A DNA stretch of 64,000 bases from positions 1-64,000 of the forward strand of contig JAFYXL010000014.1 of assembly GCA_017546165.1 (NCBI GenBank), given 5' to 3'. This document shows positions 1 to 64,000 of this stretch, piece by piece. The notes beneath the pieces were generated by a model, which did no database searches, was not told where the DNA came from, and worked only from the letters and a program-made list of their open reading frames with translations. Both the position numbers and the translations under genes were made by a program. The stretch's first letter is position 1; the number at the start of each line of letters is the position of its first letter. The DNA is from Clostridia bacterium. GTDB lineage: Bacteria > Bacillota > Clostridia > Monoglobales > Monoglobaceae.

Positions 1-77
1 CCTAACTTGACAAAATCATAAATATAGGAATTCCCCCAATTGTGGAAACGCAAGCTTGAAATTGATGGAGAAAGTAT

Positions 78-458
78 ATGAAAATAAAATTATTTATACA
101 AGCAATAACTAAATTATTTTTAGGAATCATTTTAGTTGGCTTGTTATTGTTTTTGCCTGCTGGCACCATCTGCTTTACAAATGGTTGGTTGCTTATAGGA
201 ATTTTATTTGTACCAATGTTCCTCGCTGGGATTGTGATGATGTTTAAAAATCCTGAATCATTAAAAAAACGACTGATAACAAAAGAAAAACAACAGGAAC
301 AGAAGATGGTTGTTAAATTAAGCGGACTTATGTTTTTTGTAGGTTTTATCGTTGCAAAAAGAATAAAGAATGAAGAGGAATTTCTTGAAAAAGAACTTGC
401 AGGTTATGGTAACTATAAGAAAGAGGTAAAATATCGCCTTGTGCCGTTTATTTGGTAA
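78..458 (+). CDS. Isoprenylcysteine carboxyl methyltransferase-family protein, internally deleted
   Basis: 126 residues with a hydrophobic N-terminal half (membrane segments about residues 8-28 and 36-55). The C-terminus, KRIKNEEEFLEKELAGYGNY followed by a VKYRLVPFIW-like end, matches the C-terminus of bacterial ICMT/PEMT-family membrane methyltransferases as I recall them. Those proteins run to about 200-230 residues. Here the stretch holding the later membrane helices and the RHP-type SAM-binding region is absent, and the sequence jumps from GFIVA straight to KRIKNEE, in frame. The start is preceded by GGAGAAAG at a normal distance. The product is therefore probably inactive, or a remnant still being translated. 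It stands alone ahead of the 534-6161 gene group. The family assignment is fairly sure; a function is not. Confidence 0.6.
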   Translation: MKIKLFIQAITKLFLGIILVGLLLFLPAGTICFTNGWLLIGILFVPMFLAGIVMMFKNPESLKKRLITKEKQQEQKMVVKLSGLMFFVGFIVAKRIKNEEEFLEKELAGYGNYKKEVKYRLVPFIW

Positions 459-533
459 CCAATCAAGCTTTAAATGTAAAAGTGTTAAATACACACAAGG
501 ATAAAACTATAAAAAATTCAAAGGAGAACTAAG

Positions 534-2063
534 ATGAACAAAAGATTTTTGAAATTTTTCAGCAAGTTTTTTTCAAAACCACTTGTGCAAATAGGATTTT
601 ATATTCTAGGTATTCTTTTGATTTTCTTTATATCAGGTGTGTTTGATGATTTTAAAACATCTTTAAGTAAGATTGTAAATATTCTAAGTGCACAGGAAAC
701 TATTTCCGTGTTTTTAGCAGGCATTTTGTCTTTAGGTATGGCAAGAATTATTAAAAAATGTGATTATTATCTGGAGGAATCTTTGAAGATTGATGACGAT
801 CATCACAAAATAATAAGAAAATATAGTGGCCATAAAAAAACAGACATTAAACAAGGAAAAAACTATTTTGACAAAACAGGCGTATTTATGCGAATAAATC
901 ACGTAAAATGTATAAAAAAGAGTGAACTTAAAAACAGGGAGAAGGATAGATTCTCAAAGACATACAAGGCACATGAAGAGGATATTAAGAATTTCAATGA
1001 AAAAAAATTATATTTGCCGACTGTAAATGTGTTTACCAATACTTTAGGGGACACAAGACTGCTGTTTAACGATTCTAATGAATCTCACAAATTACCTTCT
1101 TTTGTTATTGAACACGCTGATGAGTTGCTCCTTGCTCATAAAAATTCATCAACCAGAAATGGTGATACAATAAGGTTAAATGACTTTTATTACGATGATG
1201 AAAAAAAGACATTAACTCTTGATACTCAAAGATCTACATACTATCATATGCTTATAACAAACAGATGTATGGACTATGATTTTTCAAATGGTCTAAGTAT
1301 AAGAAAATTGTATGAATTTGATAAATACATTTGTCCGCTCCATAAATCAAAATTTGGCAACCAAATCGGCATAAACGGTCTTATTATTACCAGTGACGGG
1401 TATGTGCTTATAGAAAAGCGTGATCATAATAAAACTACCTGGAAGAATAAGTTTGCACAAAGTATTTCGCTTGCGTTAAAGGTAGATGAAGTTATATTAA
1501 ACAAAAATGGAATTATTGAAAATACTTATGAAATAGCAAATGACAGCATAAAATCTGTTATAGAAAAAACTATTAAGAATAATTTTGGGTTAACAAGCAC
1601 TGAATACAAGGAATTTATATTTGAGAAAAACTTCCTGGGTCTTGCACGAGACTTACTAGAGGGCGGAAAGCCGAATCTTTACTTTTACGTTGAGACCAAG
1701 TGTAATGCAAAAGAACTTGCAAAAAAGTTAAGGGAAACTGCCAAAAACGACAATGTTGAAACTGCACTTGCTACTGAAAAGTTATCTTCTGATTATTATC
1801 TTGTAAAGTTTTCTGATATTAAGATTAATTACAACTATGTTATGAATTTAAATAGAAGAAAAGCAATCAAGATTGCAAGAAAAGTATATCCTCGTTTAAG
1901 CAGAAGACTGTACTTATGGGATACAATAAAAAATATATTAGCTGTGAAATTTAAACCAAGCTTAAAAAGAGAGTGCGGAGAGGCATTGCTTGTTACTATT
2001 TCGTATATGGAAATCTGTAAGGAACGTATAAAACCAATTAAATTGAAAGAAGATGAAGATTAG
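534..2063 (+). CDS. Membrane-anchored protein of unknown function with a Nudix-like C-terminal region
   Basis: 509 residues, not recognised as a named family. Two hydrophobic segments lie near the N-terminus (about residues 17-37 and 52-72), followed by a long, charged, probably cytoplasmic part. Around residues 280-440 the pattern resembles a Nudix fold: a strand with GLIITSDGYVLIEKRDH, then a helix where a Nudix box would be expected. That helix reads VIEKTIKNNFGL, so the REXXEEXG catalytic signature is missing and pyrophosphatase activity is doubtful. A good AAAGGAG site precedes the ATG. The stop codon touches the next start (TAGATG), so it is very likely co-translated with the PfkB-type kinase downstream. 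A nucleotide- or sugar-nucleotide-binding role is only a guess from the fold. Confidence 0.7.
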   Translation: MNKRFLKFFSKFFSKPLVQIGFYILGILLIFFISGVFDDFKTSLSKIVNILSAQETISVFLAGILSLGMARIIKKCDYYLEESLKIDDDHHKIIRKYSGHKKTDIKQGKNYFDKTGVFMRINHVKCIKKSELKNREKDRFSKTYKAHEEDIKNFNEKKLYLPTVNVFTNTLGDTRLLFNDSNESHKLPSFVIEHADELLLAHKNSSTRNGDTIRLNDFYYDDEKKTLTLDTQRSTYYHMLITNRCMDYDFSNGLSIRKLYEFDKYICPLHKSKFGNQIGINGLIITSDGYVLIEKRDHNKTTWKNKFAQSISLALKVDEVILNKNGIIENTYEIANDSIKSVIEKTIKNNFGLTSTEYKEFIFEKNFLGLARDLLEGGKPNLYFYVETKCNAKELAKKLRETAKNDNVETALATEKLSSDYYLVKFSDIKINYNYVMNLNRRKAIKIARKVYPRLSRRLYLWDTIKNILAVKFKPSLKRECGEALLVTISYMEICKERIKPIKLKEDED

Positions 2064-3038
2064 ATGAAAAAAAGTATAGTAGCTTTTGGGGAAATTATGC
2101 TGCGCCTCACACCGCCGGATAAAGGATCAATAAAAAACACAGACAGTTTTTGCGCCTATTACGGCGGAAGTGAGTCAAATGTATTGGTTGCACTTTCTTC
2201 TATGGGAAACAGCACAAAATTTGTTTCACAGGTGTCGGATAATGATTTGGGAGAGGCTGCCATAAAACACCTTAATTCATATAAAGTAGATACCTCTTTA
2301 GTTAAGAAAAGTGGCGAAAATTTGGGTATGTATTTTCTTGAAGAAGGTTTCGGTGACAGGTCATCAAAGGTCATTTATTCAAGAAAAAATGCATCAATAA
2401 CTCATCTTGAGGAAAATGATTTTGACTTTGATGAGGTGTTTTTGGATTGCGAAATTTTTCATATTAGCGGAATATCCTTTGCGCTTTCTGAGTCGGTTAA
2501 AAGACTTTGCTTCAGGTTGCTGAAGGAAGCGAAGAAAAGGAATGTAAAAGTAAGTTTTGATTTTAACTATCGCTCAAAACTTTGGAGCTGTGATGAAGCT
2601 AGAAAAGTGTTTTTAGATGTAGTTCCCTATGCGGATATTGTATTTTGTTCCGAAAAGGATATAAATACATTTCTTGACACTGATCTTGCCTTGTATTTTG
2701 AAAAATATCCGGGTACTGAATACTTGGTTGTAAGGGAAAGGGAGATTATATCTTTGGATATGCACAAGGTAAAGGCCGTGATATATACTTCGCAGGGAAA
2801 AGTGACAAATATTAAACAAAAAGAGTTTTCTGTTCTTGAAAGGATAGGCTCGGGAGATGCTTTTGCCGCAGGTGTTTTAAATTCTCTACGCAAAAACCCA
2901 AACAATATGGAGGAAGCCCTTGAATTTGGTATAGGGTGTTTTGTTTTGAAACACACTGTGAAAGGTGATGTTTTTTCTATGAGTGAGAACGAAATATGTT
3001 CATATATTGATAATTCGCTAAAGGATGTTGCAAGATGA
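2064..3038 (+). CDS. PfkB-family carbohydrate kinase, 2-keto-3-deoxygluconate kinase-like
   Basis: 324 residues, the usual length for a ribokinase/PfkB-family sugar kinase. The N-terminus (AFGEIMLRLTPPDKG) and the YYGGSESNVLVALSSMG substrate region are characteristic of the KdgK branch, which phosphorylates 2-keto-3-deoxygluconate at O6. The C-terminal anion-hole and catalytic-base motif reads RIGSGDAFAAGVL, with Asp in the GXGD position. The start follows the previous stop without a gap, and the end overlaps the next gene by four bases (ATGA), so three genes form one translational unit. No KDG aldolase or uronate isomerase is nearby, so the real substrate could be another ketose or nucleoside. 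Confidence 0.85.
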   Translation: MKKSIVAFGEIMLRLTPPDKGSIKNTDSFCAYYGGSESNVLVALSSMGNSTKFVSQVSDNDLGEAAIKHLNSYKVDTSLVKKSGENLGMYFLEEGFGDRSSKVIYSRKNASITHLEENDFDFDEVFLDCEIFHISGISFALSESVKRLCFRLLKEAKKRNVKVSFDFNYRSKLWSCDEARKVFLDVVPYADIVFCSEKDINTFLDTDLALYFEKYPGTEYLVVREREIISLDMHKVKAVIYTSQGKVTNIKQKEFSVLERIGSGDAFAAGVLNSLRKNPNNMEEALEFGIGCFVLKHTVKGDVFSMSENEICSYIDNSLKDVAR

Positions 3039-3982
3039 TTAAAATTTGTTTAAGCATTTCGAAAATGGATGAAGAGTTTGAAAAAATGGTCCAAACCCTT
3101 AAAGATTATGCACAAGTTGATGTTGTAGGATTGGACGGATTTAGCCTTGAGGGTTATGATATTTTTATTGGGAAAAAATTGAGTAAAACCATATTAAAAA
3201 CAGCGGATTGCTTAAAAATAGCATTTGCATATAAAACAGGAGTAGATAATTTTCCTCTTTCAATTTTAAGAGAAATGGGTGTGGTTTTAGTTAATTCTCA
3301 TATAGATGCCGATATTGTTGCTGAATATGCGTTTGGACTTAGTATAAGTCTTGTAAACCGCATAACAGAGTGTGACAAAAAATTGAGAAAGGGCATTTGG
3401 TATGATAATAATAACCCATACTGGAAAAGTATTTTTGATATGAAGGTGGGACTTTTAGGTTATGGTCATATCGGACAGCATCTTGCGGATATTTTGCATA
3501 AAAACAATATCAAAACCTATACGCTGGACAGGGGAAAAGAATACAAAAATGTTACCCCGGTAAAAACTTTGAACGAACTTTTTGAAACCACAAATCTTAT
3601 TGTTTTGTCACTTCCAAAGACTTCTGAAACCAATAATATAATAAACGAAGAAACTATAACTTATTTAAAGGATAAATATATTGTAAATGTGGGACGAAGT
3701 AATTGTATCGACCAAAAGGTTTTGTATGATGCTCTTAAAAATAATAAAATTGCAGGAGCGGCTATAGATACCTGGGATAAAAAGCCTAAAAACAAAACTA
3801 CACTTTTAAATCCTTCAAAATATCCGTTTATTGAACTTGACAATATTGTCCTTTCGCCTCATCAGGCTATGCGTGTTGATGTGGGTCACGGCAGGTATGT
3901 AACAGACATATCTCAAAAGGTAATAAACTATATAAAAAATGGCGAGATAACAGATGCCGTTGACTTAGTCAAAGGGTATTGA
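3035..3982 (+). CDS. D-isomer-specific 2-hydroxyacid dehydrogenase family protein
   Basis: 315 residues, full length for NAD-dependent D-2-hydroxyacid dehydrogenases. The Rossmann motif is VGLLGYGHIGQHLADIL (GXGXXG). The catalytic Arg sits in VNVGRSNCID, and the catalytic His in LSPHQAM near the C-terminus; the usual Asp/Glu stretch between them is IAGAAIDTWDKKP. The family reduces 2-keto acids or oxidises 2-hydroxy acids in the cytoplasm. It overlaps the kinase gene by four bases, which suggests the two act on related intermediates, for example a hydroxy or keto sugar acid. The substrate cannot be read from the sequence. Confidence 0.85.
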   Translation: MIKICLSISKMDEEFEKMVQTLKDYAQVDVVGLDGFSLEGYDIFIGKKLSKTILKTADCLKIAFAYKTGVDNFPLSILREMGVVLVNSHIDADIVAEYAFGLSISLVNRITECDKKLRKGIWYDNNNPYWKSIFDMKVGLLGYGHIGQHLADILHKNNIKTYTLDRGKEYKNVTPVKTLNELFETTNLIVLSLPKTSETNNIINEETITYLKDKYIVNVGRSNCIDQKVLYDALKNNKIAGAAIDTWDKKPKNKTTLLNPSKYPFIELDNIVLSPHQAMRVDVGHGRYVTDISQKVINYIKNGEITDAVDLVKGY

Positions 3983-4005
3983 TCTAGATATAATGAGGTG
4001 GTTTT

Positions 4006-4878
4006 ATGTTTTACTTAGGATTATCTTTTTTGCAACTACTGGAAGGATTGAGGACAGATACTCTTAATAAAATTTTTGAGCTTGTAACAATGCTGGGGGA
4101 AGAAACACTGATGATTCTTATTGTTGTTACCCTCTGGTTTGCGTTTGACAAGGGATTTGCTCAAAGAATAGCTTTTCTTTCTTGTTTTTCACTTGGCATA
4201 AACAGTGTTGTAAAGAATTTCACAAAAGTACCCAGACCATTTATGACGGGAAAGGTTACTTGTGTCAGACCTGATACGGCTACCGGATATTCATTCCCCA
4301 GTGGACATACACATAATTTTGCCACTTGGAGTACAATCTTTGCGCTGCACGTCAAAAAACTTTGGTTTGCTATTTTTACAGCCATACTTATTGTCTTAGT
4401 TGGGTTTTCCAGAATGTTTCTTGGTGCACACTACCCCGGTGATGTTATTGTAGGCGGAGTGTTGGGTGTTGTGATTGCAATTGTAGGTAGCATAATTTAT
4501 GATAAAGTTGAAAATAAGAGAAAGCTATACATAGCTGCAATTATTGCATTAACACCATTTGCTGTTTTGTTTATATTCAATGCCGACCCTCTATTTGGGG
4601 ATTTTTACAAGATTTACGGTATGCTTATAGGTCTGATTGTTGCAATTATGTTTGAAGAAAAATATGCACCCCTTACATATGATGTGTGCTGGTGGAAAAA
4701 GTTGATTCGTATAGTAATCGGTGTTGTGATTGCTTATGTTTTTAAGGAAGTAGTCAAGAAACTCGGTGTTTCACCTATAGTGCAATTATCTTTTGTCGTT
4801 GATATACTTAGGTATATTGTTCTGGTTTTTCTTATTTTTGGATTATGTCCTGTTTTGTTTAAAAAATGTAAAATATAA
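4006..4878 (+). CDS. PAP2-family membrane phosphatase
   Basis: 290 residues with several hydrophobic segments spread over its length. All three PAP2 signature parts are visible: K-X6-RP (KNFTKVPRP), PSGH (SFPSGHTHNFAT) and SR-X5-H-X3-D (SRMFLGAHYPGD). Enzymes of this type remove phosphate from lipid phosphates such as phosphatidic acid or undecaprenyl pyrophosphate, with the active site on the outer face of the membrane. The C-terminal third holds extra membrane helices beyond the core domain. It starts 23 bases after the dehydrogenase with its own GAGGTGG site, and probably shares that transcript. Confidence 0.9.
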   Translation: MFYLGLSFLQLLEGLRTDTLNKIFELVTMLGEETLMILIVVTLWFAFDKGFAQRIAFLSCFSLGINSVVKNFTKVPRPFMTGKVTCVRPDTATGYSFPSGHTHNFATWSTIFALHVKKLWFAIFTAILIVLVGFSRMFLGAHYPGDVIVGGVLGVVIAIVGSIIYDKVENKRKLYIAAIIALTPFAVLFIFNADPLFGDFYKIYGMLIGLIVAIMFEEKYAPLTYDVCWWKKLIRIVIGVVIAYVFKEVVKKLGVSPIVQLSFVVDILRYIVLVFLIFGLCPVLFKKCKI

Positions 4879-4913
4879 TTTATTCGACTTATATGTTTTG
4901 TGGAGATAGGTAT

Positions 4914-6161
4914 ATGGAGCTTAGGGGAAAATGCATTAAATATATAACATATGTATTTAAGTGGGCAAGTATAGGAATTTTAATTGGTGTGTTTGGCGGC
5001 TTGATTGGTACTTTTTTTCATATAAGCGTTGATTATGTGACAACGCTAAGGGAAAACAATTTCTGGTTGATATTTTTCTTGCCAATAGGTGGACTTTTGA
5101 TAGCTGCAATTTATAAGATGTTTGTTTCCAAGGGAAATATAGATACCCAAAGGGTTTTTCAATCGGTAAAGGAAGATAAGGATGTACCAATTGTTATGAT
5201 TCCTTTGATTTTTATAGGAACGGTAATAACTCATATGTTGGGTGGCTCAGCCGGACGCGAAGGGGCAGCGCTACAGCTTGGTGGGAGTATGGGTTATAAT
5301 GTGGCAAAGGCCCTGAAACAGAATGGAGATAGCTTGAAACTTATCGTGACTTCAGGGATGAGTAGCGTTTTTTCGGCACTTTTTGGAACGCCTCTCGCCG
5401 CAACTGTTTTTTCCCTTGAGGTTACAAAGACGAGAACTTTAAACTTTCGTGGTTTGCTACCTGGTTTTGTTTCATCTCTGGTTGCAGTTAAAATATCGCA
5501 GTTTTTCGGTGTTGCACCGATCAGATTTGATATACCCACAGTTTATGAATTTCATCTTGATACAATATTAAAAGTAGCAATTTTGGCTATATTGTGCGCA
5601 GGGGTATGTATTATCTTTGCAACATCCATACATAAGACTGAATTTTTCATGACAAAACACATTCCAAATTCTTATATTCGTGCCTTTTTTGGCGGTTTAT
5701 TAATAATTGTTTTGACTATTATTGCGGGAACTGAAGATTATAATGGTGCAGGTATGGACGTTATAAAACGTGCTATTTTGGGTGACGCAAAGTATGAAGC
5801 ATTTATTCTGAAGATAGTTTTTACTGCCATTACTATAGCTGCGGGATTTAAAGGTGGAGAGATTGTGCCAACGTTTTTTATAGGTTCAACATTTGGGTGT
5901 ATGGCCAGTGGATTTTTGGGATTAAATAAAAGTATTGGCGCGCCGCTTGGCTTTGTTGCTTTATTTGCCGGAATGACAAAATGTCCCATTGCTGCGTTTT
6001 TGTTGGCTTTAGAGGTCTTTGGCATAAAAGGGATGCTATATTTTGCAATAGCTGTAGTTGTGGCTTATATGTTGTCAGGACGTTTTGGATTATATGAAAA
6101 TACAAATAAAATGATGCTATCAAGAACCAACAGTGGAACACCCAAATTACGAAAAGCGTAA
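4914..6161 (+). CDS. ClC-family voltage-gated chloride channel or transporter
   Basis: 415 residues, multi-pass membrane protein of the ClC superfamily. Selectivity-filter regions are recognisable: GGSAGREGAALQLG matches the GREGP helix region, and KGGEIVPTFFIGSTFG matches the GXFXP region, here with a changed GEIVP sequence. No cytoplasmic CBS domains follow. The protein moves chloride (or fluoride-like anions) across the membrane, either passively or against protons; sequence alone does not decide which. An ATG at 4893 is possible, but GGAGATAGG lies between it and the ATG at 4914, so 4914 is the better start. It is the last gene of the 534-6161 group. Confidence 0.88.
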   Translation: MELRGKCIKYITYVFKWASIGILIGVFGGLIGTFFHISVDYVTTLRENNFWLIFFLPIGGLLIAAIYKMFVSKGNIDTQRVFQSVKEDKDVPIVMIPLIFIGTVITHMLGGSAGREGAALQLGGSMGYNVAKALKQNGDSLKLIVTSGMSSVFSALFGTPLAATVFSLEVTKTRTLNFRGLLPGFVSSLVAVKISQFFGVAPIRFDIPTVYEFHLDTILKVAILAILCAGVCIIFATSIHKTEFFMTKHIPNSYIRAFFGGLLIIVLTIIAGTEDYNGAGMDVIKRAILGDAKYEAFILKIVFTAITIAAGFKGGEIVPTFFIGSTFGCMASGFLGLNKSIGAPLGFVALFAGMTKCPIAAFLLALEVFGIKGMLYFAIAVVVAYMLSGRFGLYENTNKMMLSRTNSGTPKLRKA

Positions 6162-6222
6162 TCCGGGTAAACTGTTGTAAAAGATAAACGTTTATATTAA
6201 ATTCATTATATTTTTTTCAATA

Positions 6223-6251
6223 TTGGAAATACACTTATATTTTATTTATAA
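6223..6251 (+). promoter_or_regulatory. Probable sigma-A promoter for the 42-residue protein gene
   Basis: TTGGAA at 6223-6228 and TTATAA at 6246-6251 are separated by 17 bases, about 30 bases ahead of the small ORF at 6284. Together with the terminator at 6401 this makes a compact single-gene transcription unit. Confidence 0.5.
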
Positions 6252-6283
6252 AAAACCATAATATATTAAGAGGTGAAATATTT

Positions 6284-6412
6284 ATGGAGAATAAAAGTAA
6301 GCGTGATTCCAAAAAAACAGCAACCAATAACAAATGGGTATCCACCGGATTAAATAAACCTAGCGACAAGACTGAACGCAAGGATGGTCCCGGTGGAGAG
6401 GGAGCAAATTAA
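6284..6412 (+). CDS. Small hydrophilic protein, 42 residues, ending in a DGPGGEGAN tail
   Basis: ATG at 6284 follows an AGAGGTG site by eight bases and opens 42 codons ending at TAA 6410-6412. The product is charged and has no membrane segment. It begins MENKSKRDSKK and ends ERKDGPGGEGAN. The gene has its own likely promoter and an immediate intrinsic terminator whose left arm is made by its last codons, which is strong support that it is a real gene despite its size. I have a vague memory of short clostridial proteins ending in a similar RKDGPGGE sequence, but I cannot name a characterised family or function. Confidence 0.65.
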   Translation: MENKSKRDSKKTATNNKWVSTGLNKPSDKTERKDGPGGEGAN

Positions 6413-6427
6413 CATTGCTCCTTTTTT
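6401..6427 (+). terminator. Intrinsic terminator overlapping the stop of the 42-residue gene
   Basis: GGAGCAA (6401-6407) pairs with TTGCTCC (6415-6421) around a seven-base loop and is followed by six T. The stop codon lies in the loop. Confidence 0.85.
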
Positions 6428-6457
6428 ATATTATTTATTTAAAAATCAATACAAAAC

Positions 6458-6521
6458 AGAACCATAAAAAACATACCCTCAAAAGCATTCCGCTTTTGAG
6501 GGTATGTTAAAAAATGGTTCT
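6458..6521. terminator. Two-tier bidirectional terminator between the 42-residue gene and lplA
   Basis: A 17-bp perfect inverted repeat (6470-6486 with 6492-6508, loop ATTCC) is enclosed by an outer 8-bp pair, AGAACCAT (6458-6465) with ATGGTTCT (6514-6521). T-rich stretches follow on both strands, so it probably ends lplA transcription and blocks read-through from the left. Confidence 0.85.
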
Positions 6522-6526
6522 CTTTT

Positions 6527-7504
6527 TTATAACTCCTGGCTTTTTAGTAAATTTACAAGGTCATCAGCCAAATAATTTGGCAGAGTATTTTTTATAGCAT
6601 CAGTCATTTTTGTTATCTCAAAGCGACAGCCTGAAAGAGCAGTGTTTATAAGTTCGGGCAATTCCCATTCCAAAGCGTCCGTATATACTTTTACGTATTC
6701 AATAACACCTTTAGAAATTTGCAGGTGTAATTGAATATGCCCCCAAGTAAAGCGGCCCTCACAAGTAAAAGAAAAAGGTGGGGGAGTGCCATAAAGATAG
6801 TCCCAACTGCCGTAATGTCGGGCTAGGGGCAAAATTTCATCAAAGTCAATATTCTCCCACAAAACAGCCTGCATATTATATACGTTTTCAAAAGCGGAAA
6901 TCATATGCTCAATCATAGACTGACAAGTAAGTCCTGGTGATAACTGAGAGAGATTGACTACACGGGATTTTACTGATTTAACACCCTTTGCTTCAAGCTT
7001 AGCTTTTGGGGGAGTAAGATACCGCTGCATATTTTGCATATCTGCGTTAATAAGCAAAGTGCCGTGATGATACGACTTGCCATTTGAGTTATAAAACGCA
7101 TTACCGGAAAACTTTTTACCATTTGCCAATATATCGTTGCGGCCCGAAAGCTCTGTGTAAACACCTGCAAGGGCACAAGCTTTTTGAATAACCTGCATTT
7201 GTTTGGTTAAATCATAATTTTTTGTGGAGCACAAGAAGGTAAAATTGAGATTTCCTAAGTCGTGAAAGACGGCACCTCCGCCGGAAAGCCGACGGGCAAG
7301 CTTACCTCCGTCAGATTTAAGAACAGAGCATTGACATTCTGCCCAGGGATTTTGATTTCTGCCAATAACTACTGTACGCTGATTTTGCCATAGGTACAAT
7401 GTGCAACAATCTTCGGGAGTTTTGTCAAACAGATATTTTTCCGTTGCCAGATTTTTGTAGGGATCAACACAATCACTTATGTAAAGACGTAATTTTTCAA
7501 TCAT
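6527..7504 (-). CDS. lplA: Lipoate-protein ligase A
   Basis: 325 residues from the ATG at 7504, which has AAAGGTGAT just upstream; a TTG at 7519 is the alternative but lacks a ribosome site. The lipoate-binding loop RRLSGGGAVFHDLGNLNFTF and the catalytic lysine region NGKKFSGNAF are intact, and the C-terminal accessory domain is present. The enzyme activates lipoate with ATP and attaches it to lysine residues of lipoyl domains. It diverges from the 2-oxoacid dehydrogenase operon whose E2 carries exactly such a domain, so that E2 is its obvious target. The cell would then depend on salvaged lipoate unless lipA/lipB lie elsewhere. Confidence 0.95.
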   Translation of the reverse strand: MIEKLRLYISDCVDPYKNLATEKYLFDKTPEDCCTLYLWQNQRTVVIGRNQNPWAECQCSVLKSDGGKLARRLSGGGAVFHDLGNLNFTFLCSTKNYDLTKQMQVIQKACALAGVYTELSGRNDILANGKKFSGNAFYNSNGKSYHHGTLLINADMQNMQRYLTPPKAKLEAKGVKSVKSRVVNLSQLSPGLTCQSMIEHMISAFENVYNMQAVLWENIDFDEILPLARHYGSWDYLYGTPPPFSFTCEGRFTWGHIQLHLQISKGVIEYVKVYTDALEWELPELINTALSGCRFEITKMTDAIKNTLPNYLADDLVNLLKSQEL

Positions 7505-7533
7505 AATATCACCTTTCAAAACTACTTTGTCCT

Positions 7534-7562
7534 ATTATAAATGATTTTCGATTAAAGGTCAA
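7534..7562 (-). promoter_or_regulatory. Promoter of lplA
   Basis: Read on the minus strand: TTGACC (7562-7557), 17-base spacer, TATAAT (7539-7534), about 30 bases ahead of the lplA ATG. Confidence 0.8.
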
Positions 7563-7624
7563 TATTACCCCGGTTTTAAAGCCTGATAAATTTAAAAAAT
7601 CGTATTTCTATAGGGAAAAAGTAA

Positions 7625-7653
7625 TTGACAGGTCTGCGGTGTTGTGATAAAAT
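7625..7653 (+). promoter_or_regulatory. Promoter of the 2-oxoacid dehydrogenase operon
   Basis: TTGACA (7625-7630), 17-base spacer, TAAAAT (7648-7653). It lies about 60 bases from the divergent lplA promoter, so the two units could be co-regulated. Confidence 0.8.
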
Positions 7654-7694
7654 TAAAATAATATAATTTTATGCTAAATAAAGGAGGGTTTATT

Positions 7695-8942
7695 TTGGCA
7701 AATGCTGTAATTATGCCTAAAGCCGGTATTACTGTAGAAAGCTGTATTATCGGTAACTGGGAAAAGAAGGTTGGCGATCAAGTAAAGATAGGCGATGTCC
7801 TGTTTACATATGAAACTGATAAGGCCAGCTTTGAATGTGAATCTACTGCGGAAGGTACATTGCTGGAAATTTTCTACCAGGATGGTGATGAGGTTCCTTG
7901 CCTGATGAATGTTTGTGCTGTCGGTAATCCCGGCGAGGATTGCTCAAGCCTTCGTCCGGAAGGAGAAACCGTCCGGGATGCAGAAGAAACTGAAAAGGCA
8001 ACGGAGGCTGCTCCTGTTGCGGTTGCCGAAATTGCTCCTGTTGAAACAACTGCGGTTAGTGGTGAAAAGTCAGCTGCTTCTCCAAGGGCTAAAAAATTGG
8101 CGGAACGTGCAGGTGTAGATGTATCTTTAGCAACACCTACTGGACCAAACGGCAGAATAATCGAACGTGATGTCAGAACTTTAATGGAAAATCCTGTTAG
8201 TGCACAGACTGCAGTTAAAGCTTCATCTGCTCCTATGGCAGCAGAAGTAGAATATGAGGATGTTAAGTTCAGCGGTATCCGCCGTGCTATCAGCAAATCA
8301 ATGCATACATCATTATCGACAATGGCTCAGCTTACCCACAATACATCATTTGATGCATCTGCTATTTTGGCCTACAGAAAGCAGCTCAAAGCATCCGAGG
8401 GTGATTGTGCGGGTATTACTTTAGGTGACATTGTACTTTATGCTGTTTCACGTACATTACTTAACCATCCTGATTTAAATGCACATATGCTGGATGACAA
8501 CAGTATTCGCCTGTTCAAACACGTTAATCTTGGTGTTGCTGTTGATACACCACGTGGCTTGATGGTTCCTACCATATTCCACGCTGATGAAATGAGCTTG
8601 CTTGAAATTTCAAAGGCTGTGAAAGAACTTGCTAAGGAGTGCCGTGATGGCAATATTAATCCTGATAAGTTATCCGGCGGTACATTTACTGTTTCAAATC
8701 TTGGTAATATGGGAGTTGAATCATTTACTCCTGTTATTAACCCGCCGCAGACAGGTATTTTAGGAGTTTGCGGTACAGTTGACCGTGTTCGCAAAGGCGC
8801 AGATGGATCAATTCAGATTTATCCTGCTATGGGTCTTAGTCTTACATATGACCACCGTGCAGTAGATGGTACACCTGCTGCTCGCTTCCAGAAGGAACTT
8901 TGTCAGAATCTGGAGAACTTTACCACGCTTTTGGCTAAATAA
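7695..8942 (+). CDS. Dihydrolipoamide acyltransferase (E2) of a 2-oxoacid dehydrogenase complex
   Basis: 415 residues if started at the TTG at 7695, which sits seven bases after AGGAGGG; an in-frame ATG at 7671 has no ribosome site. Domain order is one lipoyl domain (lipoylated Lys about residue 43 in YETDKASFE), an Ala/Glu/Val-rich linker, a peripheral subunit-binding domain (ASPRAKKLAERAGVDVSLAT), and the acyltransferase domain ending with YDHRAVDGTPAARF, in which His and Asp are the catalytic pair. It transfers the acyl group from E1-bound lipoamide to CoA. Whether the acyl group is acetyl from pyruvate, from acetoin, or a branched chain cannot be settled from this subunit. Confidence 0.93.
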   Translation: MANAVIMPKAGITVESCIIGNWEKKVGDQVKIGDVLFTYETDKASFECESTAEGTLLEIFYQDGDEVPCLMNVCAVGNPGEDCSSLRPEGETVRDAEETEKATEAAPVAVAEIAPVETTAVSGEKSAASPRAKKLAERAGVDVSLATPTGPNGRIIERDVRTLMENPVSAQTAVKASSAPMAAEVEYEDVKFSGIRRAISKSMHTSLSTMAQLTHNTSFDASAILAYRKQLKASEGDCAGITLGDIVLYAVSRTLLNHPDLNAHMLDDNSIRLFKHVNLGVAVDTPRGLMVPTIFHADEMSLLEISKAVKELAKECRDGNINPDKLSGGTFTVSNLGNMGVESFTPVINPPQTGILGVCGTVDRVRKGADGSIQIYPAMGLSLTYDHRAVDGTPAARFQKELCQNLENFTTLLAK

Positions 8943-8954
8943 GGAGATAGTAGT

Positions 8955-10322
8955 ATGGAAATTTTTGATTTATTAGTTGTTGGCGGCGGTCCGGGCGGTT
9001 ATCTTTGTGCAGAGCGTGCCGCACAAAACAATATGAAAGTTGCACTTTTTGAGAAGAATGCGTTGGGTGGTACCTGCTTGAATGAAGGTTGTATCCCCAC
9101 TAAAACACTTTTAAATTCTTCAAAGATGTATCGTCACGCTACAGAGAGTGAGGTCTTTGGTGTTACAGCTCAGGGCGTTACTTACGATCACGCTAAGGTT
9201 GTTGAAAGAAAAAATAAAGTAGTTAAAACACTTGTTTCAGGTGTTGGTGCTACTATGAAGGCAAACAAGGTTACAGTGATTTCTGCAGAGGGCGTTATCC
9301 AAGGCCGTGAAGCAGAAGGTTTTGCTGTGGAGGCTAACGGCGAGAAGTACATTGGCAAACGATTAGTTGTTGCTTCAGGTTCTGAAACTGTTGTGCCACC
9401 TGTACCTGGCCTTAAAGAAGGCTTGGAGTCAGGATTTGTGGTTACCAACCGCGAGGTTCTTGATGAAAAAAATCTTCCAAAGAACTTGGTTGTTATTGGC
9501 GGTGGAGTTATCGGTCTTGAAATGGCTTATTATTTCGCAAGTGTAGGTTCTAGCGTTACTGTTATTGAAATGATGCCAAAGATTGCCGGTGCTACCGACC
9601 CTGAAATTTGCAAAGTGCTTACAGATGCATTTGTTAAACGTGGTATGGAATTCAAGCTTTCCTGCAAAGTTCTTGAAGTAAAGAAGGATAGTGTTATTTA
9701 CGAAGAGAACGGTGAGAAGAAAGAGATTGCGTGTGATAAAGTTTTACTTTCTGCAGGACGTAAGCCTGCTACCTCAGGTATTGGCATTGAAACCTTGCAA
9801 CTGGAAATGGACAGAGCTGCAATCATTACTGATCGTCATCTCTGTACAAACGTTTCAGGTGTTTATGCCATTGGTGACTGCAACGGCAAACTGATGCTTG
9901 CACACACTGCTTATCGTGAAGCTGAGGTTGCTGTAAATCATATGGTTGGCAAGACTGATGAGATGCGATATGATGTAATCCCTTCTGTTATTTATACTGA
10001 CCCTGAAGTTGCAAGTGTTGGTTTGAGCAAGGAAGCAGCTGAAGAAAAGGGTATGAATGTCAAAGAAATCAAACTGCCAATGTCTTATGCCGGTCGTTAT
10101 CTGGCTGAAACAGAAGGTGGTAAAGGATTCATTAAGATTGTAGTTGACACTGACAAAAAGCGTATGGTTGGTTGTCATATGGTTGGTTCCTATGCATCAG
10201 AAATCATTATGACAGCTACTATGATGGTGGATACAGAACTTACACCTAACCGTTTGCAGAAACTTGTGTTCCCGCATCCAACCGTTGCTGAAATTATACG
10301 TGAAGCTATATTTCATATTTAA
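8955..10322 (+). CDS. lpdA: Dihydrolipoamide dehydrogenase (E3)
   Basis: 455 residues, a class-I flavoprotein disulfide reductase. FAD motif VVGGGPGGYLCAERAA at the N-terminus, redox-active disulfide GGTCLNEGCIPTK (Cys41 and Cys46), NAD-binding GGGVIGLEMAYYFASVG, and the C-terminal catalytic His-Glu in HPTVAEIIREA. It reoxidises dihydrolipoamide on E2 and makes NADH. It carries no lipoyl domain of its own, unlike some E3 proteins in acetoin operons. It follows E2 by 12 bases, with an AAGGAGA site overlapping the E2 stop. Confidence 0.94.
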   Translation: MEIFDLLVVGGGPGGYLCAERAAQNNMKVALFEKNALGGTCLNEGCIPTKTLLNSSKMYRHATESEVFGVTAQGVTYDHAKVVERKNKVVKTLVSGVGATMKANKVTVISAEGVIQGREAEGFAVEANGEKYIGKRLVVASGSETVVPPVPGLKEGLESGFVVTNREVLDEKNLPKNLVVIGGGVIGLEMAYYFASVGSSVTVIEMMPKIAGATDPEICKVLTDAFVKRGMEFKLSCKVLEVKKDSVIYEENGEKKEIACDKVLLSAGRKPATSGIGIETLQLEMDRAAIITDRHLCTNVSGVYAIGDCNGKLMLAHTAYREAEVAVNHMVGKTDEMRYDVIPSVIYTDPEVASVGLSKEAAEEKGMNVKEIKLPMSYAGRYLAETEGGKGFIKIVVDTDKKRMVGCHMVGSYASEIIMTATMMVDTELTPNRLQKLVFPHPTVAEIIREAIFHI

Positions 10323-10336
10323 GGAGGAAATAAAAA

Positions 10337-12802
10337 ATGCCAAAGAGTTTATTTGTTGATCCCGCCGAGACGCTTGCTCCCGGTAAGATTACATTCAAAG
10401 ACATTCCGGTTAATGCTTACAATAAAACAATTGCTGAAGAACGTGGTCGTTTTAGCGATGATGACCTTGTTCGTATCTACCGTGATATTACCGTTTTGCG
10501 TGAGTTTGAGTCTATGCTCAGCCTCATTAAGACACAGGGTGTGTATAACGGAATTGAAACTACATATCCGGGCCCTGCTCATTTGTCAGTTGGTCAGGAA
10601 GCTGCAGCAGTAGGTCAGGCATACCTTTTGGATCAGAACGACTTTTCATTTGGTTCACATCGTAGCCACTCAGAAATTCTTGCAAAAGCACTTTCTTGTA
10701 TTCACAAACTCAGTGAACAAGAGCTTATGACAATTATGGAGGGGTTCCTTGGCGGTAGTGCTCTCCGTGCAACAGAGAAACTGGGTCCTGTAAGTGATGT
10801 AAAGGAACTTGCTATCCGTTTTATCCTTTACGGAACACTTTCTGAAATCTTTGCCCGTGAAACAGGTTTCCACAAAGGTATGGGCGGATCAATGCACGCA
10901 TTCTTCCTGCCGTTTGGTATATATCCAAACAATGCTATTGTTGGCGGTAGTGCAGCTATCGCAACAGGTGCTGCTCTCTTTAAGAAGGTTAACGGCAAGC
11001 AGGGTATCGTTGTTTGCAACTCAGGCGACGGTTCAATGGCACGCGGTCCTGTTTGGGAGGCTATGAACTTTGCTGCTATGGATCAGTTCCACACATTGTG
11101 GGAAAGCCATAACGGTGGTATGCCAATTCTTTATAATGTATTTAATAACTCTTATGGTATGGGTGACCAGACCCGTGGCGAAACAATGGGTTATGATATG
11201 CTTGCTCGTATCGGTTCAGGTGTGAGCCCAACTCAGTTCCACGCTGAACGTATCAATGGCTTCAATCCTCTTGCTGTTATTGATGCTATGGAACGTAAAC
11301 TTGAAATTTTACGTGCAGGTGAAGGTCCTGTTATGTTAGATACACTTACATATCGTTATTCAGGACACTCTGTATCTGACCAGAATGCTTACCGTACCAA
11401 GGAAGAAATCGAAGCTTGGCAAGCAATTGACCCAATCATCACATACCGCAAGGGTCTTGTTGATGCAGGTGTTACCAGTGATTCTAAGATGGAAGAAATT
11501 CTTGCTGAAACAGCAGAACGTATGACAATGATTTGCAAGGCGGCTTCTGACCCTGAAGTTAGTCCATATGTAAACTTCAAAACCGATCCTGCAGTTGTTG
11601 AACGTATGATGTTTTCAAATGAAAAGGTTGAAAAGTTTGATGACCGTGAACCCGAGGTTAATATGCCTCTCGAGGAAGTTCCTGCTTATAAGAAGATTAA
11701 GGAAAAGGAACGTTGCCCTATTGTTAATGGCAAGCCGGTTTCAAAGATGAAGTTGTTCAATCTTCGTGACGCTATGAGCGAAGTTATTTATGATCGATTC
11801 TATGAAGATCCTACACTTATCGCATACGGTGAAGACTGTCGTGACTGGGGCGGTGCCTTTGCAGTTTACCGTGGAATGATGGATGCATTCCCACATTGTC
11901 GTCTCTTTAACTCGCCTATTGCTGAAGCTGCAATTGTTGGTACAGCTGTTGGCTATGCAGTATCCGGTGGTCGTGCTTTGGTAGAACTTATGTATGCTGA
12001 CTTTATCGGTTGTGCCGGTGACGAAATCTTTAACCAGATGTCAAAATGGCAGGCAATGTCTGCAGGTATCCTCAAAATGCCGGTTGTTCTCCGTGTATCT
12101 GTTGGTTCAAAATACGGTGCACAACATTCTCAGGACTGGACAGCACTTTGTGCTCACATTCCTGGTCTTAAAGTTTGTTTCCCTGCAACACCTTGGGAAG
12201 CCAAGGGCCTTATGGAAACAGCTCTTAAGGGAACTGACCCTGTTGTATTCTTTGAAAGTCAGAGAATCTATGACGTTGGTGAACAGTTCCACGAAGGCGG
12301 TGTTCCTGCTGAACGTTACGAAATTGAATTTGGTGATGTGAATAAGGTTCGCGAAGGTAAGGATGTTACAATACTGACTATTGGTGCGGCTCTCTATCGT
12401 GCGGTTGATGCAGCAAAACAGCTCAGCGAGAAGTATGGTATGGAGGCAGAAGTTATTAACCTTCATTCGCTTGTTCCTCTTGACTATACAAAGATTGTTG
12501 AATCTGTAAAGAAGACAGGCCGAGTTGTTTTGGTATCTGATGCTTGTGCACGTGGTTCATTTATGAATGATGTTGCAAAGAATATCACAGAATTATGTTT
12601 TGACGATCTTGATGCGCCACCTGTTGTTGTTGGTGCCCGCAACTGGATAACACCTCCATTCGAGTTTGATGAATTCTTCTTCCCACAGGCAGGATGGATT
12701 TTGGATGCTATCCACGAGAAGTTGGTTCCACTGCCAGGTCACGTTGTTGAAAATGGATGCACTGAGGCTGAAACATATCGTAGAGCAAAGCAGGGTGTAT
12801 AA
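10337..12802 (+). CDS. 2-oxoacid dehydrogenase E1, fused alpha and beta subunits
   Basis: 821 residues that join what is usually two proteins. The first half is an E1-alpha with the thiamine diphosphate motif GDGSMARGPVWEAMNFA (from about residue 230), and with HRSHSEILAKA and YRYSGHSVSDQNAYRT. The second half, from about residue 475, is E1-beta (LRDAMSEVIYDRFYEDPTL, FNSPIAEAAIVGTAVGYA). The enzyme decarboxylates a 2-oxoacid (or cleaves acetoin) and loads the acyl group on lipoyl-E2. Fused alpha-beta E1 proteins occur in some bacteria, mostly described as branched-chain or acetoin type. The operon order E2-E3-E1 is also unlike the common E1-E2-E3. Substrate uncertain. Confidence 0.9.
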   Translation: MPKSLFVDPAETLAPGKITFKDIPVNAYNKTIAEERGRFSDDDLVRIYRDITVLREFESMLSLIKTQGVYNGIETTYPGPAHLSVGQEAAAVGQAYLLDQNDFSFGSHRSHSEILAKALSCIHKLSEQELMTIMEGFLGGSALRATEKLGPVSDVKELAIRFILYGTLSEIFARETGFHKGMGGSMHAFFLPFGIYPNNAIVGGSAAIATGAALFKKVNGKQGIVVCNSGDGSMARGPVWEAMNFAAMDQFHTLWESHNGGMPILYNVFNNSYGMGDQTRGETMGYDMLARIGSGVSPTQFHAERINGFNPLAVIDAMERKLEILRAGEGPVMLDTLTYRYSGHSVSDQNAYRTKEEIEAWQAIDPIITYRKGLVDAGVTSDSKMEEILAETAERMTMICKAASDPEVSPYVNFKTDPAVVERMMFSNEKVEKFDDREPEVNMPLEEVPAYKKIKEKERCPIVNGKPVSKMKLFNLRDAMSEVIYDRFYEDPTLIAYGEDCRDWGGAFAVYRGMMDAFPHCRLFNSPIAEAAIVGTAVGYAVSGGRALVELMYADFIGCAGDEIFNQMSKWQAMSAGILKMPVVLRVSVGSKYGAQHSQDWTALCAHIPGLKVCFPATPWEAKGLMETALKGTDPVVFFESQRIYDVGEQFHEGGVPAERYEIEFGDVNKVREGKDVTILTIGAALYRAVDAAKQLSEKYGMEAEVINLHSLVPLDYTKIVESVKKTGRVVLVSDACARGSFMNDVAKNITELCFDDLDAPPVVVGARNWITPPFEFDEFFFPQAGWILDAIHEKLVPLPGHVVENGCTEAETYRRAKQGV

Positions 12803-13426
12803 GTGGAAATTAAAAGAACAGCAAATGCTGGTGTTTTGATTAAAATTGACGGAATGTCAATTTTGCTTGACGGGGTGTGTGATGAATTGGCACCATACCT
12901 CGGAACACCGGAAAATATACGAGAAGAACTTACATTACAGTTTCCTGATATTGTTGCGTTCACACATAAGCATAAAGATCATTTTGATGAAAGCTATGCT
13001 GAATATTATGAAAAAAAGACTCTCCGTCCCATTTATGGGTCGGAGATGCCTTTTTCTGAAAAAATAGGGAATGTTACATTAACGCCTGTATTAAGCCGGC
13101 ACATAGGAAAAGTAGAGTTGCTTCACGCGAGTTTTGTGATTTCCGGGAGCAAATGTATATGGTTTATGGGTGATGCATCACCGCTTGTATTGAAAGAAAT
13201 GGGCAATATGCCAAAACCGGATGTTGTTATTGTTCCATATGCCTATGCAATTACAGAATCTGCATGGCGTATGACAAAAGGTTTAGGGGCAGATGCCATT
13301 GTTCTTATCCATTTACCTTTGCCTGAGAATGATACTTACGGACTCTGGAAAACAGTGGAAGAAGTAACACAAGGTGATTCTTGCTTGTATATACCCAAAT
13401 TAGGAGAAAGTATATTTATTCATTAA
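12803..13426 (+). CDS. Metallo-beta-lactamase-fold hydrolase, UlaG-like
   Basis: 207 residues. The metal-binding signature is FTHKHKDHFD (HXHXDH), followed by a histidine in SRHIGKVE and an acidic metal ligand in WFMGDASPLVL, the pattern of the short UlaG/YycJ-like branch. The gene starts with GTG directly after the E1 stop (TAAGTG), so it is translationally coupled to the dehydrogenase operon. Members hydrolyse lactones, thioesters or phosphodiesters. A thioester or acyl-CoA related housekeeping role would fit the neighbours, but this is inference only. Confidence 0.8.
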   Translation: MEIKRTANAGVLIKIDGMSILLDGVCDELAPYLGTPENIREELTLQFPDIVAFTHKHKDHFDESYAEYYEKKTLRPIYGSEMPFSEKIGNVTLTPVLSRHIGKVELLHASFVISGSKCIWFMGDASPLVLKEMGNMPKPDVVIVPYAYAITESAWRMTKGLGADAIVLIHLPLPENDTYGLWKTVEEVTQGDSCLYIPKLGESIFIH

Positions 13427-13459
13427 AAAACGGCAGGTCATTAAAACCTGTCGTTTTTT
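13425..13459. terminator. Bidirectional terminator between the dehydrogenase operon and the GntR gene
   Basis: AAAAAACGGCAGGT (13425-13438) pairs with ACCTGTCGTTTTTT (13446-13459), giving a stem with A and T tracts on the two sides. It serves the convergent genes on both strands. Confidence 0.9.
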
Positions 13460-13462
13460 AAT

Positions 13463-14530
13463 TTATAATACTTTTATGTTTTTGACGGAATTCCTCAGGA
13501 TAATTTCAGGCTCAAAGGTTTTCTGGTATGGCCAGATTGTTTTTTTCTTTTTTATATCAAGCAATGCTTTTGCTATTACCTCGCCCAATTTTTCCTTGGG
13601 GTGAGATATAGTGGTCAAAGACGGAAGCATAGTGGAGGCTATAACCGTATTATCCACACTTATCACTGAAATATCTTCCGGAACACGATAACCCAGATCG
13701 TTGATGATAGATACACATTGTTTTGCTATAATGTCGTTGTTGCAGAAAAATGCAGTTAAATTTGGAGTTTTTGCAATTGTATTTTTTATGTCATTTGCAA
13801 GAACAGGGGAGAAGTCTATGAGAATAGGAGCTTCACCTAAAATGTTTTTGAATCCTGACAGACGGAGGAGAGAGTCTTTTTGATTACTGCAATAAATCAT
13901 ACAAATTTCAGAATGTCCGTATTGCAACAAAAATTCAGCAGCAAGTTCTCCTACACGAAATTCATTAAGAATGACATTTGATTGAGGTACATTGTCGTAA
14001 GTTCCGTCAAGCATTATATAGGGAATACCCTTTTTCTCAAGATGTGATAAGGCTTGCGATACTTCGTCCGGTTGGTCTTGCGCAATATTACTTGGTTGAA
14101 AAATAACACCGTCAGAACCGGTTTCGGCTATTTTTTCAAGAATAGAAACGATGGTCTTTGAATTGTTCTTTGTATCGTTGATCTTTACGCTGCAATCTTC
14201 CTTTTCAAATACTTCACAGATACTGTGGAGATAGTAGGGTATAAAATACACATCTTTCATATCAAGAAGCAAATCAAAGTTATATTGCTTTTCATCAACA
14301 GGTTTGGCTTTGCAATAGGTACCTTTGCCGTGATGCTTTTCCAAAAGACCTTCATTTACAAGTACAGAAAGCGCTTCTCTTATTGTAAGTCTTCCAAGTT
14401 GATATTTTCTTATCATTGCAGCCTCGCTGATAAGCTTGTCACCGGGCTTTATTGTGCCGTTTATAATCTGTTGGCGTATTAAATCAGCCAACTGAATATA
14501 AAGCGGGATATGTTTTCTTCTGTCTATCAT
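13463..14530 (-). CDS. GntR-family transcriptional regulator with a LacI-type sugar-binding domain (AraR-like)
   Basis: 355 residues. The first 75 or so form a GntR winged helix (HIPLYIQLADLIRQQI, then TIREALSVLVNEGLLEK and HHGKGTY). The rest is a periplasmic-binding-protein-like effector domain of the LacI/GalR kind (DGVIFQPSNI, IPYIMLDGTYD, PEDISVISVDNT). This two-domain build is that of AraR, the arabinose repressor of Bacillus. It diverges from the nine-gene sugar operon and is its likely repressor, with a sugar from that pathway as effector. Its own promoter is overlapped by a perfect palindrome, so autoregulation is likely. Confidence 0.9.
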   Translation of the reverse strand: MIDRRKHIPLYIQLADLIRQQIINGTIKPGDKLISEAAMIRKYQLGRLTIREALSVLVNEGLLEKHHGKGTYCKAKPVDEKQYNFDLLLDMKDVYFIPYYLHSICEVFEKEDCSVKINDTKNNSKTIVSILEKIAETGSDGVIFQPSNIAQDQPDEVSQALSHLEKKGIPYIMLDGTYDNVPQSNVILNEFRVGELAAEFLLQYGHSEICMIYCSNQKDSLLRLSGFKNILGEAPILIDFSPVLANDIKNTIAKTPNLTAFFCNNDIIAKQCVSIINDLGYRVPEDISVISVDNTVIASTMLPSLTTISHPKEKLGEVIAKALLDIKKKKTIWPYQKTFEPEIILRNSVKNIKVL

Positions 14531-14547
14531 ATTAAATTCAATCCTCT

Positions 14548-14588
14548 CTTATCTAGATAAGTATATAAGTTTTTTGTAAAAAAGTCAA
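14548..14588 (-). promoter_or_regulatory. Promoter of the GntR gene with a perfect 14-bp palindromic operator
   Basis: On the minus strand TTGACT (14588-14583), 17-base spacer, TATACT (14565-14560). The perfect palindrome CTTATCTAGATAAG (14548-14561) begins inside the -10 box and covers the start of transcription, a classic place for an autorepressor site. Confidence 0.75.
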
Positions 14589-14606
14589 GTTTAGAGGCTA
14601 TAATAC

Positions 14607-14662
14607 TTGACATTTACTGATAAAAATGGTATCATTAATAATAAACTCATACAGATGAGTTT
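14607..14662 (+). promoter_or_regulatory. Promoter of the sugar operon with an inverted repeat at the start site
   Basis: TTGACA (14607-14612), 17-base spacer, TATCAT (14630-14635). Immediately downstream, AAACTCAT (14643-14650) and ATGAGTTT (14655-14662) form an inverted repeat over the expected start of transcription, a candidate operator different in sequence from the one in front of the regulator gene. Confidence 0.7.
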
Positions 14663-14691
14663 TAGAGAATAAAAACCGGGAGGTAAATAAT

Positions 14692-16059
14692 ATGTCGTGT
14701 AAAATTTGTATTATCGGCGCAGGAAGTGCTATCTTTTCGTTAAATCTTATTAAAGATATCTGCATTAACGAAAAATTTAAGGGCTCTACCGTTTCGCTTA
14801 TGGACGTAAATGAGGACAGACTTAATGCAATTTATGGATTGTGTACAAGATATGCAAGCGAAATGGAATTAGACATTAATATTATCAAAACTCAGGACAG
14901 ACGCGAAGCAATGCAGGGAGCAGATTTTGTTCTTAATGTTGCTTTGGATTATGGTCATGAACGTTACAAACAGGGAATAAAGGTTGCTTATGATCATGGT
15001 TACCGTTTTGGCGGAAGTCTTCACGTGCTTCACGACGAGGCATTCTTTATCAATTTCCATCAGCTTAGACTTATGGAAAGTATTTTGATTGATGTCCTCG
15101 ACATTTGCCCGGATGCTTACTACATAATGGTTGCAAACCCTGTTCAGGCAGGTGTTACATACCTTTCAAGAAAGTACAAAAATGCAAAGGTTATCGGTAT
15201 GTGTCACGGCTATACAGGTGTTTATTCAATTACCGATTTAATGGGTCTTGACAGAAAGTATATTGATTTTGAAGTTTGCGGTGTAAACCACTTCCTTTGG
15301 ATGACAAACTTTACATATAAAGGCGAAGACGGTTATAAGCTCATTGACAAATATCTTGAAGAACACAACGGAAGCATTTGGCCGGAAGGTGCAAAAATTG
15401 AGGATATCGGACTTAAGGCTGATGAATGTTCACTTAAGGCGATTGACCTTTACAAAAGATATGGTCTGTTCCCAATTGGCGACACTGCAAGTGCAGGTGG
15501 CGGCGCTTGGGGTTGGGAATACCACACAGACGCTGAAACAGAAGAAAAGTATAAGAGCAATCCATATCACTGGTATGAACTTTACTTCAAAGAATGTGAA
15601 GAGAATGTTGCTAGAATCAAAGAGGTTGTTGAAGATACTTCTATCAAAGTTTCAGATGCGTTTTCAACTGTTCCTTCAGATGAGCCTATGATTCCGCTTA
15701 TTGAAGGTCTTGCGTTTGGTACAGGCAATCGCGTTGTTGTAAACATTCTTAACGAAGCAGGTTGTATGAAAGGTCTTCCTACAGATTATGAAGTTGAAGT
15801 TTCAGCTATCATAGACAAGGGTGGCATCCATCCAATTTGCAACAATGGTTTGCCAAAGCCAATTATGGCGCATCTTCTCCGTGACAGAATTGCTCCGGTT
15901 GAAATGGAATTGGCTGCATTTGAAAATCATAGCCGTGATCTCCTTGTTGACTTGGTTATGATGGATCCTTGGACTAAGAGCAGAAAGCAGGCTGAAGAAT
16001 TGATAGATGCAATTTTTGATTTGCCTTGCAATGCTGATATGAAAGAATACTATAAATAA
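14692..16059 (+). CDS. Glycoside hydrolase family 4 protein (NAD- and Mn-dependent alpha-glycosidase)
   Basis: 455 residues, the standard GH4 length. The Rossmann N-terminus is CIIGAGSAIFSLNLIKDI. The NP motif (VANPVQAGVTYLSRK) and the metal-binding Cys-His of MCHG are present, with another His in CGVNHFLWM. GH4 enzymes cleave glycosides by an oxidation-elimination route that needs NAD and a divalent metal, and they act on alpha-galactosides, alpha-glucosides, alpha-uronides or 6-phosphoglycosides. First gene of the sugar operon, with a GGGAGG site. With no PTS or ABC transporter beside it, the phosphorylation state of its substrate cannot be told. Confidence 0.9.
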   Translation: MSCKICIIGAGSAIFSLNLIKDICINEKFKGSTVSLMDVNEDRLNAIYGLCTRYASEMELDINIIKTQDRREAMQGADFVLNVALDYGHERYKQGIKVAYDHGYRFGGSLHVLHDEAFFINFHQLRLMESILIDVLDICPDAYYIMVANPVQAGVTYLSRKYKNAKVIGMCHGYTGVYSITDLMGLDRKYIDFEVCGVNHFLWMTNFTYKGEDGYKLIDKYLEEHNGSIWPEGAKIEDIGLKADECSLKAIDLYKRYGLFPIGDTASAGGGAWGWEYHTDAETEEKYKSNPYHWYELYFKECEENVARIKEVVEDTSIKVSDAFSTVPSDEPMIPLIEGLAFGTGNRVVVNILNEAGCMKGLPTDYEVEVSAIIDKGGIHPICNNGLPKPIMAHLLRDRIAPVEMELAAFENHSRDLLVDLVMMDPWTKSRKQAEELIDAIFDLPCNADMKEYYK

Positions 16060-16073
16060 GTCGGTGAGTTTAA

Positions 16074-17576
16074 ATGCAATATTTTTTAACATTTGATGTT
16101 GGAACAACATCTATGAAATGTCTTTTATTTGATGAAAACTTCAAAGAGGTGTTCTTTGATGAGACTGAGTACTCTCTTTTGACTCCGGCACAGGATATTG
16201 TAGAGATTGACCCGGATATCTATTTCAACACCCTTTGCGGTAGCACAAATAAAATAGCAAAATCTGGCATAAGTGTAGATGATATAGCTGCAATTACAAT
16301 TACAACTCAGGGCGAAACGTTAATTCCTATTGATAAGGACGGAAAAACTCTTCGCAATGCGATAGTATGGATTGACGGAAGGGCAGTCATCGAAGCAGAC
16401 GAAATAAAAGCCAAGATTGATTCAAAAGAAATTTACAAAACTACCGGTCTTGGTGAAATAAACGGTTGTGTTCCCGCTGCAAAGCTTTTGTGGATATATA
16501 AAAATGAACCTGAAGTTTATGACAATACATACAAGTTTATGCTCCTTGAAGACTATCTTATTTACAGACTTACAGGAGCTGCTGTTACTGAACAATCTTT
16601 GATTTCTTCAACAGCGTGGTTTGACATTGTTAATGAGTGTTATTACGACAAGATGCTTGATGTTTGCTCAATTGACAAGGATAAACTTCCTGAAATTCTG
16701 CCTTGTGGTGAAAAAGTGGCTAATCTTACTGCTGATGCGGCAAAACTTACAGGGTTGTCAGAAAAAACAATTGTTGTTACAGGTGCTATGGATCAGGTTT
16801 CATCTGCTATCGGTGCAGGTAATATCTGTGACGGAATAGTTACCGAGACAACAGGTACAGCTCTTGTTGCAGGCGCAACAGCATCACAACCTGATTTTTC
16901 AAGTGATTGCGCAATTACAATTTACAAGCACTTTAATCACGGATATCTTTATATGCCTTATTGCAATACAGCAGGCATTGTTCTTAAATGGTTCAGAGAT
17001 GAACTTATGAAAGAACTTAAACGCAACGCTAAAGAAACAGGGGTTTCTGCATACGCGCTTATTGATGAAATCGCAGCAGAATCCAAAGCCGGCAGCAATG
17101 GTGTAGTAGTACTTCCCCATTTTGCAGGAAGAAGTGTTACTTCCCCCAATGACAAAACAAAGGGCGTTATCTACGGAATTACCCTTGGAACAAAGCTTTC
17201 TGATGTTGCCCGCAGTGTACTTGAGTCTGTTGCTTGTATGCTTAAAGAACTTATAGATTCTTTTGAAAAGCAGGGTATTAATGTTACCGAAATCCGTTCT
17301 TTGGGTGGCGGTGCAAACAGTGATTTGTGGTGTGAAATAAAAGCAGGAATTTGTAATAAAAATATTATGCGTTCCTCATATGCACAAACCACAGCACTTG
17401 GTGCGGCAATCCTGGGGGCAACAGCTATGGGCAAATATAATTCAGTTGAAGAGGCCGTTAAGGTTGCGGATTTAGGCTTTACTAAGTTTGAACCCAAAAC
17501 CGAGGATTTAGCTGCATATAAGGAAGCAAGTGAAAAATATTATGAGCTTTATGAGGCTCTTGATAAAGTATTTTAA
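16074..17576 (+). CDS. FGGY-family carbohydrate kinase, xylulokinase-like
   Basis: 500 residues, full length for the FGGY family. The N-terminal phosphate loop FDVGTTSMKCLLFD, the TTQGETLIPIDKDG and WIDGRA substrate region, and the C-terminal ATP-binding GGGANSDLWCEI and QTTALGAAILGA are all in place. Closest in appearance to xylulokinases, which phosphorylate a ketose at its terminal hydroxyl. It follows GH4 by 14 bases. In this operon it would phosphorylate the ketose made by the next gene product, the fucose-isomerase-like protein. Confidence 0.88.
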   Translation: MQYFLTFDVGTTSMKCLLFDENFKEVFFDETEYSLLTPAQDIVEIDPDIYFNTLCGSTNKIAKSGISVDDIAAITITTQGETLIPIDKDGKTLRNAIVWIDGRAVIEADEIKAKIDSKEIYKTTGLGEINGCVPAAKLLWIYKNEPEVYDNTYKFMLLEDYLIYRLTGAAVTEQSLISSTAWFDIVNECYYDKMLDVCSIDKDKLPEILPCGEKVANLTADAAKLTGLSEKTIVVTGAMDQVSSAIGAGNICDGIVTETTGTALVAGATASQPDFSSDCAITIYKHFNHGYLYMPYCNTAGIVLKWFRDELMKELKRNAKETGVSAYALIDEIAAESKAGSNGVVVLPHFAGRSVTSPNDKTKGVIYGITLGTKLSDVARSVLESVACMLKELIDSFEKQGINVTEIRSLGGGANSDLWCEIKAGICNKNIMRSSYAQTTALGAAILGATAMGKYNSVEEAVKVADLGFTKFEPKTEDLAAYKEASEKYYELYEALDKVF

Positions 17577-17597
17577 AAAAAGAAAGAAGGTATTGTT

Positions 17598-18953
17598 ATG
17601 AAAAATATGGAAAAAGCCAATGTAGTTGTTTTGAGTGTTGGTGAACAGCAGTATCCTCAGGATTATCTTGATAATGTAATTCAGGAAATTGATGCTGAAA
17701 TTAAAAAAATGGACTGTAATGTTCTTGGCTGCTATAAGATTATGAACTTCAGCGATGCTGAGAAGGTTGCTGATGCACTTAAAGAACAAAAAGTTGATTT
17801 GTTCATTGCTAAATTTGTTTCTTGGCATATTACAATCAACATTATGCACGTTCTCAAAAACTTCCGCGATGTTCCGGTTCTTATCTGGGGTATCGGTGGT
17901 GTTACTGACAAAACAGGCAAGCTTCACGCTCCTGCTGCAGGCGCAGGTATCACAGGTTTTATCCCTGTTGCAAAAGAGTTTGGATTCAAGTACAAGATTA
18001 TTATGGAACAGCCGGATGCTCCTCACGCATATGACGAGGTTGCTGACTACATCCATTCAGTAAGCTGCGCAAAGAGAGTTCGTGCAGCACGTATAGGCCT
18101 TATTGGTTATGCTGATATGGGTCTTTACCCACTTTCATACGATAAGACAGCACTTTGCAAAAAGATAGGTATTGATATTGAAAATTACGATGGCTATCTT
18201 ATTGCTGACCTTATGAATGCCTTCCCTGAAGACAGAGTTAAGGAAACAATGGATTGGATAAGAAGCACAACAAAAGCTCAGAATACAATTGCTGATGAGC
18301 CTCTCGAAAAGGTTACAAGACTTTACCTTGCAATGAAGGATAAAGCAGACGGCAGACAGCTTGATGCAATTGCTGTTAAGTGCGTTGATGGTATCACAAA
18401 GCTTGGTTTCAACCCTTGTCTTGCCCAGTCACTTCTTGCTGACAAGGATGTATCTGTTATCTGTGAATGTGATGCTTATGGTCTTGTTACCAGCATTATC
18501 CTTTCAACAGTTTCAGGAAATACTTCAGCATTTGTTGAACATTACGAAGTATTTGATAACTCTGTTCTCGTTGGTGTTTGTGGATTTATCCCTCGTGATT
18601 TTATTGATGGTGATTTTGAAATCAAGTCTGCAAATCTTGGCGAATACAACACAGGTATCAGTAATGTTTCAAAACTTAAGACCGGAGAAGTTACATACGG
18701 TAGATTCTTTAATGACAACGGCAAATTCAAGATGTTCTTACAGCACGGTACAACTAAACCTAATCCAAAGTGGACCGAGCTTGGTTGGGAAGAACCTACA
18801 CCTGATTTCCCTGCTGCTCTTCTTGAACTTGAAATACCTATGAACGAGTATCTTGACAAAGTTCCTGGTCAGCACGTTATTATGATATTTGGCGACTATG
18901 TTGAAAAGGTTAAGACAGTTTGTAACCTTCTTGATATTGAGGTTGTTGAATAA
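17598..18953 (+). CDS. L-fucose/L-arabinose isomerase-superfamily protein
   Basis: 451 residues. The order and style of segments (IAKFVSWHITINIMHVL, VPVLIWGIGGVTDKTGKL, DAIAVKCVDGITKLGFNPCL, CECDAYGLVTSIIL) are those of the fucose-isomerase-like group, in which a Glu and an Asp of the central part and a late His hold the metal. Here candidates are Glu in ICECDAYG and His in FLQHGTTKPNP. These enzymes interconvert aldoses and ketoses with Mn. It is shorter than classical FucI (about 590). The sugar is unknown. Confidence 0.8.
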   Translation: MKNMEKANVVVLSVGEQQYPQDYLDNVIQEIDAEIKKMDCNVLGCYKIMNFSDAEKVADALKEQKVDLFIAKFVSWHITINIMHVLKNFRDVPVLIWGIGGVTDKTGKLHAPAAGAGITGFIPVAKEFGFKYKIIMEQPDAPHAYDEVADYIHSVSCAKRVRAARIGLIGYADMGLYPLSYDKTALCKKIGIDIENYDGYLIADLMNAFPEDRVKETMDWIRSTTKAQNTIADEPLEKVTRLYLAMKDKADGRQLDAIAVKCVDGITKLGFNPCLAQSLLADKDVSVICECDAYGLVTSIILSTVSGNTSAFVEHYEVFDNSVLVGVCGFIPRDFIDGDFEIKSANLGEYNTGISNVSKLKTGEVTYGRFFNDNGKFKMFLQHGTTKPNPKWTELGWEEPTPDFPAALLELEIPMNEYLDKVPGQHVIMIFGDYVEKVKTVCNLLDIEVVE

Positions 18954-18971
18954 GAGAAGAGGGTATCTGAA

Positions 18972-19664
18972 TTGCGTAGAGAATTGAAAAGATTTGAGAG
19001 AGGCGCTGAGAAGTGCAAAATCTTGCCTGAAGGAATGTTGAAACTTGCTTTTGTGGATGTGGATTTAAAGAACTCAGACCTTGTTTATGAGGTTGAAAAC
19101 TTTGATGATACAAAGTTCGCTGAAGATTTTATTGTAAAGTCCGGCGAATGGACGGTTGAAGATGGATGGGTAGTAGGCAAAAACCCTGAAATGTGCCCAG
19201 GAATGATTGTTTCAACGAAAGACTTTTTTGGCAATGTAATGGTTGAAATTACAGCTAAAATGGTTGCTCCTGCCACACACGATATCAACGTTATGATTAA
19301 CGGTGAGTGGGATGAGGAAAAGGATTGCCGAGGTATGGCATATGTAGCAGGTGTAGAAGCCTTCTGGCACGGAAATGTGGGTTTTGAAAAGTCTCCTGAG
19401 TACAAATTAACAGCTGCTACAGCGTTATTTGATTTTGATCCCAAAAAGGAACATAATTTCAAAATGGGTAACGCAGATGGAAAAGTTTTTGTTCTCATTG
19501 ATGACAAACTTTGCCTTGAAATAACGGACCCCACACCTCTTGATGCTAATAAATATGGCAAAATCGGTTTTGAAGCATATTCAAGTTGGTGGAAGTTTAA
19601 AAACTTGAAGGTTTATAACCTTAAATTTAAAAAAATTGAGGAATACTATAATCCTGAATTTTAA
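18972..19664 (+). CDS. Concanavalin-like (jelly-roll) domain protein of unknown role
   Basis: 230 residues without a signal peptide. The start is a TTG, eight bases after AAGAGGG; no nearby ATG allows a full domain. The second half alternates hydrophobic and polar residues in beta-strand fashion (VMVEITAKMVAP, GKVFVLIDDKLCLEITDP, GKIGFEAYSSWWKFKNLKVY), the usual look of a LamG/DUF1080-type sandwich, whose members often bind or cut carbohydrate. It lies inside the operon between isomerase and aldolase, so a cytoplasmic role on the same sugar is likely. I could not identify catalytic residues. Confidence 0.65.
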   Translation: MRRELKRFERGAEKCKILPEGMLKLAFVDVDLKNSDLVYEVENFDDTKFAEDFIVKSGEWTVEDGWVVGKNPEMCPGMIVSTKDFFGNVMVEITAKMVAPATHDINVMINGEWDEEKDCRGMAYVAGVEAFWHGNVGFEKSPEYKLTAATALFDFDPKKEHNFKMGNADGKVFVLIDDKLCLEITDPTPLDANKYGKIGFEAYSSWWKFKNLKVYNLKFKKIEEYYNPEF

Positions 19665-19693
19665 TTAAGAGTTACATAAGAAAGGAATAAGCA

Positions 19694-20368
19694 ATGTTAT
19701 ACATTTTAGACACAGCGGATTTAAATTCAATTAAGCATTGCAACGAGTTCTATCCTCTTGACGGGGTTACAACAAATCCGTCAATTATTGCAAAAGAAAA
19801 GACAGATTTTTGGAAGCTTGTAAAGGAAATCCGCAACATTATAGGTGAAGAAAAAATGCTTCACGTACAGACAACACAAACCGTTGCTGAAAAGATTGTT
19901 GAAGAGGCAAAGCTTTTGAAGAAAGAGCTTGGTGAAAATACTTTTGTAAAAATCCCTATTTGCGAGGAAGGCTTAAAAGCAACAACTATGCTCAAAAAGA
20001 TGGGGATTGGTGTAACAGTTACTGCTATTTTTACACCAGCACAGGCTCTTATCGCCGCAAAAGCAGGTGCATCTTTTGTTGCTCCGTACGTAAACAGACT
20101 TGATAATTTCTTAGGAGACGGTACAGAAGTTGTTTCTGAAATAGTTGGTCAGCTTGAAATTTACAATCTTGATTGCAAGGTTCTTGCTGCAAGTTTCAAA
20201 ACAGCTGAACAGGTACACAAATGTTCATCAGTTGGTTGTCATAGTGTTACTGTGACTGAGGAACTTTTGGAAATGGTTATCAGCCATCCGATGACTGATG
20301 TTGCTATTGCCGGATTTGAAAGAGATTGGAAGTCAGTGTACCAAGATAAAACAATACTTGATTTTTAA
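19694..20368 (+). CDS. TalC/FSA-type transaldolase or fructose-6-phosphate aldolase
   Basis: 224 residues, the short class of transaldolase. Conserved pieces are LDTADLNSIKHC, GVTTNPSIIAKE, the Schiff-base lysine (about residue 86) in FVKIPICEEGLKA, and VTVTAIFTPAQALIAAKAGA. Short TalC-like enzymes either transfer a dihydroxyacetone unit or split a ketose phosphate into dihydroxyacetone and an aldehyde. In this operon it is the only candidate for the C-C cleavage step. The Firmicutes sulfoglycolytic transaldolase pathway uses the same protein class, showing that substrates other than fructose 6-phosphate are possible. Confidence 0.88.
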   Translation: MLYILDTADLNSIKHCNEFYPLDGVTTNPSIIAKEKTDFWKLVKEIRNIIGEEKMLHVQTTQTVAEKIVEEAKLLKKELGENTFVKIPICEEGLKATTMLKKMGIGVTVTAIFTPAQALIAAKAGASFVAPYVNRLDNFLGDGTEVVSEIVGQLEIYNLDCKVLAASFKTAEQVHKCSSVGCHSVTVTEELLEMVISHPMTDVAIAGFERDWKSVYQDKTILDF

Positions 20369-20381
20369 TGCGAGGTGCGAA

Positions 20382-20978
20382 ATGATTAAAGAAGAATCAC
20401 TTATTCAAGCAAAAGCTGCATATGCGATCGAAAGCGAGTGCATTACAAATATGCTTGAGCATTTTGATGAAGAATCATTCTCTAAAGCGGTAGAACTTTT
20501 AAAAAATGCTGAACGCATAGGTGTGTCAGGTTGTGGACATTCAGGAATTATGTGTCAGCACTTTGCACATCTTATGTGCTGCATTGAGCGTCCGTCAAGA
20601 TTTATCTCACCCGCTGAGGCAGTACACGGAGCAATGGGATTTATGCAAAAGGGCGACGTTATGGTTTTTGCATCAAGAGGGGGAAAAACAAAAGAACTTT
20701 TACCTATTCTTGATATATGCAAGTCAAAAGGCGTTTCGGTTATTTCTATAACTGAGAATATGGAATCACCATTGGCTGTAAATGCAGATGTTGTGCTTAA
20801 ACAGTATGTTAATCGCGAAACCGATAAATACAATTCACAAGGAACAACATCATCCACAGCTCTTTGTATGATTTTCCATACACTTCAGACTGCTCTTATT
20901 GAAGAAACCGGTTACAAAAACGAACAGTTTGCTGTAATACATCCCGGTGGGGCGGTTGGAGAAAGATTAAACAAATAA
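20382..20978 (+). CDS. SIS-domain sugar-phosphate isomerase, arabinose-5-phosphate isomerase-like
   Basis: 198 residues from the ATG at 20382, which follows GAGGTG; an upstream in-frame ATG at 20298 lies within the transaldolase gene and is unlikely. SIS features: AERIGVSGCGHSGIMCQHFAHLM, then VMVFASRGGKTKELLPILDICKSKG, and HPGGAVGERL at the C-terminus, the ending typical of KdsD/GutQ-type arabinose 5-phosphate isomerases, here without CBS domains. It would interconvert an aldose phosphate and a ketose phosphate. Confidence 0.87.
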   Translation: MIKEESLIQAKAAYAIESECITNMLEHFDEESFSKAVELLKNAERIGVSGCGHSGIMCQHFAHLMCCIERPSRFISPAEAVHGAMGFMQKGDVMVFASRGGKTKELLPILDICKSKGVSVISITENMESPLAVNADVVLKQYVNRETDKYNSQGTTSSTALCMIFHTLQTALIEETGYKNEQFAVIHPGGAVGERLNK

Positions 20979-21018
20979 AAATTATTAAACATTTTATAAA
21001 GCCTAGGAGGAAATGAAA

Positions 21019-21639
21019 ATGGAATTTAAAGTTTTTCAAAAGGAATTAGAGTTACAGTCAAGAGGTTGGATCCCAACCTTCCACGATATCTCAAAAGAGG
21101 TAAATGAAATTGTTGCTGCATCAGGCATAAAGAATGGTACAGTAAGCATCGTTTCTCACCATACAACTTGCTCAGTTATGGTTCAGGAATGCTCACACGA
21201 TATCGATTCTTTCGACCTTGAATATTTGCAGCATGACCTTCTTGATATTATGAGAAAGATGATCCCTGACTTTGCTGAAGAACATCAGTATCGTCATCCG
21301 GGTCCAATCCACGCACAGTACGGCAGACACGTTAATGAACCTGGCGATTACTCAAGTATGAACACAGATGGACACTTGAGAAGCTGCTTCTTTGGCAGAT
21401 CAGAAGCAATGACAATCAAAGATGGCGTTGTTGATGGTGGTAAGTTTGCTCACGTTTACTTCATTGACTGGGATCACGTTCTTGCACGCCGCAGACAGGT
21501 TAATATCACTGTTATGGGTACAACAGAGGATGTAGGCGATAGAAAGTGGAACAACGGTGAAGTTATTGATACAAAGCGTAAGTTCACAGACGAAGAAAAA
21601 GCTTATGACATCCACTACGATCTTCAGCAGCAGAGATAG
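21019..21639 (+). CDS. YjbQ-family (UPF0047) protein, long form
   Basis: 206 residues from the ATG at 21019 (eight bases after AGGAGG; the ATG at 21013 is only two bases from it). The family signature SHHTTCSVMVQECSHD and the C-terminal GHLRSCFFGRSEAM, with YFIDWDHVLARRRQV, are clear. YjbQ proteins are small metal-site proteins. The E. coli member has a weak thiamine phosphate synthase activity, and the true function is not settled. This copy is longer than usual, with an insert between the two motif blocks (about residues 80-120). A second copy lies at 22365, with a TIM-like gene between. Confidence 0.88.
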   Translation: MEFKVFQKELELQSRGWIPTFHDISKEVNEIVAASGIKNGTVSIVSHHTTCSVMVQECSHDIDSFDLEYLQHDLLDIMRKMIPDFAEEHQYRHPGPIHAQYGRHVNEPGDYSSMNTDGHLRSCFFGRSEAMTIKDGVVDGGKFAHVYFIDWDHVLARRRQVNITVMGTTEDVGDRKWNNGEVIDTKRKFTDEEKAYDIHYDLQQQR

Positions 21640-21651
21640 GAGTTTGACATA

Positions 21652-22362
21652 ATGAAAAGACAAATCAGAACTCCATATTTTGAGATTGGTACAAAAAACT
21701 ACATATATGGTGACAAGGTTTTGGAATATGCTTTGGCAGCAGATAAAGCGGCAGAAAAGTATGATATAGATGTTTTGTTCATTACACCTGCTGTTGAAAT
21801 CAGACGTATTGTTGAAAACACAAAGCACTTAATCGTCCTTGCTCCTTATATGGATACTTTAAGACCCGGTAGAGGTATGGCTGACATTCTTCCTGAAGCT
21901 CTTAAAGCGGCAGGAGCCGAAGGTGTCGTAATTAATCACTGCGAAAAGCCTATGTCACTTCCACAAATGAAAGCAACCATTGAAAGAGCAAATGAACTTG
22001 ATATGCTTGTTTTTGCTTGCGCTGATAGCGTTGATGAAACAAAGGCTATTGCACAGCTTCACCCTGATATCATCAATCCTGAGCCATCTGAGTTAATTGG
22101 TGGTACATCAAACGGTGTAAGTGATATGAGTTACGTTAAGGAAGTTATTGAAGAAATCCGCAAGATTGACTCAACAATCCTTATCGAACAGGCTGCCGGT
22201 ATTACAAACGGTCAGCAGGTATATGACTTCATTATGGCAGGCTCAGAGGCAGCAGGTGCGGCTTCAGGCATAATGAATGCAGAAGACCCAATTGCTATGA
22301 TTGATGAAATGATAGGCGCAGTACGCAGAGCTGCAGATGATTTAAAGAAAATGGAGAAATAA
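21652..22362 (+). CDS. Archaeal-type triosephosphate isomerase-like protein
   Basis: 236 residues, aligning by eye with archaeal TIMs as I remember them. The catalytic Lys (about 15, GTKNYIYG), His (about 96, INHCEKPM) and Glu (about 144, NPEPSELIGG) are all present, followed by a phosphate-loop-like GGTSNGVSDMSYV. The Asn that normally precedes the lysine in NXK is replaced by Gly. Bacterial glycolytic TIM is longer (about 250) and has a different sequence, so this is probably not the housekeeping enzyme. It most likely interconverts a C3 or C4 keto/aldo phosphate released by the operon's aldolase. It starts 12 bases after the first YjbQ. Confidence 0.85.
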   Translation: MKRQIRTPYFEIGTKNYIYGDKVLEYALAADKAAEKYDIDVLFITPAVEIRRIVENTKHLIVLAPYMDTLRPGRGMADILPEALKAAGAEGVVINHCEKPMSLPQMKATIERANELDMLVFACADSVDETKAIAQLHPDIINPEPSELIGGTSNGVSDMSYVKEVIEEIRKIDSTILIEQAAGITNGQQVYDFIMAGSEAAGAASGIMNAEDPIAMIDEMIGAVRRAADDLKKMEK

Positions 22363-22364
22363 CT

Positions 22365-22859
22365 ATGATATATAAGGAAACGGTAAAAGTTAATTCAAAT
22401 GATAAAGCATATACCTTCCACAATGTTACAGCCCAGGTTAAGGAAGCTGTTGCAAAATCGGGTATAAAAAATGGTATTGCAGTTGTTTATTCACACCACA
22501 CAACTTGTAGTGTAATCACTCAGGAGTGTGCATTTGATATGTCAATCACAGGCCTTGAGACTCTTCAGCAGGATCTTATCAATGTGTTTGATAATATTGT
22601 TCCTGTTTGCAAGCACGAAGGCGTTTACCTTCATCCAGGTCCAAAAGCTCTCAAATTTGCTGAGGAACACGATGAAGACGCAAGAGGTTGCCACAATACA
22701 GATGCTCACCTTCGCTCATCAATTATCGGCAGAAGTGAAAGCATAGTAATTGATGATGGTGTTCTTGACCTTGGTGAATTTGGTTTTATCTATTTCATAG
22801 ATTTTGACACAACCAGAGGCAGACAGCGTACAGTTAAGATAATGGTTATCGGTGAATAA
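22365..22859 (+). CDS. YjbQ-family (UPF0047) protein, short form
   Basis: 164 residues. It carries the same signature as the first copy (YSHHTTCSVITQECAFD, AHLRSSIIGRSESIVIDDG, YFIDFDTTRGRQRTVKI) without most of the insert. It begins two bases after the TIM-like stop, so translation is coupled. Two diverged copies flanking one isomerase suggest either a heteromeric complex or two successive reactions on related sugar phosphates. Last gene of the operon, ended by the terminator at 22871. Confidence 0.88.
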   Translation: MIYKETVKVNSNDKAYTFHNVTAQVKEAVAKSGIKNGIAVVYSHHTTCSVITQECAFDMSITGLETLQQDLINVFDNIVPVCKHEGVYLHPGPKALKFAEEHDEDARGCHNTDAHLRSSIIGRSESIVIDDGVLDLGEFGFIYFIDFDTTRGRQRTVKIMVIGE

Positions 22860-22870
22860 TCAGAGTTTAA

Positions 22871-22904
22871 AAAGAACCTTAATCTTTAGAGATTAAGGTT
22901 CTTT
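22871..22904. terminator. Terminator of the sugar operon and the convergent dehydrogenase
   Basis: AAAGAACCTTAATCT (22871-22885) pairs perfectly with 22890-22904 around TTAG and is followed by a T-run on the plus strand and preceded by A's, so it works both ways. Confidence 0.93.
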
Positions 22905-22915
22905 TTTTTAATTTA

Positions 22916-23866
22916 TTAAATATCTAACCGATTGCGGATTTCGTTTTTATAATATGCTTTTATATTTAAAACAATTTCCTCAAGGCATCGCTTTCTGGAT
23001 TCAAATGCACCCCAGGCCATATGGGGAGTTAGGCATACCCTTGGATTGTTTAAAAGTTTATGGAAAGGATGGGAAGGAGGGAATGGTTCAGTTGAATAGA
23101 CATCTATCCCCAGGCCCCCAATTTTGCCTTTTAAAAGCATATCCGCAAGTGTTTCTTCGTCGGTTACAGCCCCTCGGGCAACGTTGATAAAAATAGCATT
23201 TTTCTTTATAAGGGAAAGAATATCTTTATTTATAATTCCCCGGGTTTCATCTGTAAGAGGAAGATGTACGGAAATTATGTCCGAAACTTTGAAAAGTTCA
23301 TCAAGGGGGAGGTAGGGAAAATCATTATCAGGGTTACGCCTAAAACCAACAACATTACAACCAAGGGCCTTTGCAACCCGTGCCACTTGTTTGCCAATAT
23401 TGCCCATACCAACCACACCCCAGGTTTTACCGGCAAGTTCGTTGTAAACGGGAGTAAGCTTGTTGGCGATTCCACTGTTTGTATAGCTTGAGTCATTAAC
23501 AAATTGGGTAAATTCAGTCAGGTTTGTAGCAAGGGAAAGGGCCATTGCAATAGTTACCTGGGCAACGCTGTTGGTTGAATATCCAACCACGTTACAAACT
23601 GCAATTTTTTTTGATTTGCAGTAATTTATATCTATATTATCAAAACCTGTTGCAGCTACGCAGATTAATTTAAGGTTTCTGGCATTTTTTAAATTACTTT
23701 CATTCAGCTTGATTTTATTTACTATAACAACATCGCTATCAGCAATATGTTTTTCGACCTCGTCGCTGGCGGTAGTTTGATATATAATGGGTTCCCCCAA
23801 ATCAAAAAGATTGTCATAACTCAAATCCTGACCCAAAGTACTTGCGTCTAAAACAGATATTTTCAT
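22916..23866 (-). CDS. D-2-hydroxyacid dehydrogenase, glycerate/hydroxypyruvate type
   Basis: 316 residues. Rossmann motif TWGVVGMGNIGKQVARVA, catalytic Arg in NVARGAVTDEETL, Glu in IDVYSTEPFPPSHP and His in LTPHMAWGAFESR, with the adjacent Trp typical of hydroxypyruvate reductases/glycerate dehydrogenases. It reduces hydroxypyruvate, glyoxylate or a related 2-ketoacid with NAD(P)H. It stands alone on the minus strand between the sugar operon and the PFL locus; an ATG at 23866 with AGGAGAACACT just upstream sets the start. Confidence 0.9.
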   Translation of the reverse strand: MKISVLDASTLGQDLSYDNLFDLGEPIIYQTTASDEVEKHIADSDVVIVNKIKLNESNLKNARNLKLICVAATGFDNIDINYCKSKKIAVCNVVGYSTNSVAQVTIAMALSLATNLTEFTQFVNDSSYTNSGIANKLTPVYNELAGKTWGVVGMGNIGKQVARVAKALGCNVVGFRRNPDNDFPYLPLDELFKVSDIISVHLPLTDETRGIINKDILSLIKKNAIFINVARGAVTDEETLADMLLKGKIGGLGIDVYSTEPFPPSHPFHKLLNNPRVCLTPHMAWGAFESRKRCLEEIVLNIKAYYKNEIRNRLDI

Positions 23867-23925
23867 AGTGTTCTCCTGAAATTTATTTAAAATAGAAACA
23901 ATATAATTATAGCAAAGAAATATAA

Positions 23926-23959
23926 AAATGGCAATAACAATAATTTGTTATTGCCATTT
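23926..23959 (-). terminator. Terminator of the PFL operon
   Basis: A perfect 15-bp inverted repeat (23926-23940 with 23945-23959, loop TAAT) lies just beyond the pflA stop, followed on the minus strand by a T-rich stretch. Confidence 0.85.
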
Positions 23960-23963
23960 AGTT

Positions 23964-24707
23964 TTAAGAACGAATTTCCTGTATTCCTTCAAGGATAATT
24001 TTTTTGGCATTTATTGCGTCTTGTTTTGGTAATGCAGAAATACCTTCTAAGGGATATGGAATACCAAGTTCCTTATACTTGCCAACACCCATAGTGTGGT
24101 ATGGCAAAACATCCAGAGCCCGGAGGTTTTTGAGAGTGCCTATAAAACGCCCTAAATCCCTTAAATCTTTTGGGTCATCTGTAATCCCTTTTATAATAAT
24201 ATGTCTTACCCAAAGCGGAATTTTTTTGCTTTCAAGATACTTTGCAAAAAGGAGTATGTTTTTGTTATCCCAACCGGTAAGATTTTTATGCTTTTCGGAA
24301 TCAATATGTTTGATATCAAGCATACATAGGTCGGTGTAATTCATAAGTTCGTCCAATTTTTTTGTATATAATACATTTTGGGGATCATATGTTACTCCGG
24401 AAGTATCAATACAAGTATGTATTCCCTCGGCGCTTGCCTTTCTGAAAAGGTCAATGAGAAAATCTATTTGCAGAAGTGGCTCACCGCCTGTTACTGTAAT
24501 GCCGCCTTTTTCATAAAAGGAAGAATTTTTATTGTATTCTTCAAGGATTTCTTCTGGAGTTATTTCCTGACCTGTGCCTATTTTCCAAGTATCCGGATTG
24601 TGACAGTAAAGACACCGCATCGGACAGCCCTGCATAAAGACAACATATCGTATGCCGGGACCATCAACTGTGCCAAAACTTTCCTGGGAATGGATTAAAC
24701 CTTTCAT
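23964..24707 (-). CDS. pflA: Pyruvate formate-lyase-activating enzyme (radical SAM)
   Basis: 247 residues. The radical-SAM cluster motif is FMQGCPMRCLYCHNPDTW (CX3CX2C), and the SAM-binding GGITVTGGEPLLQ follows. PflA uses a [4Fe-4S] cluster and SAM to abstract a hydrogen from the glycine of PFL, creating the stable radical. It starts four bases after the separately encoded glycyl-radical domain, so enzyme core, radical domain and activase form one operon. In this locus the activase's direct substrate is the 80-residue protein rather than a full-length PFL. Confidence 0.95.
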   Translation of the reverse strand: MKGLIHSQESFGTVDGPGIRYVVFMQGCPMRCLYCHNPDTWKIGTGQEITPEEILEEYNKNSSFYEKGGITVTGGEPLLQIDFLIDLFRKASAEGIHTCIDTSGVTYDPQNVLYTKKLDELMNYTDLCMLDIKHIDSEKHKNLTGWDNKNILLFAKYLESKKIPLWVRHIIIKGITDDPKDLRDLGRFIGTLKNLRALDVLPYHTMGVGKYKELGIPYPLEGISALPKQDAINAKKIILEGIQEIRS

Positions 24708-24711
24708 ATGA

Positions 24712-24954
24712 TTAAATCTTATCGTGGAAAGTTCTTGAAATAACCTCGTCTTGCTGTTCCTTTGTAAGTTTGATAAAGTTTACAGCATAGCCGCTTACAC
24801 GAATGGTAAGCTGTGGATATTTTTCAGGATGCGCCTGTGCGTCAAGAAGGGTTTCTTTTGTGAAAACATTTACATTAAGATGGTGACCACCTTTTTGAAC
24901 ATAACCGTCAAGAAGAGATACCAAGTTATCTATTTGATTTTGTGTTGCAGCCAT
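24712..24954 (-). CDS. Free-standing glycyl-radical domain of pyruvate formate-lyase (split subunit, GrcA-like)
   Basis: 80 residues corresponding to the C-terminal end of ordinary PFL: HHLNVNV, then [19 protein letters not shown], with the radical glycine at residue 55 in RVSGY, and [15 protein letters not shown] at the end. AAGGAGG seven bases ahead of the ATG at 24954 shows a genuine translation start. The gene is only 37 bases after the stop of the catalytic core gene. GrcA/YfiD of E. coli and a phage T4 protein are known spare parts of this kind, but those accompany a full-length PFL. Here the core protein has no glycine domain at all, so this subunit should be essential for activity. 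Confidence 0.93.
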
Positions 24955-24991
24955 TATTGTTTCCTCCTTCAAATTTAAAAAAATTTAGAAA

Positions 24992-27097
24992 TTACTGTTC
25001 GTCTGTATCAAGACCCTCAAAGAGAGTAGGTGATGAACAAGCACCGTTTGAGCAATCAAGATCTATTTCAATATCACCTGCAAAAATTTGGTCATCTTTA
25101 CCAAGTGCACCAGGGATAATTGAGAATGTATTTGAGATACCATCCTGAGCGTCAATGAATGGAAGCTTTGAAACTGTTGCAAGTGATGCAACAGCACCGT
25201 GGGTGTCACGTCTATGCATTGGGTTCGCACCTGGAGCAAAAGCTTCACCTTTTTTACGTCCGTCAGGTGTCGCACCGGTATTTTTGCCATAAACTACATT
25301 TGATGTAATTGTAAGGATAGAAGTAGTAGGAATACTATCACGATATGTGTGGTTCTTTCTGATGTGCTCCATAAATCTGTGAACAATATCATATGCAATT
25401 GAGTCAACACGATCATCGTCATTACCATATTTAGGGAAGTCGCCCTCAACTTCGTAGTCAATAGCGATACCTGCTTCGTTACGAATGGTCTTAACTTTTG
25501 CATACTTGATAGCTGAAAGTGAGTCAGCCACAACCGAAAGACCTGCAATACCTGTTGCAAACCAACGTGTAACGTTCTTGTCGTGAAGAGCCATCTGAAT
25601 TTTTTCGTAGCAGTACTTGTCGTGCATATAGTGAATAATGTTAAGAGTATTTACATATACACCAGCAAGCCATTTCATCATTTCATCATATCTCTTCATA
25701 ACTTCGTCATAATCAAGGTATTCAGAAGTGATAGGACGATATTCAGGAGCGATCTGCTTACCGGAAATTTCATCAACACCGCCGTTGATAGCGTAAAGCA
25801 AACATTTTGCAAGGTTTGCACGAGCGCCGAAGAACTGCATTTCCTTACCAACTCTCATTGAAGATACGCAACAAGCGATTGCGTAGTCATCACCGTGAGT
25901 AAATCTCATAAGGTCATCGTTCTCATATTGAACGGAAGATGTTTCGATTGAGGTCTTTGCACAGAAACGCTTGAAGTTTTCAGGAAGTCTTGTTGACCAG
26001 AGAACTGTAAGGTTTGGTTCCGGAGCAGGACCGAGGTTTTTAAGAGTGTGGAGATAACGGTATGACATTTTTGTAACCATATGACGTCCGTCAATAGCAA
26101 CACCACCTATTGATTCAGTAACCCACTGTGGATCCCCGGAGAAGAGATCGTTGTATTCAGGAGTACGAGCAAATTTAACAAGACGAAGCTTCATAATGAA
26201 GTGGTCAACCATTTCCTGAATTTCTTTTTCGGTATATACACCGTTTTCTATATCTCTTTGTGCGTATATATCAAGGAAGGTAGAGGTTCTACCAAGTGAC
26301 ATTGCCGCACCGTTCTGTTCTTTAACTGCAGCAAGGTAACCGAAGTACAACCACTGGATAGCTTCCTTGGTGTCTTTTGCAGGAGCTGAAATATCATAGC
26401 CGTAGCTTGCGGCCATTTCTTTGAGTGCTTCAAGAGCGCGAATTTGTTCTGAAAGTTCTTCGCGGTTTCTGATTATAACTGAGTACATAGCGGAACGTGT
26501 AGTTTCCTTCTGTTCCATTTTGTCAGCAATAAGTCTGTCAACACCGTAAAGAGCAACACGACGGTAGTCGCCGATTATACGTCCACGACCATAAGCATCA
26601 GGGAGACCTGTAATAATGTGGCTTGAACGACAAGCTCTCATTTCAGGCGTGTATGCGTCAAATACACCTGCGTTGTGGGTCTTTCTGTGGACTGAGAAAA
26701 ATTCCTTAATAGAAGGATCAATTTCGTAACCGTTGTCCTTGCAGGCTTTTTCTGCCATACGGATACCGCCGTAAGGCATAAGTGCACGTTTAAAAGGTTT
26801 GTCTGTCTGAAAACCTACAATTTTTTCCTTATCTTTGTTAAGATATCCCGGTGCGTGTGATGTAATGGTTGATATCACATCTGTATCCATATCAAGAACA
26901 CCGCCGGCTTCTCTTTCTTGTTTTGTTAATTCAAGAACCTGATCCCAAAGATCAAGTGTATCTTGAGTCGGTTCTTCAAGAAAACTTTCGTCACCGTCGT
27001 ATGGTGTGTAGTTGTGTTTAATAAAGCTTCTTACGTTAATTTCTTTTTTCCAGGTTCCGCCTTCGAAACCTTTCCAAACTTCGAAATCATAATTCAT
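24992..27097 (-). CDS. pflB: Pyruvate formate-lyase catalytic core lacking the glycyl-radical domain
   Basis: 701 residues, against about 740-760 for a complete PFL. The catalytic cysteine pair is present (Cys409-Cys410 in [10 protein letters not shown]), as are [15 protein letters not shown] and [18 protein letters not shown]. At the point where other PFLs continue into the glycine domain, this protein goes into a short acidic tail of about 30 residues containing CSNGAC and stops. The missing domain is the next gene. PFL converts pyruvate and CoA to acetyl-CoA and formate without air. ATG at 27097 follows AAAGGAGAG. It is oriented as the first gene of the operon. Confidence 0.95.
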
Positions 27098-27143
27098 TAG
27101 TGTTTTCTCTCCTTTTCTCAGTTTGTATTTTACAATTATAATA

Positions 27144-27172
27144 ATTATACAATAAAATTACAAAATAAACAA
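27144..27172 (-). promoter_or_regulatory. Probable promoter of the split PFL operon
   Basis: On the minus strand TTGTTT (27172-27167), 17-base spacer, TATAAT (27149-27144), about 47 bases before the pflB start. The -35 box is weak, as expected if an activator takes part. Confidence 0.5.
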
Positions 27173-27228
27173 GTATTATATGATGGTAAAATAGTAAAAT
27201 ATTATGGTGTATTTTGAAATATTTTTGT

Positions 27229-29844
27229 TTAATTTCTATGCCTTATAAGCCCAATTGCTTTTGAAAGTTCCATAATAACAAGGGGAATAAAGATAAATCC
27301 CAATGCTATTAAATAGAGTTTAGCTGGTAAGGATACAAGTCCGAAGGCCACTTTAACCGGTGTAAATAATACTAAAAGAACAAGCACTATCGAAATAAGG
27401 CAAGCACCATTTAACTTTTTATTGGTGAAAAAGCCAATTTTGAAAAGGGAGTGGTCAGAACGCATATTAAATGCTTGTATAACCTGAGAAATTGCCAGAA
27501 TTATAAATGCCATTGTTCTGCCACCTTCGATGGTGTTTGTTGTGATTTCTCCAATTCTGAAGCCGATAAGGGTGAGTATAGCAAACATAAAGCCTTGAAG
27601 TACAACTCTTATTCCAAGACCGTGTGCGAAAATTCCTTCGGTTTTTGGACGTGGTTTTTTATCCATAATATCTTTTTCAACTGCCTCAGTGCCAAGTGCG
27701 ATTGCCGGAAGACTGTCCGTAATAAGATTTATCCAGAGTAGCTGCATCGAAAGGAGAGGGGTTTTGTGCCACAAAATCATTGCAATGAATACGGTAATAA
27801 CTTCACCAATATTGGTGCCAAGAAGAAAACCAACAACTTTTTTTATATTTGCATAAATACCACGGCCTTCACGTACGGCATCAACAATTGTTGCAAAGTT
27901 ATCATCAGTAAGGGTCATATCTGCAGCACCCTTGGCAACATCCGTACCTGTGATACCCATTGCGCAGCCTATATCTGCAGCTTTGAGGGCAGGGGCATCA
28001 TTTACACCATCACCTGTCATTGAAACAACTTGTCCGCGGTTTTGCCAAGCTTTTACTATGCGAATTTTGTTTTCAGGTGATACACGGGCATAAACTGAAA
28101 TGCTTTCAACAGCATCATTGAGTTCGGAGTCTGTCATCTGATCAAGCTCTGAGCCCGTAATTGCTCTGTCCCCATCTTTCAATATTCCCAATTCTCTTGC
28201 AATAGCCGAGGCAGTAACTATGTGGTCGCCTGTAATCATAACAGGCTTGATACCTGCTTTGAGACAAGTTGCAACCGCCACTTTTGCTTCGGGGCGAGGT
28301 GGGTCAACCATACCAACAAGACCCATAAATATAAGGTTATTTTCAAGCTCTTTTGAAGTAGGATTTTCAGGGATATTTTCGATTTCCTTATATGCAACTG
28401 CTAATACTCTTAGGGCATTTTTGCTCATATTTTCAGTGAGTTCTTTTGCCTTAGATATATCACCATCTATACATTTTGATGCCAAAACATCAAAAGCACC
28501 TTTTACAATTACAATATTTTTGCCATCAATTTGATTAACCGTTGTCATAAGCTTGCGGTCAGAGTCAAATGGAATTTCAGCTAGTCGAGGGTTTTGTTCA
28601 TTGAGCTGATCCTTTGGCATTCCGGCTTTATGAGCTGCAAATACTATTGCGGTTTCAGTTGGGTCACCAATGTGTTGTGCCCCATCCTCGTGAAAAATAA
28701 CAGAACCATCACAACAAAGGGTTGCATACTTAAGAAGCTTACGGATACAATCAGAATTGTTGTCGCTTATGTCTTCTGTGCCTTCGGTTTTATCTGCATA
28801 AGCCTTAACTAAAGTCATACGATTTTGGGTAAGAGTACCCGTTTTGTCAGAGCAGATAACAGACGCACTGCCCAAAGTTTCAACTGCGGGAAGTCTGCGG
28901 ATAAGAGCGTTGCGTTCAACCATACGCTGAACACCTATTGACAAGACAATGGTTACAATAACAGGAAGTCCTTCGGGGATTGCAGAAACAGCCAAAGATA
29001 CGGCTGTCATAAAGATTTCCATTGCAGGAATACCATTTGAAAGACCTACTATAAATATTATCACGCAAGCAAAAATTGCAAGAATACCCAGATACTTACC
29101 AAGCTGTGAAAGCTTTTTTTGAAGTGGAGTTTGTGTTTCAGTTTCGTTATCCAAAAGATTTGCAATCTTACCCATTTCGGTATTCATACCAGTTGAGGCT
29201 ACAACAGCAGTTGCTGTTCCGTAAGTAATTGTGCATCCGGAAAATACCATATTGCTACGGTCACCCAAAGGTGAGTTTTGGCCAACAGCATCATTGGCAT
29301 CTTTTTCTGACGGGACAGATTCACCGGTTAACGCCGATTCTTCACTTTTAAGGCTGACACTGTGTAAAAGTCTTGCATCTGCAGGAATAAAGTCACCTGC
29401 TTCTAAACGTATAATATCGCCGGGTACGAGATTTGCAGCATCAATAATTTTTTCTTCACCACCTCGGGTTACTCTTGCGTGTGGTGCTGACATATTCTTT
29501 AGCGCATCCAAAGCTTTTTCGGCTTTACTTTCTTGCAACACACCCATAATCGCATTAACAACTACGATCAGAAGAATAAGAAGCGGCTCAAAAAACTCTT
29601 TAGGGTTCTTTTCGATGCAAGCAACAAAAAATGATATAGCGGCTGCAGCTAAAAGAATAAGTATCATTACATCATTGAATTGTTCCAGAAAACGATAAAA
29701 AGTTGATTTTTTCTTTTTTTCTTTAAGACGATTTGGACCGTGCTTTTCAAGAAGTTCAAAGGCTTTGGAGTCTGTTAAACCGTTTTGCTGATTTGTACCA
29801 AGAATATTCAGAACTTCTTCTTTTGTCTGATAGTGAAATAACAA
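27229..29844 (-). CDS. P-type cation-transporting ATPase, SERCA/PMR-like, probably exporting Mn or Ca
   Basis: 871 residues. Motifs: TGES (173-176), the phosphorylated Asp333 in [29 protein letters not shown], the M4 ion-site PEGLP (290-294), and in M6 [13 protein letters not shown] with Asn, Thr and Asp as in SERCA. The start is TTG at 29844, eight bases after AAGGAGG. The gene lies 29 bases downstream of mntP, behind the same yybP-ykoY riboswitch. Members of this riboswitch regulon in other Firmicutes include a Mn-exporting P-type ATPase, so Mn export is as likely as Ca export here. Confidence 0.9.
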
Positions 29845-29873
29845 TTTTAATTCCTCCTTGAAAATTATATTTA

Positions 29874-30428
29874 TTACATTAAAGTGTGTTCAAATAGAAT
29901 TTTTATACCCATAAGTATGAGTACTATCCCACCTGCAAGCTCGGCTTTTGATTTGTATTTTCCGCCAAATTTATTGCCAATAATTACACCCAAACAGGAT
30001 AATATAAATGTGGTTGTTCCAATAAGGCTGATTGCACTTATTATATTAACTTTTAGAAATGCCAAGGTTATACCAACTGCCAGGGCGTCGATGCTTGTAG
30101 CAATTGCAAGAGGAAGCATTGAACCAAAACAAAAAGAACCTTCAACTTTTTCAGCATTTTCCCTTGATTCTTTAATCATATTAAAACCTATTATACCAAG
30201 CAGTATAAATGCTATCCAGTGATCCAATTTTACAATCATGGAACTAAAACTGCTGCCAAGCCAAAAGCCGATAAGTGGCATAAGTGCCTGAAAACCGCCG
30301 AAATATAAACCCGTAATCAAAGTGTTCTCAGACCTCAGCTTTTGAACTGAAAGACCTTTGCATATTGATACAGCAAAGGCATCAGCTGAAAGTCCTACGG
30401 CAATGACAAATAACTCCCATAACTTCAT
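29874..30428 (-). CDS. mntP: Manganese efflux pump MntP
   Basis: 184 residues, six hydrophobic segments, a member of the MntP (formerly DUF204/YebN) family. The two internal-repeat signatures with essential Asp are [15 protein letters not shown] near the N-terminus and [16 protein letters not shown] in the second half. It exports Mn(II) from the cytoplasm. It is preceded by a Mn-sensing riboswitch and followed at 29 bases by a P-type ATPase, making a two-pump manganese detoxification operon. Confidence 0.95.
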
Positions 30429-30462
30429 GATATTTCCTCCAAATGTGTTTTAAAGTATTAAA

Positions 30463-30580
30463 AAATGGCGAAAACCTATCCGCAAGAGCAGATAAGTCTC
30501 GCCATTTAAGATGACACCAGGAATGTATCCAGAATGTTGATATCATCGCACTAAACTAGTGCTGACTACTCCCTTATTTT
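30463..30580 (-). ncRNA. yybP-ykoY manganese riboswitch with terminator
   Basis: Read on the minus strand, the leader begins AAGGGAGTAG (30578-30569), continues with ACATTCTGG and CCTGGTGTCATC, and ends with GGCGAGACTTATC pairing to GGATAGGTTTTCGCC and a T-run. These are the conserved blocks of the yybP-ykoY class as I know it. The last hairpin (30463-30507) is an intrinsic terminator that Mn binding would relieve. Downstream mntP is the classic target. Confidence 0.92.
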
Positions 30581-30585
30581 GGTAT

Positions 30586-30614
30586 ATAATAACATATATT
30601 TGGAGAATTTTCAA
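30586..30614 (-). promoter_or_regulatory. Promoter of the mntP riboswitch transcript
   Basis: On the minus strand TTGAAA (30614-30609), 17-base spacer, TATTAT (30591-30586); the riboswitch starts within about ten bases downstream. Confidence 0.75.
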
Positions 30615-30628
30615 GGGGTAATCCTAAA

Positions 30629-30745
30629 TTATTTTGAAAATTTTGTTATAAGATAAACTATGAGTGAAATGGCTGCCATAACAATAAAGATACCGAGCAT
30701 ACCCATTCCCATAAGTTTAAATGCGATTTGTAAATTTGCTGACAT
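30629..30745 (-). CDS. OadG-like small membrane subunit of a sodium-pump decarboxylase, 38 residues
   Basis: ATG at 30745 lies behind AGGAGGATATGCATT and opens 38 codons. The protein is one membrane helix with the start MSANLQIAFKLMGMGMLGIF, continuing into a hydrophobic stretch and a short basic end. The FKLMGMGMLGIF motif is the hallmark of the gamma (OadG/MmdD/GcdC) subunit that holds Na-pumping decarboxylases together, though those are usually 60 residues or more. It begins 14 bases after the beta subunit gene. This is an easily missed gene. Confidence 0.8.
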   Translation of the reverse strand: MSANLQIAFKLMGMGMLGIFIVMAAISLIVYLITKFSK

Positions 30746-30759
30746 AATGCATATCCTCC

Positions 30760-31899
30760 TTATTTAATGAGTTGTGGAATGAGATTAAGAATCATACCAC
30801 CGGCGAGCACAGATGCAATCTGACCTGAAACGTTTGCACCAACTGCGTGCATAAGAAGGTGGTTTTGACTATCTGCTTCAAGACCAAGCTTTTGGATAAC
30901 ACGCGCAGACATTGGGAATGCTGAAATACCTGCAGCACCAACCATAGGGTTTATCTTGTTTTTGGTGAAAAGGTTGAGGAATTTTGCAAAAAATACACCT
31001 GCAACCGAGTCAAACACAAAGGCAACAAGGCCAAGCAGCATAATAAGGAGTGTTTCAATAGTTACAAAGTTCTCTGCAACCATACTGAATGAAATTGTAA
31101 TACCAAGAAGCAAGGTTACAAGATTTGCAAGTACATTCTGTGCGGATTCTGACAGTGAATTTAAAACACCGCATTCACGAAGAAGGTTACCAAACATAAG
31201 AAAACCAACCAAAGCAACCGATGTAGGAGCAATGAAGCCTGCGATTATCGTAACAATTATAGGAAATGCAATTCTAAGAGATTTTGAAACCTTTCCGGGG
31301 TTATATGGCATACGTATTTGTCTTTCCTTTTTGCTTGTAACAGCTTTGATAGCGGCAGGTTGAATAATAGGCACAAGAGCCATATAGGAATAAGCTGCAA
31401 CAGCAATAGGTCCGATGTAATTTGATTTAAGAACCTGTGATACAAGAATGGAGGTGGGACCATCCGCAGCACCGATAATACCGATAGATGAAGCATCAAT
31501 AATATTAAAACCCAAAAGAACTGCGATTGCAACTGTAAAGAATATACCAAACTGTGCCGCCGCTCCAAAGAGAAACATCTTAGGATTTGAAAGGAGCGGA
31601 CCAAAGTCAATCATTGCGCCAATACCGATAAAGAGTAAGAGTGGCATAGCTTCAGATGACTCGATACCAATTTCGTAAAGCCACTGAATTATACCCTGGA
31701 CCTCACCAATACCTTCGATGTTTTGGTTTAAAACTCCTGAAAAGGGAAGATTGACAAGAATAGCGCCAAAGCCCATCGGAAGAAGGAGTGAAGGTTCGTA
31801 TTGTTTTTTGATAGCAAGGTATATAAGGATAATACCAACAATATACATAACTATCTGTTGCCACGTCACGGCCATAAAACCATCTAACAAGAAACTCAT
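30760..31899 (-). CDS. Sodium ion-translocating decarboxylase beta subunit (OadB/MmdB/GcdB)
   Basis: 379 residues from the ATG at 31899, which follows CGAGGTG by eight bases; a longer form back to 31980 would add an unlikely hydrophilic extension. It is a strongly hydrophobic multi-pass protein with the conserved Asp region GIIGAADGPTSILVSQVL and LLLFIGIGAMIDFGPLL. In oxaloacetate, methylmalonyl-CoA and glutaconyl-CoA decarboxylases this subunit decarboxylates carboxybiotin and pumps Na outward. The carboxyltransferase and biotin carrier are not in the window. Confidence 0.9.
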   Translation of the reverse strand: MSFLLDGFMAVTWQQIVMYIVGIILIYLAIKKQYEPSLLLPMGFGAILVNLPFSGVLNQNIEGIGEVQGIIQWLYEIGIESSEAMPLLLFIGIGAMIDFGPLLSNPKMFLFGAAAQFGIFFTVAIAVLLGFNIIDASSIGIIGAADGPTSILVSQVLKSNYIGPIAVAAYSYMALVPIIQPAAIKAVTSKKERQIRMPYNPGKVSKSLRIAFPIIVTIIAGFIAPTSVALVGFLMFGNLLRECGVLNSLSESAQNVLANLVTLLLGITISFSMVAENFVTIETLLIMLLGLVAFVFDSVAGVFFAKFLNLFTKNKINPMVGAAGISAFPMSARVIQKLGLEADSQNHLLMHAVGANVSGQIASVLAGGMILNLIPQLIK

Positions 31900-31951
31900 T
31901 CTGTTTGCACCTCGTTTTAAAAATTTATCTAAAATAAATACATAATTTAGT

Positions 31952-31980
31952 ATTTTAGCAGTATTTTGATCTAATGTCAA
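31952..31980 (-). promoter_or_regulatory. Promoter of the decarboxylase beta-gamma pair
   Basis: On the minus strand TTGACA (31980-31975), 17-base spacer, TAAAAT (31957-31952), about 45 bases of leader before the ATG at 31899. Confidence 0.8.
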
Positions 31981-32114
31981 GATTAAAGGCCGGGTTTGGC
32001 GATAATTTGATAAAATAGTTTAAGGAATTCTTGTACTTTATATCATTATATAATTTTGTAAAACGTGGCATAATTACTATAAGATTTAAAAATAAGTCAG
32101 GGAAGGCAAAATAT

Positions 32115-33527
32115 ATGAGAAAAACTAAAGTAGTATGTACTATTGGACCTGCATCCAGTAATAAAGAAACAATAAAACGAATGTGTTTAGCAGGGATGAA
32201 TGTTGCAAGACTCAATTTTTCCCACGGAACACACGAGGAACATAAAAGAAATATTAAATTCATAAAAGAAGTACGAGAAGAACTTAATCTCCCCGTTGCA
32301 ATTTTGCTTGATACAAAGGGTCCTGAATATCGTATAGGGATATTTGAAAATAATAAAATATTTTTGAATGATGATGATGTTTTTGCATTTACTACTGATG
32401 ACATTATAGGAAATAAACAGCGTGTGTCCGTAAGCTATAAGGGGTTGCCTGAAGAAGTGACGAAAGGAGACAGAATCCTCCTTAACAATGGTCTCGTTAT
32501 TTTTGAGGTGGTTGAAGTTAAAGGTAATGACATAATTTGTAATGTTGTTACAGGAGGAGAAGTATCCAACCGCAAAAGTATGAGTTTTCCCAATAAGGTT
32601 CTAAAGCAGGTTTACCTTTCTGAGCAAGATAAAAAAGATTTAATTTTTGGAATTGCAAACGGTATTGATTTTATAGCTTGTTCATTTGTATCAAATAGGC
32701 AGGATTTGATTGATATAAAAAGGTTTCTTGAAGAAAATGGACATCCGGATGTCGAACTCATTGCAAAGATAGAAAATCAGTCCGGTATTGACAATATTGA
32801 TGAAATTTGTAAAGAGTGTTCAGGTATTATGATTGGTCGCGGTGATATGGGTGTTGAAATTGCTTATGAAAAACTTCCTGCAATTCAAAAGCATTTAATT
32901 ACAAAATGCCGAATGTTAGGTCGATTTGTAATTACTGCAACCGAGATGCTTGAATCAATGATTTATAACCCAAGACCTACTCGAGCTGAAATTTCAGATG
33001 TTGCCAATGCTGTTTATGATGGTTCGGGGGCTGTTATGCTTTCAGGCGAAACCGCTGCAGGAAAATATCCGGCAGAAGCGGTAGAGACAATGACAAAAAT
33101 AATATGCGAAACAGAACAAAATATTCATTACGAAAAACGTTTTAATAATAACAGTTTTAAAATAAAAAGTACGATTGATGCGATTTCTCATGCTATTTGT
33201 GGAATGGCAATAGACCTTAAGGCTAGTGGAATTGTAGTTTGCTCTTATTCCGGAATGACTGCACGTATGATTTCAAGATTTAGACCGACTGTCGATATTG
33301 TTGGTCTTACATCAAACACCAATATATGGAGAAAACTTGCCCTTTCCTGGGGAATAACACCGGTTATGGTAGAAGAATATCCTTCGGCAGAAGTTTTATT
33401 TTATGTAGCACAAAATAAAGCCAAGGATATACTGGGTTTAAAAGATAACGATTGCGTAATTATTGCAGGTAACGCAACAAATGGTAAATCGGGAACTACC
33501 GACCTTATAAAAATTGAAAAAGTCTAA
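32115..33527 (+). CDS. pyk: Pyruvate kinase
   Basis: 470 residues from the ATG at 32115, which opens the conserved MRKTKVVCTIGPASSN and follows AGGGAAGG. Other signatures are MNVARLNFSHGTHEEH, the Mg/PEP site IAKIENQSGIDNIDEI and IMIGRGDMGVEIAYE, and ITATEMLESMIYNPRPTRAE. It makes pyruvate and ATP from PEP and ADP, the last glycolytic step. The C-terminal PEP-utiliser domain of Bacillus pyruvate kinases is absent. It is transcribed divergently from the decarboxylase subunits. One loop is slightly unusual (DTKGPEYRIG in place of the common DTKGPEIRTG). Confidence 0.96.
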   Translation: MRKTKVVCTIGPASSNKETIKRMCLAGMNVARLNFSHGTHEEHKRNIKFIKEVREELNLPVAILLDTKGPEYRIGIFENNKIFLNDDDVFAFTTDDIIGNKQRVSVSYKGLPEEVTKGDRILLNNGLVIFEVVEVKGNDIICNVVTGGEVSNRKSMSFPNKVLKQVYLSEQDKKDLIFGIANGIDFIACSFVSNRQDLIDIKRFLEENGHPDVELIAKIENQSGIDNIDEICKECSGIMIGRGDMGVEIAYEKLPAIQKHLITKCRMLGRFVITATEMLESMIYNPRPTRAEISDVANAVYDGSGAVMLSGETAAGKYPAEAVETMTKIICETEQNIHYEKRFNNNSFKIKSTIDAISHAICGMAIDLKASGIVVCSYSGMTARMISRFRPTVDIVGLTSNTNIWRKLALSWGITPVMVEEYPSAEVLFYVAQNKAKDILGLKDNDCVIIAGNATNGKSGTTDLIKIEKV

Positions 33528-33533
33528 ATAAGG

Positions 33534-33562
33534 AAAAACCTTTGCATAATACAAAGGTTTTT
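33534..33562 (+). terminator. Terminator of pyk
   Basis: AAAAACCTTTG (33534-33544) pairs with CAAAGGTTTTT (33552-33562) and continues into T's. Confidence 0.85.
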
Positions 33563-33573
33563 TAAGTTTTATA

Positions 33574-33624
33574 TTGACATATAACTATAAACAGGATATA
33601 ATTATACTTGAACAAATGTTCAAG
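33574..33624 (+). promoter_or_regulatory. Consensus promoter and SmtB/ArsR-type operator of the metal-efflux pair
   Basis: TTGACA (33574-33579), 17-base spacer, TATAAT (33597-33602): a perfect consensus promoter. The palindrome CTTGAACA-AA-TGTTCAAG (33607-33624) follows at the start of transcription and matches the TGAACA-type half-sites bound by SmtB/CzrA metal sensors. Confidence 0.88.
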
Positions 33625-33641
33625 CGTTGGAGGGAAGAATA

Positions 33642-34007
33642 ATGGAAAATAAAAACTACGGTATGCCGGCCTGTGACTTTTTGTGTGCGGATGAGGAAAT
33701 CGTGAAAAAAGTTACTGAAAACTTACCTGAAGATGAAATCTTATATGATCTTGCGGAATTATACAAAGTTTTTGGCGATTGCACTAGAATAAAAATTCTT
33801 TATTCGCTTTTTGAATCTGAGCTTTGTGTCTGTGATATTGCAAAGCTTTTGAATTTGTCGATATCTGCTGCATCACATCAGCTTAGGACACTAAATCGCG
33901 CGAGGCTTGTAAAGTATAGGCGGGATGGTAAAAATGTTATTTATTCATTGGCGGATGATCACGTGCGTACAATAATAGCTCAGGGAATAAACCATATTGA
34001 AGAGTAG
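33642..34007 (+). CDS. ArsR/SmtB-family metal-responsive repressor
   Basis: 121 residues from the ATG at 33642 behind GGAGGGAAG. Winged helix of the ArsR family: LYKVFGDCTRIKILYSLFES, recognition helix LNLSISAASHQLRTLNRA, wing KYRRDGKNVIYSLAD. Two possible metal sites are visible: ELCVCD in helix 3 (the CadC/SmtB cysteine site) and an Asp/His-containing last helix (DDHVRTIIAQGINHIEE, the alpha-5 zinc site). It should release DNA when zinc, cadmium or a similar metal binds. It is followed directly by an exporter gene and preceded by its operator. Confidence 0.92.
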   Translation: MENKNYGMPACDFLCADEEIVKKVTENLPEDEILYDLAELYKVFGDCTRIKILYSLFESELCVCDIAKLLNLSISAASHQLRTLNRARLVKYRRDGKNVIYSLADDHVRTIIAQGINHIEE

Positions 34008-34021
34008 TGTGGAGAAAGATT

Positions 34022-34909
34022 ATGAAAACAGAACGGAATATTTTGGTAGCTTTTATTTTGAATTTAGTATTTTCCGTATTTGAATTTATTGGCGGAACAA
34101 TTTGTGGCAGTGTTGCTATAATTTCCGATTCAATTCATGATATGGGCGATGCAGCAAGCATTGGTATTTCTTACCTTTTTGAAGAGAAGAGTAAAAGACA
34201 ACCTGATGATGTATATACATATGGATATACCAGGTATTCAGTAATAGGCAGCATCATTACTACATTTATTTTGTTAATTGGGTCAGTTATGGTAGTTTTT
34301 AATTCCATAGCAAGAATAATAAATCCGGTTGAAATTAATTATAATGAAATGATACTGCTTGCGATTATTGGTGCGATAATAAATATTCTGGCAGCGTATT
34401 TTACCAAAGAAGGAGATTCGCTTAATCAAAAAGCTGTAAATTTGCATATGCTTGAGGATGCACTTGGCTGGATTGTTGTATTAATTGGGGCTGTTGTTAT
34501 GCGGTTTACTGATTTTGCTGTTATTGATCCTATTATGTCAATTGGAGTAGCGGTGTTTATACTTGTTAATTCCATAAAGAATTTAAAAAAAATTATGGAT
34601 TTATTCCTGGAAAAGACTCCTCAAAATATTTCAGTGGAAGATATAAAAAAACACATTTTAGAAATCGACGGTGTAATAGATGTTCATCATATCCATATCC
34701 GCAGTTTTGATGGTTTCAACAACTACGCAACAATGCACATTGTAACAGATTGTGACAGTAAACTTATTAAAAGCCAAGTAAAAGAAGAATTGCGTGAACA
34801 CGGCATATGTCATACAACGCTTGAACTTGAAAATTTGGATGAAGAATGTTGTGAAATCAGTTGCATTACCCAAACATTAAATCACACAGTTCATCACCAT
34901 CATCATTAA
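34022..34909 (+). CDS. Cation diffusion facilitator (CDF) metal exporter
   Basis: 295 residues with six membrane segments. The transport site pairs are HDMGD in TM2 (SDSIHDMGDAASIGISYL) and HMLED in TM5, the HXXXD-HXXXD form common in Zn/Cd exporters. A cytoplasmic ferredoxin-like domain (VIDVHHIHIRSFDG) follows, and the tail ends with five histidines, probably metal-binding. The ATG at 34022 has GGAGAAAG upstream and is preferred to a GTG at 34007. It is co-transcribed with the ArsR sensor, which would induce it under metal stress. Confidence 0.93.
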   Translation: MKTERNILVAFILNLVFSVFEFIGGTICGSVAIISDSIHDMGDAASIGISYLFEEKSKRQPDDVYTYGYTRYSVIGSIITTFILLIGSVMVVFNSIARIINPVEINYNEMILLAIIGAIINILAAYFTKEGDSLNQKAVNLHMLEDALGWIVVLIGAVVMRFTDFAVIDPIMSIGVAVFILVNSIKNLKKIMDLFLEKTPQNISVEDIKKHILEIDGVIDVHHIHIRSFDGFNNYATMHIVTDCDSKLIKSQVKEELREHGICHTTLELENLDEECCEISCITQTLNHTVHHHHH

Positions 34910-34941
34910 TCGACAAAAACAAATAATTTTCTAAAAAACTA

Positions 34942-34970
34942 TTGACTCTATCACTTTATTGTGATAAATT
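34942..34970 (+). promoter_or_regulatory. Promoter of the first T-box operon
   Basis: TTGACT (34942-34947), 17-base spacer, TAAATT (34965-34970). An inverted repeat TATCAC/GTGATA (34949-34954 with 34961-34966) lies within the spacer and -10 and might be a repressor site. Confidence 0.65.
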
Positions 34971-34984
34971 ATATGTATCGTAAA

Positions 34985-35257
34985 TGCGTTTGGAGCAAGG
35001 ACAAGTAAGGTTGTGAAAGCTTTGAGAGAGTTGCCGGGTGGTGCGAGGCAATGGTGGAATCAATACTGAATACACCTTGTGAGCAGTGCACCGAACAAAA
35101 GACTGTTTTTAAGTAGGCTGCATCGGGCGTTCCCGTTATAGAACTGAGGTATTAATGATGATACCTTTAAAGGCCAATATTGCGAGATGTTGGTGAATTG
35201 AGGTGGTACCACGGGTATTTCCCGTCCTCTGTTGTTGATAAGAGGACGGGTTTTTTT
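34985..35257 (+). ncRNA. T-box riboswitch, specifier probably UAC (tyrosine)
   Basis: The canonical T-box sequence AATTGAGGTGGTACCACGG lies at about 35196-35214. The terminator CCCGTCCTCT/AGAGGACGGG with seven T follows (35221-35257). In stem I, AGTA (35004-35007) faces GAA directly before TACA (codon 35071-35073), the arrangement in which AGUA and GAA form the loop-E turn beside the specifier codon. UAC is a tyrosine codon. Uncharged tRNA-Tyr would favour antitermination and switch on the downstream ligase and oxidoreductase. The class is certain; the specifier reading is my own folding by eye. The remaining bases to 35403 hold nothing I recognise. Confidence 0.88.
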
Positions 35258-35403
35258 ATATTCTCGTCCCGTATAAAAAGGGTTTTTAAAAATTTCTGAT
35301 AGGGAATCTTTAGGTATGACCATTAAGAGTATATTTAAATTGCAAAAGACTGTCTGTAAAGTTGCGGGCAGCCTTTATGCCATTTTATAAAGGAGATATA
35401 AAA

Positions 35404-37041
35404 ATGCCAATTACAGACATTTTACAAAAAAATGCGGATTTTTATCCTAATGATGTAAGTCTTGTGGAGATAAATCCAAAGCTTGAAAATCAATCACGTA
35501 TGACCTGGAGAGAATATTCGCTTATTGAATCAAATCCAAACGAGGCATACAGAAACGAAATCACTTGGAGCGAATTCAATAAAAAAGCAAATCGTTTTGC
35601 AAATTTTCTTTTAACCCGAGGTGTTAAAAAAGGGGATAAAGTTGCAATACTTTTGATGAATTGTATAGAGTGGTTGCCGGTTTACTTTGGTATCCTTAAA
35701 ACAGGTGCTTTGGCAGTACCGCTTAATTATCGTTATGCATCTGATGAAATCAAGTACTGTCTTGAACTTGCAGATGCAGATGTTATCATATTTGGTCCTG
35801 AATTTACAGGAAGAGTGGAACAAATTTGCTCATCAGTAAAAAGAATAAAAATGTGGCTCTATTATGGTGATGATTGTCCTACTTTTGCAGAAAGTTATGA
35901 TAGCTTGGTTTCATATTGTTCCAGCAAGAGCCCTAATATTAAGTTGACTGATGACGACGATGCTGCTATTTACTTTTCATCAGGTACTACAGGTTTCCCC
36001 AAAGCAATTATACATAAACACAGAAGTTTGACCCATTCTGCAATGACAGAACAAGCACATCACGCTCAAACTAAAGATGATGTTTTTCTTTGTATTCCGC
36101 CGCTTTATCACACAGGTGCAAAAATGCACTGGTTTGGTAGCTTTTTGGTGGGTGGTAAGGCAGTTATCCTAAAAGGTATTCAACCTGAATGGATTCTTAA
36201 AGCTGCATCTGATGAGAAGTGTACCATTGTGTGGCTACTTGTTCCCTGGGCACAGGATATTTTGGATGCAATTGACAGAGGCGACATAAAGTTGTGTGAT
36301 TATCAGCTTTCACAGTGGCGTCTGATGCATATTGGTGCACAGCCTGTACCACCAAGTCTTATAAAGAGATGGAAGCAGGTATTTCCAAATCACCAATATG
36401 ATACAAACTATGGTCTGTCAGAGTCTATTGGTCCCGGATGTGTTCATCTTGGTGTTGAAAATGAGCACAAGGTTGGTGCAATAGGTAAAGCCGGATTTGG
36501 TTGGGAAACAAAGATTGTTGATGAGAATGGAACTGTTGTTCCACGTGGAGATGTTGGTGAACTTGCGGTTAAAGGTCCCGGTGTAATGACAGCTTATTAT
36601 AAGGATGAAAAAGCAACCAATGCAGTATTGAAGGATGGTTGGCTCTATACAGGAGATATGGCAACAGAGGATGAGGATGGATTTATATTCCTTGTTGACC
36701 GCAAAAAAGATGTTATTATTTCAGGTGGCGAAAACCTTTATCCGGTGCAAATAGAGGATTATCTCCGCAAAAATGACAAAATAAGTGATGTTGCGGTTAT
36801 AGGTCTTCCGGATGCAAGGCTTGGCGAAATTGCAACAGCAATTATTCAAATCAAGGATGGAATGACAGCCACAGAAGAAGAAATTGCAGATTTTTGCCTT
36901 GATTTGCCACGTTATAAACGTCCCAGAAAGATTATATTTGCTGATGTCCCACGCAACCCAACAGGTAAAATTGAAAAACCAAAACTAAGACAAATATATT
37001 GTGGTGACAGCGTTGTTGCACAACAGAATGAAATTAAGTAA
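35404..37041 (+). CDS. AMP-forming acyl-CoA ligase, probably arylacetate-CoA ligase
   Basis: 545 residues from the ATG at 35404 behind AAAGGAG; an ATG at 35362 is less likely. ANL-superfamily signatures: P-loop YFSSGTTGFPKAIIHKHRSL, YGLSESIGPG, GWLYTGDMATEDEDG and the C-terminal catalytic lysine in NPTGKIEKPKLR. It adenylates a carboxylic acid and forms its CoA thioester. It sits behind the tyrosine-type T-box and before indolepyruvate:ferredoxin oxidoreductase, which suggests 4-hydroxyphenylacetate, phenylacetate or indoleacetate as the acid. An insert near residues 28-52 repeats the MTWREYS/ITWSEFN element. Confidence 0.87.
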   Translation: MPITDILQKNADFYPNDVSLVEINPKLENQSRMTWREYSLIESNPNEAYRNEITWSEFNKKANRFANFLLTRGVKKGDKVAILLMNCIEWLPVYFGILKTGALAVPLNYRYASDEIKYCLELADADVIIFGPEFTGRVEQICSSVKRIKMWLYYGDDCPTFAESYDSLVSYCSSKSPNIKLTDDDDAAIYFSSGTTGFPKAIIHKHRSLTHSAMTEQAHHAQTKDDVFLCIPPLYHTGAKMHWFGSFLVGGKAVILKGIQPEWILKAASDEKCTIVWLLVPWAQDILDAIDRGDIKLCDYQLSQWRLMHIGAQPVPPSLIKRWKQVFPNHQYDTNYGLSESIGPGCVHLGVENEHKVGAIGKAGFGWETKIVDENGTVVPRGDVGELAVKGPGVMTAYYKDEKATNAVLKDGWLYTGDMATEDEDGFIFLVDRKKDVIISGGENLYPVQIEDYLRKNDKISDVAVIGLPDARLGEIATAIIQIKDGMTATEEEIADFCLDLPRYKRPRKIIFADVPRNPTGKIEKPKLRQIYCGDSVVAQQNEIK

Positions 37042-37062
37042 AAATCGGAAAGGAACAGATAT

Positions 37063-38799
37063 ATGAAGAAGTTATTACTTGGTAATGCTGCGGTAGCACG
37101 TGGCGCATATGAAGCCGGTGTAAATGTCGTTGCTTCATATCCCGGTACACCCAGTACAGAGATAACAGAAGAGATAGTAAATTTTGAAGAGGTTTATGCT
37201 GAATGGTCACCAAATGAAAAGGTTGCAGCTGAGGTAGCTATCGGCGCTTCAATTGCAGGAGCAAGGGCGATGAGTTGTATGAAGCACGTTGGTCTTAATG
37301 TTATGGCTGACCCTGTATTCACAGTGAGCTATTCAGGCGTAAACGGAGGCCTTGTATTTTGTGTGGCAGATGATCCCGGTATGCATTCTTCACAGAACGA
37401 GCAGGATTCAAGACACTACGCCAAAGCGTCAAAAATAATGATGCTTGAGCCATCTGATTCAGCCGAATGTAAAGACTATACAAAAATGGCTTTTGATTTG
37501 TCGGAAAAATTTGACACACCTGCGTTTATCCGTCTTTCCACCAGAGTTTCACACTCACAGAGCCTGGTTGAACTGGAAAATAGAAAAGATGTTCCTGTAA
37601 AGAATTACGAAAAGAATATTGGAAAATATGTTATGATGCCCAGCAACGCTATAAAACGACACGTTGTAGTTGAGGACAGAATTAAGGCGTTAAAAGAGTT
37701 TACAGAGACTTCAGAGATAAATAAAGTAGAAGAAAATGGTTCAAAAATAGGTGTAATTTCAGCAGGTATTGCATATGTTTATGCAAAGGAAGCACTTGGT
37801 GACAGCGTTGACTACTTGAAACTTGGTATGGTTTATCCTCTTCCTGAAAAAAAGATGATAGAGTTTGCTAAAAAGTACGATAAAGTTTATGTAATTGAAG
37901 AGCTTGATCCTGTAATTGAAAATGAGTGCAAAGCACTTGGGATTGAAGTTTCAGGTAAGGATTTGTTTAGTCTTCTTGGGGAATATACACCTAATATGAT
38001 TAAGTCGGTTGTACTTGGTGAAGATGCTCCTGAATCAATCTGTGCCAAGGAAAACATCCCGGTAAGACCTCCCGTTATGTGTGCAGGCTGTCCGCACAGA
38101 GGAACATTCTATGTACTTAAAAAATTAGGTCTTGTAGTGTCAGGTGATATTGGTTGCTATACACTTGGTGCTGCGCTTCCGCTTCAGGCTGTTGATACAA
38201 CAATCTGTATGGGTGCGTCAGTAAGTGCAGCTCACGGTATGGCAAAAGCACAAGGTGGGGAGTTTAACAAGAAATTAGTTTCAGTTATCGGTGACTCCAC
38301 GTTTATGCATTCAGGTATTACAGGTCTTATTGATATTGTTTATAATAAAGGCAACAATACTGTAATAATTCTTGACAATTCAATTACCGGTATGACAGGA
38401 CATCAGGATAACCCAACCACAGGTTATACAATTCGTGGGGAGGAAACAAAGCAGGTTAACCTTATTGCACTTTGCAAAGCTTGTGGAATTGAACACGTAA
38501 CTGTTTGTGACCCCTTTGATATTAAAGAATTTGAAAAGGTTGTAAAAACAGAGGTTGAGCGGGAAGAACCTTCTGTTATCATTGCTCAACGGCCTTGTGC
38601 ACTTTTGAAATCAGTTAAATACACAGGTCATTGCAAAATAAACGATAACTGCAAAAACTGTAAGATGTGTATGAAACTTGGTTGTCCTGCAATTACATTA
38701 AAAGACGGAAAGGTTGTAATTGACCAGACTCAGTGTAATGGTTGCGGACTTTGTACAAATGTTTGTCCCTTTGGCGCAATAGAGAAGGAGGAAAACTGA
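37063..38799 (+). CDS. iorA: Indolepyruvate:ferredoxin oxidoreductase alpha subunit
   Basis: 578 residues. N-terminal pyruvate-oxidoreductase-type domain (YPGTPSTEITEEI), thiamine diphosphate domain with CAGCPHRGTFYVLKK, GDIGCYTLGAALPLQ and IGDSTFMHSGITGLIDIVYN, and a C-terminal ferredoxin part with two cluster motifs (CKNCKMCMKLGCP and CNGCGLCTNVCP). IorA with IorB converts aryl pyruvates to aryl-acetyl-CoA, reducing ferredoxin, and can also work backward as a reductive carboxylase. The upstream ligase and T-box favour the backward, amino-acid-making direction in this organism. Confidence 0.95.
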   Translation: MKKLLLGNAAVARGAYEAGVNVVASYPGTPSTEITEEIVNFEEVYAEWSPNEKVAAEVAIGASIAGARAMSCMKHVGLNVMADPVFTVSYSGVNGGLVFCVADDPGMHSSQNEQDSRHYAKASKIMMLEPSDSAECKDYTKMAFDLSEKFDTPAFIRLSTRVSHSQSLVELENRKDVPVKNYEKNIGKYVMMPSNAIKRHVVVEDRIKALKEFTETSEINKVEENGSKIGVISAGIAYVYAKEALGDSVDYLKLGMVYPLPEKKMIEFAKKYDKVYVIEELDPVIENECKALGIEVSGKDLFSLLGEYTPNMIKSVVLGEDAPESICAKENIPVRPPVMCAGCPHRGTFYVLKKLGLVVSGDIGCYTLGAALPLQAVDTTICMGASVSAAHGMAKAQGGEFNKKLVSVIGDSTFMHSGITGLIDIVYNKGNNTVIILDNSITGMTGHQDNPTTGYTIRGEETKQVNLIALCKACGIEHVTVCDPFDIKEFEKVVKTEVEREEPSVIIAQRPCALLKSVKYTGHCKINDNCKNCKMCMKLGCPAITLKDGKVVIDQTQCNGCGLCTNVCPFGAIEKEEN

Positions 38800-38800
38800 T

Positions 38801-39376
38801 ATGGCAAATAAGACAAAAAATATTATGATTGTCGGCGTGGGCGGTCAGGGAACTCTCCTTGCAAGCCGAATACTTGGAAATGTTGCAATAAGCGAAGGCT
38901 ATGATGTAAAAGTATCAGAGGTTCACGGTATGAGCCAGCGCGGAGGTAGCGTTGTTACATACGTTAAGTATGGTGAAAAGGTATATTCACCAATCATTGA
39001 CTATGGTGAAGCCGATACAATTCTTGCATTTGAACTTCTTGAGGCTTATCGTGCGCTTCCTTATCTTAAAAAAGGTGGCAAAATAATAGTAAATTCGCAA
39101 ACAATAGACCCAATGCCTGTTATTACAGGTGCTATGAAATACCCTGAAAATATTGCAGACAAAATTTCTGAAATGGTGGATACAACTATTGTTGATGCAT
39201 TAACTGCTGCAAAGGAAGCGGGGAATATAAAAGCGGTTAATGTTGTTTTGATTGGTGTATTGGCAAAGAGTACAGATATCCCATATGAAAAATGGATCGA
39301 AACAATAAAAACAACTGTGCCGGCAAAGTTTTTGGATGTAAATCTTAAGGCATTTGAAATTGGATATAACTTATAA
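38801..39376 (+). CDS. iorB: Indolepyruvate:ferredoxin oxidoreductase beta subunit
   Basis: 191 residues, a gamma-type domain of the 2-oxoacid oxidoreductase family: IMIVGVGGQGTLLASRILG, VHGMSQRGGSVVTYVKYG, and SPIIDYGEADTILAFELLEAYRAL. It forms the heteromer with IorA. The start ATG is one base after the iorA stop, and its AAGGAGG lies inside the last iorA codons, so translation is coupled. Last gene of the first T-box operon. Confidence 0.95.
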   Translation: MANKTKNIMIVGVGGQGTLLASRILGNVAISEGYDVKVSEVHGMSQRGGSVVTYVKYGEKVYSPIIDYGEADTILAFELLEAYRALPYLKKGGKIIVNSQTIDPMPVITGAMKYPENIADKISEMVDTTIVDALTAAKEAGNIKAVNVVLIGVLAKSTDIPYEKWIETIKTTVPAKFLDVNLKAFEIGYNL

Positions 39377-39445
39377 CATTAAGAAAGTGCCTTCTGAATA
39401 CAATATTTCACTTACCGGACAAAATGATATTTAAAAACTTAAATT

Positions 39446-39478
39446 AAAAAAGAGCTTGCAATTTGCAAGCTCTTTTTT
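39446..39478. terminator. Bidirectional terminator between iorB and pyrI
   Basis: AAAAAAGAGCTTGCA pairs with TGCAAGCTCTTTTTT around ATT. The A and T tracts make it work for both convergent operons. Confidence 0.93.
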
Positions 39479-39490
39479 ATAATTATTGGT

Positions 39491-39907
39491 TTATTCTCCC
39501 TTAGATTCACAGTAAACACAACGATAAACTCGGTTTTTCTTATCGGTTAAATTAAATATATTCGGGAGTTCCTGTTCGGTGGTGGTAATGCATCTTGGGT
39601 TTTTGCAAAAGATAACATTCGTCAACTTTTCAGGAAGGGTCATTTTTTTCTTTTCACAAAGTTTACCGTCTTTGATAATATCAACAGTGGCATCCGGTGA
39701 TACATAGCCAAGGATATCCATATCAAGGTCAATTTGTGAATCAATTTTAATAATATCTTTTTTGCCCATTTTTTGGCTGTTAACATTTTTGATAATAGCC
39801 ACGGAGCAATCCAGCAAGTCAAGATGGAGTAGTGTATAAATTTCCATACCCTTGCCCGCCTCAATATGGTCAATAACAATACCGTTTTTAATTGAATCAA
39901 TATTCAT
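39491..39907 (-). CDS. pyrI: Aspartate carbamoyltransferase regulatory subunit
   Basis: 138 residues, slightly shorter than the E. coli protein. Allosteric N-terminal domain (KNGIVIDHIEAGKGMEIYTL) and zinc domain with four cysteines (FCKNPRCITTTEQ and YRCVYCESKGE). It binds nucleotides and adjusts the activity of PyrB, feedback-controlling pyrimidine synthesis. Its GGAGGTGG site lies in the last codons of pyrB. Last gene of the pyr operon. Confidence 0.96.
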   Translation of the reverse strand: MNIDSIKNGIVIDHIEAGKGMEIYTLLHLDLLDCSVAIIKNVNSQKMGKKDIIKIDSQIDLDMDILGYVSPDATVDIIKDGKLCEKKKMTLPEKLTNVIFCKNPRCITTTEQELPNIFNLTDKKNRVYRCVYCESKGE

Positions 39908-39911
39908 AGGA

Positions 39912-40823
39912 CTAGTCCACCTCCAAAAGCTTTAAAATAAGCGACATTCTCATATATTTACCATTTAAAACCTGCTTGAAGTAGCACGCTCTTGGGTCAT
40001 CATCAACAGCTACACTGATTTCGTTAACTCTGGGAAGAGGATGGAGTATGCATAGGTCATACTTTGCTGTAGTTAATTTTTCAGGTGTGAGGATATAGCT
40101 ATCTTTGAGTCTTAAATAATCTTCTTCGTTAAAAAATCTTTCTCCTTGCACTCTTGTCATATAAAGAATATCAAGGTCAGGCATAACCTCAACCAAATCC
40201 TTTGTTTCAACAAATTCAATTCCCATTTCGGAAAGATTTGTTTTTACATAACCCGGAAGTTTGAGTTCATCAGGTGAAATAAGAACAAATTTTATACCAC
40301 TATAGCGACTTAGTGCTGAAATTAATGAATGAACAGTTCTTCCAAATTTAAGGTCGCCGCAAAAACCAACAGTCAAGTTGTCAAAATGACCCTTTTCGCG
40401 GTGAATGGTTAAAAGGTCAGCAAGGGTTTGTGTAGGATGGTTGTGCCCGCCGTCACCTGCGTTAATAACAGGAATAGAGGCATTGGTTGCAGCAACTAAA
40501 GGTGCGCCCTCCTTGGGGTGACGCATAGCAATAATATCTGCATAGCAAGAAACTACCTTTGCAGTATCTGATACACTCTCGCCCTTTGAAGCAGAGCTTG
40601 TGTTTGCATCAGATACAGAAAGAACATTTCCGCCAAGTTCGTACATTGCTGCCTCAAAGCTGAGCCTTGTGCGGGTTGATGGTTCAAAAAACAATGTTGC
40701 AAGTTTTTTGCCGTCACATTTGTGGGCATATTTCTGAGGGTTTGCAATGATATCTTCTGCAACAGCAATTATTTCTTCAATTTCCTTTATTGAAAGGTCT
40801 TTTATATCAATTACACTTCTCAT
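39912..40823 (-). CDS. pyrB: Aspartate carbamoyltransferase catalytic subunit
   Basis: 303 residues. Carbamoyl-phosphate signature [61 protein letters not shown] and the [10 protein letters not shown] motif near the end. It joins carbamoyl phosphate to aspartate, the committed step of pyrimidine synthesis. It works with PyrI, whose gene follows after four bases. Confidence 0.97.
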
Positions 40824-40839
40824 ATTATTTCATTCCCTT

Positions 40840-40880
40840 TCTGCCCGACGGATAGAACCTCTTTTTCTGCTACGGGCAGA
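40840..40880. repeat. Inverted repeat in the pyrE-pyrB gap
   Basis: TCTGCCCG (40840-40847) and CGGGCAGA (40873-40880) could form an 8-bp stem with a 25-base loop in the transcript, without a T-run. It may protect or cut the mRNA at this point; nothing else is seen in the 83-base gap. Confidence 0.5.
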
Positions 40881-40906
40881 CAGAAAAGAGAAGATATTAC
40901 TAAAAA

Positions 40907-41539
40907 TTAAGCACCTATCCAGCTTTCATCGGATGGATTGTTGCGGAATGCAATAAGTCTTTTGATGTCCTCAGGCTTGATGTAGCCTTCCTCAGCTGCA
41001 ACTTCTGCGATAACATCAAAGTTTGTAAGGCTCACATTTTTTACATTCGCAGCCTGCAAACGGTCAAGACCTTTCTGCATACCATAAGTAAAGATTGAAA
41101 CCACACCAAGAACTTCAGCGCCTGCTTCGCGAAGGATATTTACCACTTCAATTACGCTGCCGCTTGTTGAAATAAGATCTTCAACAACAACGACTTTTTG
41201 ACCGGGAAGAAGCTTGCCTTCAATCTGGTTTTGTCTTCCGTGATCTTTTGCTCCGCTTCTTACATAACCCATAGGAAGACCCATAAGGTGTGCAGTAATT
41301 GCAGCATGAGCGATACCTGCAGTAGATGTACCCATCAAAACTTCTGCATCAGGATAATTTTCTTTTATAGCCTTTGCAAGACTTGTTTCAACATCTGTGC
41401 GAACATCAACATCACTAAGAGTCAAACGGTTGTCACAGTAAACAGGGCTTTTAATACCGCTTGCCCAAGTGAATGGTTCTTCAGGACGGAAGAATACCGC
41501 TTTTATTTTAAGTAAATCTTTTGCAATTAATGTTTTCAT
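40907..41539 (-). CDS. pyrE: Orotate phosphoribosyltransferase
   Basis: 210 residues. The PRPP-binding motif is QKVVVVEDLISTSGSVIEV, with upstream YVRSGAKDHGRQNQIEG and KSPVYCDNRLTLSD. It attaches ribose phosphate from PRPP to orotate, giving OMP. The start ATG at 41539 follows AAGGAGAAAATT. It is placed next to PyrF, which acts next in the pathway. Confidence 0.97.
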   Translation of the reverse strand: MKTLIAKDLLKIKAVFFRPEEPFTWASGIKSPVYCDNRLTLSDVDVRTDVETSLAKAIKENYPDAEVLMGTSTAGIAHAAITAHLMGLPMGYVRSGAKDHGRQNQIEGKLLPGQKVVVVEDLISTSGSVIEVVNILREAGAEVLGVVSIFTYGMQKGLDRLQAANVKNVSLTNFDVIAEVAAEEGYIKPEDIKRLIAFRNNPSDESWIGA

Positions 41540-41566
41540 TTGAATTTTCTCCTTATATAAACTTAT

Positions 41567-42265
41567 TTAATCAACAAATTCTGCAACGCAACGTCTGTAT
41601 GCAGCAACAGGATCATTGGCTGCGGTAATTGGTCTGCCAACAACTATGTAGTCAGAACCAATCTTTTTTGCCTGTTCAGGTGTCATAACGCGTACTTGAT
41701 CACCTTTATCGCCATCGGCGAAACGTACCCCGGGAGTAACTGTAATAAAGTTGTTTCCGCAGACATTGTGTACTTTTTCAGCTTCAAGCGGTGAACACAC
41801 AACACCGTCAAGACCTGCTTTTTTTGCATTTTCTGCATAATGCATAACAACTTTATCAATTGGTTCATTTATAAGAAGGTCAGATTTCATAACCTCTTCA
41901 CTTGTTGAAGTAAGCTGTGTTACCGCAATCAAAATAGGTCTGGTGCCGTCTTCTCTGGTTAGTCCTTCTAATGCAGCCTCCATCATAGGTATTGTTCCTG
42001 ATGCGTGAAGGTTTGTCATATCAACATCCAGATTTCGGAGGACAGACATTGATTTTTTTACTGTGTTTGGAATATCGTGAAGTTTAAGGTCAAGAAATAT
42101 CTTATGACCACGTTTTTTGATTTCCCGTACAATTTCCGGTCCTTCTGCATAGAAAAGTTCCATACCGATTTTTACAAACGGTTTTTCTTCTTTGAACAAA
42201 TTAAGAAAATCAAAAACCATATCCTTTGTTGCAAAGTCACAAGCAACAATTACATCCTTACCCAT
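41567..42265 (-). CDS. pyrF: Orotidine 5'-phosphate decarboxylase
   Basis: 232 residues, the short bacterial form. Active-site DLKLHDIPNTVKKSM (Asp-Lys-Asp network), FVKIGMELFYAEGP, and the phosphate-binding VTPGVRFADGDKGDQVRV with YIVVGRPITAANDP at the end. It decarboxylates OMP to UMP. Its start overlaps the pyrD stop (TAATG). Confidence 0.97.
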   Translation of the reverse strand: MGKDVIVACDFATKDMVFDFLNLFKEEKPFVKIGMELFYAEGPEIVREIKKRGHKIFLDLKLHDIPNTVKKSMSVLRNLDVDMTNLHASGTIPMMEAALEGLTREDGTRPILIAVTQLTSTSEEVMKSDLLINEPIDKVVMHYAENAKKAGLDGVVCSPLEAEKVHNVCGNNFITVTPGVRFADGDKGDQVRVMTPEQAKKIGSDYIVVGRPITAANDPVAAYRRCVAEFVD

Positions 42266-43176
42266 TAGTGAGCACCTCCAATTATTTCATTTAAATCATT
42301 AATACCGTATTTTTTCATAACATCTGGTAAATTATCAATTATATTTTTGCAGGCAAAGGGTTCAACTAAATTTAAAGCGCCAACTTGAACTGCAGTTGCC
42401 CCTGCAAGCATCATTTCGATTACATCCTCAGCGCAGGATACACCGCCCATACCAATAATTGGGATTTTTACTGCTTCATATACCTGATACACCATTCTAA
42501 GCGCAACAGGGAAGATAGCAGGTCCTGAAAAACCACCCATTTTGTTGGCTACAACACATTTTTTTGTCTTTAAATCAATTCGCATACCAAGAAGGGTGTT
42601 TATAAGGCTGATACCGTCAGCGCCTGCATCTTCACAAGATTTTGCAATAGAAACAATATCAGTAACATTGGGCGAAAGTTTAATAAACACAGGTTTTGTA
42701 GTAACTTTCTTAACTGCTTTTGTAACCTCAGCTGCAGATTCAGGAGAAGTCCCAAAACTCATACCACCGCCGTGGACGTTTGGACAAGATACATTAACCT
42801 CAAACCAACCGATTTGCGGTTCATCATCAAGTGCCTGACAAGTATATGTGTACTCGTCAATTGAAAATCCACTTACATTTGCCATAACAGGCTTGTGAAA
42901 AACTTCCTTCAATTTAGGGAGTTCAATTGCTTTAACAGATTCAACACCGGGGTTTTGAAGTCCCACAGAGTTTATCATACCACTTGTGCATTCGGCAATT
43001 CTTGGAGTAGGATTTCCAAATCTTGCCTCCTTGGTTGTGCCTTTGAACGAGAATGTTCCAAGACAATTTATATCATAAATCTCAGCAAATTCATAACCAA
43101 AACCAAATGTACCGCTTGCCGGAATTACGGGGTTATCAATTGTAATACCCGAGAGATTTACTTTTGTGTTTACCAT
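42265..43176 (-). CDS. pyrD: Dihydroorotate dehydrogenase B, catalytic subunit
   Basis: 303 residues. The class 1B signature is visible: catalytic Cys in FEVNVSCPNVHGGGMSFG, VFIKLSPNVTDIVSIAKS, and FMN site GMGGVSCAEDVIEMMLAGA. It oxidises dihydroorotate to orotate with electrons passing through PyrK to NAD. The neighbouring pyrK gene overlaps it by seven bases, as usual for this two-subunit form. Confidence 0.96.
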   Translation of the reverse strand: MVNTKVNLSGITIDNPVIPASGTFGFGYEFAEIYDINCLGTFSFKGTTKEARFGNPTPRIAECTSGMINSVGLQNPGVESVKAIELPKLKEVFHKPVMANVSGFSIDEYTYTCQALDDEPQIGWFEVNVSCPNVHGGGMSFGTSPESAAEVTKAVKKVTTKPVFIKLSPNVTDIVSIAKSCEDAGADGISLINTLLGMRIDLKTKKCVVANKMGGFSGPAIFPVALRMVYQVYEAVKIPIIGMGGVSCAEDVIEMMLAGATAVQVGALNLVEPFACKNIIDNLPDVMKKYGINDLNEIIGGAH

Positions 43177-43901
43177 ATGATTTCCTCCCTAGTCAAAACA
43201 GGTCCATCTTTGCATATACGCTTGTTGCCGTATTTTGTTTTGCAAGAACATCCCATACAGGCACCAAAGCCACAACCCATACGTTCTTCAAAACTATACT
43301 GACCTGACGTAGCCACTGTTTTCTCAATTGCTTTAAACATAGCTTCCGGGCCGCAAGTAAAGAAGTAATCGTAATCTATATCTTTCATAGCATCAGTTAC
43401 AAATCCTTTTATACCGTATGAACCGTCAGCAGTTGTTACCAAAACTTTTGCACCCAGTGTCTTAAATTCATCTTCAAAGAATACGTCATCTTTGCTGTTA
43501 AAGCCTAAAACAACAGTTGGAGTTTTGCCTTCTGCGATCAGAACCTTGCAAAGATTATACATAGGTGGAACCCCGACACCGCCGCCAATAAGGAGGGGGG
43601 AGGAGCCACTGAGTTGAGTGTCATATCCGTTGCCAAGACCTGTTAAAATATCAAGCTTTGTGCCAACCCCATATTCACTCATTATTTGTGTTCCCACACC
43701 CACTATTTTGTAAACAAGGGTAAGAGTATCTTTTGTATAGTCGCAAACAGATATTGGACGTCTTAAAAATTGACCGTCAATTTTTAAATTTACAAATTGA
43801 CCGGGTTTTGTTATATCACTTGTATCACCACAAAGGCGCATAAGCATAACATCTTTTGCTATTTTTATGTTTTTTGTGATTGTAAAAAATTGTTGCTTCA
43901 C
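43170..43901 (-). CDS. pyrK: Dihydroorotate dehydrogenase B, electron transfer subunit
   Basis: 243 residues. FAD-binding LRRPISVCDYTKDTL, NAD-binding LLIGGGVGVPPMYNL, and a C-terminal [2Fe-2S] cysteine set (FEERMGCGFGACMGCSCKT with a further Cys in KRICKDGPV). It carries electrons from PyrD to NAD. It starts with GTG at 43901, about 11 bases from AAAGGT. Confidence 0.95.
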   Translation of the reverse strand: MKQQFFTITKNIKIAKDVMLMRLCGDTSDITKPGQFVNLKIDGQFLRRPISVCDYTKDTLTLVYKIVGVGTQIMSEYGVGTKLDILTGLGNGYDTQLSGSSPLLIGGGVGVPPMYNLCKVLIAEGKTPTVVLGFNSKDDVFFEDEFKTLGAKVLVTTADGSYGIKGFVTDAMKDIDYDYFFTCGPEAMFKAIEKTVATSGQYSFEERMGCGFGACMGCSCKTKYGNKRICKDGPVLTREEIIW

Positions 43902-43936
43902 AGTAGAATATTACCTTTCTGCTAAATTTTACAGAT

Positions 43937-43963
43937 CCACCCCTCCGATAAAAGAAGGGGTGG
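43937..43963. repeat. Inverted repeat in the carB-pyrK gap
   Basis: CCACCCCT (43937-43944) pairs with AGGGGTGG (43956-43963), a GC-rich stem without a T-run on either side. It lies in the 73-base gap inside the pyr operon and may affect mRNA stability between the carB and pyrK parts. Confidence 0.5.
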
Positions 43964-43974
43964 TGAGAATAGTT

Positions 43975-46900
43975 TTACGCATCAATTGTTGAAATGCCGA
44001 TAGTATTTTCTTCAAGAACATCAAGAAGAACCGAAACGGTATCAAGAGCAGTGAAAAGATTGACGTTATTCTCTGTTGCTACCATTCTGATTTCCTGACC
44101 GTCATGGGCAGATGTTGTACTTATATCACTGGTATTAATGATGTAAGAGATATGACCCTGACGGATAGCGTTAGGAATTTCTTCGCTACCATCGCTGATT
44201 TTTTCAAGAGCGTGGGTGCGAATTCCATTTTCCTTAAGGAACTTTGCGGTACCTTTTGTAGCTTGAATATTGAAACCGAGATTATAGAAACGGCGTATAA
44301 GTTCCAATGCTTCCGGTTTGTCCTTATCTGCAATTGTGGCAAGAACTGTTCCGTAGTTCTGAAGATGCATACCTGATGCCTGAAGTGCTTTGTAGAGTGC
44401 ACGGTTGAGTCTGTCATCGTAGCCGATAGCTTCGCCTGTTGATTTCATTTCAGGTGAAAGATATGCGTCAAGTCCGCGAATCTTATTGAATGAGAATACA
44501 GGAACCTTTACATACCAACGGTCCTTTTCAGCGGGATAAGTCTTTTTGATGCCTTGAGATTTAAGGCTCTTACCCATAATAACATTTGTAGCGATGTCAG
44601 CGAGGCTAAATCCGGTTGCTTTTGAAAGGAATGGTACTGTTCTTGATGAACGTGGGTTAACTTCAATAATATATACATTATCATCTTTGTCAACAATGAA
44701 CTGAATGTTATAAAGACCGACAATACCTATGCCTAAACCAAGCTGTTTTGCATACTTTAAAATAGTCTTTTTAACCTTATCGGAGATGCTGAAGGTAGGA
44801 TATACACTTATTGAGTCACCGCTGTGGATACCTGTACGCTCTACAAGTTCCATAATACCGGGAACGAATACATCCTTGCCGTCACATATTGCATCAATTT
44901 CAACTTCTTTACCAACAATGTATTTGTCAACCAAAACAGGCTTGTCCTCGTCAACCTCAACAGCAGTTTTAAGGTAGTGGCGGAGGGCCTCTTCATTTGC
45001 AACAATTTGCATTGCACGGCCGCCAAGTACAAAACTTGGACGAACTAAAACGGGATATCCGATTTCTTCAGCAGCTTTTACGCCATCTTCGATTTTTGTA
45101 ACAGCCTTACCTTTTGGCTGTGGAATACCAAGCTTTTTAAGTATTTTTTCAAATGCGTCACGGTTTTCAGCTCTGTCGATTGCTTCGCAGTCAGTACCAA
45201 TGATTTTTACACCACGGTCTGTGAGCGGCTGTGCAAGATTGATTGCAGTCTGACCGCCAAGTGATGCAATTGTACCGTCAGGATTTTCAAACAGAATGAT
45301 ATTCATAGTATCTTCGGTTGTGAGAGGCTCAAAATAAAGCTTGTCCGCAGTTGTGTAGTCTGTTGAAACAGTCTCAGGATTGTTGTTGATGATAATTGCT
45401 TCATACCCTGAATTTTTAATTGTTGTAACTGCGTGAACTGTAGAATAGTCAAATTCAACACCCTGACCGATACGGATAGGACCTGCACCAAGTACCACAA
45501 CTTTTTTCTTGCCGGTAATTCTTGAATCACAGGTTCCTGTGTAAGTTGAGTAGAAGTAAGGGATATAGGCACCTGTATGGCAAGTATCAACCATCTTATA
45601 AACAGGCATAATTTTATGTTTTTTACGCATTTCAAAAACGTGAAGTTCAGTTTCGCCCCAAAGTTTTGCAATGAACGCATCACTAAATCCCATAACTTTT
45701 GCATCTTTAAGAGTTACCGCATCGTTTTTGTTTGCTTTTATAACTTCTTCAAAATCACAGATTTTTTTGATAGTTTCAAGAAAATAAGCAGTAATTTTTG
45801 TGATTTCGTGAATTTCATCAACTGACTTTCCACGTCTTAAAAGCTGTGCAACAGCATAGATGGTGTCATCACGGAATTCTGTAATATAGTTAAGAAGTTC
45901 CTCATCTGACATATTCTCAAATTTTGCCATCCAAAGGTGATTTACACCAATTTCAAGGGAACGTACAGATTTAAGCAGACATTCTTCCAAAGTGCTGCCG
46001 ATACCCATAACCTCGCCGGTTGCCTTCATTTGAGTACCAAGCTTGTTGTTGGCAGAGGTAAACTTATCAAATGGGAATCTGGGGAATTTTGCTACGATAT
46101 AATCAAGACGTGGCTCGAAAGCCGCATTTGTATTGGCAATTGCAATATCCTCGAGAGACATACCAACAGCAATCTTTGCTGTAACTCTTGCGATAGGATA
46201 ACCGCTAGCCTTTGATGCAAGTGCTGATGAACGTGAAACACGTGGGTTTACTTCAATTAGGTAATATTCAGAAGTTTCAGGGTTTAATGCAAACTGAACA
46301 TTACAACCGCCTTCAATTTTAAGTTCACGAATAATCTTAATAGCACTGTCGTTGAGCATTTTCAGGTCATGGTCATTAAGTGTAAGAATAGGTGCCACAA
46401 CTATTGAGTCACCCGTATGAACTCCAACAGGGTCAATATTTTCCATACCGCAAATTGTAATTGCAGTATCATTTGAGTCACGCATAACTTCAAATTCGAT
46501 TTCTTTATAACCTTTAACACTCTTTTCAATAAGAACCTGTGAAACCGGTGAGAGCTTGAACGCATTGGTTCCAATTTCAATAAGCTCTTCTTCATTGTAT
46601 GCAAATCCGCCGCCTGTACCGCCAAGAGTAAATGCAGGACGAAGAACGACAGGGTAACCTATACGTTCTGCTGCGGCCTTTGCCTCATCCAGTGAATATG
46701 TGATTTCAGAAGGAATAACAGGCTCACCAATTGACTGACAAAGCTCTTTGAAAAGTTCACGGTCTTCTGCGCGTTCAATACTCTCGCTTTTGGTACCAAG
46801 AAGTTCAACGCCGCACTCTTTTAAAATGCCTTTCTTTTCAAGTTGCATAGCAAGGTTAAGACCTGTCTGACCACCAATACCCGGAACGATTGCGTCAGGT

Positions 46901-47145
46901 CTTTCGTAGCGGATGATTCGTGCAACATACTCTAAAGTAAGGGGTTCCATATAAACCTTGTCTGCAATTGATGTATCAGTCATAATTGTAGCAGGGTTAG
47001 AGTTTGCAAGGACAACCTCATAGCCTTCTTCTTTCAAAGCAAGACACGCCTGTGTTCCTGCGTAGTCAAATTCTGCCGCCTGACCGATTATAATAGGTCC
47101 TGAACCTATAATAAGTATTTTTTTGATGTCTGTTCTTTTAGCCAT
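43975..47145 (-). CDS. carB: Carbamoyl phosphate synthase large subunit
   Basis: 1056 residues from the ATG at 47145 (MAKRTDIKKILIIGSGPI), with AGGAGG in front; the open frame extends 60 codons further upstream into pyrC but that part is a shadow. Two ATP-grasp halves are present (VVLRPAFTLGGTGGGFAYNE and VLVRPSFVLGGRAMQIV), with a C-terminal allosteric domain. It makes carbamoyl phosphate from bicarbonate, ammonia and two ATP. The glutaminase subunit gene carA is not in this operon or anywhere in the window, so it must be elsewhere or the enzyme uses ammonia. Confidence 0.96.
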   Translation of the reverse strand: MAKRTDIKKILIIGSGPIIIGQAAEFDYAGTQACLALKEEGYEVVLANSNPATIMTDTSIADKVYMEPLTLEYVARIIRYERPDAIVPGIGGQTGLNLAMQLEKKGILKECGVELLGTKSESIERAEDRELFKELCQSIGEPVIPSEITYSLDEAKAAAERIGYPVVLRPAFTLGGTGGGFAYNEEELIEIGTNAFKLSPVSQVLIEKSVKGYKEIEFEVMRDSNDTAITICGMENIDPVGVHTGDSIVVAPILTLNDHDLKMLNDSAIKIIRELKIEGGCNVQFALNPETSEYYLIEVNPRVSRSSALASKASGYPIARVTAKIAVGMSLEDIAIANTNAAFEPRLDYIVAKFPRFPFDKFTSANNKLGTQMKATGEVMGIGSTLEECLLKSVRSLEIGVNHLWMAKFENMSDEELLNYITEFRDDTIYAVAQLLRRGKSVDEIHEITKITAYFLETIKKICDFEEVIKANKNDAVTLKDAKVMGFSDAFIAKLWGETELHVFEMRKKHKIMPVYKMVDTCHTGAYIPYFYSTYTGTCDSRITGKKKVVVLGAGPIRIGQGVEFDYSTVHAVTTIKNSGYEAIIINNNPETVSTDYTTADKLYFEPLTTEDTMNIILFENPDGTIASLGGQTAINLAQPLTDRGVKIIGTDCEAIDRAENRDAFEKILKKLGIPQPKGKAVTKIEDGVKAAEEIGYPVLVRPSFVLGGRAMQIVANEEALRHYLKTAVEVDEDKPVLVDKYIVGKEVEIDAICDGKDVFVPGIMELVERTGIHSGDSISVYPTFSISDKVKKTILKYAKQLGLGIGIVGLYNIQFIVDKDDNVYIIEVNPRSSRTVPFLSKATGFSLADIATNVIMGKSLKSQGIKKTYPAEKDRWYVKVPVFSFNKIRGLDAYLSPEMKSTGEAIGYDDRLNRALYKALQASGMHLQNYGTVLATIADKDKPEALELIRRFYNLGFNIQATKGTAKFLKENGIRTHALEKISDGSEEIPNAIRQGHISYIINTSDISTTSAHDGQEIRMVATENNVNLFTALDTVSVLLDVLEENTIGISTIDA

Positions 47146-47146
47146 T

Positions 47147-48427
47147 TTATTTTTCCTCCTGTAATATATTTGTGTCTTTCCATACAACCTTTCCCTGGTG
47201 TACGGTAAGCAAGCACTTTCCAAAAACTGTATTACCGATAAAGGGTGAACTTTTGCCTTTGGAAAGGAAGTCTTCTGATTTGATTTCATAAGGTGTATCA
47301 AGGTCAAAAACCGTGAAGTCGGCAAGACTGCCGTTTTTGATTTCAGATCCTAAACCAAATCTCTTTCGAGGATTGTCCGTCATAAGAGATATAAGTTTTT
47401 CAAGTGTAATTATGTTGGTTTTGACCAAGTTGGTATAAAGTATAGGAAAGGCGGTTTCAATCCCGACAATTCCCATAAGGCTCTTTTCGAGACCTTGGCC
47501 TTTTTCTTCAGCCGAGTGAGGAGCGTGGTCAGTCGCAATCATATCAATCGTGCCGTCGCAAATACCTTCAATCAGTGCAAGCCTATCTTCCTCACTGCGA
47601 AGAGGAGGGTTCATTTTAAAACGTCCGTCTTCTTCCAGGTTCTTATCAGACAAAACAAGATAATGCGGCCCTGTTTCACAAGTGACGTCAAGCCCTTGTT
47701 TTTTTGCTTCACGTATAAGTTCAACACTTTCCTTAGTCGAAATATGACATACGTGATATGCACAACCACTTTTTTTAACTAATTCCAAATCACGTTTTAT
47801 GGGACCCCATTCACTCATTGAACAGATGCCCTTATGGCCGTGCTTTTTCGCGTATTCGCCGTCGTGTATATATCCACCGTTAAGAAGAGAATTATCTTCG
47901 CAGTGAGCCGAGATAATCTTGTTTAACGATTTTGCCTTATTCATTGCGGCAAGCATAATTTCTTCACTTTGTACACCGCGACCATCATCTGAAAATCCAA
48001 TAACATTATTTGCCATACCTTCCATATCAGAAAGCTTTTCTCCAAGACCATTTTCTGTTATAGTTCCAAAGGGAACGACCTTGATGCACGCATCTTTTCT
48101 TATTGCATCAAGTTGAACTTTCAAATTTTCAACAGAGTGGGGAGATGGGTTTAAGTTAGGCATCGAGCAGACCGCAGTATAACCGCCGTGGGCTGCAGCC
48201 TTTGTACCACTCTCAACAGTTTCCTTATACAAAAAACCCGGCTCTCTCAGATGTACGTGAACATCAATGAAACCCGGGAAAATATATTTATTTTTAAAAG
48301 AAATAGTTGTAGAATTGGAAATAGTAGGAGTGTATTCAAGGAATAGGGTGCCGTCAGCGATATATATATCCTGCTCTGTGAATTTTCCGTCTATATAAAC
48401 TTTCGCATCCTTTAAAATACAGTTCAT
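47147..48427 (-). CDS. pyrC: Dihydroorotase
   Basis: 426 residues from the ATG at 48427. Metal site FPGFIDVHVHLREPG near the N-terminus, further His in IISAHCEDNSLL and CHISTKESVELI, and catalytic Asp in MIATDHAPHSAEEK. It closes carbamoyl aspartate to dihydroorotate. First gene of the operon, only about 22 bases from the predicted transcription start. Its stop adjoins the carB start. Confidence 0.95.
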   Translation of the reverse strand: MNCILKDAKVYIDGKFTEQDIYIADGTLFLEYTPTISNSTTISFKNKYIFPGFIDVHVHLREPGFLYKETVESGTKAAAHGGYTAVCSMPNLNPSPHSVENLKVQLDAIRKDACIKVVPFGTITENGLGEKLSDMEGMANNVIGFSDDGRGVQSEEIMLAAMNKAKSLNKIISAHCEDNSLLNGGYIHDGEYAKKHGHKGICSMSEWGPIKRDLELVKKSGCAYHVCHISTKESVELIREAKKQGLDVTCETGPHYLVLSDKNLEEDGRFKMNPPLRSEEDRLALIEGICDGTIDMIATDHAPHSAEEKGQGLEKSLMGIVGIETAFPILYTNLVKTNIITLEKLISLMTDNPRKRFGLGSEIKNGSLADFTVFDLDTPYEIKSEDFLSKGKSSPFIGNTVFGKCLLTVHQGKVVWKDTNILQEEK

Positions 48428-48455
48428 AGTTTTTTCCTTTCTGACATTTTCATAT

Positions 48456-48484
48456 ATTCTACCACAAATAAAGAATTGTGTCAA
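48456..48484 (-). promoter_or_regulatory. Promoter of the pyr operon
   Basis: On the minus strand TTGACA (48484-48479), 17-base spacer, TAGAAT (48461-48456). The leader to pyrC is about 20 bases, too short for a PyrR attenuator. Confidence 0.85.
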
Positions 48485-48589
48485 CCATTTACACAAAGAT
48501 TTAAAATAAAAATTGCGGTATTTTTTATAGATAATAAACAACATATAATTTATGATATAGAAAGCAATTTATTGTTGTTAATTGGAAAA

Positions 48590-48643
48590 AGTATTTAATT
48601 AATACTGTATTTATTAATATTCTTTAGAGCATAATTAATTATG
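48590..48643. repeat. Two AT-rich palindromes between divergent promoters
   Basis: AGTATT/AATACT (48590-48595 with 48601-48606) and the perfect 14-bp palindrome CATAATTAATTATG (48630-48643) lie between the pyr and T-box promoters. They could be operators, but AT-rich palindromes also arise by chance here. Confidence 0.35.
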
Positions 48644-48675
48644 TAAAAATAACCAAAAAAATCTTGAAAAAACTA

Positions 48676-48704
48676 TTGACAATGCTAAGTTGCAGTGCTA
48701 TAAT
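48676..48704 (+). promoter_or_regulatory. Consensus promoter of the second T-box operon
   Basis: TTGACA (48676-48681), 17-base spacer, TATAAT (48699-48704): a perfect consensus match. Confidence 0.9.
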
Positions 48705-48719
48705 AAAAAAATATTGATG

Positions 48720-48993
48720 AATTTTGAAAAGCTATGACGAAGACGGTGCGAAGCAAAAGCTTCTAGAGAGTCGGTGGTTGGTGCAAACCGATAGTAGATG
48801 CTTCAATGTACCCCTCACTTCTGAGCTGAAGGTGAGAAAGCCAAAATTTTGGTTAGTAGATACTTTCCGTGATTGCTACGTTAAGGCAAAAGACTTGATT
48901 GAGTCTTACGAGGGGCGGAAATTTTCCGCAATTTGAGTGGTACCGCGAGTGATTTTCACCCGTCTCAAAGCTTTTCTTTGAGACGGGTTTTTT
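48720..48993 (+). ncRNA. T-box riboswitch, specifier probably CUC (leucine)
   Basis: The T-box sequence AATTTGAGTGGTACCGCG lies at about 48931-48948. The terminator CCCGTCTCAAAG/CTTTGAGACGGG plus six T follows (48959-48993). Folding stem I by eye, AGCT and GAAG pair with CTTC and AGCT across a GA kink turn, and GGTGC pairs with GTACC above. The 3' side of the loop between them reads CCTCA. This puts CTC (48814-48816), followed by A, in the specifier position, a leucine codon. It controls a ferredoxin oxidoreductase and a branched-chain aminotransferase, which agrees. Confidence 0.88.
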
Positions 48994-49025
48994 AATTTAT
49001 ATTTACATAAATTGGAGTTTTTGAT

Positions 49026-49685
49026 ATGGACTACAAACGAATCATGCTCATTGCCGGACATTATGGAAGCGGCAAAACAAACATCGCTGTAAATATGGCA
49101 TTTGATATGAAGAGATATTATAATAATGTAGCGATTGCTGACCTTGATATTGTGAATCCTTATTTTAGAACCAAGGATAGTCAGAAAGAATTTGAAAATG
49201 CAGGTATAAAGCTTATCTGCTCTGAATACGCAAATACAAATGTTGATATACCTGCCATTCCCCAGGAGATGTATTCAATCATTGACAACAAAAATATTAT
49301 GGCAGTAGTAGATATCGGCGGCGATGATCGTGGTGCATATGCTCTTGGCAGGTACTCAGATGATATAGTTGCAGAAGACAATTTTGAAATGCTGTTTGTA
49401 ATTAATAAATACAGACCATTGACTAGAAATGCAAGTGATGTAATTGAAGTTATGCACGAAATAGAAACAGCCGGAAAAATTAAATTTACCGGCATTATAA
49501 ACAACTCTAATCTGGGTGAGGAAACCACAGCAGAAGATGTTTTAAGTTCACTTGAATATGCAGAGGAGGTTTCAAAAGCCACAAGGCTTCCTATAATTAT
49601 GACTTGTGCAAAAGAAAATCTTTGCAATGAACTTACAAGTATTGCAAATCTGTTTCCATTAAACCTTCAAAAAAAGATTATTTAA
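49026..49685 (+). CDS. P-loop ATP-binding protein (MinD/ParA-like) of the oxidoreductase operon
   Basis: 219 residues. Walker A loop IAGHYGSGKTNIAVNMA at the N-terminus, Walker B-like VAIADLDIVNPYF, then VVDIGGDDRGAYALGRY and FVINKYRPLTRNA. It belongs to the deviant-Walker SIMIBI class but lacks partner features of chromosome or septum proteins. It is the first gene behind the leucine-type T-box and precedes the ferredoxin subunit by 18 bases. A role in cluster or subunit assembly of the oxidoreductase is possible but not shown. Confidence 0.8.
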   Translation: MDYKRIMLIAGHYGSGKTNIAVNMAFDMKRYYNNVAIADLDIVNPYFRTKDSQKEFENAGIKLICSEYANTNVDIPAIPQEMYSIIDNKNIMAVVDIGGDDRGAYALGRYSDDIVAEDNFEMLFVINKYRPLTRNASDVIEVMHEIETAGKIKFTGIINNSNLGEETTAEDVLSSLEYAEEVSKATRLPIIMTCAKENLCNELTSIANLFPLNLQKKII

Positions 49686-49703
49686 TAAAGGAGAGATATA
49701 CAT

Positions 49704-49910
49704 ATGGCAAAATTAACATTTAAAACAGACAACTGCAAGGGTTGCGGTCTTTGCGTTGACGCATGTCCAAAGCAAGTTTTAGAGCTTGCGAAAGACAAGA
49801 TAAACAAAAAGGGTCATCATCCTGTAGAAGCAGCAAAACCTGAGCTTTGCATTGGTTGTGCATTCTGCGCTACTATGTGTCCTGATTGCATTATTACAGT
49901 AGAGAGATAG
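49704..49910 (+). CDS. Ferredoxin-type (delta) subunit of 2-oxoacid:ferredoxin oxidoreductase
   Basis: 68 residues with two [4Fe-4S] motifs: CKGCGLCVDACPKQVL and CIGCAFCATMCPD. In VOR/KOR complexes this small subunit takes electrons from the thiamine-bound intermediate (or delivers them in reverse). It is followed after 12 bases by the alpha subunit, in the delta-alpha-beta-gamma order common in clostridial Vor/Kor operons. Confidence 0.93.
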   Translation: MAKLTFKTDNCKGCGLCVDACPKQVLELAKDKINKKGHHPVEAAKPELCIGCAFCATMCPDCIITVER

Positions 49911-49922
49911 GAGGAAATTTAA

Positions 49923-50987
49923 ATGTCAGATAAAGTTTTAATGAAAGGCAACGAAGCTATTGCTGAAGCTGCCATAATTGCAGGATGCCGTCATTATTTT
50001 GGCTATCCAATTACACCACAGACAGAGATTGCTGCATATATGGCAAAGAAAATGCCAAAAATCGGCGGAACATTTTTGCAGGCGGAAAGTGAAATCGCTG
50101 CAATTAATATGGTTTATGGTGTTTCATCAACAGGTAAGAGAGTTATGACATCTTCTTCAAGTCCCGGTATTTCACTTAAAGGCGAAGGACTTTCATATTT
50201 AGCAGGTGCTGATTTACCTGCCCTCGTTGTCAATGTACAACGTGGCGGCCCTGGTCTTGGTGGTATTCAGCCATCACAGTCAGATTACTTCCAGGCTACA
50301 AAAGGCGGTGCTCACGGTGACTTTCATATGATAGTTCTTGCACCAAGCTCAGTTCAGGAAATGGCTGACCTTACTGTAAAGGGTTTTGACCTTGCGGATA
50401 AGTACAGAATGACCACAATGATTTTAGCTGATGGTACAATGGGTCAGATGATGGAACCCGTATCACTTGATTATGAGATTGCTGCTCCTGTTGAAAAACC
50501 TTGGGCAACAACCGGCACAAAGATGGAGAGAAAGCATAATATTGTAAACTCACTTTTCCTTGCACCTGATGAATTGGAAAAGACAAATTTTGAGAGATAT
50601 GACAGATATAAGAAGATAGAAGAAACAGAGTGTATGTACGAAGAATATATGATGGAAGACGCTGAAATTTGCGTTACAGCATTCGGTATAGCTGCTCGTG
50701 TTTCAAAAAATGCGATTAACGAAGCAAGAAAACAGGGTATTAAGGTTGGTTTAATCAGACCAATCACACTTTGGCCTTTCCCAACAGCTCCTTACAAAAA
50801 AGCTGCCGGACAGGTTAAAGAGATTATATCTGTTGAGCTTTCAATGGGTCAGATGATTGAAGATGTAAAACTTGCAACTGAGTGCAAAGTCCCTGTTACT
50901 CTCTGCAACCGCACAGGCGGTATGATTCCTTCACCTGAGCAGGTATTGGAAGCAATTAAAAACGCAGCAAAAGGAGGTACAAAATAA
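49923..50987 (+). CDS. 2-oxoacid:ferredoxin oxidoreductase alpha subunit, VorB/KorA type
   Basis: 354 residues. Conserved FGYPITPQTEIAAYMAKKM, TFLQAESEIAAINMVYG, MTSSSSPGISLKGEGLSYL and NVQRGGPGLGGIQPSQSDY. It forms the catalytic heterotetramer with the beta, gamma and ferredoxin subunits. VOR acts on branched-chain 2-oxoacids, KOR on 2-oxoglutarate. The adjacent ilvE and the leucine-type T-box favour VOR. Its stop overlaps the beta start (TAATG). Confidence 0.92.
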   Translation: MSDKVLMKGNEAIAEAAIIAGCRHYFGYPITPQTEIAAYMAKKMPKIGGTFLQAESEIAAINMVYGVSSTGKRVMTSSSSPGISLKGEGLSYLAGADLPALVVNVQRGGPGLGGIQPSQSDYFQATKGGAHGDFHMIVLAPSSVQEMADLTVKGFDLADKYRMTTMILADGTMGQMMEPVSLDYEIAAPVEKPWATTGTKMERKHNIVNSLFLAPDELEKTNFERYDRYKKIEETECMYEEYMMEDAEICVTAFGIAARVSKNAINEARKQGIKVGLIRPITLWPFPTAPYKKAAGQVKEIISVELSMGQMIEDVKLATECKVPVTLCNRTGGMIPSPEQVLEAIKNAAKGGTK

Positions 50988-51742
50988 TGGTAGTATTTGA
51001 AAAACCAAAAGCACTTTCAGATGCACAAATGCATTATTGTCCCGGTTGTACACACGGTATTGTTCACCGTCTTGTTGCCGAGGTTATAGATGAATTAGGA
51101 ATTGAAGGCAGAACAATAGGTATTGCACCTGTTGGTTGCTCAGTTATGGCGTATAATTACTTCAACTGTGATATGATTGAGGCAGCTCACGGACGTGCCC
51201 CGGCTGTTGCAACAGGTGTTAAACGTTCAGACCCTGAAAACAATATTGTATTTACTTATCAGGGTGATGGCGACTTGGCTTCAATCGGTATGGCTGAAAC
51301 CGTTCACGCTGCTGCAAGAAATGAAAACATAACTATTATCTTTATAAACAATGCAATTTATGGTATGACAGGTGGTCAGATGGCTCCAACATCTCTTCCC
51401 GGTCAGGTTACACAGACATCTCCTTACGGCAGAGATACAGATGTTTGCGGATTCCCTATCAAGGTTTGCGAAATGCTTTCAACACTTGATGGCCCGGAAT
51501 ATCTTGAAAGAGTTACTGTTAACAATGTAAAGAATGTTAAAAATGCTAAAAAAGCAATTAAAAAGGCTTTTCAGAACCAGGTTGACGGCAAAGGCTTTTC
51601 ACTTGTTGAAGTTGTTTCAAGTTGTCCTACAAACTGGGGTATGACTCCAAAAGCGGCACTTCAGTGGATTGATGAGAAGATGCTTCCATACTACCCACTT
51701 GGTGTTTACAAAGATCGCAGCGCAGAAAAGGAGGCTTTATAA
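50987..51742 (+). CDS. 2-oxoacid:ferredoxin oxidoreductase beta subunit (thiamine diphosphate-binding)
   Basis: 251 residues. Cluster/thiamine region [35 protein letters not shown], and the TPP-magnesium motif [18 protein letters not shown] with [16 protein letters not shown]. It carries the cofactor that forms the acyl intermediate. Its ATG overlaps the alpha-subunit stop codon, and the gamma gene follows after one base. Confidence 0.92.
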
Positions 51743-51743
51743 T

Positions 51744-52277
51744 ATGAGTACAACAAATATGCTTATTGCAGGCTTTGGTGGCCAGGGAATTTTGTTTTCA
51801 GGCAAGTTTCTTGCATACAAAGGTCTGACAGAAGGAAAGGAAGTCAGCTGGCTTCCCTCATATGGTCCTGAAATGCGTGGTGGTACCGCAAGTTGCAGCA
51901 TTATCGTAAGTGACGAGCCGGTTGGTTCCCCAATTGTTTCAAACCCTGATGTTTTAATTGCAATGAATCTTCCTTCGCTTGATAAGTACGAGGATGCGGT
52001 TGTTCCCGGTGGTAAGATTTTTGTAGATTCCACTCTTATCGACAGAAAGGTAAATCGTACAGACGTTGAGGTTTACTACATTCCGTCAACACAGCTTGCA
52101 TCAGACAACAATATGCCAACACTTGCAAATATGATTATTGCAGGTAAGCTCCTGGCAGTTACAGGCGAGTTTGAGGAAGAATCCGTTAATGCTGCACTAA
52201 AAAAGGTAATTTCAGCAAAACGTGCTGATATGCTTGAAACCAACCTCAAGGCTATGCAGATTGGTGCAGAGAACTAA
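51744..52277 (+). CDS. 2-oxoacid:ferredoxin oxidoreductase gamma subunit
   Basis: 177 residues from the ATG at 51744 behind AAGGAGG; the longer open frame starting at 51669 lies within the beta gene and is rejected. Signatures [20 protein letters not shown] and [19 protein letters not shown] match the gamma domain, the same family as IorB. It completes the four-subunit complex. Confidence 0.92.
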
Positions 52278-52303
52278 AAACTTGATATAAGGAGATTTGT
52301 AAA

Positions 52304-53368
52304 ATGAATATAGAAATCATAAAAACAACCACTCCCAAGGCAAAGCCCGATAGCTCAAATCTTGGTTTTGGTAAGATTTTTTCAGACCATATGTTTATAA
52401 TGGACTATACAAAGGGAGAGGGCTGGAAAAACGCCCGAATCGTTCCCTTTGGCAGGTTTGAAATTCATCCTGCATCAACTGTTCTCCATTACGGATCTGA
52501 AATTTTTGAAGGACTTAAGGCTTACCGTCGTGCAGATGGTGAAGTTCAACTTTTCAGACCTATTGAAAATATCCGCAGAATGAACAACTCTGCAGAACGT
52601 CTTTGCCTTCCGCAGATTGATGAGGAAATGGCGTTGGAGATTTTGGAGACATTTGTTTCTTGCGAAAAGGATTGGACTCCATCAGCTCCCGGTACATCAC
52701 TTTATCTTAGACCATTTATGTTTGGTAATGACGAAAGCCTTGGCGTTCACGCAGTGCATAACGCTACATTTATGATTATTGCATCACCTGTTGGCAGTTA
52801 CTACAAAGAAGGTATCAATCCGGTTAAAATTATGATTGAGGCAGAGGATGTACGTGCTGTCCGTGGTGGTACAGGATATGCAAAGTGCGGTGGTAACTAT
52901 GCTGCGAGCAACCGTGCAGGGGAAAGAGCAGAACAAAAGGGTTATTCACAGGTGCTTTGGCTTGATGGCGTTGAAAGAAAGTACATCGAAGAAGTTGGCG
53001 CTATGAACGTTATGTTCAAAATCAACGGCGAGATTGTGACACCTGCTCTTACAGGTTCAATTCTTCCCGGTATTACAAGAAAGTCTTGCATTGAGGTTTT
53101 AAAAAGTGAGGGCTACAAAGTGTCAGAAAGACTCCTCAGCATTGACGAGCTTGAGGAAGCTATGGCAAATGGCACATTAGAGGAAGCGTGGGGTTGCGGT
53201 ACAGCTGCAGTTGTTTCACCAATTGGTGAGCTTTCCTATAAAGGCAAGGTATTTACCGTAAACAACGGTGAAATCGGCCAGATTACTCAGCATCTTTATG
53301 ATACCTTAACAGGTATCCAGTGGGGCAAAATTGAAGATAGCTTCGGTTGGACATATCCTGTAAAATAA
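52304..53368 (+). CDS. ilvE: Branched-chain amino acid aminotransferase
   Basis: 354 residues, the longer (eukaryote/Firmicutes-type) BCAT form. The PLP lysine is in GGTGYAKCGGNYAAS, followed by QVLWLDGVERKYIEEVGAMN and LTGSILPGITRKS. It moves the amino group between glutamate and the 2-oxoacids of Leu, Ile and Val. As the last gene of the T-box operon it would turn the oxoacid made by the oxidoreductase into leucine. Confidence 0.95.
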   Translation: MNIEIIKTTTPKAKPDSSNLGFGKIFSDHMFIMDYTKGEGWKNARIVPFGRFEIHPASTVLHYGSEIFEGLKAYRRADGEVQLFRPIENIRRMNNSAERLCLPQIDEEMALEILETFVSCEKDWTPSAPGTSLYLRPFMFGNDESLGVHAVHNATFMIIASPVGSYYKEGINPVKIMIEAEDVRAVRGGTGYAKCGGNYAASNRAGERAEQKGYSQVLWLDGVERKYIEEVGAMNVMFKINGEIVTPALTGSILPGITRKSCIEVLKSEGYKVSERLLSIDELEEAMANGTLEEAWGCGTAAVVSPIGELSYKGKVFTVNNGEIGQITQHLYDTLTGIQWGKIEDSFGWTYPVK

Positions 53369-53416
53369 TTATTTAGAAGGTATAACTGACACAATGGTTA
53401 GGAGTGACTGCATAAT

Positions 53417-54220
53417 ATGTATAACAACTACTATATAATAGACTCCCACTGTCATATTTATCCTGAAAAGATTGCTGCAAAAGCAGTAGGAGCAACAGAT
53501 AAATTTTATGGAGTAACATCCCACGGCAAAGGCACTGTAAAGCACCTGATGGAACGTTGTAAATCCGAAGGTGTGGATCACGCAATTGTTCAGTCTGTTG
53601 CAACTACACCAAAACAGGTAAAAAGTATAAATGAATTTATAGCTGTTGAAGTTTCAAATAGTAATGGTTTCCTCACGGGTTTGGGTACTCTCCATCCGGA
53701 TAGCGAAAATATCGCAGAGGATATAGAATACCTAAAAAGTCTTGGATTAAAAGGTGTAAAACTTCATCCTGATATTCAACAATTTGAAGTTGACAACAAA
53801 AAGCTTTTTAAAATGTACGAAATCTGCGAAAAGGAAAACCTTACAATGCTGGTACACACCGGGGATTATCGATACGATTTTTCTAATCCGGACAGAGTCA
53901 TTAATGTTTTAACAAACTTTCCCAAACTTAAGTTTATTGGAGCTCATTTTGGTGGCTGGTCAGTATGGGAAGAAGCATCAGAAAAGTTGTCCAAATTTAG
54001 GAATTTTTATGTTGATTGTTCATCAAGCTTTGGTTTTTCAAATAAGGCAGACTTTAAGGAAATTACATTAAGATACGGCACTGACAAAGTTTTGTTTGGC
54101 ACTGATTATCCTATGTGGGGACTTAAAGATGAGCTTGAAACCTTTTTTACGTTAGGCTTTGATGATGAAACAAACCGGAAGATTTTAAGTGAAAACGCAA
54201 AAAAATTATTTGAAATTTAG
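53417..54220 (+). CDS. Amidohydrolase-family TIM-barrel hydrolase
   Basis: 267 residues. Metal ligands are visible in IIDSHCHIYP (HXH), VKLHPD, MLVHTGD, FIGAHFGGW and LFGTDYPMWG, the layout of the amidohydrolase-2 (ACMSD-like) group, which hydrolyses or decarboxylates small acids. It begins 48 bases after ilvE with TAGGAGTG, and may be the tail of that operon or a separate gene. Substrate unknown. Confidence 0.85.
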   Translation: MYNNYYIIDSHCHIYPEKIAAKAVGATDKFYGVTSHGKGTVKHLMERCKSEGVDHAIVQSVATTPKQVKSINEFIAVEVSNSNGFLTGLGTLHPDSENIAEDIEYLKSLGLKGVKLHPDIQQFEVDNKKLFKMYEICEKENLTMLVHTGDYRYDFSNPDRVINVLTNFPKLKFIGAHFGGWSVWEEASEKLSKFRNFYVDCSSSFGFSNKADFKEITLRYGTDKVLFGTDYPMWGLKDELETFFTLGFDDETNRKILSENAKKLFEI

Positions 54221-54225
54221 AATTA

Positions 54226-54245
54226 ACGGTCGCGCTTGCGACCGT
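54226..54245 (+). terminator. Terminator after the amidohydrolase gene
   Basis: ACGGTCGC (54226-54233) pairs with GCGACCGT (54238-54245), GC-rich, followed by six T. It marks the left border of the recombinase region. Confidence 0.9.
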
Positions 54246-54298
54246 TTTTTGTTTATTCTTCTGTTTTATTGTCCAAAATAATATCAGAGGTGATTTTC

Positions 54299-54463
54299 AT
54301 GAAAATAACAAGATTTGTAAACGGTGAAAAACTGAACAAGCCAATTGACGGAAATATTTTTATAAAAAAGGAAATTATTTCAGAAACTATTGACAAGGTA
54401 AATCGCAGACTAAACATTAACCACTTAGCAAAAGATGTTATAAGGGTGGAAACAAATGAATAA
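54299..54463 (+). CDS. 54-residue protein translationally coupled to the recombinase, possible excision factor
   Basis: ATG at 54299 lies behind AGAGGTGATTTTC and opens 54 codons (MKITRFVNGEKLNKPIDGN..., ending VIRVETNE). Its end overlaps the recombinase start by eight bases. It is a small, charged protein with no named family known to me. Small proteins coded next to large serine recombinases often steer the reaction toward excision (for example SprB in SPbeta). That role is inference from position only. Confidence 0.6.
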   Translation: MKITRFVNGEKLNKPIDGNIFIKKEIISETIDKVNRRLNINHLAKDVIRVETNE

Positions 54464-55811
54464 AATAGCAGCAATTTATATTCGCGTTTCAACCGATGCT
54501 CAAAGAGAGGAAGGTTACTCAATTGATGCTCAAAAGGAAATGCTTACAGCTTATTGTGTGTCAAAAGGAATAAAGAATTATGACTATTATATTGACGGTG
54601 GATTTAGCGGAAGCAATATTGAAAGACCTGAATTAAAGCGTCTTATTGACGATATAAAAAATGATAAAGTGTCCTGCGTTATTGTTTACAAACTTGACCG
54701 ACTTTCCAGAAGCCAAAAGGATACACTGTATCTGATTGAAGATGTTTTTAACCCTAAAGGAGTCGATTTTGTATCTTTAAACGAGAGTATGGATACATCT
54801 ACCCCTCTTGGAAGGCTTATGTTGGGAATACTTTCAGCTTTTGCACAACTTGAACGTGAAAATATCCGGGAACGCACAAGTATGGGTATGAAAGAGCGTG
54901 TAAAAAACGGATATTGGATGGGTGGAGGCAGAGTCCCATTTGGATATGACTACGACTCTGAAAAAGGTATTTTAGTGCCAAACAAAGATGCAGAAACGGT
55001 ACGAAAAGTTTATGATCTTTATTTAAACGGATATTCCACCAACGCAATTGCAAGGATGCTGGGACTAAGTTATGAACGTCTGGCAAGGCAAATATTAACC
55101 CGCAAAACCAATGCGGGTTTTATAATTTATAAAGGGGAGGAATTTTTAGGGCGACACCAACCTATCGTCAGTCCTGAAACATACGAACGTGCCATGCAGA
55201 TGATGTCCGAGCGTTCAGACAGACGAAAAACCGATGCAGGATATTTGCTCACAGGATTGGTAAAATGCGGCGCTTGCGGGGCAAAAATGCGTTACCAAAA
55301 ATGGGGGAAAGCCGGGTATAAGTTGGTCTGTTATTCCCACGACAAAAGCAAAGCCCATCTGGTAAGAGACCCGGATTGTACCAATCAAGGCATTTGGGCA
55401 CAGGAACTTGAAACAGTAGTCCTTGATGACTTATTTTCCTTTTCGATTAAAAGAAAGCATAAAACTTCAAAAAATGAAAAAAGTGTAATTGATGTTTTAA
55501 AAGAAAATGAAAAAAAGTTAAATGATAAATTAAAAAGATTATATAACCTTTATGCAGAAGCAGAAGATGAGGCTTTAAAAGAAACCATATCGGAAGTGAA
55601 AAGAGGTTTGGATTCTGTAAAAAAACAGATTAACCGCGAGGAAAAACAGCAGTTAATTTCAAAGCGCAGTAATGAATTAAAAAAGCAATTATCCACATTG
55701 CGTGAAAGTTGGAAGTATATGACAAACCACGAACAAAAAAATATTGTGAATGATTGTATTGAAAAAATAGTTGTGAACAATAATGAAGTAAAAATTTACT
55801 ACAAAATATAA
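54456..55811 (+). CDS. Large serine recombinase, SpoIVCA/phage integrase type
   Basis: 451 residues. Catalytic Ser12 in AIYIRVSTDAQREEG, YKLDRLSRSQKDT and LSAFAQLERENIRERTSMGM of the resolvase domain, then the recombinase domain (PFGYDYDSEKGILVPN, MLGLSYERLARQIL), a zinc ribbon (KCGACGAKMRYQKWG with Cys in VCYSH and DPDCTNQG) and a coiled-coil C-terminus. Such enzymes cut and join attP/attB sites. The gene ends 11 bases before the stop of a truncated sigG on the opposite strand, the same convergent layout as a skin-element recombinase beside its interrupted sigma gene. Confidence 0.95.
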   Translation: MNKIAAIYIRVSTDAQREEGYSIDAQKEMLTAYCVSKGIKNYDYYIDGGFSGSNIERPELKRLIDDIKNDKVSCVIVYKLDRLSRSQKDTLYLIEDVFNPKGVDFVSLNESMDTSTPLGRLMLGILSAFAQLERENIRERTSMGMKERVKNGYWMGGGRVPFGYDYDSEKGILVPNKDAETVRKVYDLYLNGYSTNAIARMLGLSYERLARQILTRKTNAGFIIYKGEEFLGRHQPIVSPETYERAMQMMSERSDRRKTDAGYLLTGLVKCGACGAKMRYQKWGKAGYKLVCYSHDKSKAHLVRDPDCTNQGIWAQELETVVLDDLFSFSIKRKHKTSKNEKSVIDVLKENEKKLNDKLKRLYNLYAEAEDEALKETISEVKRGLDSVKKQINREEKQQLISKRSNELKKQLSTLRESWKYMTNHEQKNIVNDCIEKIVVNNNEVKIYYKI

Positions 55812-55840
55812 ACCACTTTTCTCTAAGAGACATTCATCGG
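55812..55840. other. Probable attachment site at the sigG junction
   Basis: SigG-like coding ends at the Met codon 55835-55837. To its left the sequence turns into TCTCTAAGAGA (55820-55830), a perfect inverted repeat, and then the recombinase gene. The crossover should lie at or next to the CGGCACTGCATACG-side codons for Ala-Val-Pro-Met, a strongly conserved stretch of region 2 that would make a good attB. Confidence 0.6.
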
Positions 55841-56122
55841 CACTGCATACGTCGAAAATTTAACACCATGGGACGTATCAAAATTATCAAGAGCTTTTAT
55901 AAGTCCAATGCATCCAACCTGAAATAAATCGTCTATATTTTCATTGCGGTTAGAAAATCTTTGAATAACACTTAACACCAGGCGAAGGTTGCCGTAAATA
56001 AATTCCTGACGGGCCTCTTTGTCACCTTTCTGGATTTTTTCAAAAAGTTCTTGTTTTTGGGCCTCGGTCAAGATGGGAAGCTTTGAGGTATTCACCCCGC
56101 ATATATCAACTTTATTTATCAT
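55823..56122 (-). pseudogene. sigG: 5' fragment of the forespore sigma factor gene sigG
   Basis: 99 residues out of about 257 in a complete sigma-G. The N-terminus (MINKVDICGVNTSKLPIL) is the sigma-G signature. Region 2 is present through NLRLVLSVIQRFSNRNENID, DLFQVGCIGLIKALDNFD and VKFSTYAVPM. After AVPM, where sigma-G continues with IIGEIRRY, there are only three foreign residues and a stop. Regions 2.4, 3 and 4 are absent and not found elsewhere in this window. ATG at 56122 is the likely start, with GAGAGGGG upstream. The gene is either dead or rebuilt by recombination. Confidence 0.88.
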
Positions 56123-56255
56123 AATAATTTCAACCCCTCTCAAAATTTTCCTAAAATCATTATCTCACGAAGGCTTAAAACCTATACCGTAAATTTAAAA
56201 ATCATATAGCATTTTCCTAAAGCATAAGCATAGGTAATGAAAGTGAGGAATGTAT

Positions 56256-56495
56256 ATGATTTGCAGTATAAATGAACTTAAAACAAAAGAAGTAATAAAT
56301 GTATCAACGGGTGCCAGACTTGGCTACGTTACCGATTTTGAGATTGACCTTAATACAGGAAAACTTACTGCAATAGTTGTGCCGGGAGCATACAAAATGA
56401 TGGGATTTTTAGGACGGGAAGAGGACATAATAATAAAGTGGGAAAATATAAAAAAAATTGGTGACGATATTATAATTATTGAAAACCTACAATAA
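56256..56495 (+). CDS. YlmC/YmxH-family PRC-barrel sporulation protein
   Basis: 79 residues. A short PRC-barrel protein (LKTKEVINVSTGARLGYVTD, then LTAIVVPGAYKMMGFLGREED and IIKWENIKKIGDDIIII), the YlmC/YmxH type normally coded close to sigE-sigG in spore-formers. The ATG at 56256 is about seven bases after GTGAGG; the one at 56250 is too close. Here it diverges from the sigG fragment instead of following it on the same strand, another sign of rearrangement. Confidence 0.88.
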   Translation: MICSINELKTKEVINVSTGARLGYVTDFEIDLNTGKLTAIVVPGAYKMMGFLGREEDIIIKWENIKKIGDDIIIIENLQ

Positions 56496-56530
56496 AACTG
56501 AAAAAAATTGATGTAATTTGCTTAAAAAGC

Positions 56531-56559
56531 TTGCAATATTTTGTCTGTAATGGTATAAT
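56531..56559 (+). promoter_or_regulatory. Promoter of pncB
   Basis: TTGCAA (56531-56536), 17-base spacer, TATAAT (56554-56559), about 36 bases before the ATG. Confidence 0.8.
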
Positions 56560-56595
56560 TATTTTGTATTATTATGTATAAGGAGCTATTTGGTT

Positions 56596-58023
56596 ATGAA
56601 CAATACATTGCTAACTGACTTTTATGAAATAACCATGGCAAACGGATATTTTAAAAACAAAATCTACGATGAAATTGCATACTTCGATATGTTTTTTCGC
56701 AAGGTACCGGATAATGCAGGCTTTGCTATTATGGCAGGAGTTGAGCAGGTCATTGAGTATCTGAATGAGCTTAAATTTGAAGATGAAGATATTGAGTTTT
56801 TACGCAGTAAAGGTATTTTTGACGAAGACTTTCTGACTTATCTTAAAAATTTCAAATTTGAATGTGATGTTTGGGCGATTCCTGAGGGGACACCAATTTT
56901 CCCTAATGAGCCTATTTTGACCGTCAGGGGACCACTCATCCAGGCGCAATTTATCGAAACAATGATATTGCTTAGCGTAAATCACCAAAGTCTTATAGCC
57001 ACCAAAAGCAATCGTATTGTTCGTGCAGCTGAAGGAAGGCCTGTTATGGAATTTGGGTCACGCAGAGCTCAAGGTACAGGTGGTGCTATTTTAGGTGCCA
57101 GAGCAGCTTTTATCGGTGGTGCTTCAGGTACTGCTTGTACTGTTGCGGACAAGCTTTATGGAGTTCCTGCACTTGGTACAATGGCACACAGTTGGATTCA
57201 GTCATTTGATTCTGAATATGAGGCATTTCGTGCTTATGCACTTGCTTACCCCGATTCTTGCACGTTTCTTGTGGATACATTCAATGTACTTAAATCTGGT
57301 GTTCCCAATGCAATCCGTGTTTTTGACGAAGTTTTAAAACCTATGGGAATTCGACCCAAAGGTGTAAGAATCGACAGTGGCGACATCACATATCTTACCA
57401 AGCAAACAAGAAAAATGCTTGATGCTGCAGGATATGAGGATGTAGGAATTGTTATTTCAAATTCACTTGATGAACATATCATCCGTGATATTTTGAAACA
57501 AGGTGCATGCGTTGATTCCTTTGGTGTTGGTGAAAGACTTATCACATCAAAATCTGAGCCTGTTTTTGGCGGCGTTTATAAATTAGTTGCTGTTGAGAAA
57601 GATGGCAAAATCGTGCCAAAAATCAAGGTCAGCGAAAATGTTGCCAAAATTACAAACCCTTGCTTTAAAAAGGTTTACCGACTATTTTCAAGGGAAAGTG
57701 GTATGGCCATTGCGGACGTTATAACTCTTGCTGACGAAAAAATTGATGATAGTGGCACTTATGAAATCTTTAACCCTGAACATACCTGGAAAAGAAAAAC
57801 TATTTCAGACTTTGTAGCGGTTGAACTTCAGGTTCCTATATTCGAAAAAGGTAAGTGTGTTTATAAATCACCTGACTTAAAAGACATTAGAAAATATTGT
57901 GAGGAACAGATTGATAAAATCTGGGACGAAGTCAAGCGTTTTGAAAACCCTCACGAATATTACGTTGACCTTTCAGAAAATCTTTGGAATATAAAATATC
58001 AGCTTTTATCAAAGCACAGATAA
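56596..58023 (+). CDS. pncB: Nicotinate phosphoribosyltransferase
   Basis: 475 residues from the ATG at 56596, ten bases after AAGGAG. Signatures: LLTDFYEITMANGYFKN, FGSRRAQGTGGAILGARAAF and VRIDSGDITYLTKQTRKMLD. It makes nicotinate mononucleotide from nicotinate and PRPP in NAD salvage. The next gene codes for a PRPP synthetase-like enzyme, which would supply the co-substrate. Confidence 0.95.
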   Translation: MNNTLLTDFYEITMANGYFKNKIYDEIAYFDMFFRKVPDNAGFAIMAGVEQVIEYLNELKFEDEDIEFLRSKGIFDEDFLTYLKNFKFECDVWAIPEGTPIFPNEPILTVRGPLIQAQFIETMILLSVNHQSLIATKSNRIVRAAEGRPVMEFGSRRAQGTGGAILGARAAFIGGASGTACTVADKLYGVPALGTMAHSWIQSFDSEYEAFRAYALAYPDSCTFLVDTFNVLKSGVPNAIRVFDEVLKPMGIRPKGVRIDSGDITYLTKQTRKMLDAAGYEDVGIVISNSLDEHIIRDILKQGACVDSFGVGERLITSKSEPVFGGVYKLVAVEKDGKIVPKIKVSENVAKITNPCFKKVYRLFSRESGMAIADVITLADEKIDDSGTYEIFNPEHTWKRKTISDFVAVELQVPIFEKGKCVYKSPDLKDIRKYCEEQIDKIWDEVKRFENPHEYYVDLSENLWNIKYQLLSKHR

Positions 58024-58091
58024 TTATCAGCAGACTCGTATATGAGTTTTGCTTTTAAACCATAAATCTTTTCATTCAAAGGAGAAAACAA

Positions 58092-59222
58092 ATGAAATCA
58101 ACAATTGAATCTTACAACTTAGGCCGCCTCGGCGTAATTGGTATGACAGGTTGTGAAAGCTTTTGCGAAAAGGTGGACTACTATCTCAAAACCTTTAATG
58201 CCGATGATGTAAACAACCTTGGTACATTTTTGCTTCCTGTAAAGCTTTCAAGATTTGGTACAGGCGAAGCAAAAGCAACATTGCTTCACTCAGCAAGAAC
58301 ATACGATGTTTATATCATTGTTGACTGCTTTAATTATGGTGAAACATTCAAGCTTTATGGAACAGATGTTCCAATGAGTCCTGACGATCATTATCAGGAT
58401 TTAAAACGTACCATTTCAGCGCTTGGAGGCAAAGCAAAGCGCATTACTGTTATTATGCCTATGCTTTATGAAGGTCGTCAGCACAAGCGTTCATCAAGAG
58501 AGTCTCTTGACTGTGCTATGGCTCTTCAGGAACTTTGTAATATTGGTGTTAGCAACATTATTACTTTTGATGCACATGATCCAAGAGTTCAAAATGCAAT
58601 TCCGCTTAATGGTTTTGAAAATGTTATGCCTACATATCAGATGATAAAGGCTTGCCTTAAATATGATAAAGATATTATTTTAAACAAGGATAATACAATG
58701 ATTATTTCACCTGATGAAGGTGCAATGTCAAGATGTATGTATTATTCATCTGTCCTCGAAATGGAACTTGGTATGTTCTACAAACGTCGCGACTACTCAA
58801 AGGTTGTAAATGGTAAAAATCCTATTGTTGCCCACGAATTCTTAGGGTCCGACGTGGATGGAAAAAATGTTATTATTGTTGATGATATGATTTCTTCAGG
58901 CGATTCTATGATAGATGTTTCAAAAGAGCTTAAAAAGAGAAACGCATCACGTGTATTTATGTTTTCAACTTTCGGTCTTTTCACCGAAGGTTTTGAAAGA
59001 TTTGATAAAGCTTATGAAGAAGGTCTCATTGAAGGTGTATTTACTACAAACCTTATTTACTCAAAACCTGAACTTTTAACAAAGCCTTGGTATCACCAAG
59101 TTGATATGAGTAAGTATGTCGCACTTCTTATCAGTGAACTTAATGCTGAACATTCAATCAGTGAACTGCTTAATCCTATTAAAAGAATTGAAAAGGTTTT
59201 GGATAAATATAAAAATATATAA
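58092..59222 (+). CDS. Ribose-phosphate pyrophosphokinase homologue
   Basis: 376 residues, about 60 more than a standard Prs. The PRPP-binding signature is VIIVDDMISSGDSMIDVSKE. The metal/ATP part is TFDAHDPRVQNAIPLNGFE, and MPMLYEGRQHKRSSRESLD replaces the usual PYARQDRK stretch. It transfers pyrophosphate from ATP to ribose 5-phosphate. The N-terminus departs from standard Prs (LGRLGVIGMTGCESFCEKVD), so it may be a specialised second copy serving NAD salvage with pncB, 68 bases upstream. Confidence 0.88.
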   Translation: MKSTIESYNLGRLGVIGMTGCESFCEKVDYYLKTFNADDVNNLGTFLLPVKLSRFGTGEAKATLLHSARTYDVYIIVDCFNYGETFKLYGTDVPMSPDDHYQDLKRTISALGGKAKRITVIMPMLYEGRQHKRSSRESLDCAMALQELCNIGVSNIITFDAHDPRVQNAIPLNGFENVMPTYQMIKACLKYDKDIILNKDNTMIISPDEGAMSRCMYYSSVLEMELGMFYKRRDYSKVVNGKNPIVAHEFLGSDVDGKNVIIVDDMISSGDSMIDVSKELKKRNASRVFMFSTFGLFTEGFERFDKAYEEGLIEGVFTTNLIYSKPELLTKPWYHQVDMSKYVALLISELNAEHSISELLNPIKRIEKVLDKYKNI

Positions 59223-59239
59223 AACCCCAGAGGTAAAAA

Positions 59240-60070
59240 ATGGTTAGATTACAGAAATATCTTGCAGATGCAGGTGTTGCGTCAAGAAGAGCGTCGGAAA
59301 AGTTAATAGCTGAAGGCAGGGTTTCGGTCAATGGCGAAACAGTCCGTGAAATGGGCGTTCAGGTAGATGAAAATTATGATATAGTTGAGTTTGACGGGGA
59401 AGTTGTAAGGAATACAACAAAAAAAGAATATATTATGCTTAATAAACCCGTTGGCTTTATTACAACGGTATCTGATGACAAAGACCGCCCGACTGTTATG
59501 GAGCTTGTGTCAGATATAAGCACAAGAATTTACCCTGTTGGCAGGCTCGACTATGATACCGAAGGATTATTACTTCTTACCAATGACGGTGATTTGACCT
59601 ATCGGATTACCCACCCAAAACACGATATAGAGAAAACTTATGTTGCAGAAGTTACCGGTGATATTTCAATGGATACCATTACTCAACTCAGACGAGGGGT
59701 AGAGGTTGATGGTGTAAAAACAAGTCCTGCGCAAGTGGAAGTAGTTGGCGCAACCCAGTATGGCACCAAAGTGGAAATAACAATACACGAAGGCAGAAAC
59801 AGACAAGTGCGAAAGATGTTTGAGGCTGTTGGATGTATTGTTAAAAAACTTCGCCGCACTCGTGAAGCAGGTCTCAATCTTGGACATCTGCCTCTTGGAA
59901 AATGGCGAAAACTCAGTGAGTCTGAAATCAATATGCTAAAAAAAATTGATATTGAAGGTTCCAACAAAAAAAGTCGCAAAGGCAGAGCATTTGATGGAAC
60001 AAAGAAGCAGTTTAAAGCTCACAGCAGAAATTCAAACCGAAAAAATAATACTACCGGAAGAAAAAGGTAA
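59240..60070 (+). CDS. rluB: 23S rRNA pseudouridine synthase, RluB family
   Basis: 276 residues. An S4 RNA-binding domain (VRLQKYLADAGVASRRASEK) is followed by the pseudouridine synthase domain with the catalytic Asp in PVGRLDYDTEGLLLLTNDG and EGRNRQVRKMFEAVGC. The lysine/arginine-rich tail (last about 30 residues) probably adds RNA affinity. It converts a uridine of 23S rRNA to pseudouridine. In Firmicutes it is often near scpB; here it lies between PRPP synthetase and a flavoprotein. Confidence 0.93.
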   Translation: MVRLQKYLADAGVASRRASEKLIAEGRVSVNGETVREMGVQVDENYDIVEFDGEVVRNTTKKEYIMLNKPVGFITTVSDDKDRPTVMELVSDISTRIYPVGRLDYDTEGLLLLTNDGDLTYRITHPKHDIEKTYVAEVTGDISMDTITQLRRGVEVDGVKTSPAQVEVVGATQYGTKVEITIHEGRNRQVRKMFEAVGCIVKKLRRTREAGLNLGHLPLGKWRKLSESEINMLKKIDIEGSNKKSRKGRAFDGTKKQFKAHSRNSNRKNNTTGRKR

Positions 60071-60075
60071 ATAAA

Positions 60076-61317
60076 ATGGATAATGCAAAAGCTGATGTTA
60101 TAGTAATCGGTGGCGGTGCAGCAGGATTGATGGCAGCAGGAACTGCCGCAACTCGAGGTAAATCTGTTATTTTGATAGAGAAAAACCGTATTTTGGGTAA
60201 AAAGCTACTGATTACAGGTAAAGGCCGCTGCAATATTACAAATGCTTGTGATGATGTGGAAACACTCCTTGAAAATGTAACTGTAAATCGTACATTTTTA
60301 TACAGCGCCTTCTACGGATTTACTAACGCAGATACAATCAAATTTTTCAACGATTTAGGTGTTGAAACAAAAGTCGAACGGGGAAACAGAGTTTTCCCCA
60401 TTTCTGATAAAAGTCAGGATGTTGTAAATGCGTTATCAAACTTTGTAAAAAAGAGCGGTGTCAATATAATTCACGATACTGTAACACAAATATTAACAGA
60501 TGAAAATAATTGTGTCTGTGGTGTCAAGACAGAAAAACGCGGCAATATTTACAGCACATCCGTTGTCTTAGCAACGGGTGGTGCTTCATATAGAGGTACA
60601 GGTTCAACCGGTGATGGTTATGCCTGGGCGGAGGATTTAGGTCATAAAATCACTACCATATTTCCTTCACTTGTCCCAGTTGAAGTAGATGAAAAGTGGG
60701 CTTATGATTTGATGGGGCTTGCGCTTAAAAATGTTCAAATAACAGTTGTGAATGAGAAGAACAAAAAGGTTTATCAAGATTTTGGCGAGATTATGTTTGC
60801 ACATTTTGGACTTACTGGTCCTGTGATTTTAAGCGCATCTGCTCATATGCGACCAATGGAGGCAGGTAAGTATAAGATTTTGCTTGACTTGAAACCTGCA
60901 CTTGATGAAAAAAAGCTTGATGCAAGGCTGCTTAGAGATTTTCAAAAATTCTCAAACAGAGACTTTGTAAACAGTTTGGGCGAACTTATCCCACAGGGAC
61001 TTATTGACACAATTGTAGCACTTTCGGGGATTGAACCACGAAAGAAGGTTCACTCCATTACAAAAGAAGAAAGAAAAAAGCTTATAACTGCAATAAAGAA
61101 CATAGAATTTAACGTAACTGATTTTTGCCCTATTGAACAAGCAATTATTACATCAGGCGGTATTTCAGTCAAAGAAATTGATTCCTCAACAATGGAGTCA
61201 AAAATTGTAAAAGGTCTTTATTTCGCAGGCGAGATTATTGACGTCGATGCCTACACAGGTGGATTTAATCTTCAAATTGCATTCTCAACAGGTAAGCTTG
61301 CGGGAATGCACTGCTGA
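60076..61317 (+). CDS. HI0933-family FAD-dependent oxidoreductase (YhiN-like)
   Basis: 413 residues. FAD-binding N-terminus DVIVIGGGAAGLMAAGTAA, second motif KKLLITGKGRCNITNACDD, and the C-terminal LYFAGEIIDVDAYTGGFNLQ. Members are widespread cytoplasmic flavoproteins without an agreed role. It begins six bases after rluB and belongs to the same transcript. Confidence 0.92.
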   Translation: MDNAKADVIVIGGGAAGLMAAGTAATRGKSVILIEKNRILGKKLLITGKGRCNITNACDDVETLLENVTVNRTFLYSAFYGFTNADTIKFFNDLGVETKVERGNRVFPISDKSQDVVNALSNFVKKSGVNIIHDTVTQILTDENNCVCGVKTEKRGNIYSTSVVLATGGASYRGTGSTGDGYAWAEDLGHKITTIFPSLVPVEVDEKWAYDLMGLALKNVQITVVNEKNKKVYQDFGEIMFAHFGLTGPVILSASAHMRPMEAGKYKILLDLKPALDEKKLDARLLRDFQKFSNRDFVNSLGELIPQGLIDTIVALSGIEPRKKVHSITKEERKKLITAIKNIEFNVTDFCPIEQAIITSGGISVKEIDSSTMESKIVKGLYFAGEIIDVDAYTGGFNLQIAFSTGKLAGMHC

Positions 61318-61366
61318 TTTTTTTGAATATTGATACAAAAAATTACTTTTTTTGTCTAAAAAAATA

Positions 61367-61395
61367 TTGCATAGAAGACGTTTATGTGTTATAAT
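61367..61395 (+). promoter_or_regulatory. Promoter of gdhA
   Basis: TTGCAT (61367-61372), 17-base spacer, TATAAT (61390-61395), 43 bases before the gdhA ATG. Confidence 0.8.
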
Positions 61396-61438
61396 ATTTC
61401 GAAAAGTTATTTTAGTAATCGTTTAGGAGATGATTTAA

Positions 61439-62794
61439 ATGAGTATTAATAATTCTTATCTGAAGCGTGTTTACGAACAGGTAGAAAAACGCAACCCGGG
61501 TGAAAGTGAATTCTTGCAGGCGGTTTACGAAGTTCTTGAATCTTTGGAGCCTGTTATTGAACAGCACCCTGAGTATGAAAAGGCAGGTCTTTTGGAGAGA
61601 TTGGTTGAGCCCGAAAGATCAATTTCATTCCGTGTTCCGTGGGTTGATGACAACGGAAACGTTCAGGTAAACAGAGGTTACAGAGTACAGTTCAACAGTG
61701 CAATTGGTCCTTATAAGGGTGGCCTTAGATTTGCACCTAATGTATATCCAGGTATCATAAAGTTCTTGGGTTTTGAACAGATTTTCAAAAATTCACTTAC
61801 CGGTCTTCCGATTGGTGGCGGTAAGGGTGGTGCAGACTTTGACCCTAACGGCAAATCAGATGCTGAAATTATGCGTTTCTGTCAGTCATTTATGACAGAA
61901 CTTTACAGACATATCGGTGCAAACACTGATGTTCCTGCAGGTGACTTGGGTGTTGGTGCAAGAGAAATTGGTTACCTCTTTGGTCAGTACAAGAGACTCA
62001 AAGATGTATATGAAGGTGTTCTCACAGGTAAGGGCATTCCTTACGGTGGTCTTAACGGCAGAACAGAAGCTACAGGTTATGGTATTGTATTCTTTGCAAG
62101 AGAAATGCTTAAGCGTTTTGGCGAAGAGCTCAAAGGTAAGGAAGTTGTAGTTTCAGGTTTTGGCAACGTTTCATGGGGTACAGTACAGAAGCTCAATCAG
62201 CTTGGTGCAAAGGTTATTACAATTTCAGGTCCTGATGGTTACATATATGATCCTGATGGTGTTACAGCAGGTGAAAAAGAAGATTTCCTTCTTGAACTTC
62301 GTGCTTCAGGCAAGAATATCTGCTCACCATATGCAGAAAAGTTCCCTAACGCTAAATTCTTCCCAGGCGAAAAACCTTGGGGTGTTAAGGCAGACCTTTA
62401 CATTCCTTGTGCTACCCAGAACGAAATTGGTATGGAAGAAGCAAAAGCTATGGTTGCTGCAGGCTGTAAGTTCCTTTGCGAAGGTTCAAATATGCCTACA
62501 ACAAATGAGGCTGTTGCATACCTCCGTGACAATGGTGTAGTTATCGGCCCAGCTAAGGCTGCTAACGCAGGCGGTGTTGCTTGTTCTTGTATTGAAATGG
62601 GTCAGAATGCAGGTCACACTGTATTTGCGCCTGAACAGGTATATGCACAGCTTGAGAATATTATGGTTAATATTCACAACAGTGCTGCAAGTGCGGCTGA
62701 GAGATATGGCTTTGGCTACAATCTTGTTGCCGGTGCAAACATTGCCGGTTTTGAAAAGATTGCAAATGCTATGATGGCTCAGGGTATTGTTTAA
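61439..62794 (+). CDS. gdhA: NADP-type glutamate dehydrogenase
   Basis: 451 residues, hexameric class (about 450). Substrate site GYRVQFNSAIGPYKGGLRFA, catalytic lysine in PIGGGKGGADFDPNGKSD, and nucleotide-binding VVSGFGNVSWGTVQKLNQLG. It makes glutamate from 2-oxoglutarate and ammonia. It has its own promoter and terminator. Gene position near amino acid and nitrogen genes fits an ammonia-assimilating role in a gut or rumen-like habitat. Confidence 0.95.
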   Translation: MSINNSYLKRVYEQVEKRNPGESEFLQAVYEVLESLEPVIEQHPEYEKAGLLERLVEPERSISFRVPWVDDNGNVQVNRGYRVQFNSAIGPYKGGLRFAPNVYPGIIKFLGFEQIFKNSLTGLPIGGGKGGADFDPNGKSDAEIMRFCQSFMTELYRHIGANTDVPAGDLGVGAREIGYLFGQYKRLKDVYEGVLTGKGIPYGGLNGRTEATGYGIVFFAREMLKRFGEELKGKEVVVSGFGNVSWGTVQKLNQLGAKVITISGPDGYIYDPDGVTAGEKEDFLLELRASGKNICSPYAEKFPNAKFFPGEKPWGVKADLYIPCATQNEIGMEEAKAMVAAGCKFLCEGSNMPTTNEAVAYLRDNGVVIGPAKAANAGGVACSCIEMGQNAGHTVFAPEQVYAQLENIMVNIHNSAASAAERYGFGYNLVAGANIAGFEKIANAMMAQGIV

Positions 62795-62818
62795 TCAGTA
62801 CCAAGAAACAGTTTTTAG

Positions 62819-62843
62819 ACGGGCAGAGGATATTTCTGCCCGT
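62819..62843 (+). terminator. Terminator of gdhA
   Basis: ACGGGCAGA (62819-62827) pairs with TCTGCCCGT (62835-62843) and is followed by TTGTTTTTC. Confidence 0.88.
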
Positions 62844-62880
62844 TTGTTTTTCTATATAAATTCTGAAAGGATGAGCTACT

Positions 62881-63420
62881 ATGTCTTTAAATGAAAAAAC
62901 AATTACTTCCGAAATAAAATTTGAAGGTAAAATTATCAATGTACGTGTTGAAGATGTTGAACTTCAAAACGGAAAGGTCGGATATCGTGAATTTGTGGAT
63001 CATCCGGGAGGAGTAGGCATTGTAGCTATTACATCTGATAATAAAATTCTTATGGTTAAACAATATCGGAAAGCTGTTGAAAAAGAACTGCTTGAAATCC
63101 CTGCAGGCAAGCTGGAAAAAGGCGAAGATCCTCTCGTGTGTGGAAAGCGCGAATTGGAAGAAGAAACAGGTTACAAAGCCAAGGAGTTTGTGTCTTTGGG
63201 TTACCTCTATCCATCACCCGGCTTTGCCAACGAGACAACCCATCTTTACCTTGCCTGGGATTTGTATAAAGGAAAAGTTAATCCTGACGAAGATGAATTT
63301 TTGGACATATTTGAAATTTCAGTAGAGGAAATTTATTCTTTAATTATGAAAAATGAAATTAATGATGCAAAAACCATTATTGGATTTTTCAAAGCTATGG
63401 AATATATAAAAAATAACTAA
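62881..63420 (+). CDS. Nudix hydrolase, ADP-ribose pyrophosphatase type
   Basis: 179 residues. The Nudix box is complete: GKLEKGEDPLVCGKRELEEE followed by TGY, with GYLYPSPGFANETTHLYLAW after it, typical of ADP-ribose pyrophosphatases (NudF). It hydrolyses ADP-ribose and similar nucleotide sugars. AAAGGATG precedes the ATG. It is 11 bases from zapA. Confidence 0.93.
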   Translation: MSLNEKTITSEIKFEGKIINVRVEDVELQNGKVGYREFVDHPGGVGIVAITSDNKILMVKQYRKAVEKELLEIPAGKLEKGEDPLVCGKRELEEETGYKAKEFVSLGYLYPSPGFANETTHLYLAWDLYKGKVNPDEDEFLDIFEISVEEIYSLIMKNEINDAKTIIGFFKAMEYIKNN

Positions 63421-63431
63421 GGAGAACAAAT

Positions 63432-63800
63432 ATGGAAAAGAAAAAAGTTAAAGTTCTTATTAATGGTGCGGAATATACATTAGTTACAGCTGAACCTGCT
63501 GAATACGTACAGAGAGTGGCAGTAAGAGTTGACAAAGCATTATCCGAAATCGCACAGGCAAACAAACGCTTAAGTACTGCAATGCTTGCTATGCTCACAT
63601 CAATTAATTTAGCAGATGAACTTTTGCGCATTGAAGATGCGGCAGATAACCTAAGAAAAGAAATTGCCGACTATTCAAAAGCGGAAATCCAGCTTTCAAC
63701 ACAACTCTCCGAAAAAACAAAACGCGTTGAAGAACTTGAAAAAACAGTTCAAAATCTCCAGATTGAGTTAGCAAAAAGTTCCGTAAGAAACGGATATTAA
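63432..63800 (+). CDS. zapA: Cell division protein ZapA
   Basis: 122 residues. An N-terminal globular part (KKKVKVLINGAEYTLVTAE, EYVQRVAVRVDKAL) and a long C-terminal coiled coil from about residue 60 are typical of ZapA, which bundles FtsZ filaments at the division site. It lies ahead of a U32 peptidase, an arrangement common in Clostridia. Confidence 0.9.
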   Translation: MEKKKVKVLINGAEYTLVTAEPAEYVQRVAVRVDKALSEIAQANKRLSTAMLAMLTSINLADELLRIEDAADNLRKEIADYSKAEIQLSTQLSEKTKRVEELEKTVQNLQIELAKSSVRNGY

Positions 63801-63817
63801 AAAGGATTGAACTTTAA

Positions 63818-64000
63818 ATGAAGAAACTTGAGTTGCTTGCACCGGCAGGTAATTTTGAATGCCTTGTGGCGGCGGTACAGAGTGGTGCGGACGCAATTTA
63901 CCTATCCGGCAAAGCGTTTGGAGCCCGTAGTTTTGCCGACAATTTTGACTTTGAAGAGCTTGAAAATGCAGTAGATTACTGCCATTTGCGAGACGTAAAA
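63818..64000 (+). CDS. Peptidase U32 family protein, 5' part cut by the window end
   Basis: 61 codons run to the end of the window without a stop. The start, MKKLELLAPAGNFECLVAAV followed by QSGADAIYLSGKAFGARSFA, is the clear U32 peptidase N-terminus, a family that includes collagenase-like proteins and RNA hydroxylation factors (RlhA, TrhP). AAAGGATTG precedes the ATG. Which subgroup it is cannot be told from the visible part. Confidence 0.88.
   Translation, partial: MKKLELLAPAGNFECLVAAVQSGADAIYLSGKAFGARSFADNFDFEELENAVDYCHLRDVK

Follow-up and report, generated by a model that had tools for sequence, protein, structure and literature searches.

Layout of the operon and its gene families

The window analysed here, a stretch of 64,000 nucleotides from a Clostridia bacterium (contig JAFYXL010000014.1), is part of a 94.7-kb contig in an assembly of 1.34 Mb that is 88% complete. 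Nine genes, all on the plus strand (14692–22859) and separated by intergenic gaps of 2–34 bases, form one transcription unit that is bounded by a promoter, an inverted repeat and a terminator. A motif scan located a strong promoter at 14607–14635 on the plus strand (TTGACA-17-TATCAT, with a TG extension before the second hexamer; 11 of 12 matches); promoter-like sites overall were no more numerous than in shuffled sequences, and this one sits in the gap between the operon and a divergent gene. Just downstream of it, a repeat search revealed an operator-like inverted repeat of 8 bp (AAACTCAT-4-ATGAGTTT, 14643–14662), and an intrinsic terminator of 17 pairs followed by a T-run closes the unit (22869–22906, plus strand). 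The divergent gene (13463–14530, minus strand) encodes a GntR/LacI-type, AraR-like repressor that combines a GntR DNA-binding domain (PF00392) with a Peripla_BP_3 domain (PF13377). A preliminary description of this DNA had proposed nine tightly packed genes under an AraR-type repressor, with no transporter; all nine genes and the repressor were recovered, and a sugar transporter was found neither in the operon nor among the roughly 30 window ORFs that were scanned. The absent transporter is a feature of the window copy, given that ABC or MFS transporters are present in related clusters. The family assignments of that description are each backed by Pfam or NCBIfam profiles, in the case of the ConA-like protein at a sub-threshold level only.

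The operon begins with four genes, three of which encode what we refer to as the entrance enzymes. The first encodes an AglA-like GH4 glycosidase (14692–16059), with matches to PF02056 (123.5 bits) and PF11975 (113.1 bits) that both exceed the gathering score; it does not reach the AglA alpha-glucosidase equivalog model (328 bits, cut-off 650), and its best relative of solved structure is the alpha-glucosidase 1obb. From its family it is proposed to release a sugar from a glycoside. The second gene encodes an FGGY sugar kinase (16074–17576) that is XylB-like by Pfam and NCBIfam profiles but remains below cut-off, and the third a divergent aldose–ketose isomerase of the FucI/AraA fold (17598–18953, PF02952). 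This isomerase falls short of all curated models: SftI, the best NCBIfam match, scores 79.3 bits against a cut-off of 700, there is no match to AraA (PRK02929) at 1e-3, and none to FucI (TIGR01089). Its predicted structure (pLDDT 92) nevertheless aligns full-length with the AraI fold (Z 33.4 over 441 residues, rmsd 3.3), and with D-arabinose/L-fucose isomerases at Z 30–31. The fourth gene encodes a ConA-like (DUF1080-like) protein (18972–19664) with a sub-threshold match to PF06439 (3keto-disac_hyd). It was rejected as a part of the pathway, since its relatives sit in unrelated settings and show no conservation with the pathway genes, and is regarded as accessory.

The remaining five genes make up the back half. 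TalC (19694–20368, PF00923) is of the fructose-6-phosphate-aldolase (FSA) type, scoring just under the cut-off of TIGR00875 (229.8 bits against 245.95). The FSA residues Q59, K85, T109, A129, Y131, R134 and S166 are kept in the window protein (numbering follows E. coli FsaA), and the diagnostic Q59, Y131 and K85 are found in all homologues that cover the site. The changes F57H and L107T each occur in 16 of 24 homologues, that of the window included. These residues mark TalC as FSA-type rather than transaldolase-type, and it scores better against FSA structures (160 bits) than against the SF transaldolase structure (105 bits). The adjoining gene encodes a single-domain SIS isomerase (20379–20978, PF01380) that resembles KpsF and arabinose-5-phosphate isomerase; its ORF opens at 20298 and the start was set at the homologous ATG at 20379. 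Among solved structures it is closest to the SIS domain protein 3fxa and is related to the arabinose-5-phosphate isomerase 2xhz. It consists of the SIS domain only, lacking the second domain of KpsF, and does not reach the KpsF/KdsD model (113.6 bits, cut-off 203.7); it also matches HxlB weakly, with KpsF-type matches scoring higher.

Two YjbQ proteins (PF01894, 81.4 and 95.6 bits against a cut-off of 27) flank a TIM-like protein. YjbQ1 (21013–21639) belongs to a long YjbQ subfamily, and its fold match is 1vmj (TM 0.87 by target); YjbQ2 (22365–22859) belongs to a short subfamily and exceeds the cut-off of TIGR00149 (86.7 bits against 67.75). The conserved residues of YjbQ1 include His, Glu and Asp. 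YjbQ1 is the most highly conserved protein of the back half: compared with its counterpart in locus L025 it is 92% identical in amino acids whilst third codon positions are only 53% identical, which indicates strong constraint on the protein and led us to reject a recent transfer. The TIM-like isomerase (21652–22362) is of the archaeal type (PRK04302, 149.2 bits, cut-off 132). Its catalytic residues K15, H96 and E144 are invariant in the aligned members, but the asparagine of the N-x-K motif is replaced by glycine in the window protein and in all eight aligned members. A canonical TpiA is encoded elsewhere in the genome, so that the TIM-like protein can be taken as an additional, specialised enzyme that has been altered.

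Related loci and the exchange of entrance genes

When the isomerase was used to search for relatives, the proteins recovered shared no more than about 30% identity with it, although their genes adjoin FGGY, SIS, TIM, YjbQ and TalC genes. Among 85,000 species genomes scanned, one close relative (94%) turned up together with 79 distant ones, most of which belong to Clostridia MAGs from the ruminant gut; the close one, from a yak caecum MAG, has an FGGY kinase (53%) and the beginning of a TalC (87%) as neighbours. Clustering of these neighbourhoods yielded a recurring set of FucI-like isomerase, FGGY, TIM, YjbQ, SIS, TalC and a ceramidase-like protein. A second set, found in Clostridia, Bacteroidota, Verrucomicrobia and Lentisphaerae, comprises the isomerase, an FGGY or PfkB kinase, the ceramidase-like protein, a class III aminotransferase and a Gfo/Idh oxidoreductase, without TIM, SIS or YjbQ. 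Against 19 complete loci taken as the mainstream, mean identity of the window protein is 31.5% for FucI and 37.2% for FGGY, compared with 73.0% and 58.5% within the mainstream, whereas YjbQ1 (85.9% to the mainstream, 83.7% within it), SIS (70.0% and 65.9%) and TalC (66.1% and 62.4%) lie inside mainstream variation. That the isomerase and kinase are outliers whilst the back-half proteins are not points to modularity.

The back half (TIM, SIS, YjbQ and often an FSA-type TalC) recurs in about 60 loci. Conservation-based gene selection and tblastn placed YjbQ in 62 of 66 loci, YjbQ with TIM in 56 and all of YjbQ, TIM and SIS in 51; TalC was seen in 28, some of the loci ending at contig edges. FucI never co-occurs with AraA in these 66 loci, nor with the amidohydrolase; the ceramidase-like gene accompanies FucI in 26 of 40 loci and the amidohydrolase accompanies AraA in 11 of 12. 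Most of the loci were gathered via FucI or YjbQ, which biases the raw counts, but this bias does not explain the mutual exclusion of FucI and AraA. Three entrance sets were observed: FucI-like, FGGY and ceramidase-like; AraA-like, FGGY and amidohydrolase; and, in the window, FucI-like, FGGY and GH4. In genome G017, from the same family as the window, TalC-SIS-YjbQ1-TIM-YjbQ2 stand in the window order and are followed by an AraA-like isomerase, the amidohydrolase and a different FGGY kinase, and the AraA version occurs in several further genera. Two other genomes of the family (G026 and G020) hold the same back-half order up to a contig edge, SIS and the start of TalC being also visible in G026 before the contig ends. 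The arrangement is not due to chance, since this order recurs in G017 and, as far as their contigs reach, in the other two. Of the genomes with the module, G193, G091, G120 and G417 consist of a single contig.

Close relatives of the window TIM (mostly 84–92%) and YjbQ2 (mostly 73–80%) are found in many AraA-type operons; for this reason we rejected the idea that FucI, FGGY and TIM together form the substrate-specific part. Judging from these comparisons, only the isomerase, kinase and hydrolase appear to be exchanged, and the back half is best described as a standard module to which interchangeable entrance enzymes are joined, and not as part of a unique nine-gene unit. In three loci (L104, L115 and L117) a ribulose-phosphate 3-epimerase (RPE) takes the place of TalC; that of L104 exceeds the RPE equivalog cut-off (259 bits against 212.6) and falls short of the AlsE-type one (180 bits against 271). 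The SIS, TIM and YjbQ trio is sometimes found with no isomerase and kinase genes nearby (L173, L188 and L189), and the loci share no recurrent gene dedicated to the handling of glycolaldehyde.

The GH4 glycosidase shows a linkage of its own to the module. A match at 1e-60 or better was present in six of 197 genomes, and in five of them (the window, G020, G026, G052 and G193, the sixth being G131) TIM, YjbQ or SIS genes adjoin it or are no more than about 15 kb away. In G026 and G020 the homologue (79%) is placed downstream, next to YjbQ2, TIM and YjbQ1; GH4 is likewise found with YjbQ2-TIM in G052, and at no more than about 15 kb in G193. In G193, GH4 also has genes for an ABC sugar transporter and for a member of the alpha-L-rhamnosidase family as neighbours, which suggests by analogy that an oligosaccharide or glycoside may be imported before cleavage; the transporter there offers an answer, again by analogy, to the puzzle of its absence from the window operon.

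A proposed catabolic route and its rivals

The reading that we favour, at a probability of roughly 0.4, is that the operon encodes a modular sugar-catabolic pathway in which a relay leads to a pentulose phosphate that is then split by SIS and TalC. Once a glycoside has been imported, GH4 would hydrolyse it in the cytosol, the FucI/AraA-fold enzyme would convert the free aldose to a ketose, and the FGGY kinase would phosphorylate it; homology supports these three steps. The TIM-like enzyme and YjbQ may then shift the carbonyl of the ketose phosphate along the chain, in the manner of EryH, to give a D-pentulose 5-phosphate, which SIS could interconvert with D-arabinose 5-phosphate, leaving the FSA-type TalC to cleave the latter to glycolaldehyde and glyceraldehyde 3-phosphate. 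The outline of glycoside cleavage, isomerisation, phosphorylation, keto/aldo-phosphate interconversion and aldol cleavage in the preliminary description agrees with this scheme. A pentose outside the scope of XylAB or AraBAD is the most likely substrate, on the grounds that sister operons carry AraA-like isomerases, that RPE replaces TalC in three loci and that SIS is of the arabinose-5-phosphate-isomerase kind. Several points were counted against the main reading: the need for SIS and FSA is puzzling in a cell with transketolase, the N-half of which is encoded elsewhere in the genome; many of the loci have no TalC; SIS lies far below the KpsF cut-off and has one domain fewer than KpsF; and the loci share no gene for glycolaldehyde handling.

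To our knowledge, the split of ribulose 5-phosphate to glycolaldehyde and glyceraldehyde 3-phosphate is known only as an engineered route. In this ‘glycoptimus’ pathway, KdsD and FsaA convert ribulose 5-phosphate via arabinose 5-phosphate to these two products in vitro and in engineered E. coli (PMC6900487). It pairs an arabinose-5-phosphate-isomerase-type SIS protein with an FSA-type aldolase, as the operon does; unlike the operon, whose function is predicted, it is synthetic and lacks a module with TIM, YjbQ or a glycosidase. The SIS–TalC pair could, by analogy, be a natural form of this split, and if the two act as their relatives do, a pentose-splitting route devised by engineering is already used in nature. 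The relay finds its nearest parallel in the erythritol pathway of Brucella (EryA, EryB, EryC, EryH, EryI), where phosphorylation by the FGGY kinase EryA and an oxidation are followed by three isomerases, among them the TIM homologue EryH that rearranges a ketose phosphate, ending in erythrose 4-phosphate (PMC5992420). That pathway differs in starting from a polyol with a dehydrogenase, in having an RpiB as EryI and an EryC that is not a YjbQ protein, and in lacking a sugar isomerase, a glycosidase and TalC; the window operon in turn has neither the dehydrogenase EryB nor an RpiB-type EryI. In our scheme a sugar isomerase would replace the oxidation, and TIM, YjbQ and SIS would fill the isomerase slots. 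Tentatively, the operon may represent a new natural pathway: YjbQ would act there as a sugar-phosphate isomerase or epimerase alongside the modified TIM, and a native pair of SIS and FSA would split ribulose 5-phosphate. The preliminary description is borne out in seeing a pathway without an assignment. Its enzyme families are known, but no account of their combination was encountered in openly licensed papers.

Hexose or tetrose variants of the relay fit the same gene set. For a hexose, a ketohexose 1-phosphate would be shifted from C2 to C3 by TIM and from C3 to C4 by YjbQ, SIS would form a 2-ketohexose 6-phosphate in a step that resembles 6-phospho-3-hexuloisomerase, and TalC would release dihydroxyacetone and glyceraldehyde 3-phosphate. 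That the isomerase-type proteins number exactly three, one for each shift, is in keeping with this, as are the weak match of SIS to HxlB, the fructose-6-phosphate aldolase residues kept in TalC and the hexose substrates of FucI-like enzymes as a family, but the replacing epimerase is RPE-type and not AlsE-type, sister operons have AraA-like isomerases and a pentulose-kinase-like FGGY protein, and the KpsF-type matches of SIS exceed HxlB, so that we consider it possible but rather doubtful. It is unlikely that the product of the kinase alone feeds central metabolism, with TIM, SIS and YjbQ repairing or balancing side products and TalC serving as a general aldolase or transaldolase: whilst the trio does sometimes stand without adjoining isomerase and kinase genes, its tight co-conservation with such genes, the strong constraint on YjbQ1 and the motif change seen in every TIM inspected argue otherwise.

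Known routes account for the locus less readily. The isomerase fold and FGGY kinase recall the AraBAD and FucIKA routes, and the former is that of AraI/FucI and the latter XylB-like, as a variant of the L-arabinose, L-fucose or D-arabinose route with recruited extra genes would have it. Such a variant is improbable, as the isomerase falls under every AraA or FucI model cut-off and the operon has no AraD or FucA and no class II 4-epimerase or aldolase; the sole Aldolase_II (PF00596) match in the 88% complete genome belongs to a glycyl-radical microcompartment locus. A variant of the sulfo-TAL pathway for sulfoquinovose (SftI, SftT, SftG, SftR; PMC8397734), likewise of gut Clostridia, would explain the best NCBIfam match of the distantly related isomerase and the presence of a transaldolase-family enzyme. 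It is very improbable: the SftI score is far below cut-off, neither a GH31 sulfoquinovosidase nor a sulfolactaldehyde reductase is among the nine genes, TalC favours FSA structures, and the kinase would be superfluous in that pathway (PMC8397734); TIM, SIS and YjbQ are likewise additional to it. Sulfoquinovose was rejected as the substrate on these cut-offs and missing genes, and the statement in the preliminary description that no standard route fits is upheld. No curated cut-off was reached for arabinose, fucose or sulfoquinovose isomerases. The branched pentose apiose was also rejected, as openly licensed papers yielded nothing and TIM plus SIS fit no apiose mechanism; for L-galactose, the literature search yielded one unrelated paper only.

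Members of the YjbQ/UPF0047 family occur in both bacteria and archaea, and the family is represented by many structures; we know of no settled role or established sugar activity for it, and a search of openly licensed papers found no pathway role. The operon appears to place YjbQ in sugar metabolism, a role to which linkage and conservation point, and since its genes are tightly linked to those of a kinase, an altered TIM and SIS, YjbQ can be tested within a concrete pathway. In a less biased sample of the class, the YjbQ subfamily of the module was present in 45 of 391 genomes (about one in nine) and in 30 of 222 genera, and the named records come mostly from herbivore guts; given this frequency and these habitats, a common sugar of the diet or of the host, overlooked by current annotation, is probably the substrate of the pathway.

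Related operons at other loci

A cousin of the operon is found at two loci, L193 (8361-12676) and L194 (9327-13769), where it comprises genes for an FGGY kinase, a ribulose-phosphate epimerase, a class II aldolase, the triosephosphate-isomerase-like protein (TIM) and YjbQ; the KpsF-like isomerase SIS is absent, and a regulator gene in the opposite orientation precedes the operon at both loci. The TIM-SIS-YjbQ1 trio occurs with no isomerase or kinase gene adjoining in L173 (8064-10036), L188 (7666-9601) and L189 (7337-9475). Operons in L078, L094, L123 and L126 combine a FucI-like isomerase and FGGY with a ceramidase-like protein, a class III aminotransferase and a Gfo/Idh oxidoreductase, and constitute a second uncharacterised pathway that has its isomerase family in common with the first.

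Genes flanking the operon

Upstream in the window, an ORF of 821 aa (10337-12802) appears to encode the alpha and beta subunits of a 2-oxoacid dehydrogenase E1 as a single fused chain, and is itself preceded by genes for E2 (7671-8942) and lipoate ligase (6527-7519). Downstream, a pyruvate-formate-lyase-like gene (24712-27097, - strand) looks split into ORFs of 701 aa and then 86 aa, 19 bases apart, the latter carrying the glycyl-radical motif RVSGYAV; an activase gene (23964-24707) adjoins it.

A microcompartment locus in the same genome

The window's own genome also has a glycyl-radical microcompartment locus (L200, 1-12304, contig C40), through which glycolaldehyde and other small aldehydes might be disposed of. 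Its genes, assigned by eye except for the FucA/AraD-type aldolase, include shell-protein-like, aldehyde dehydrogenase-like and alcohol dehydrogenase-like genes.
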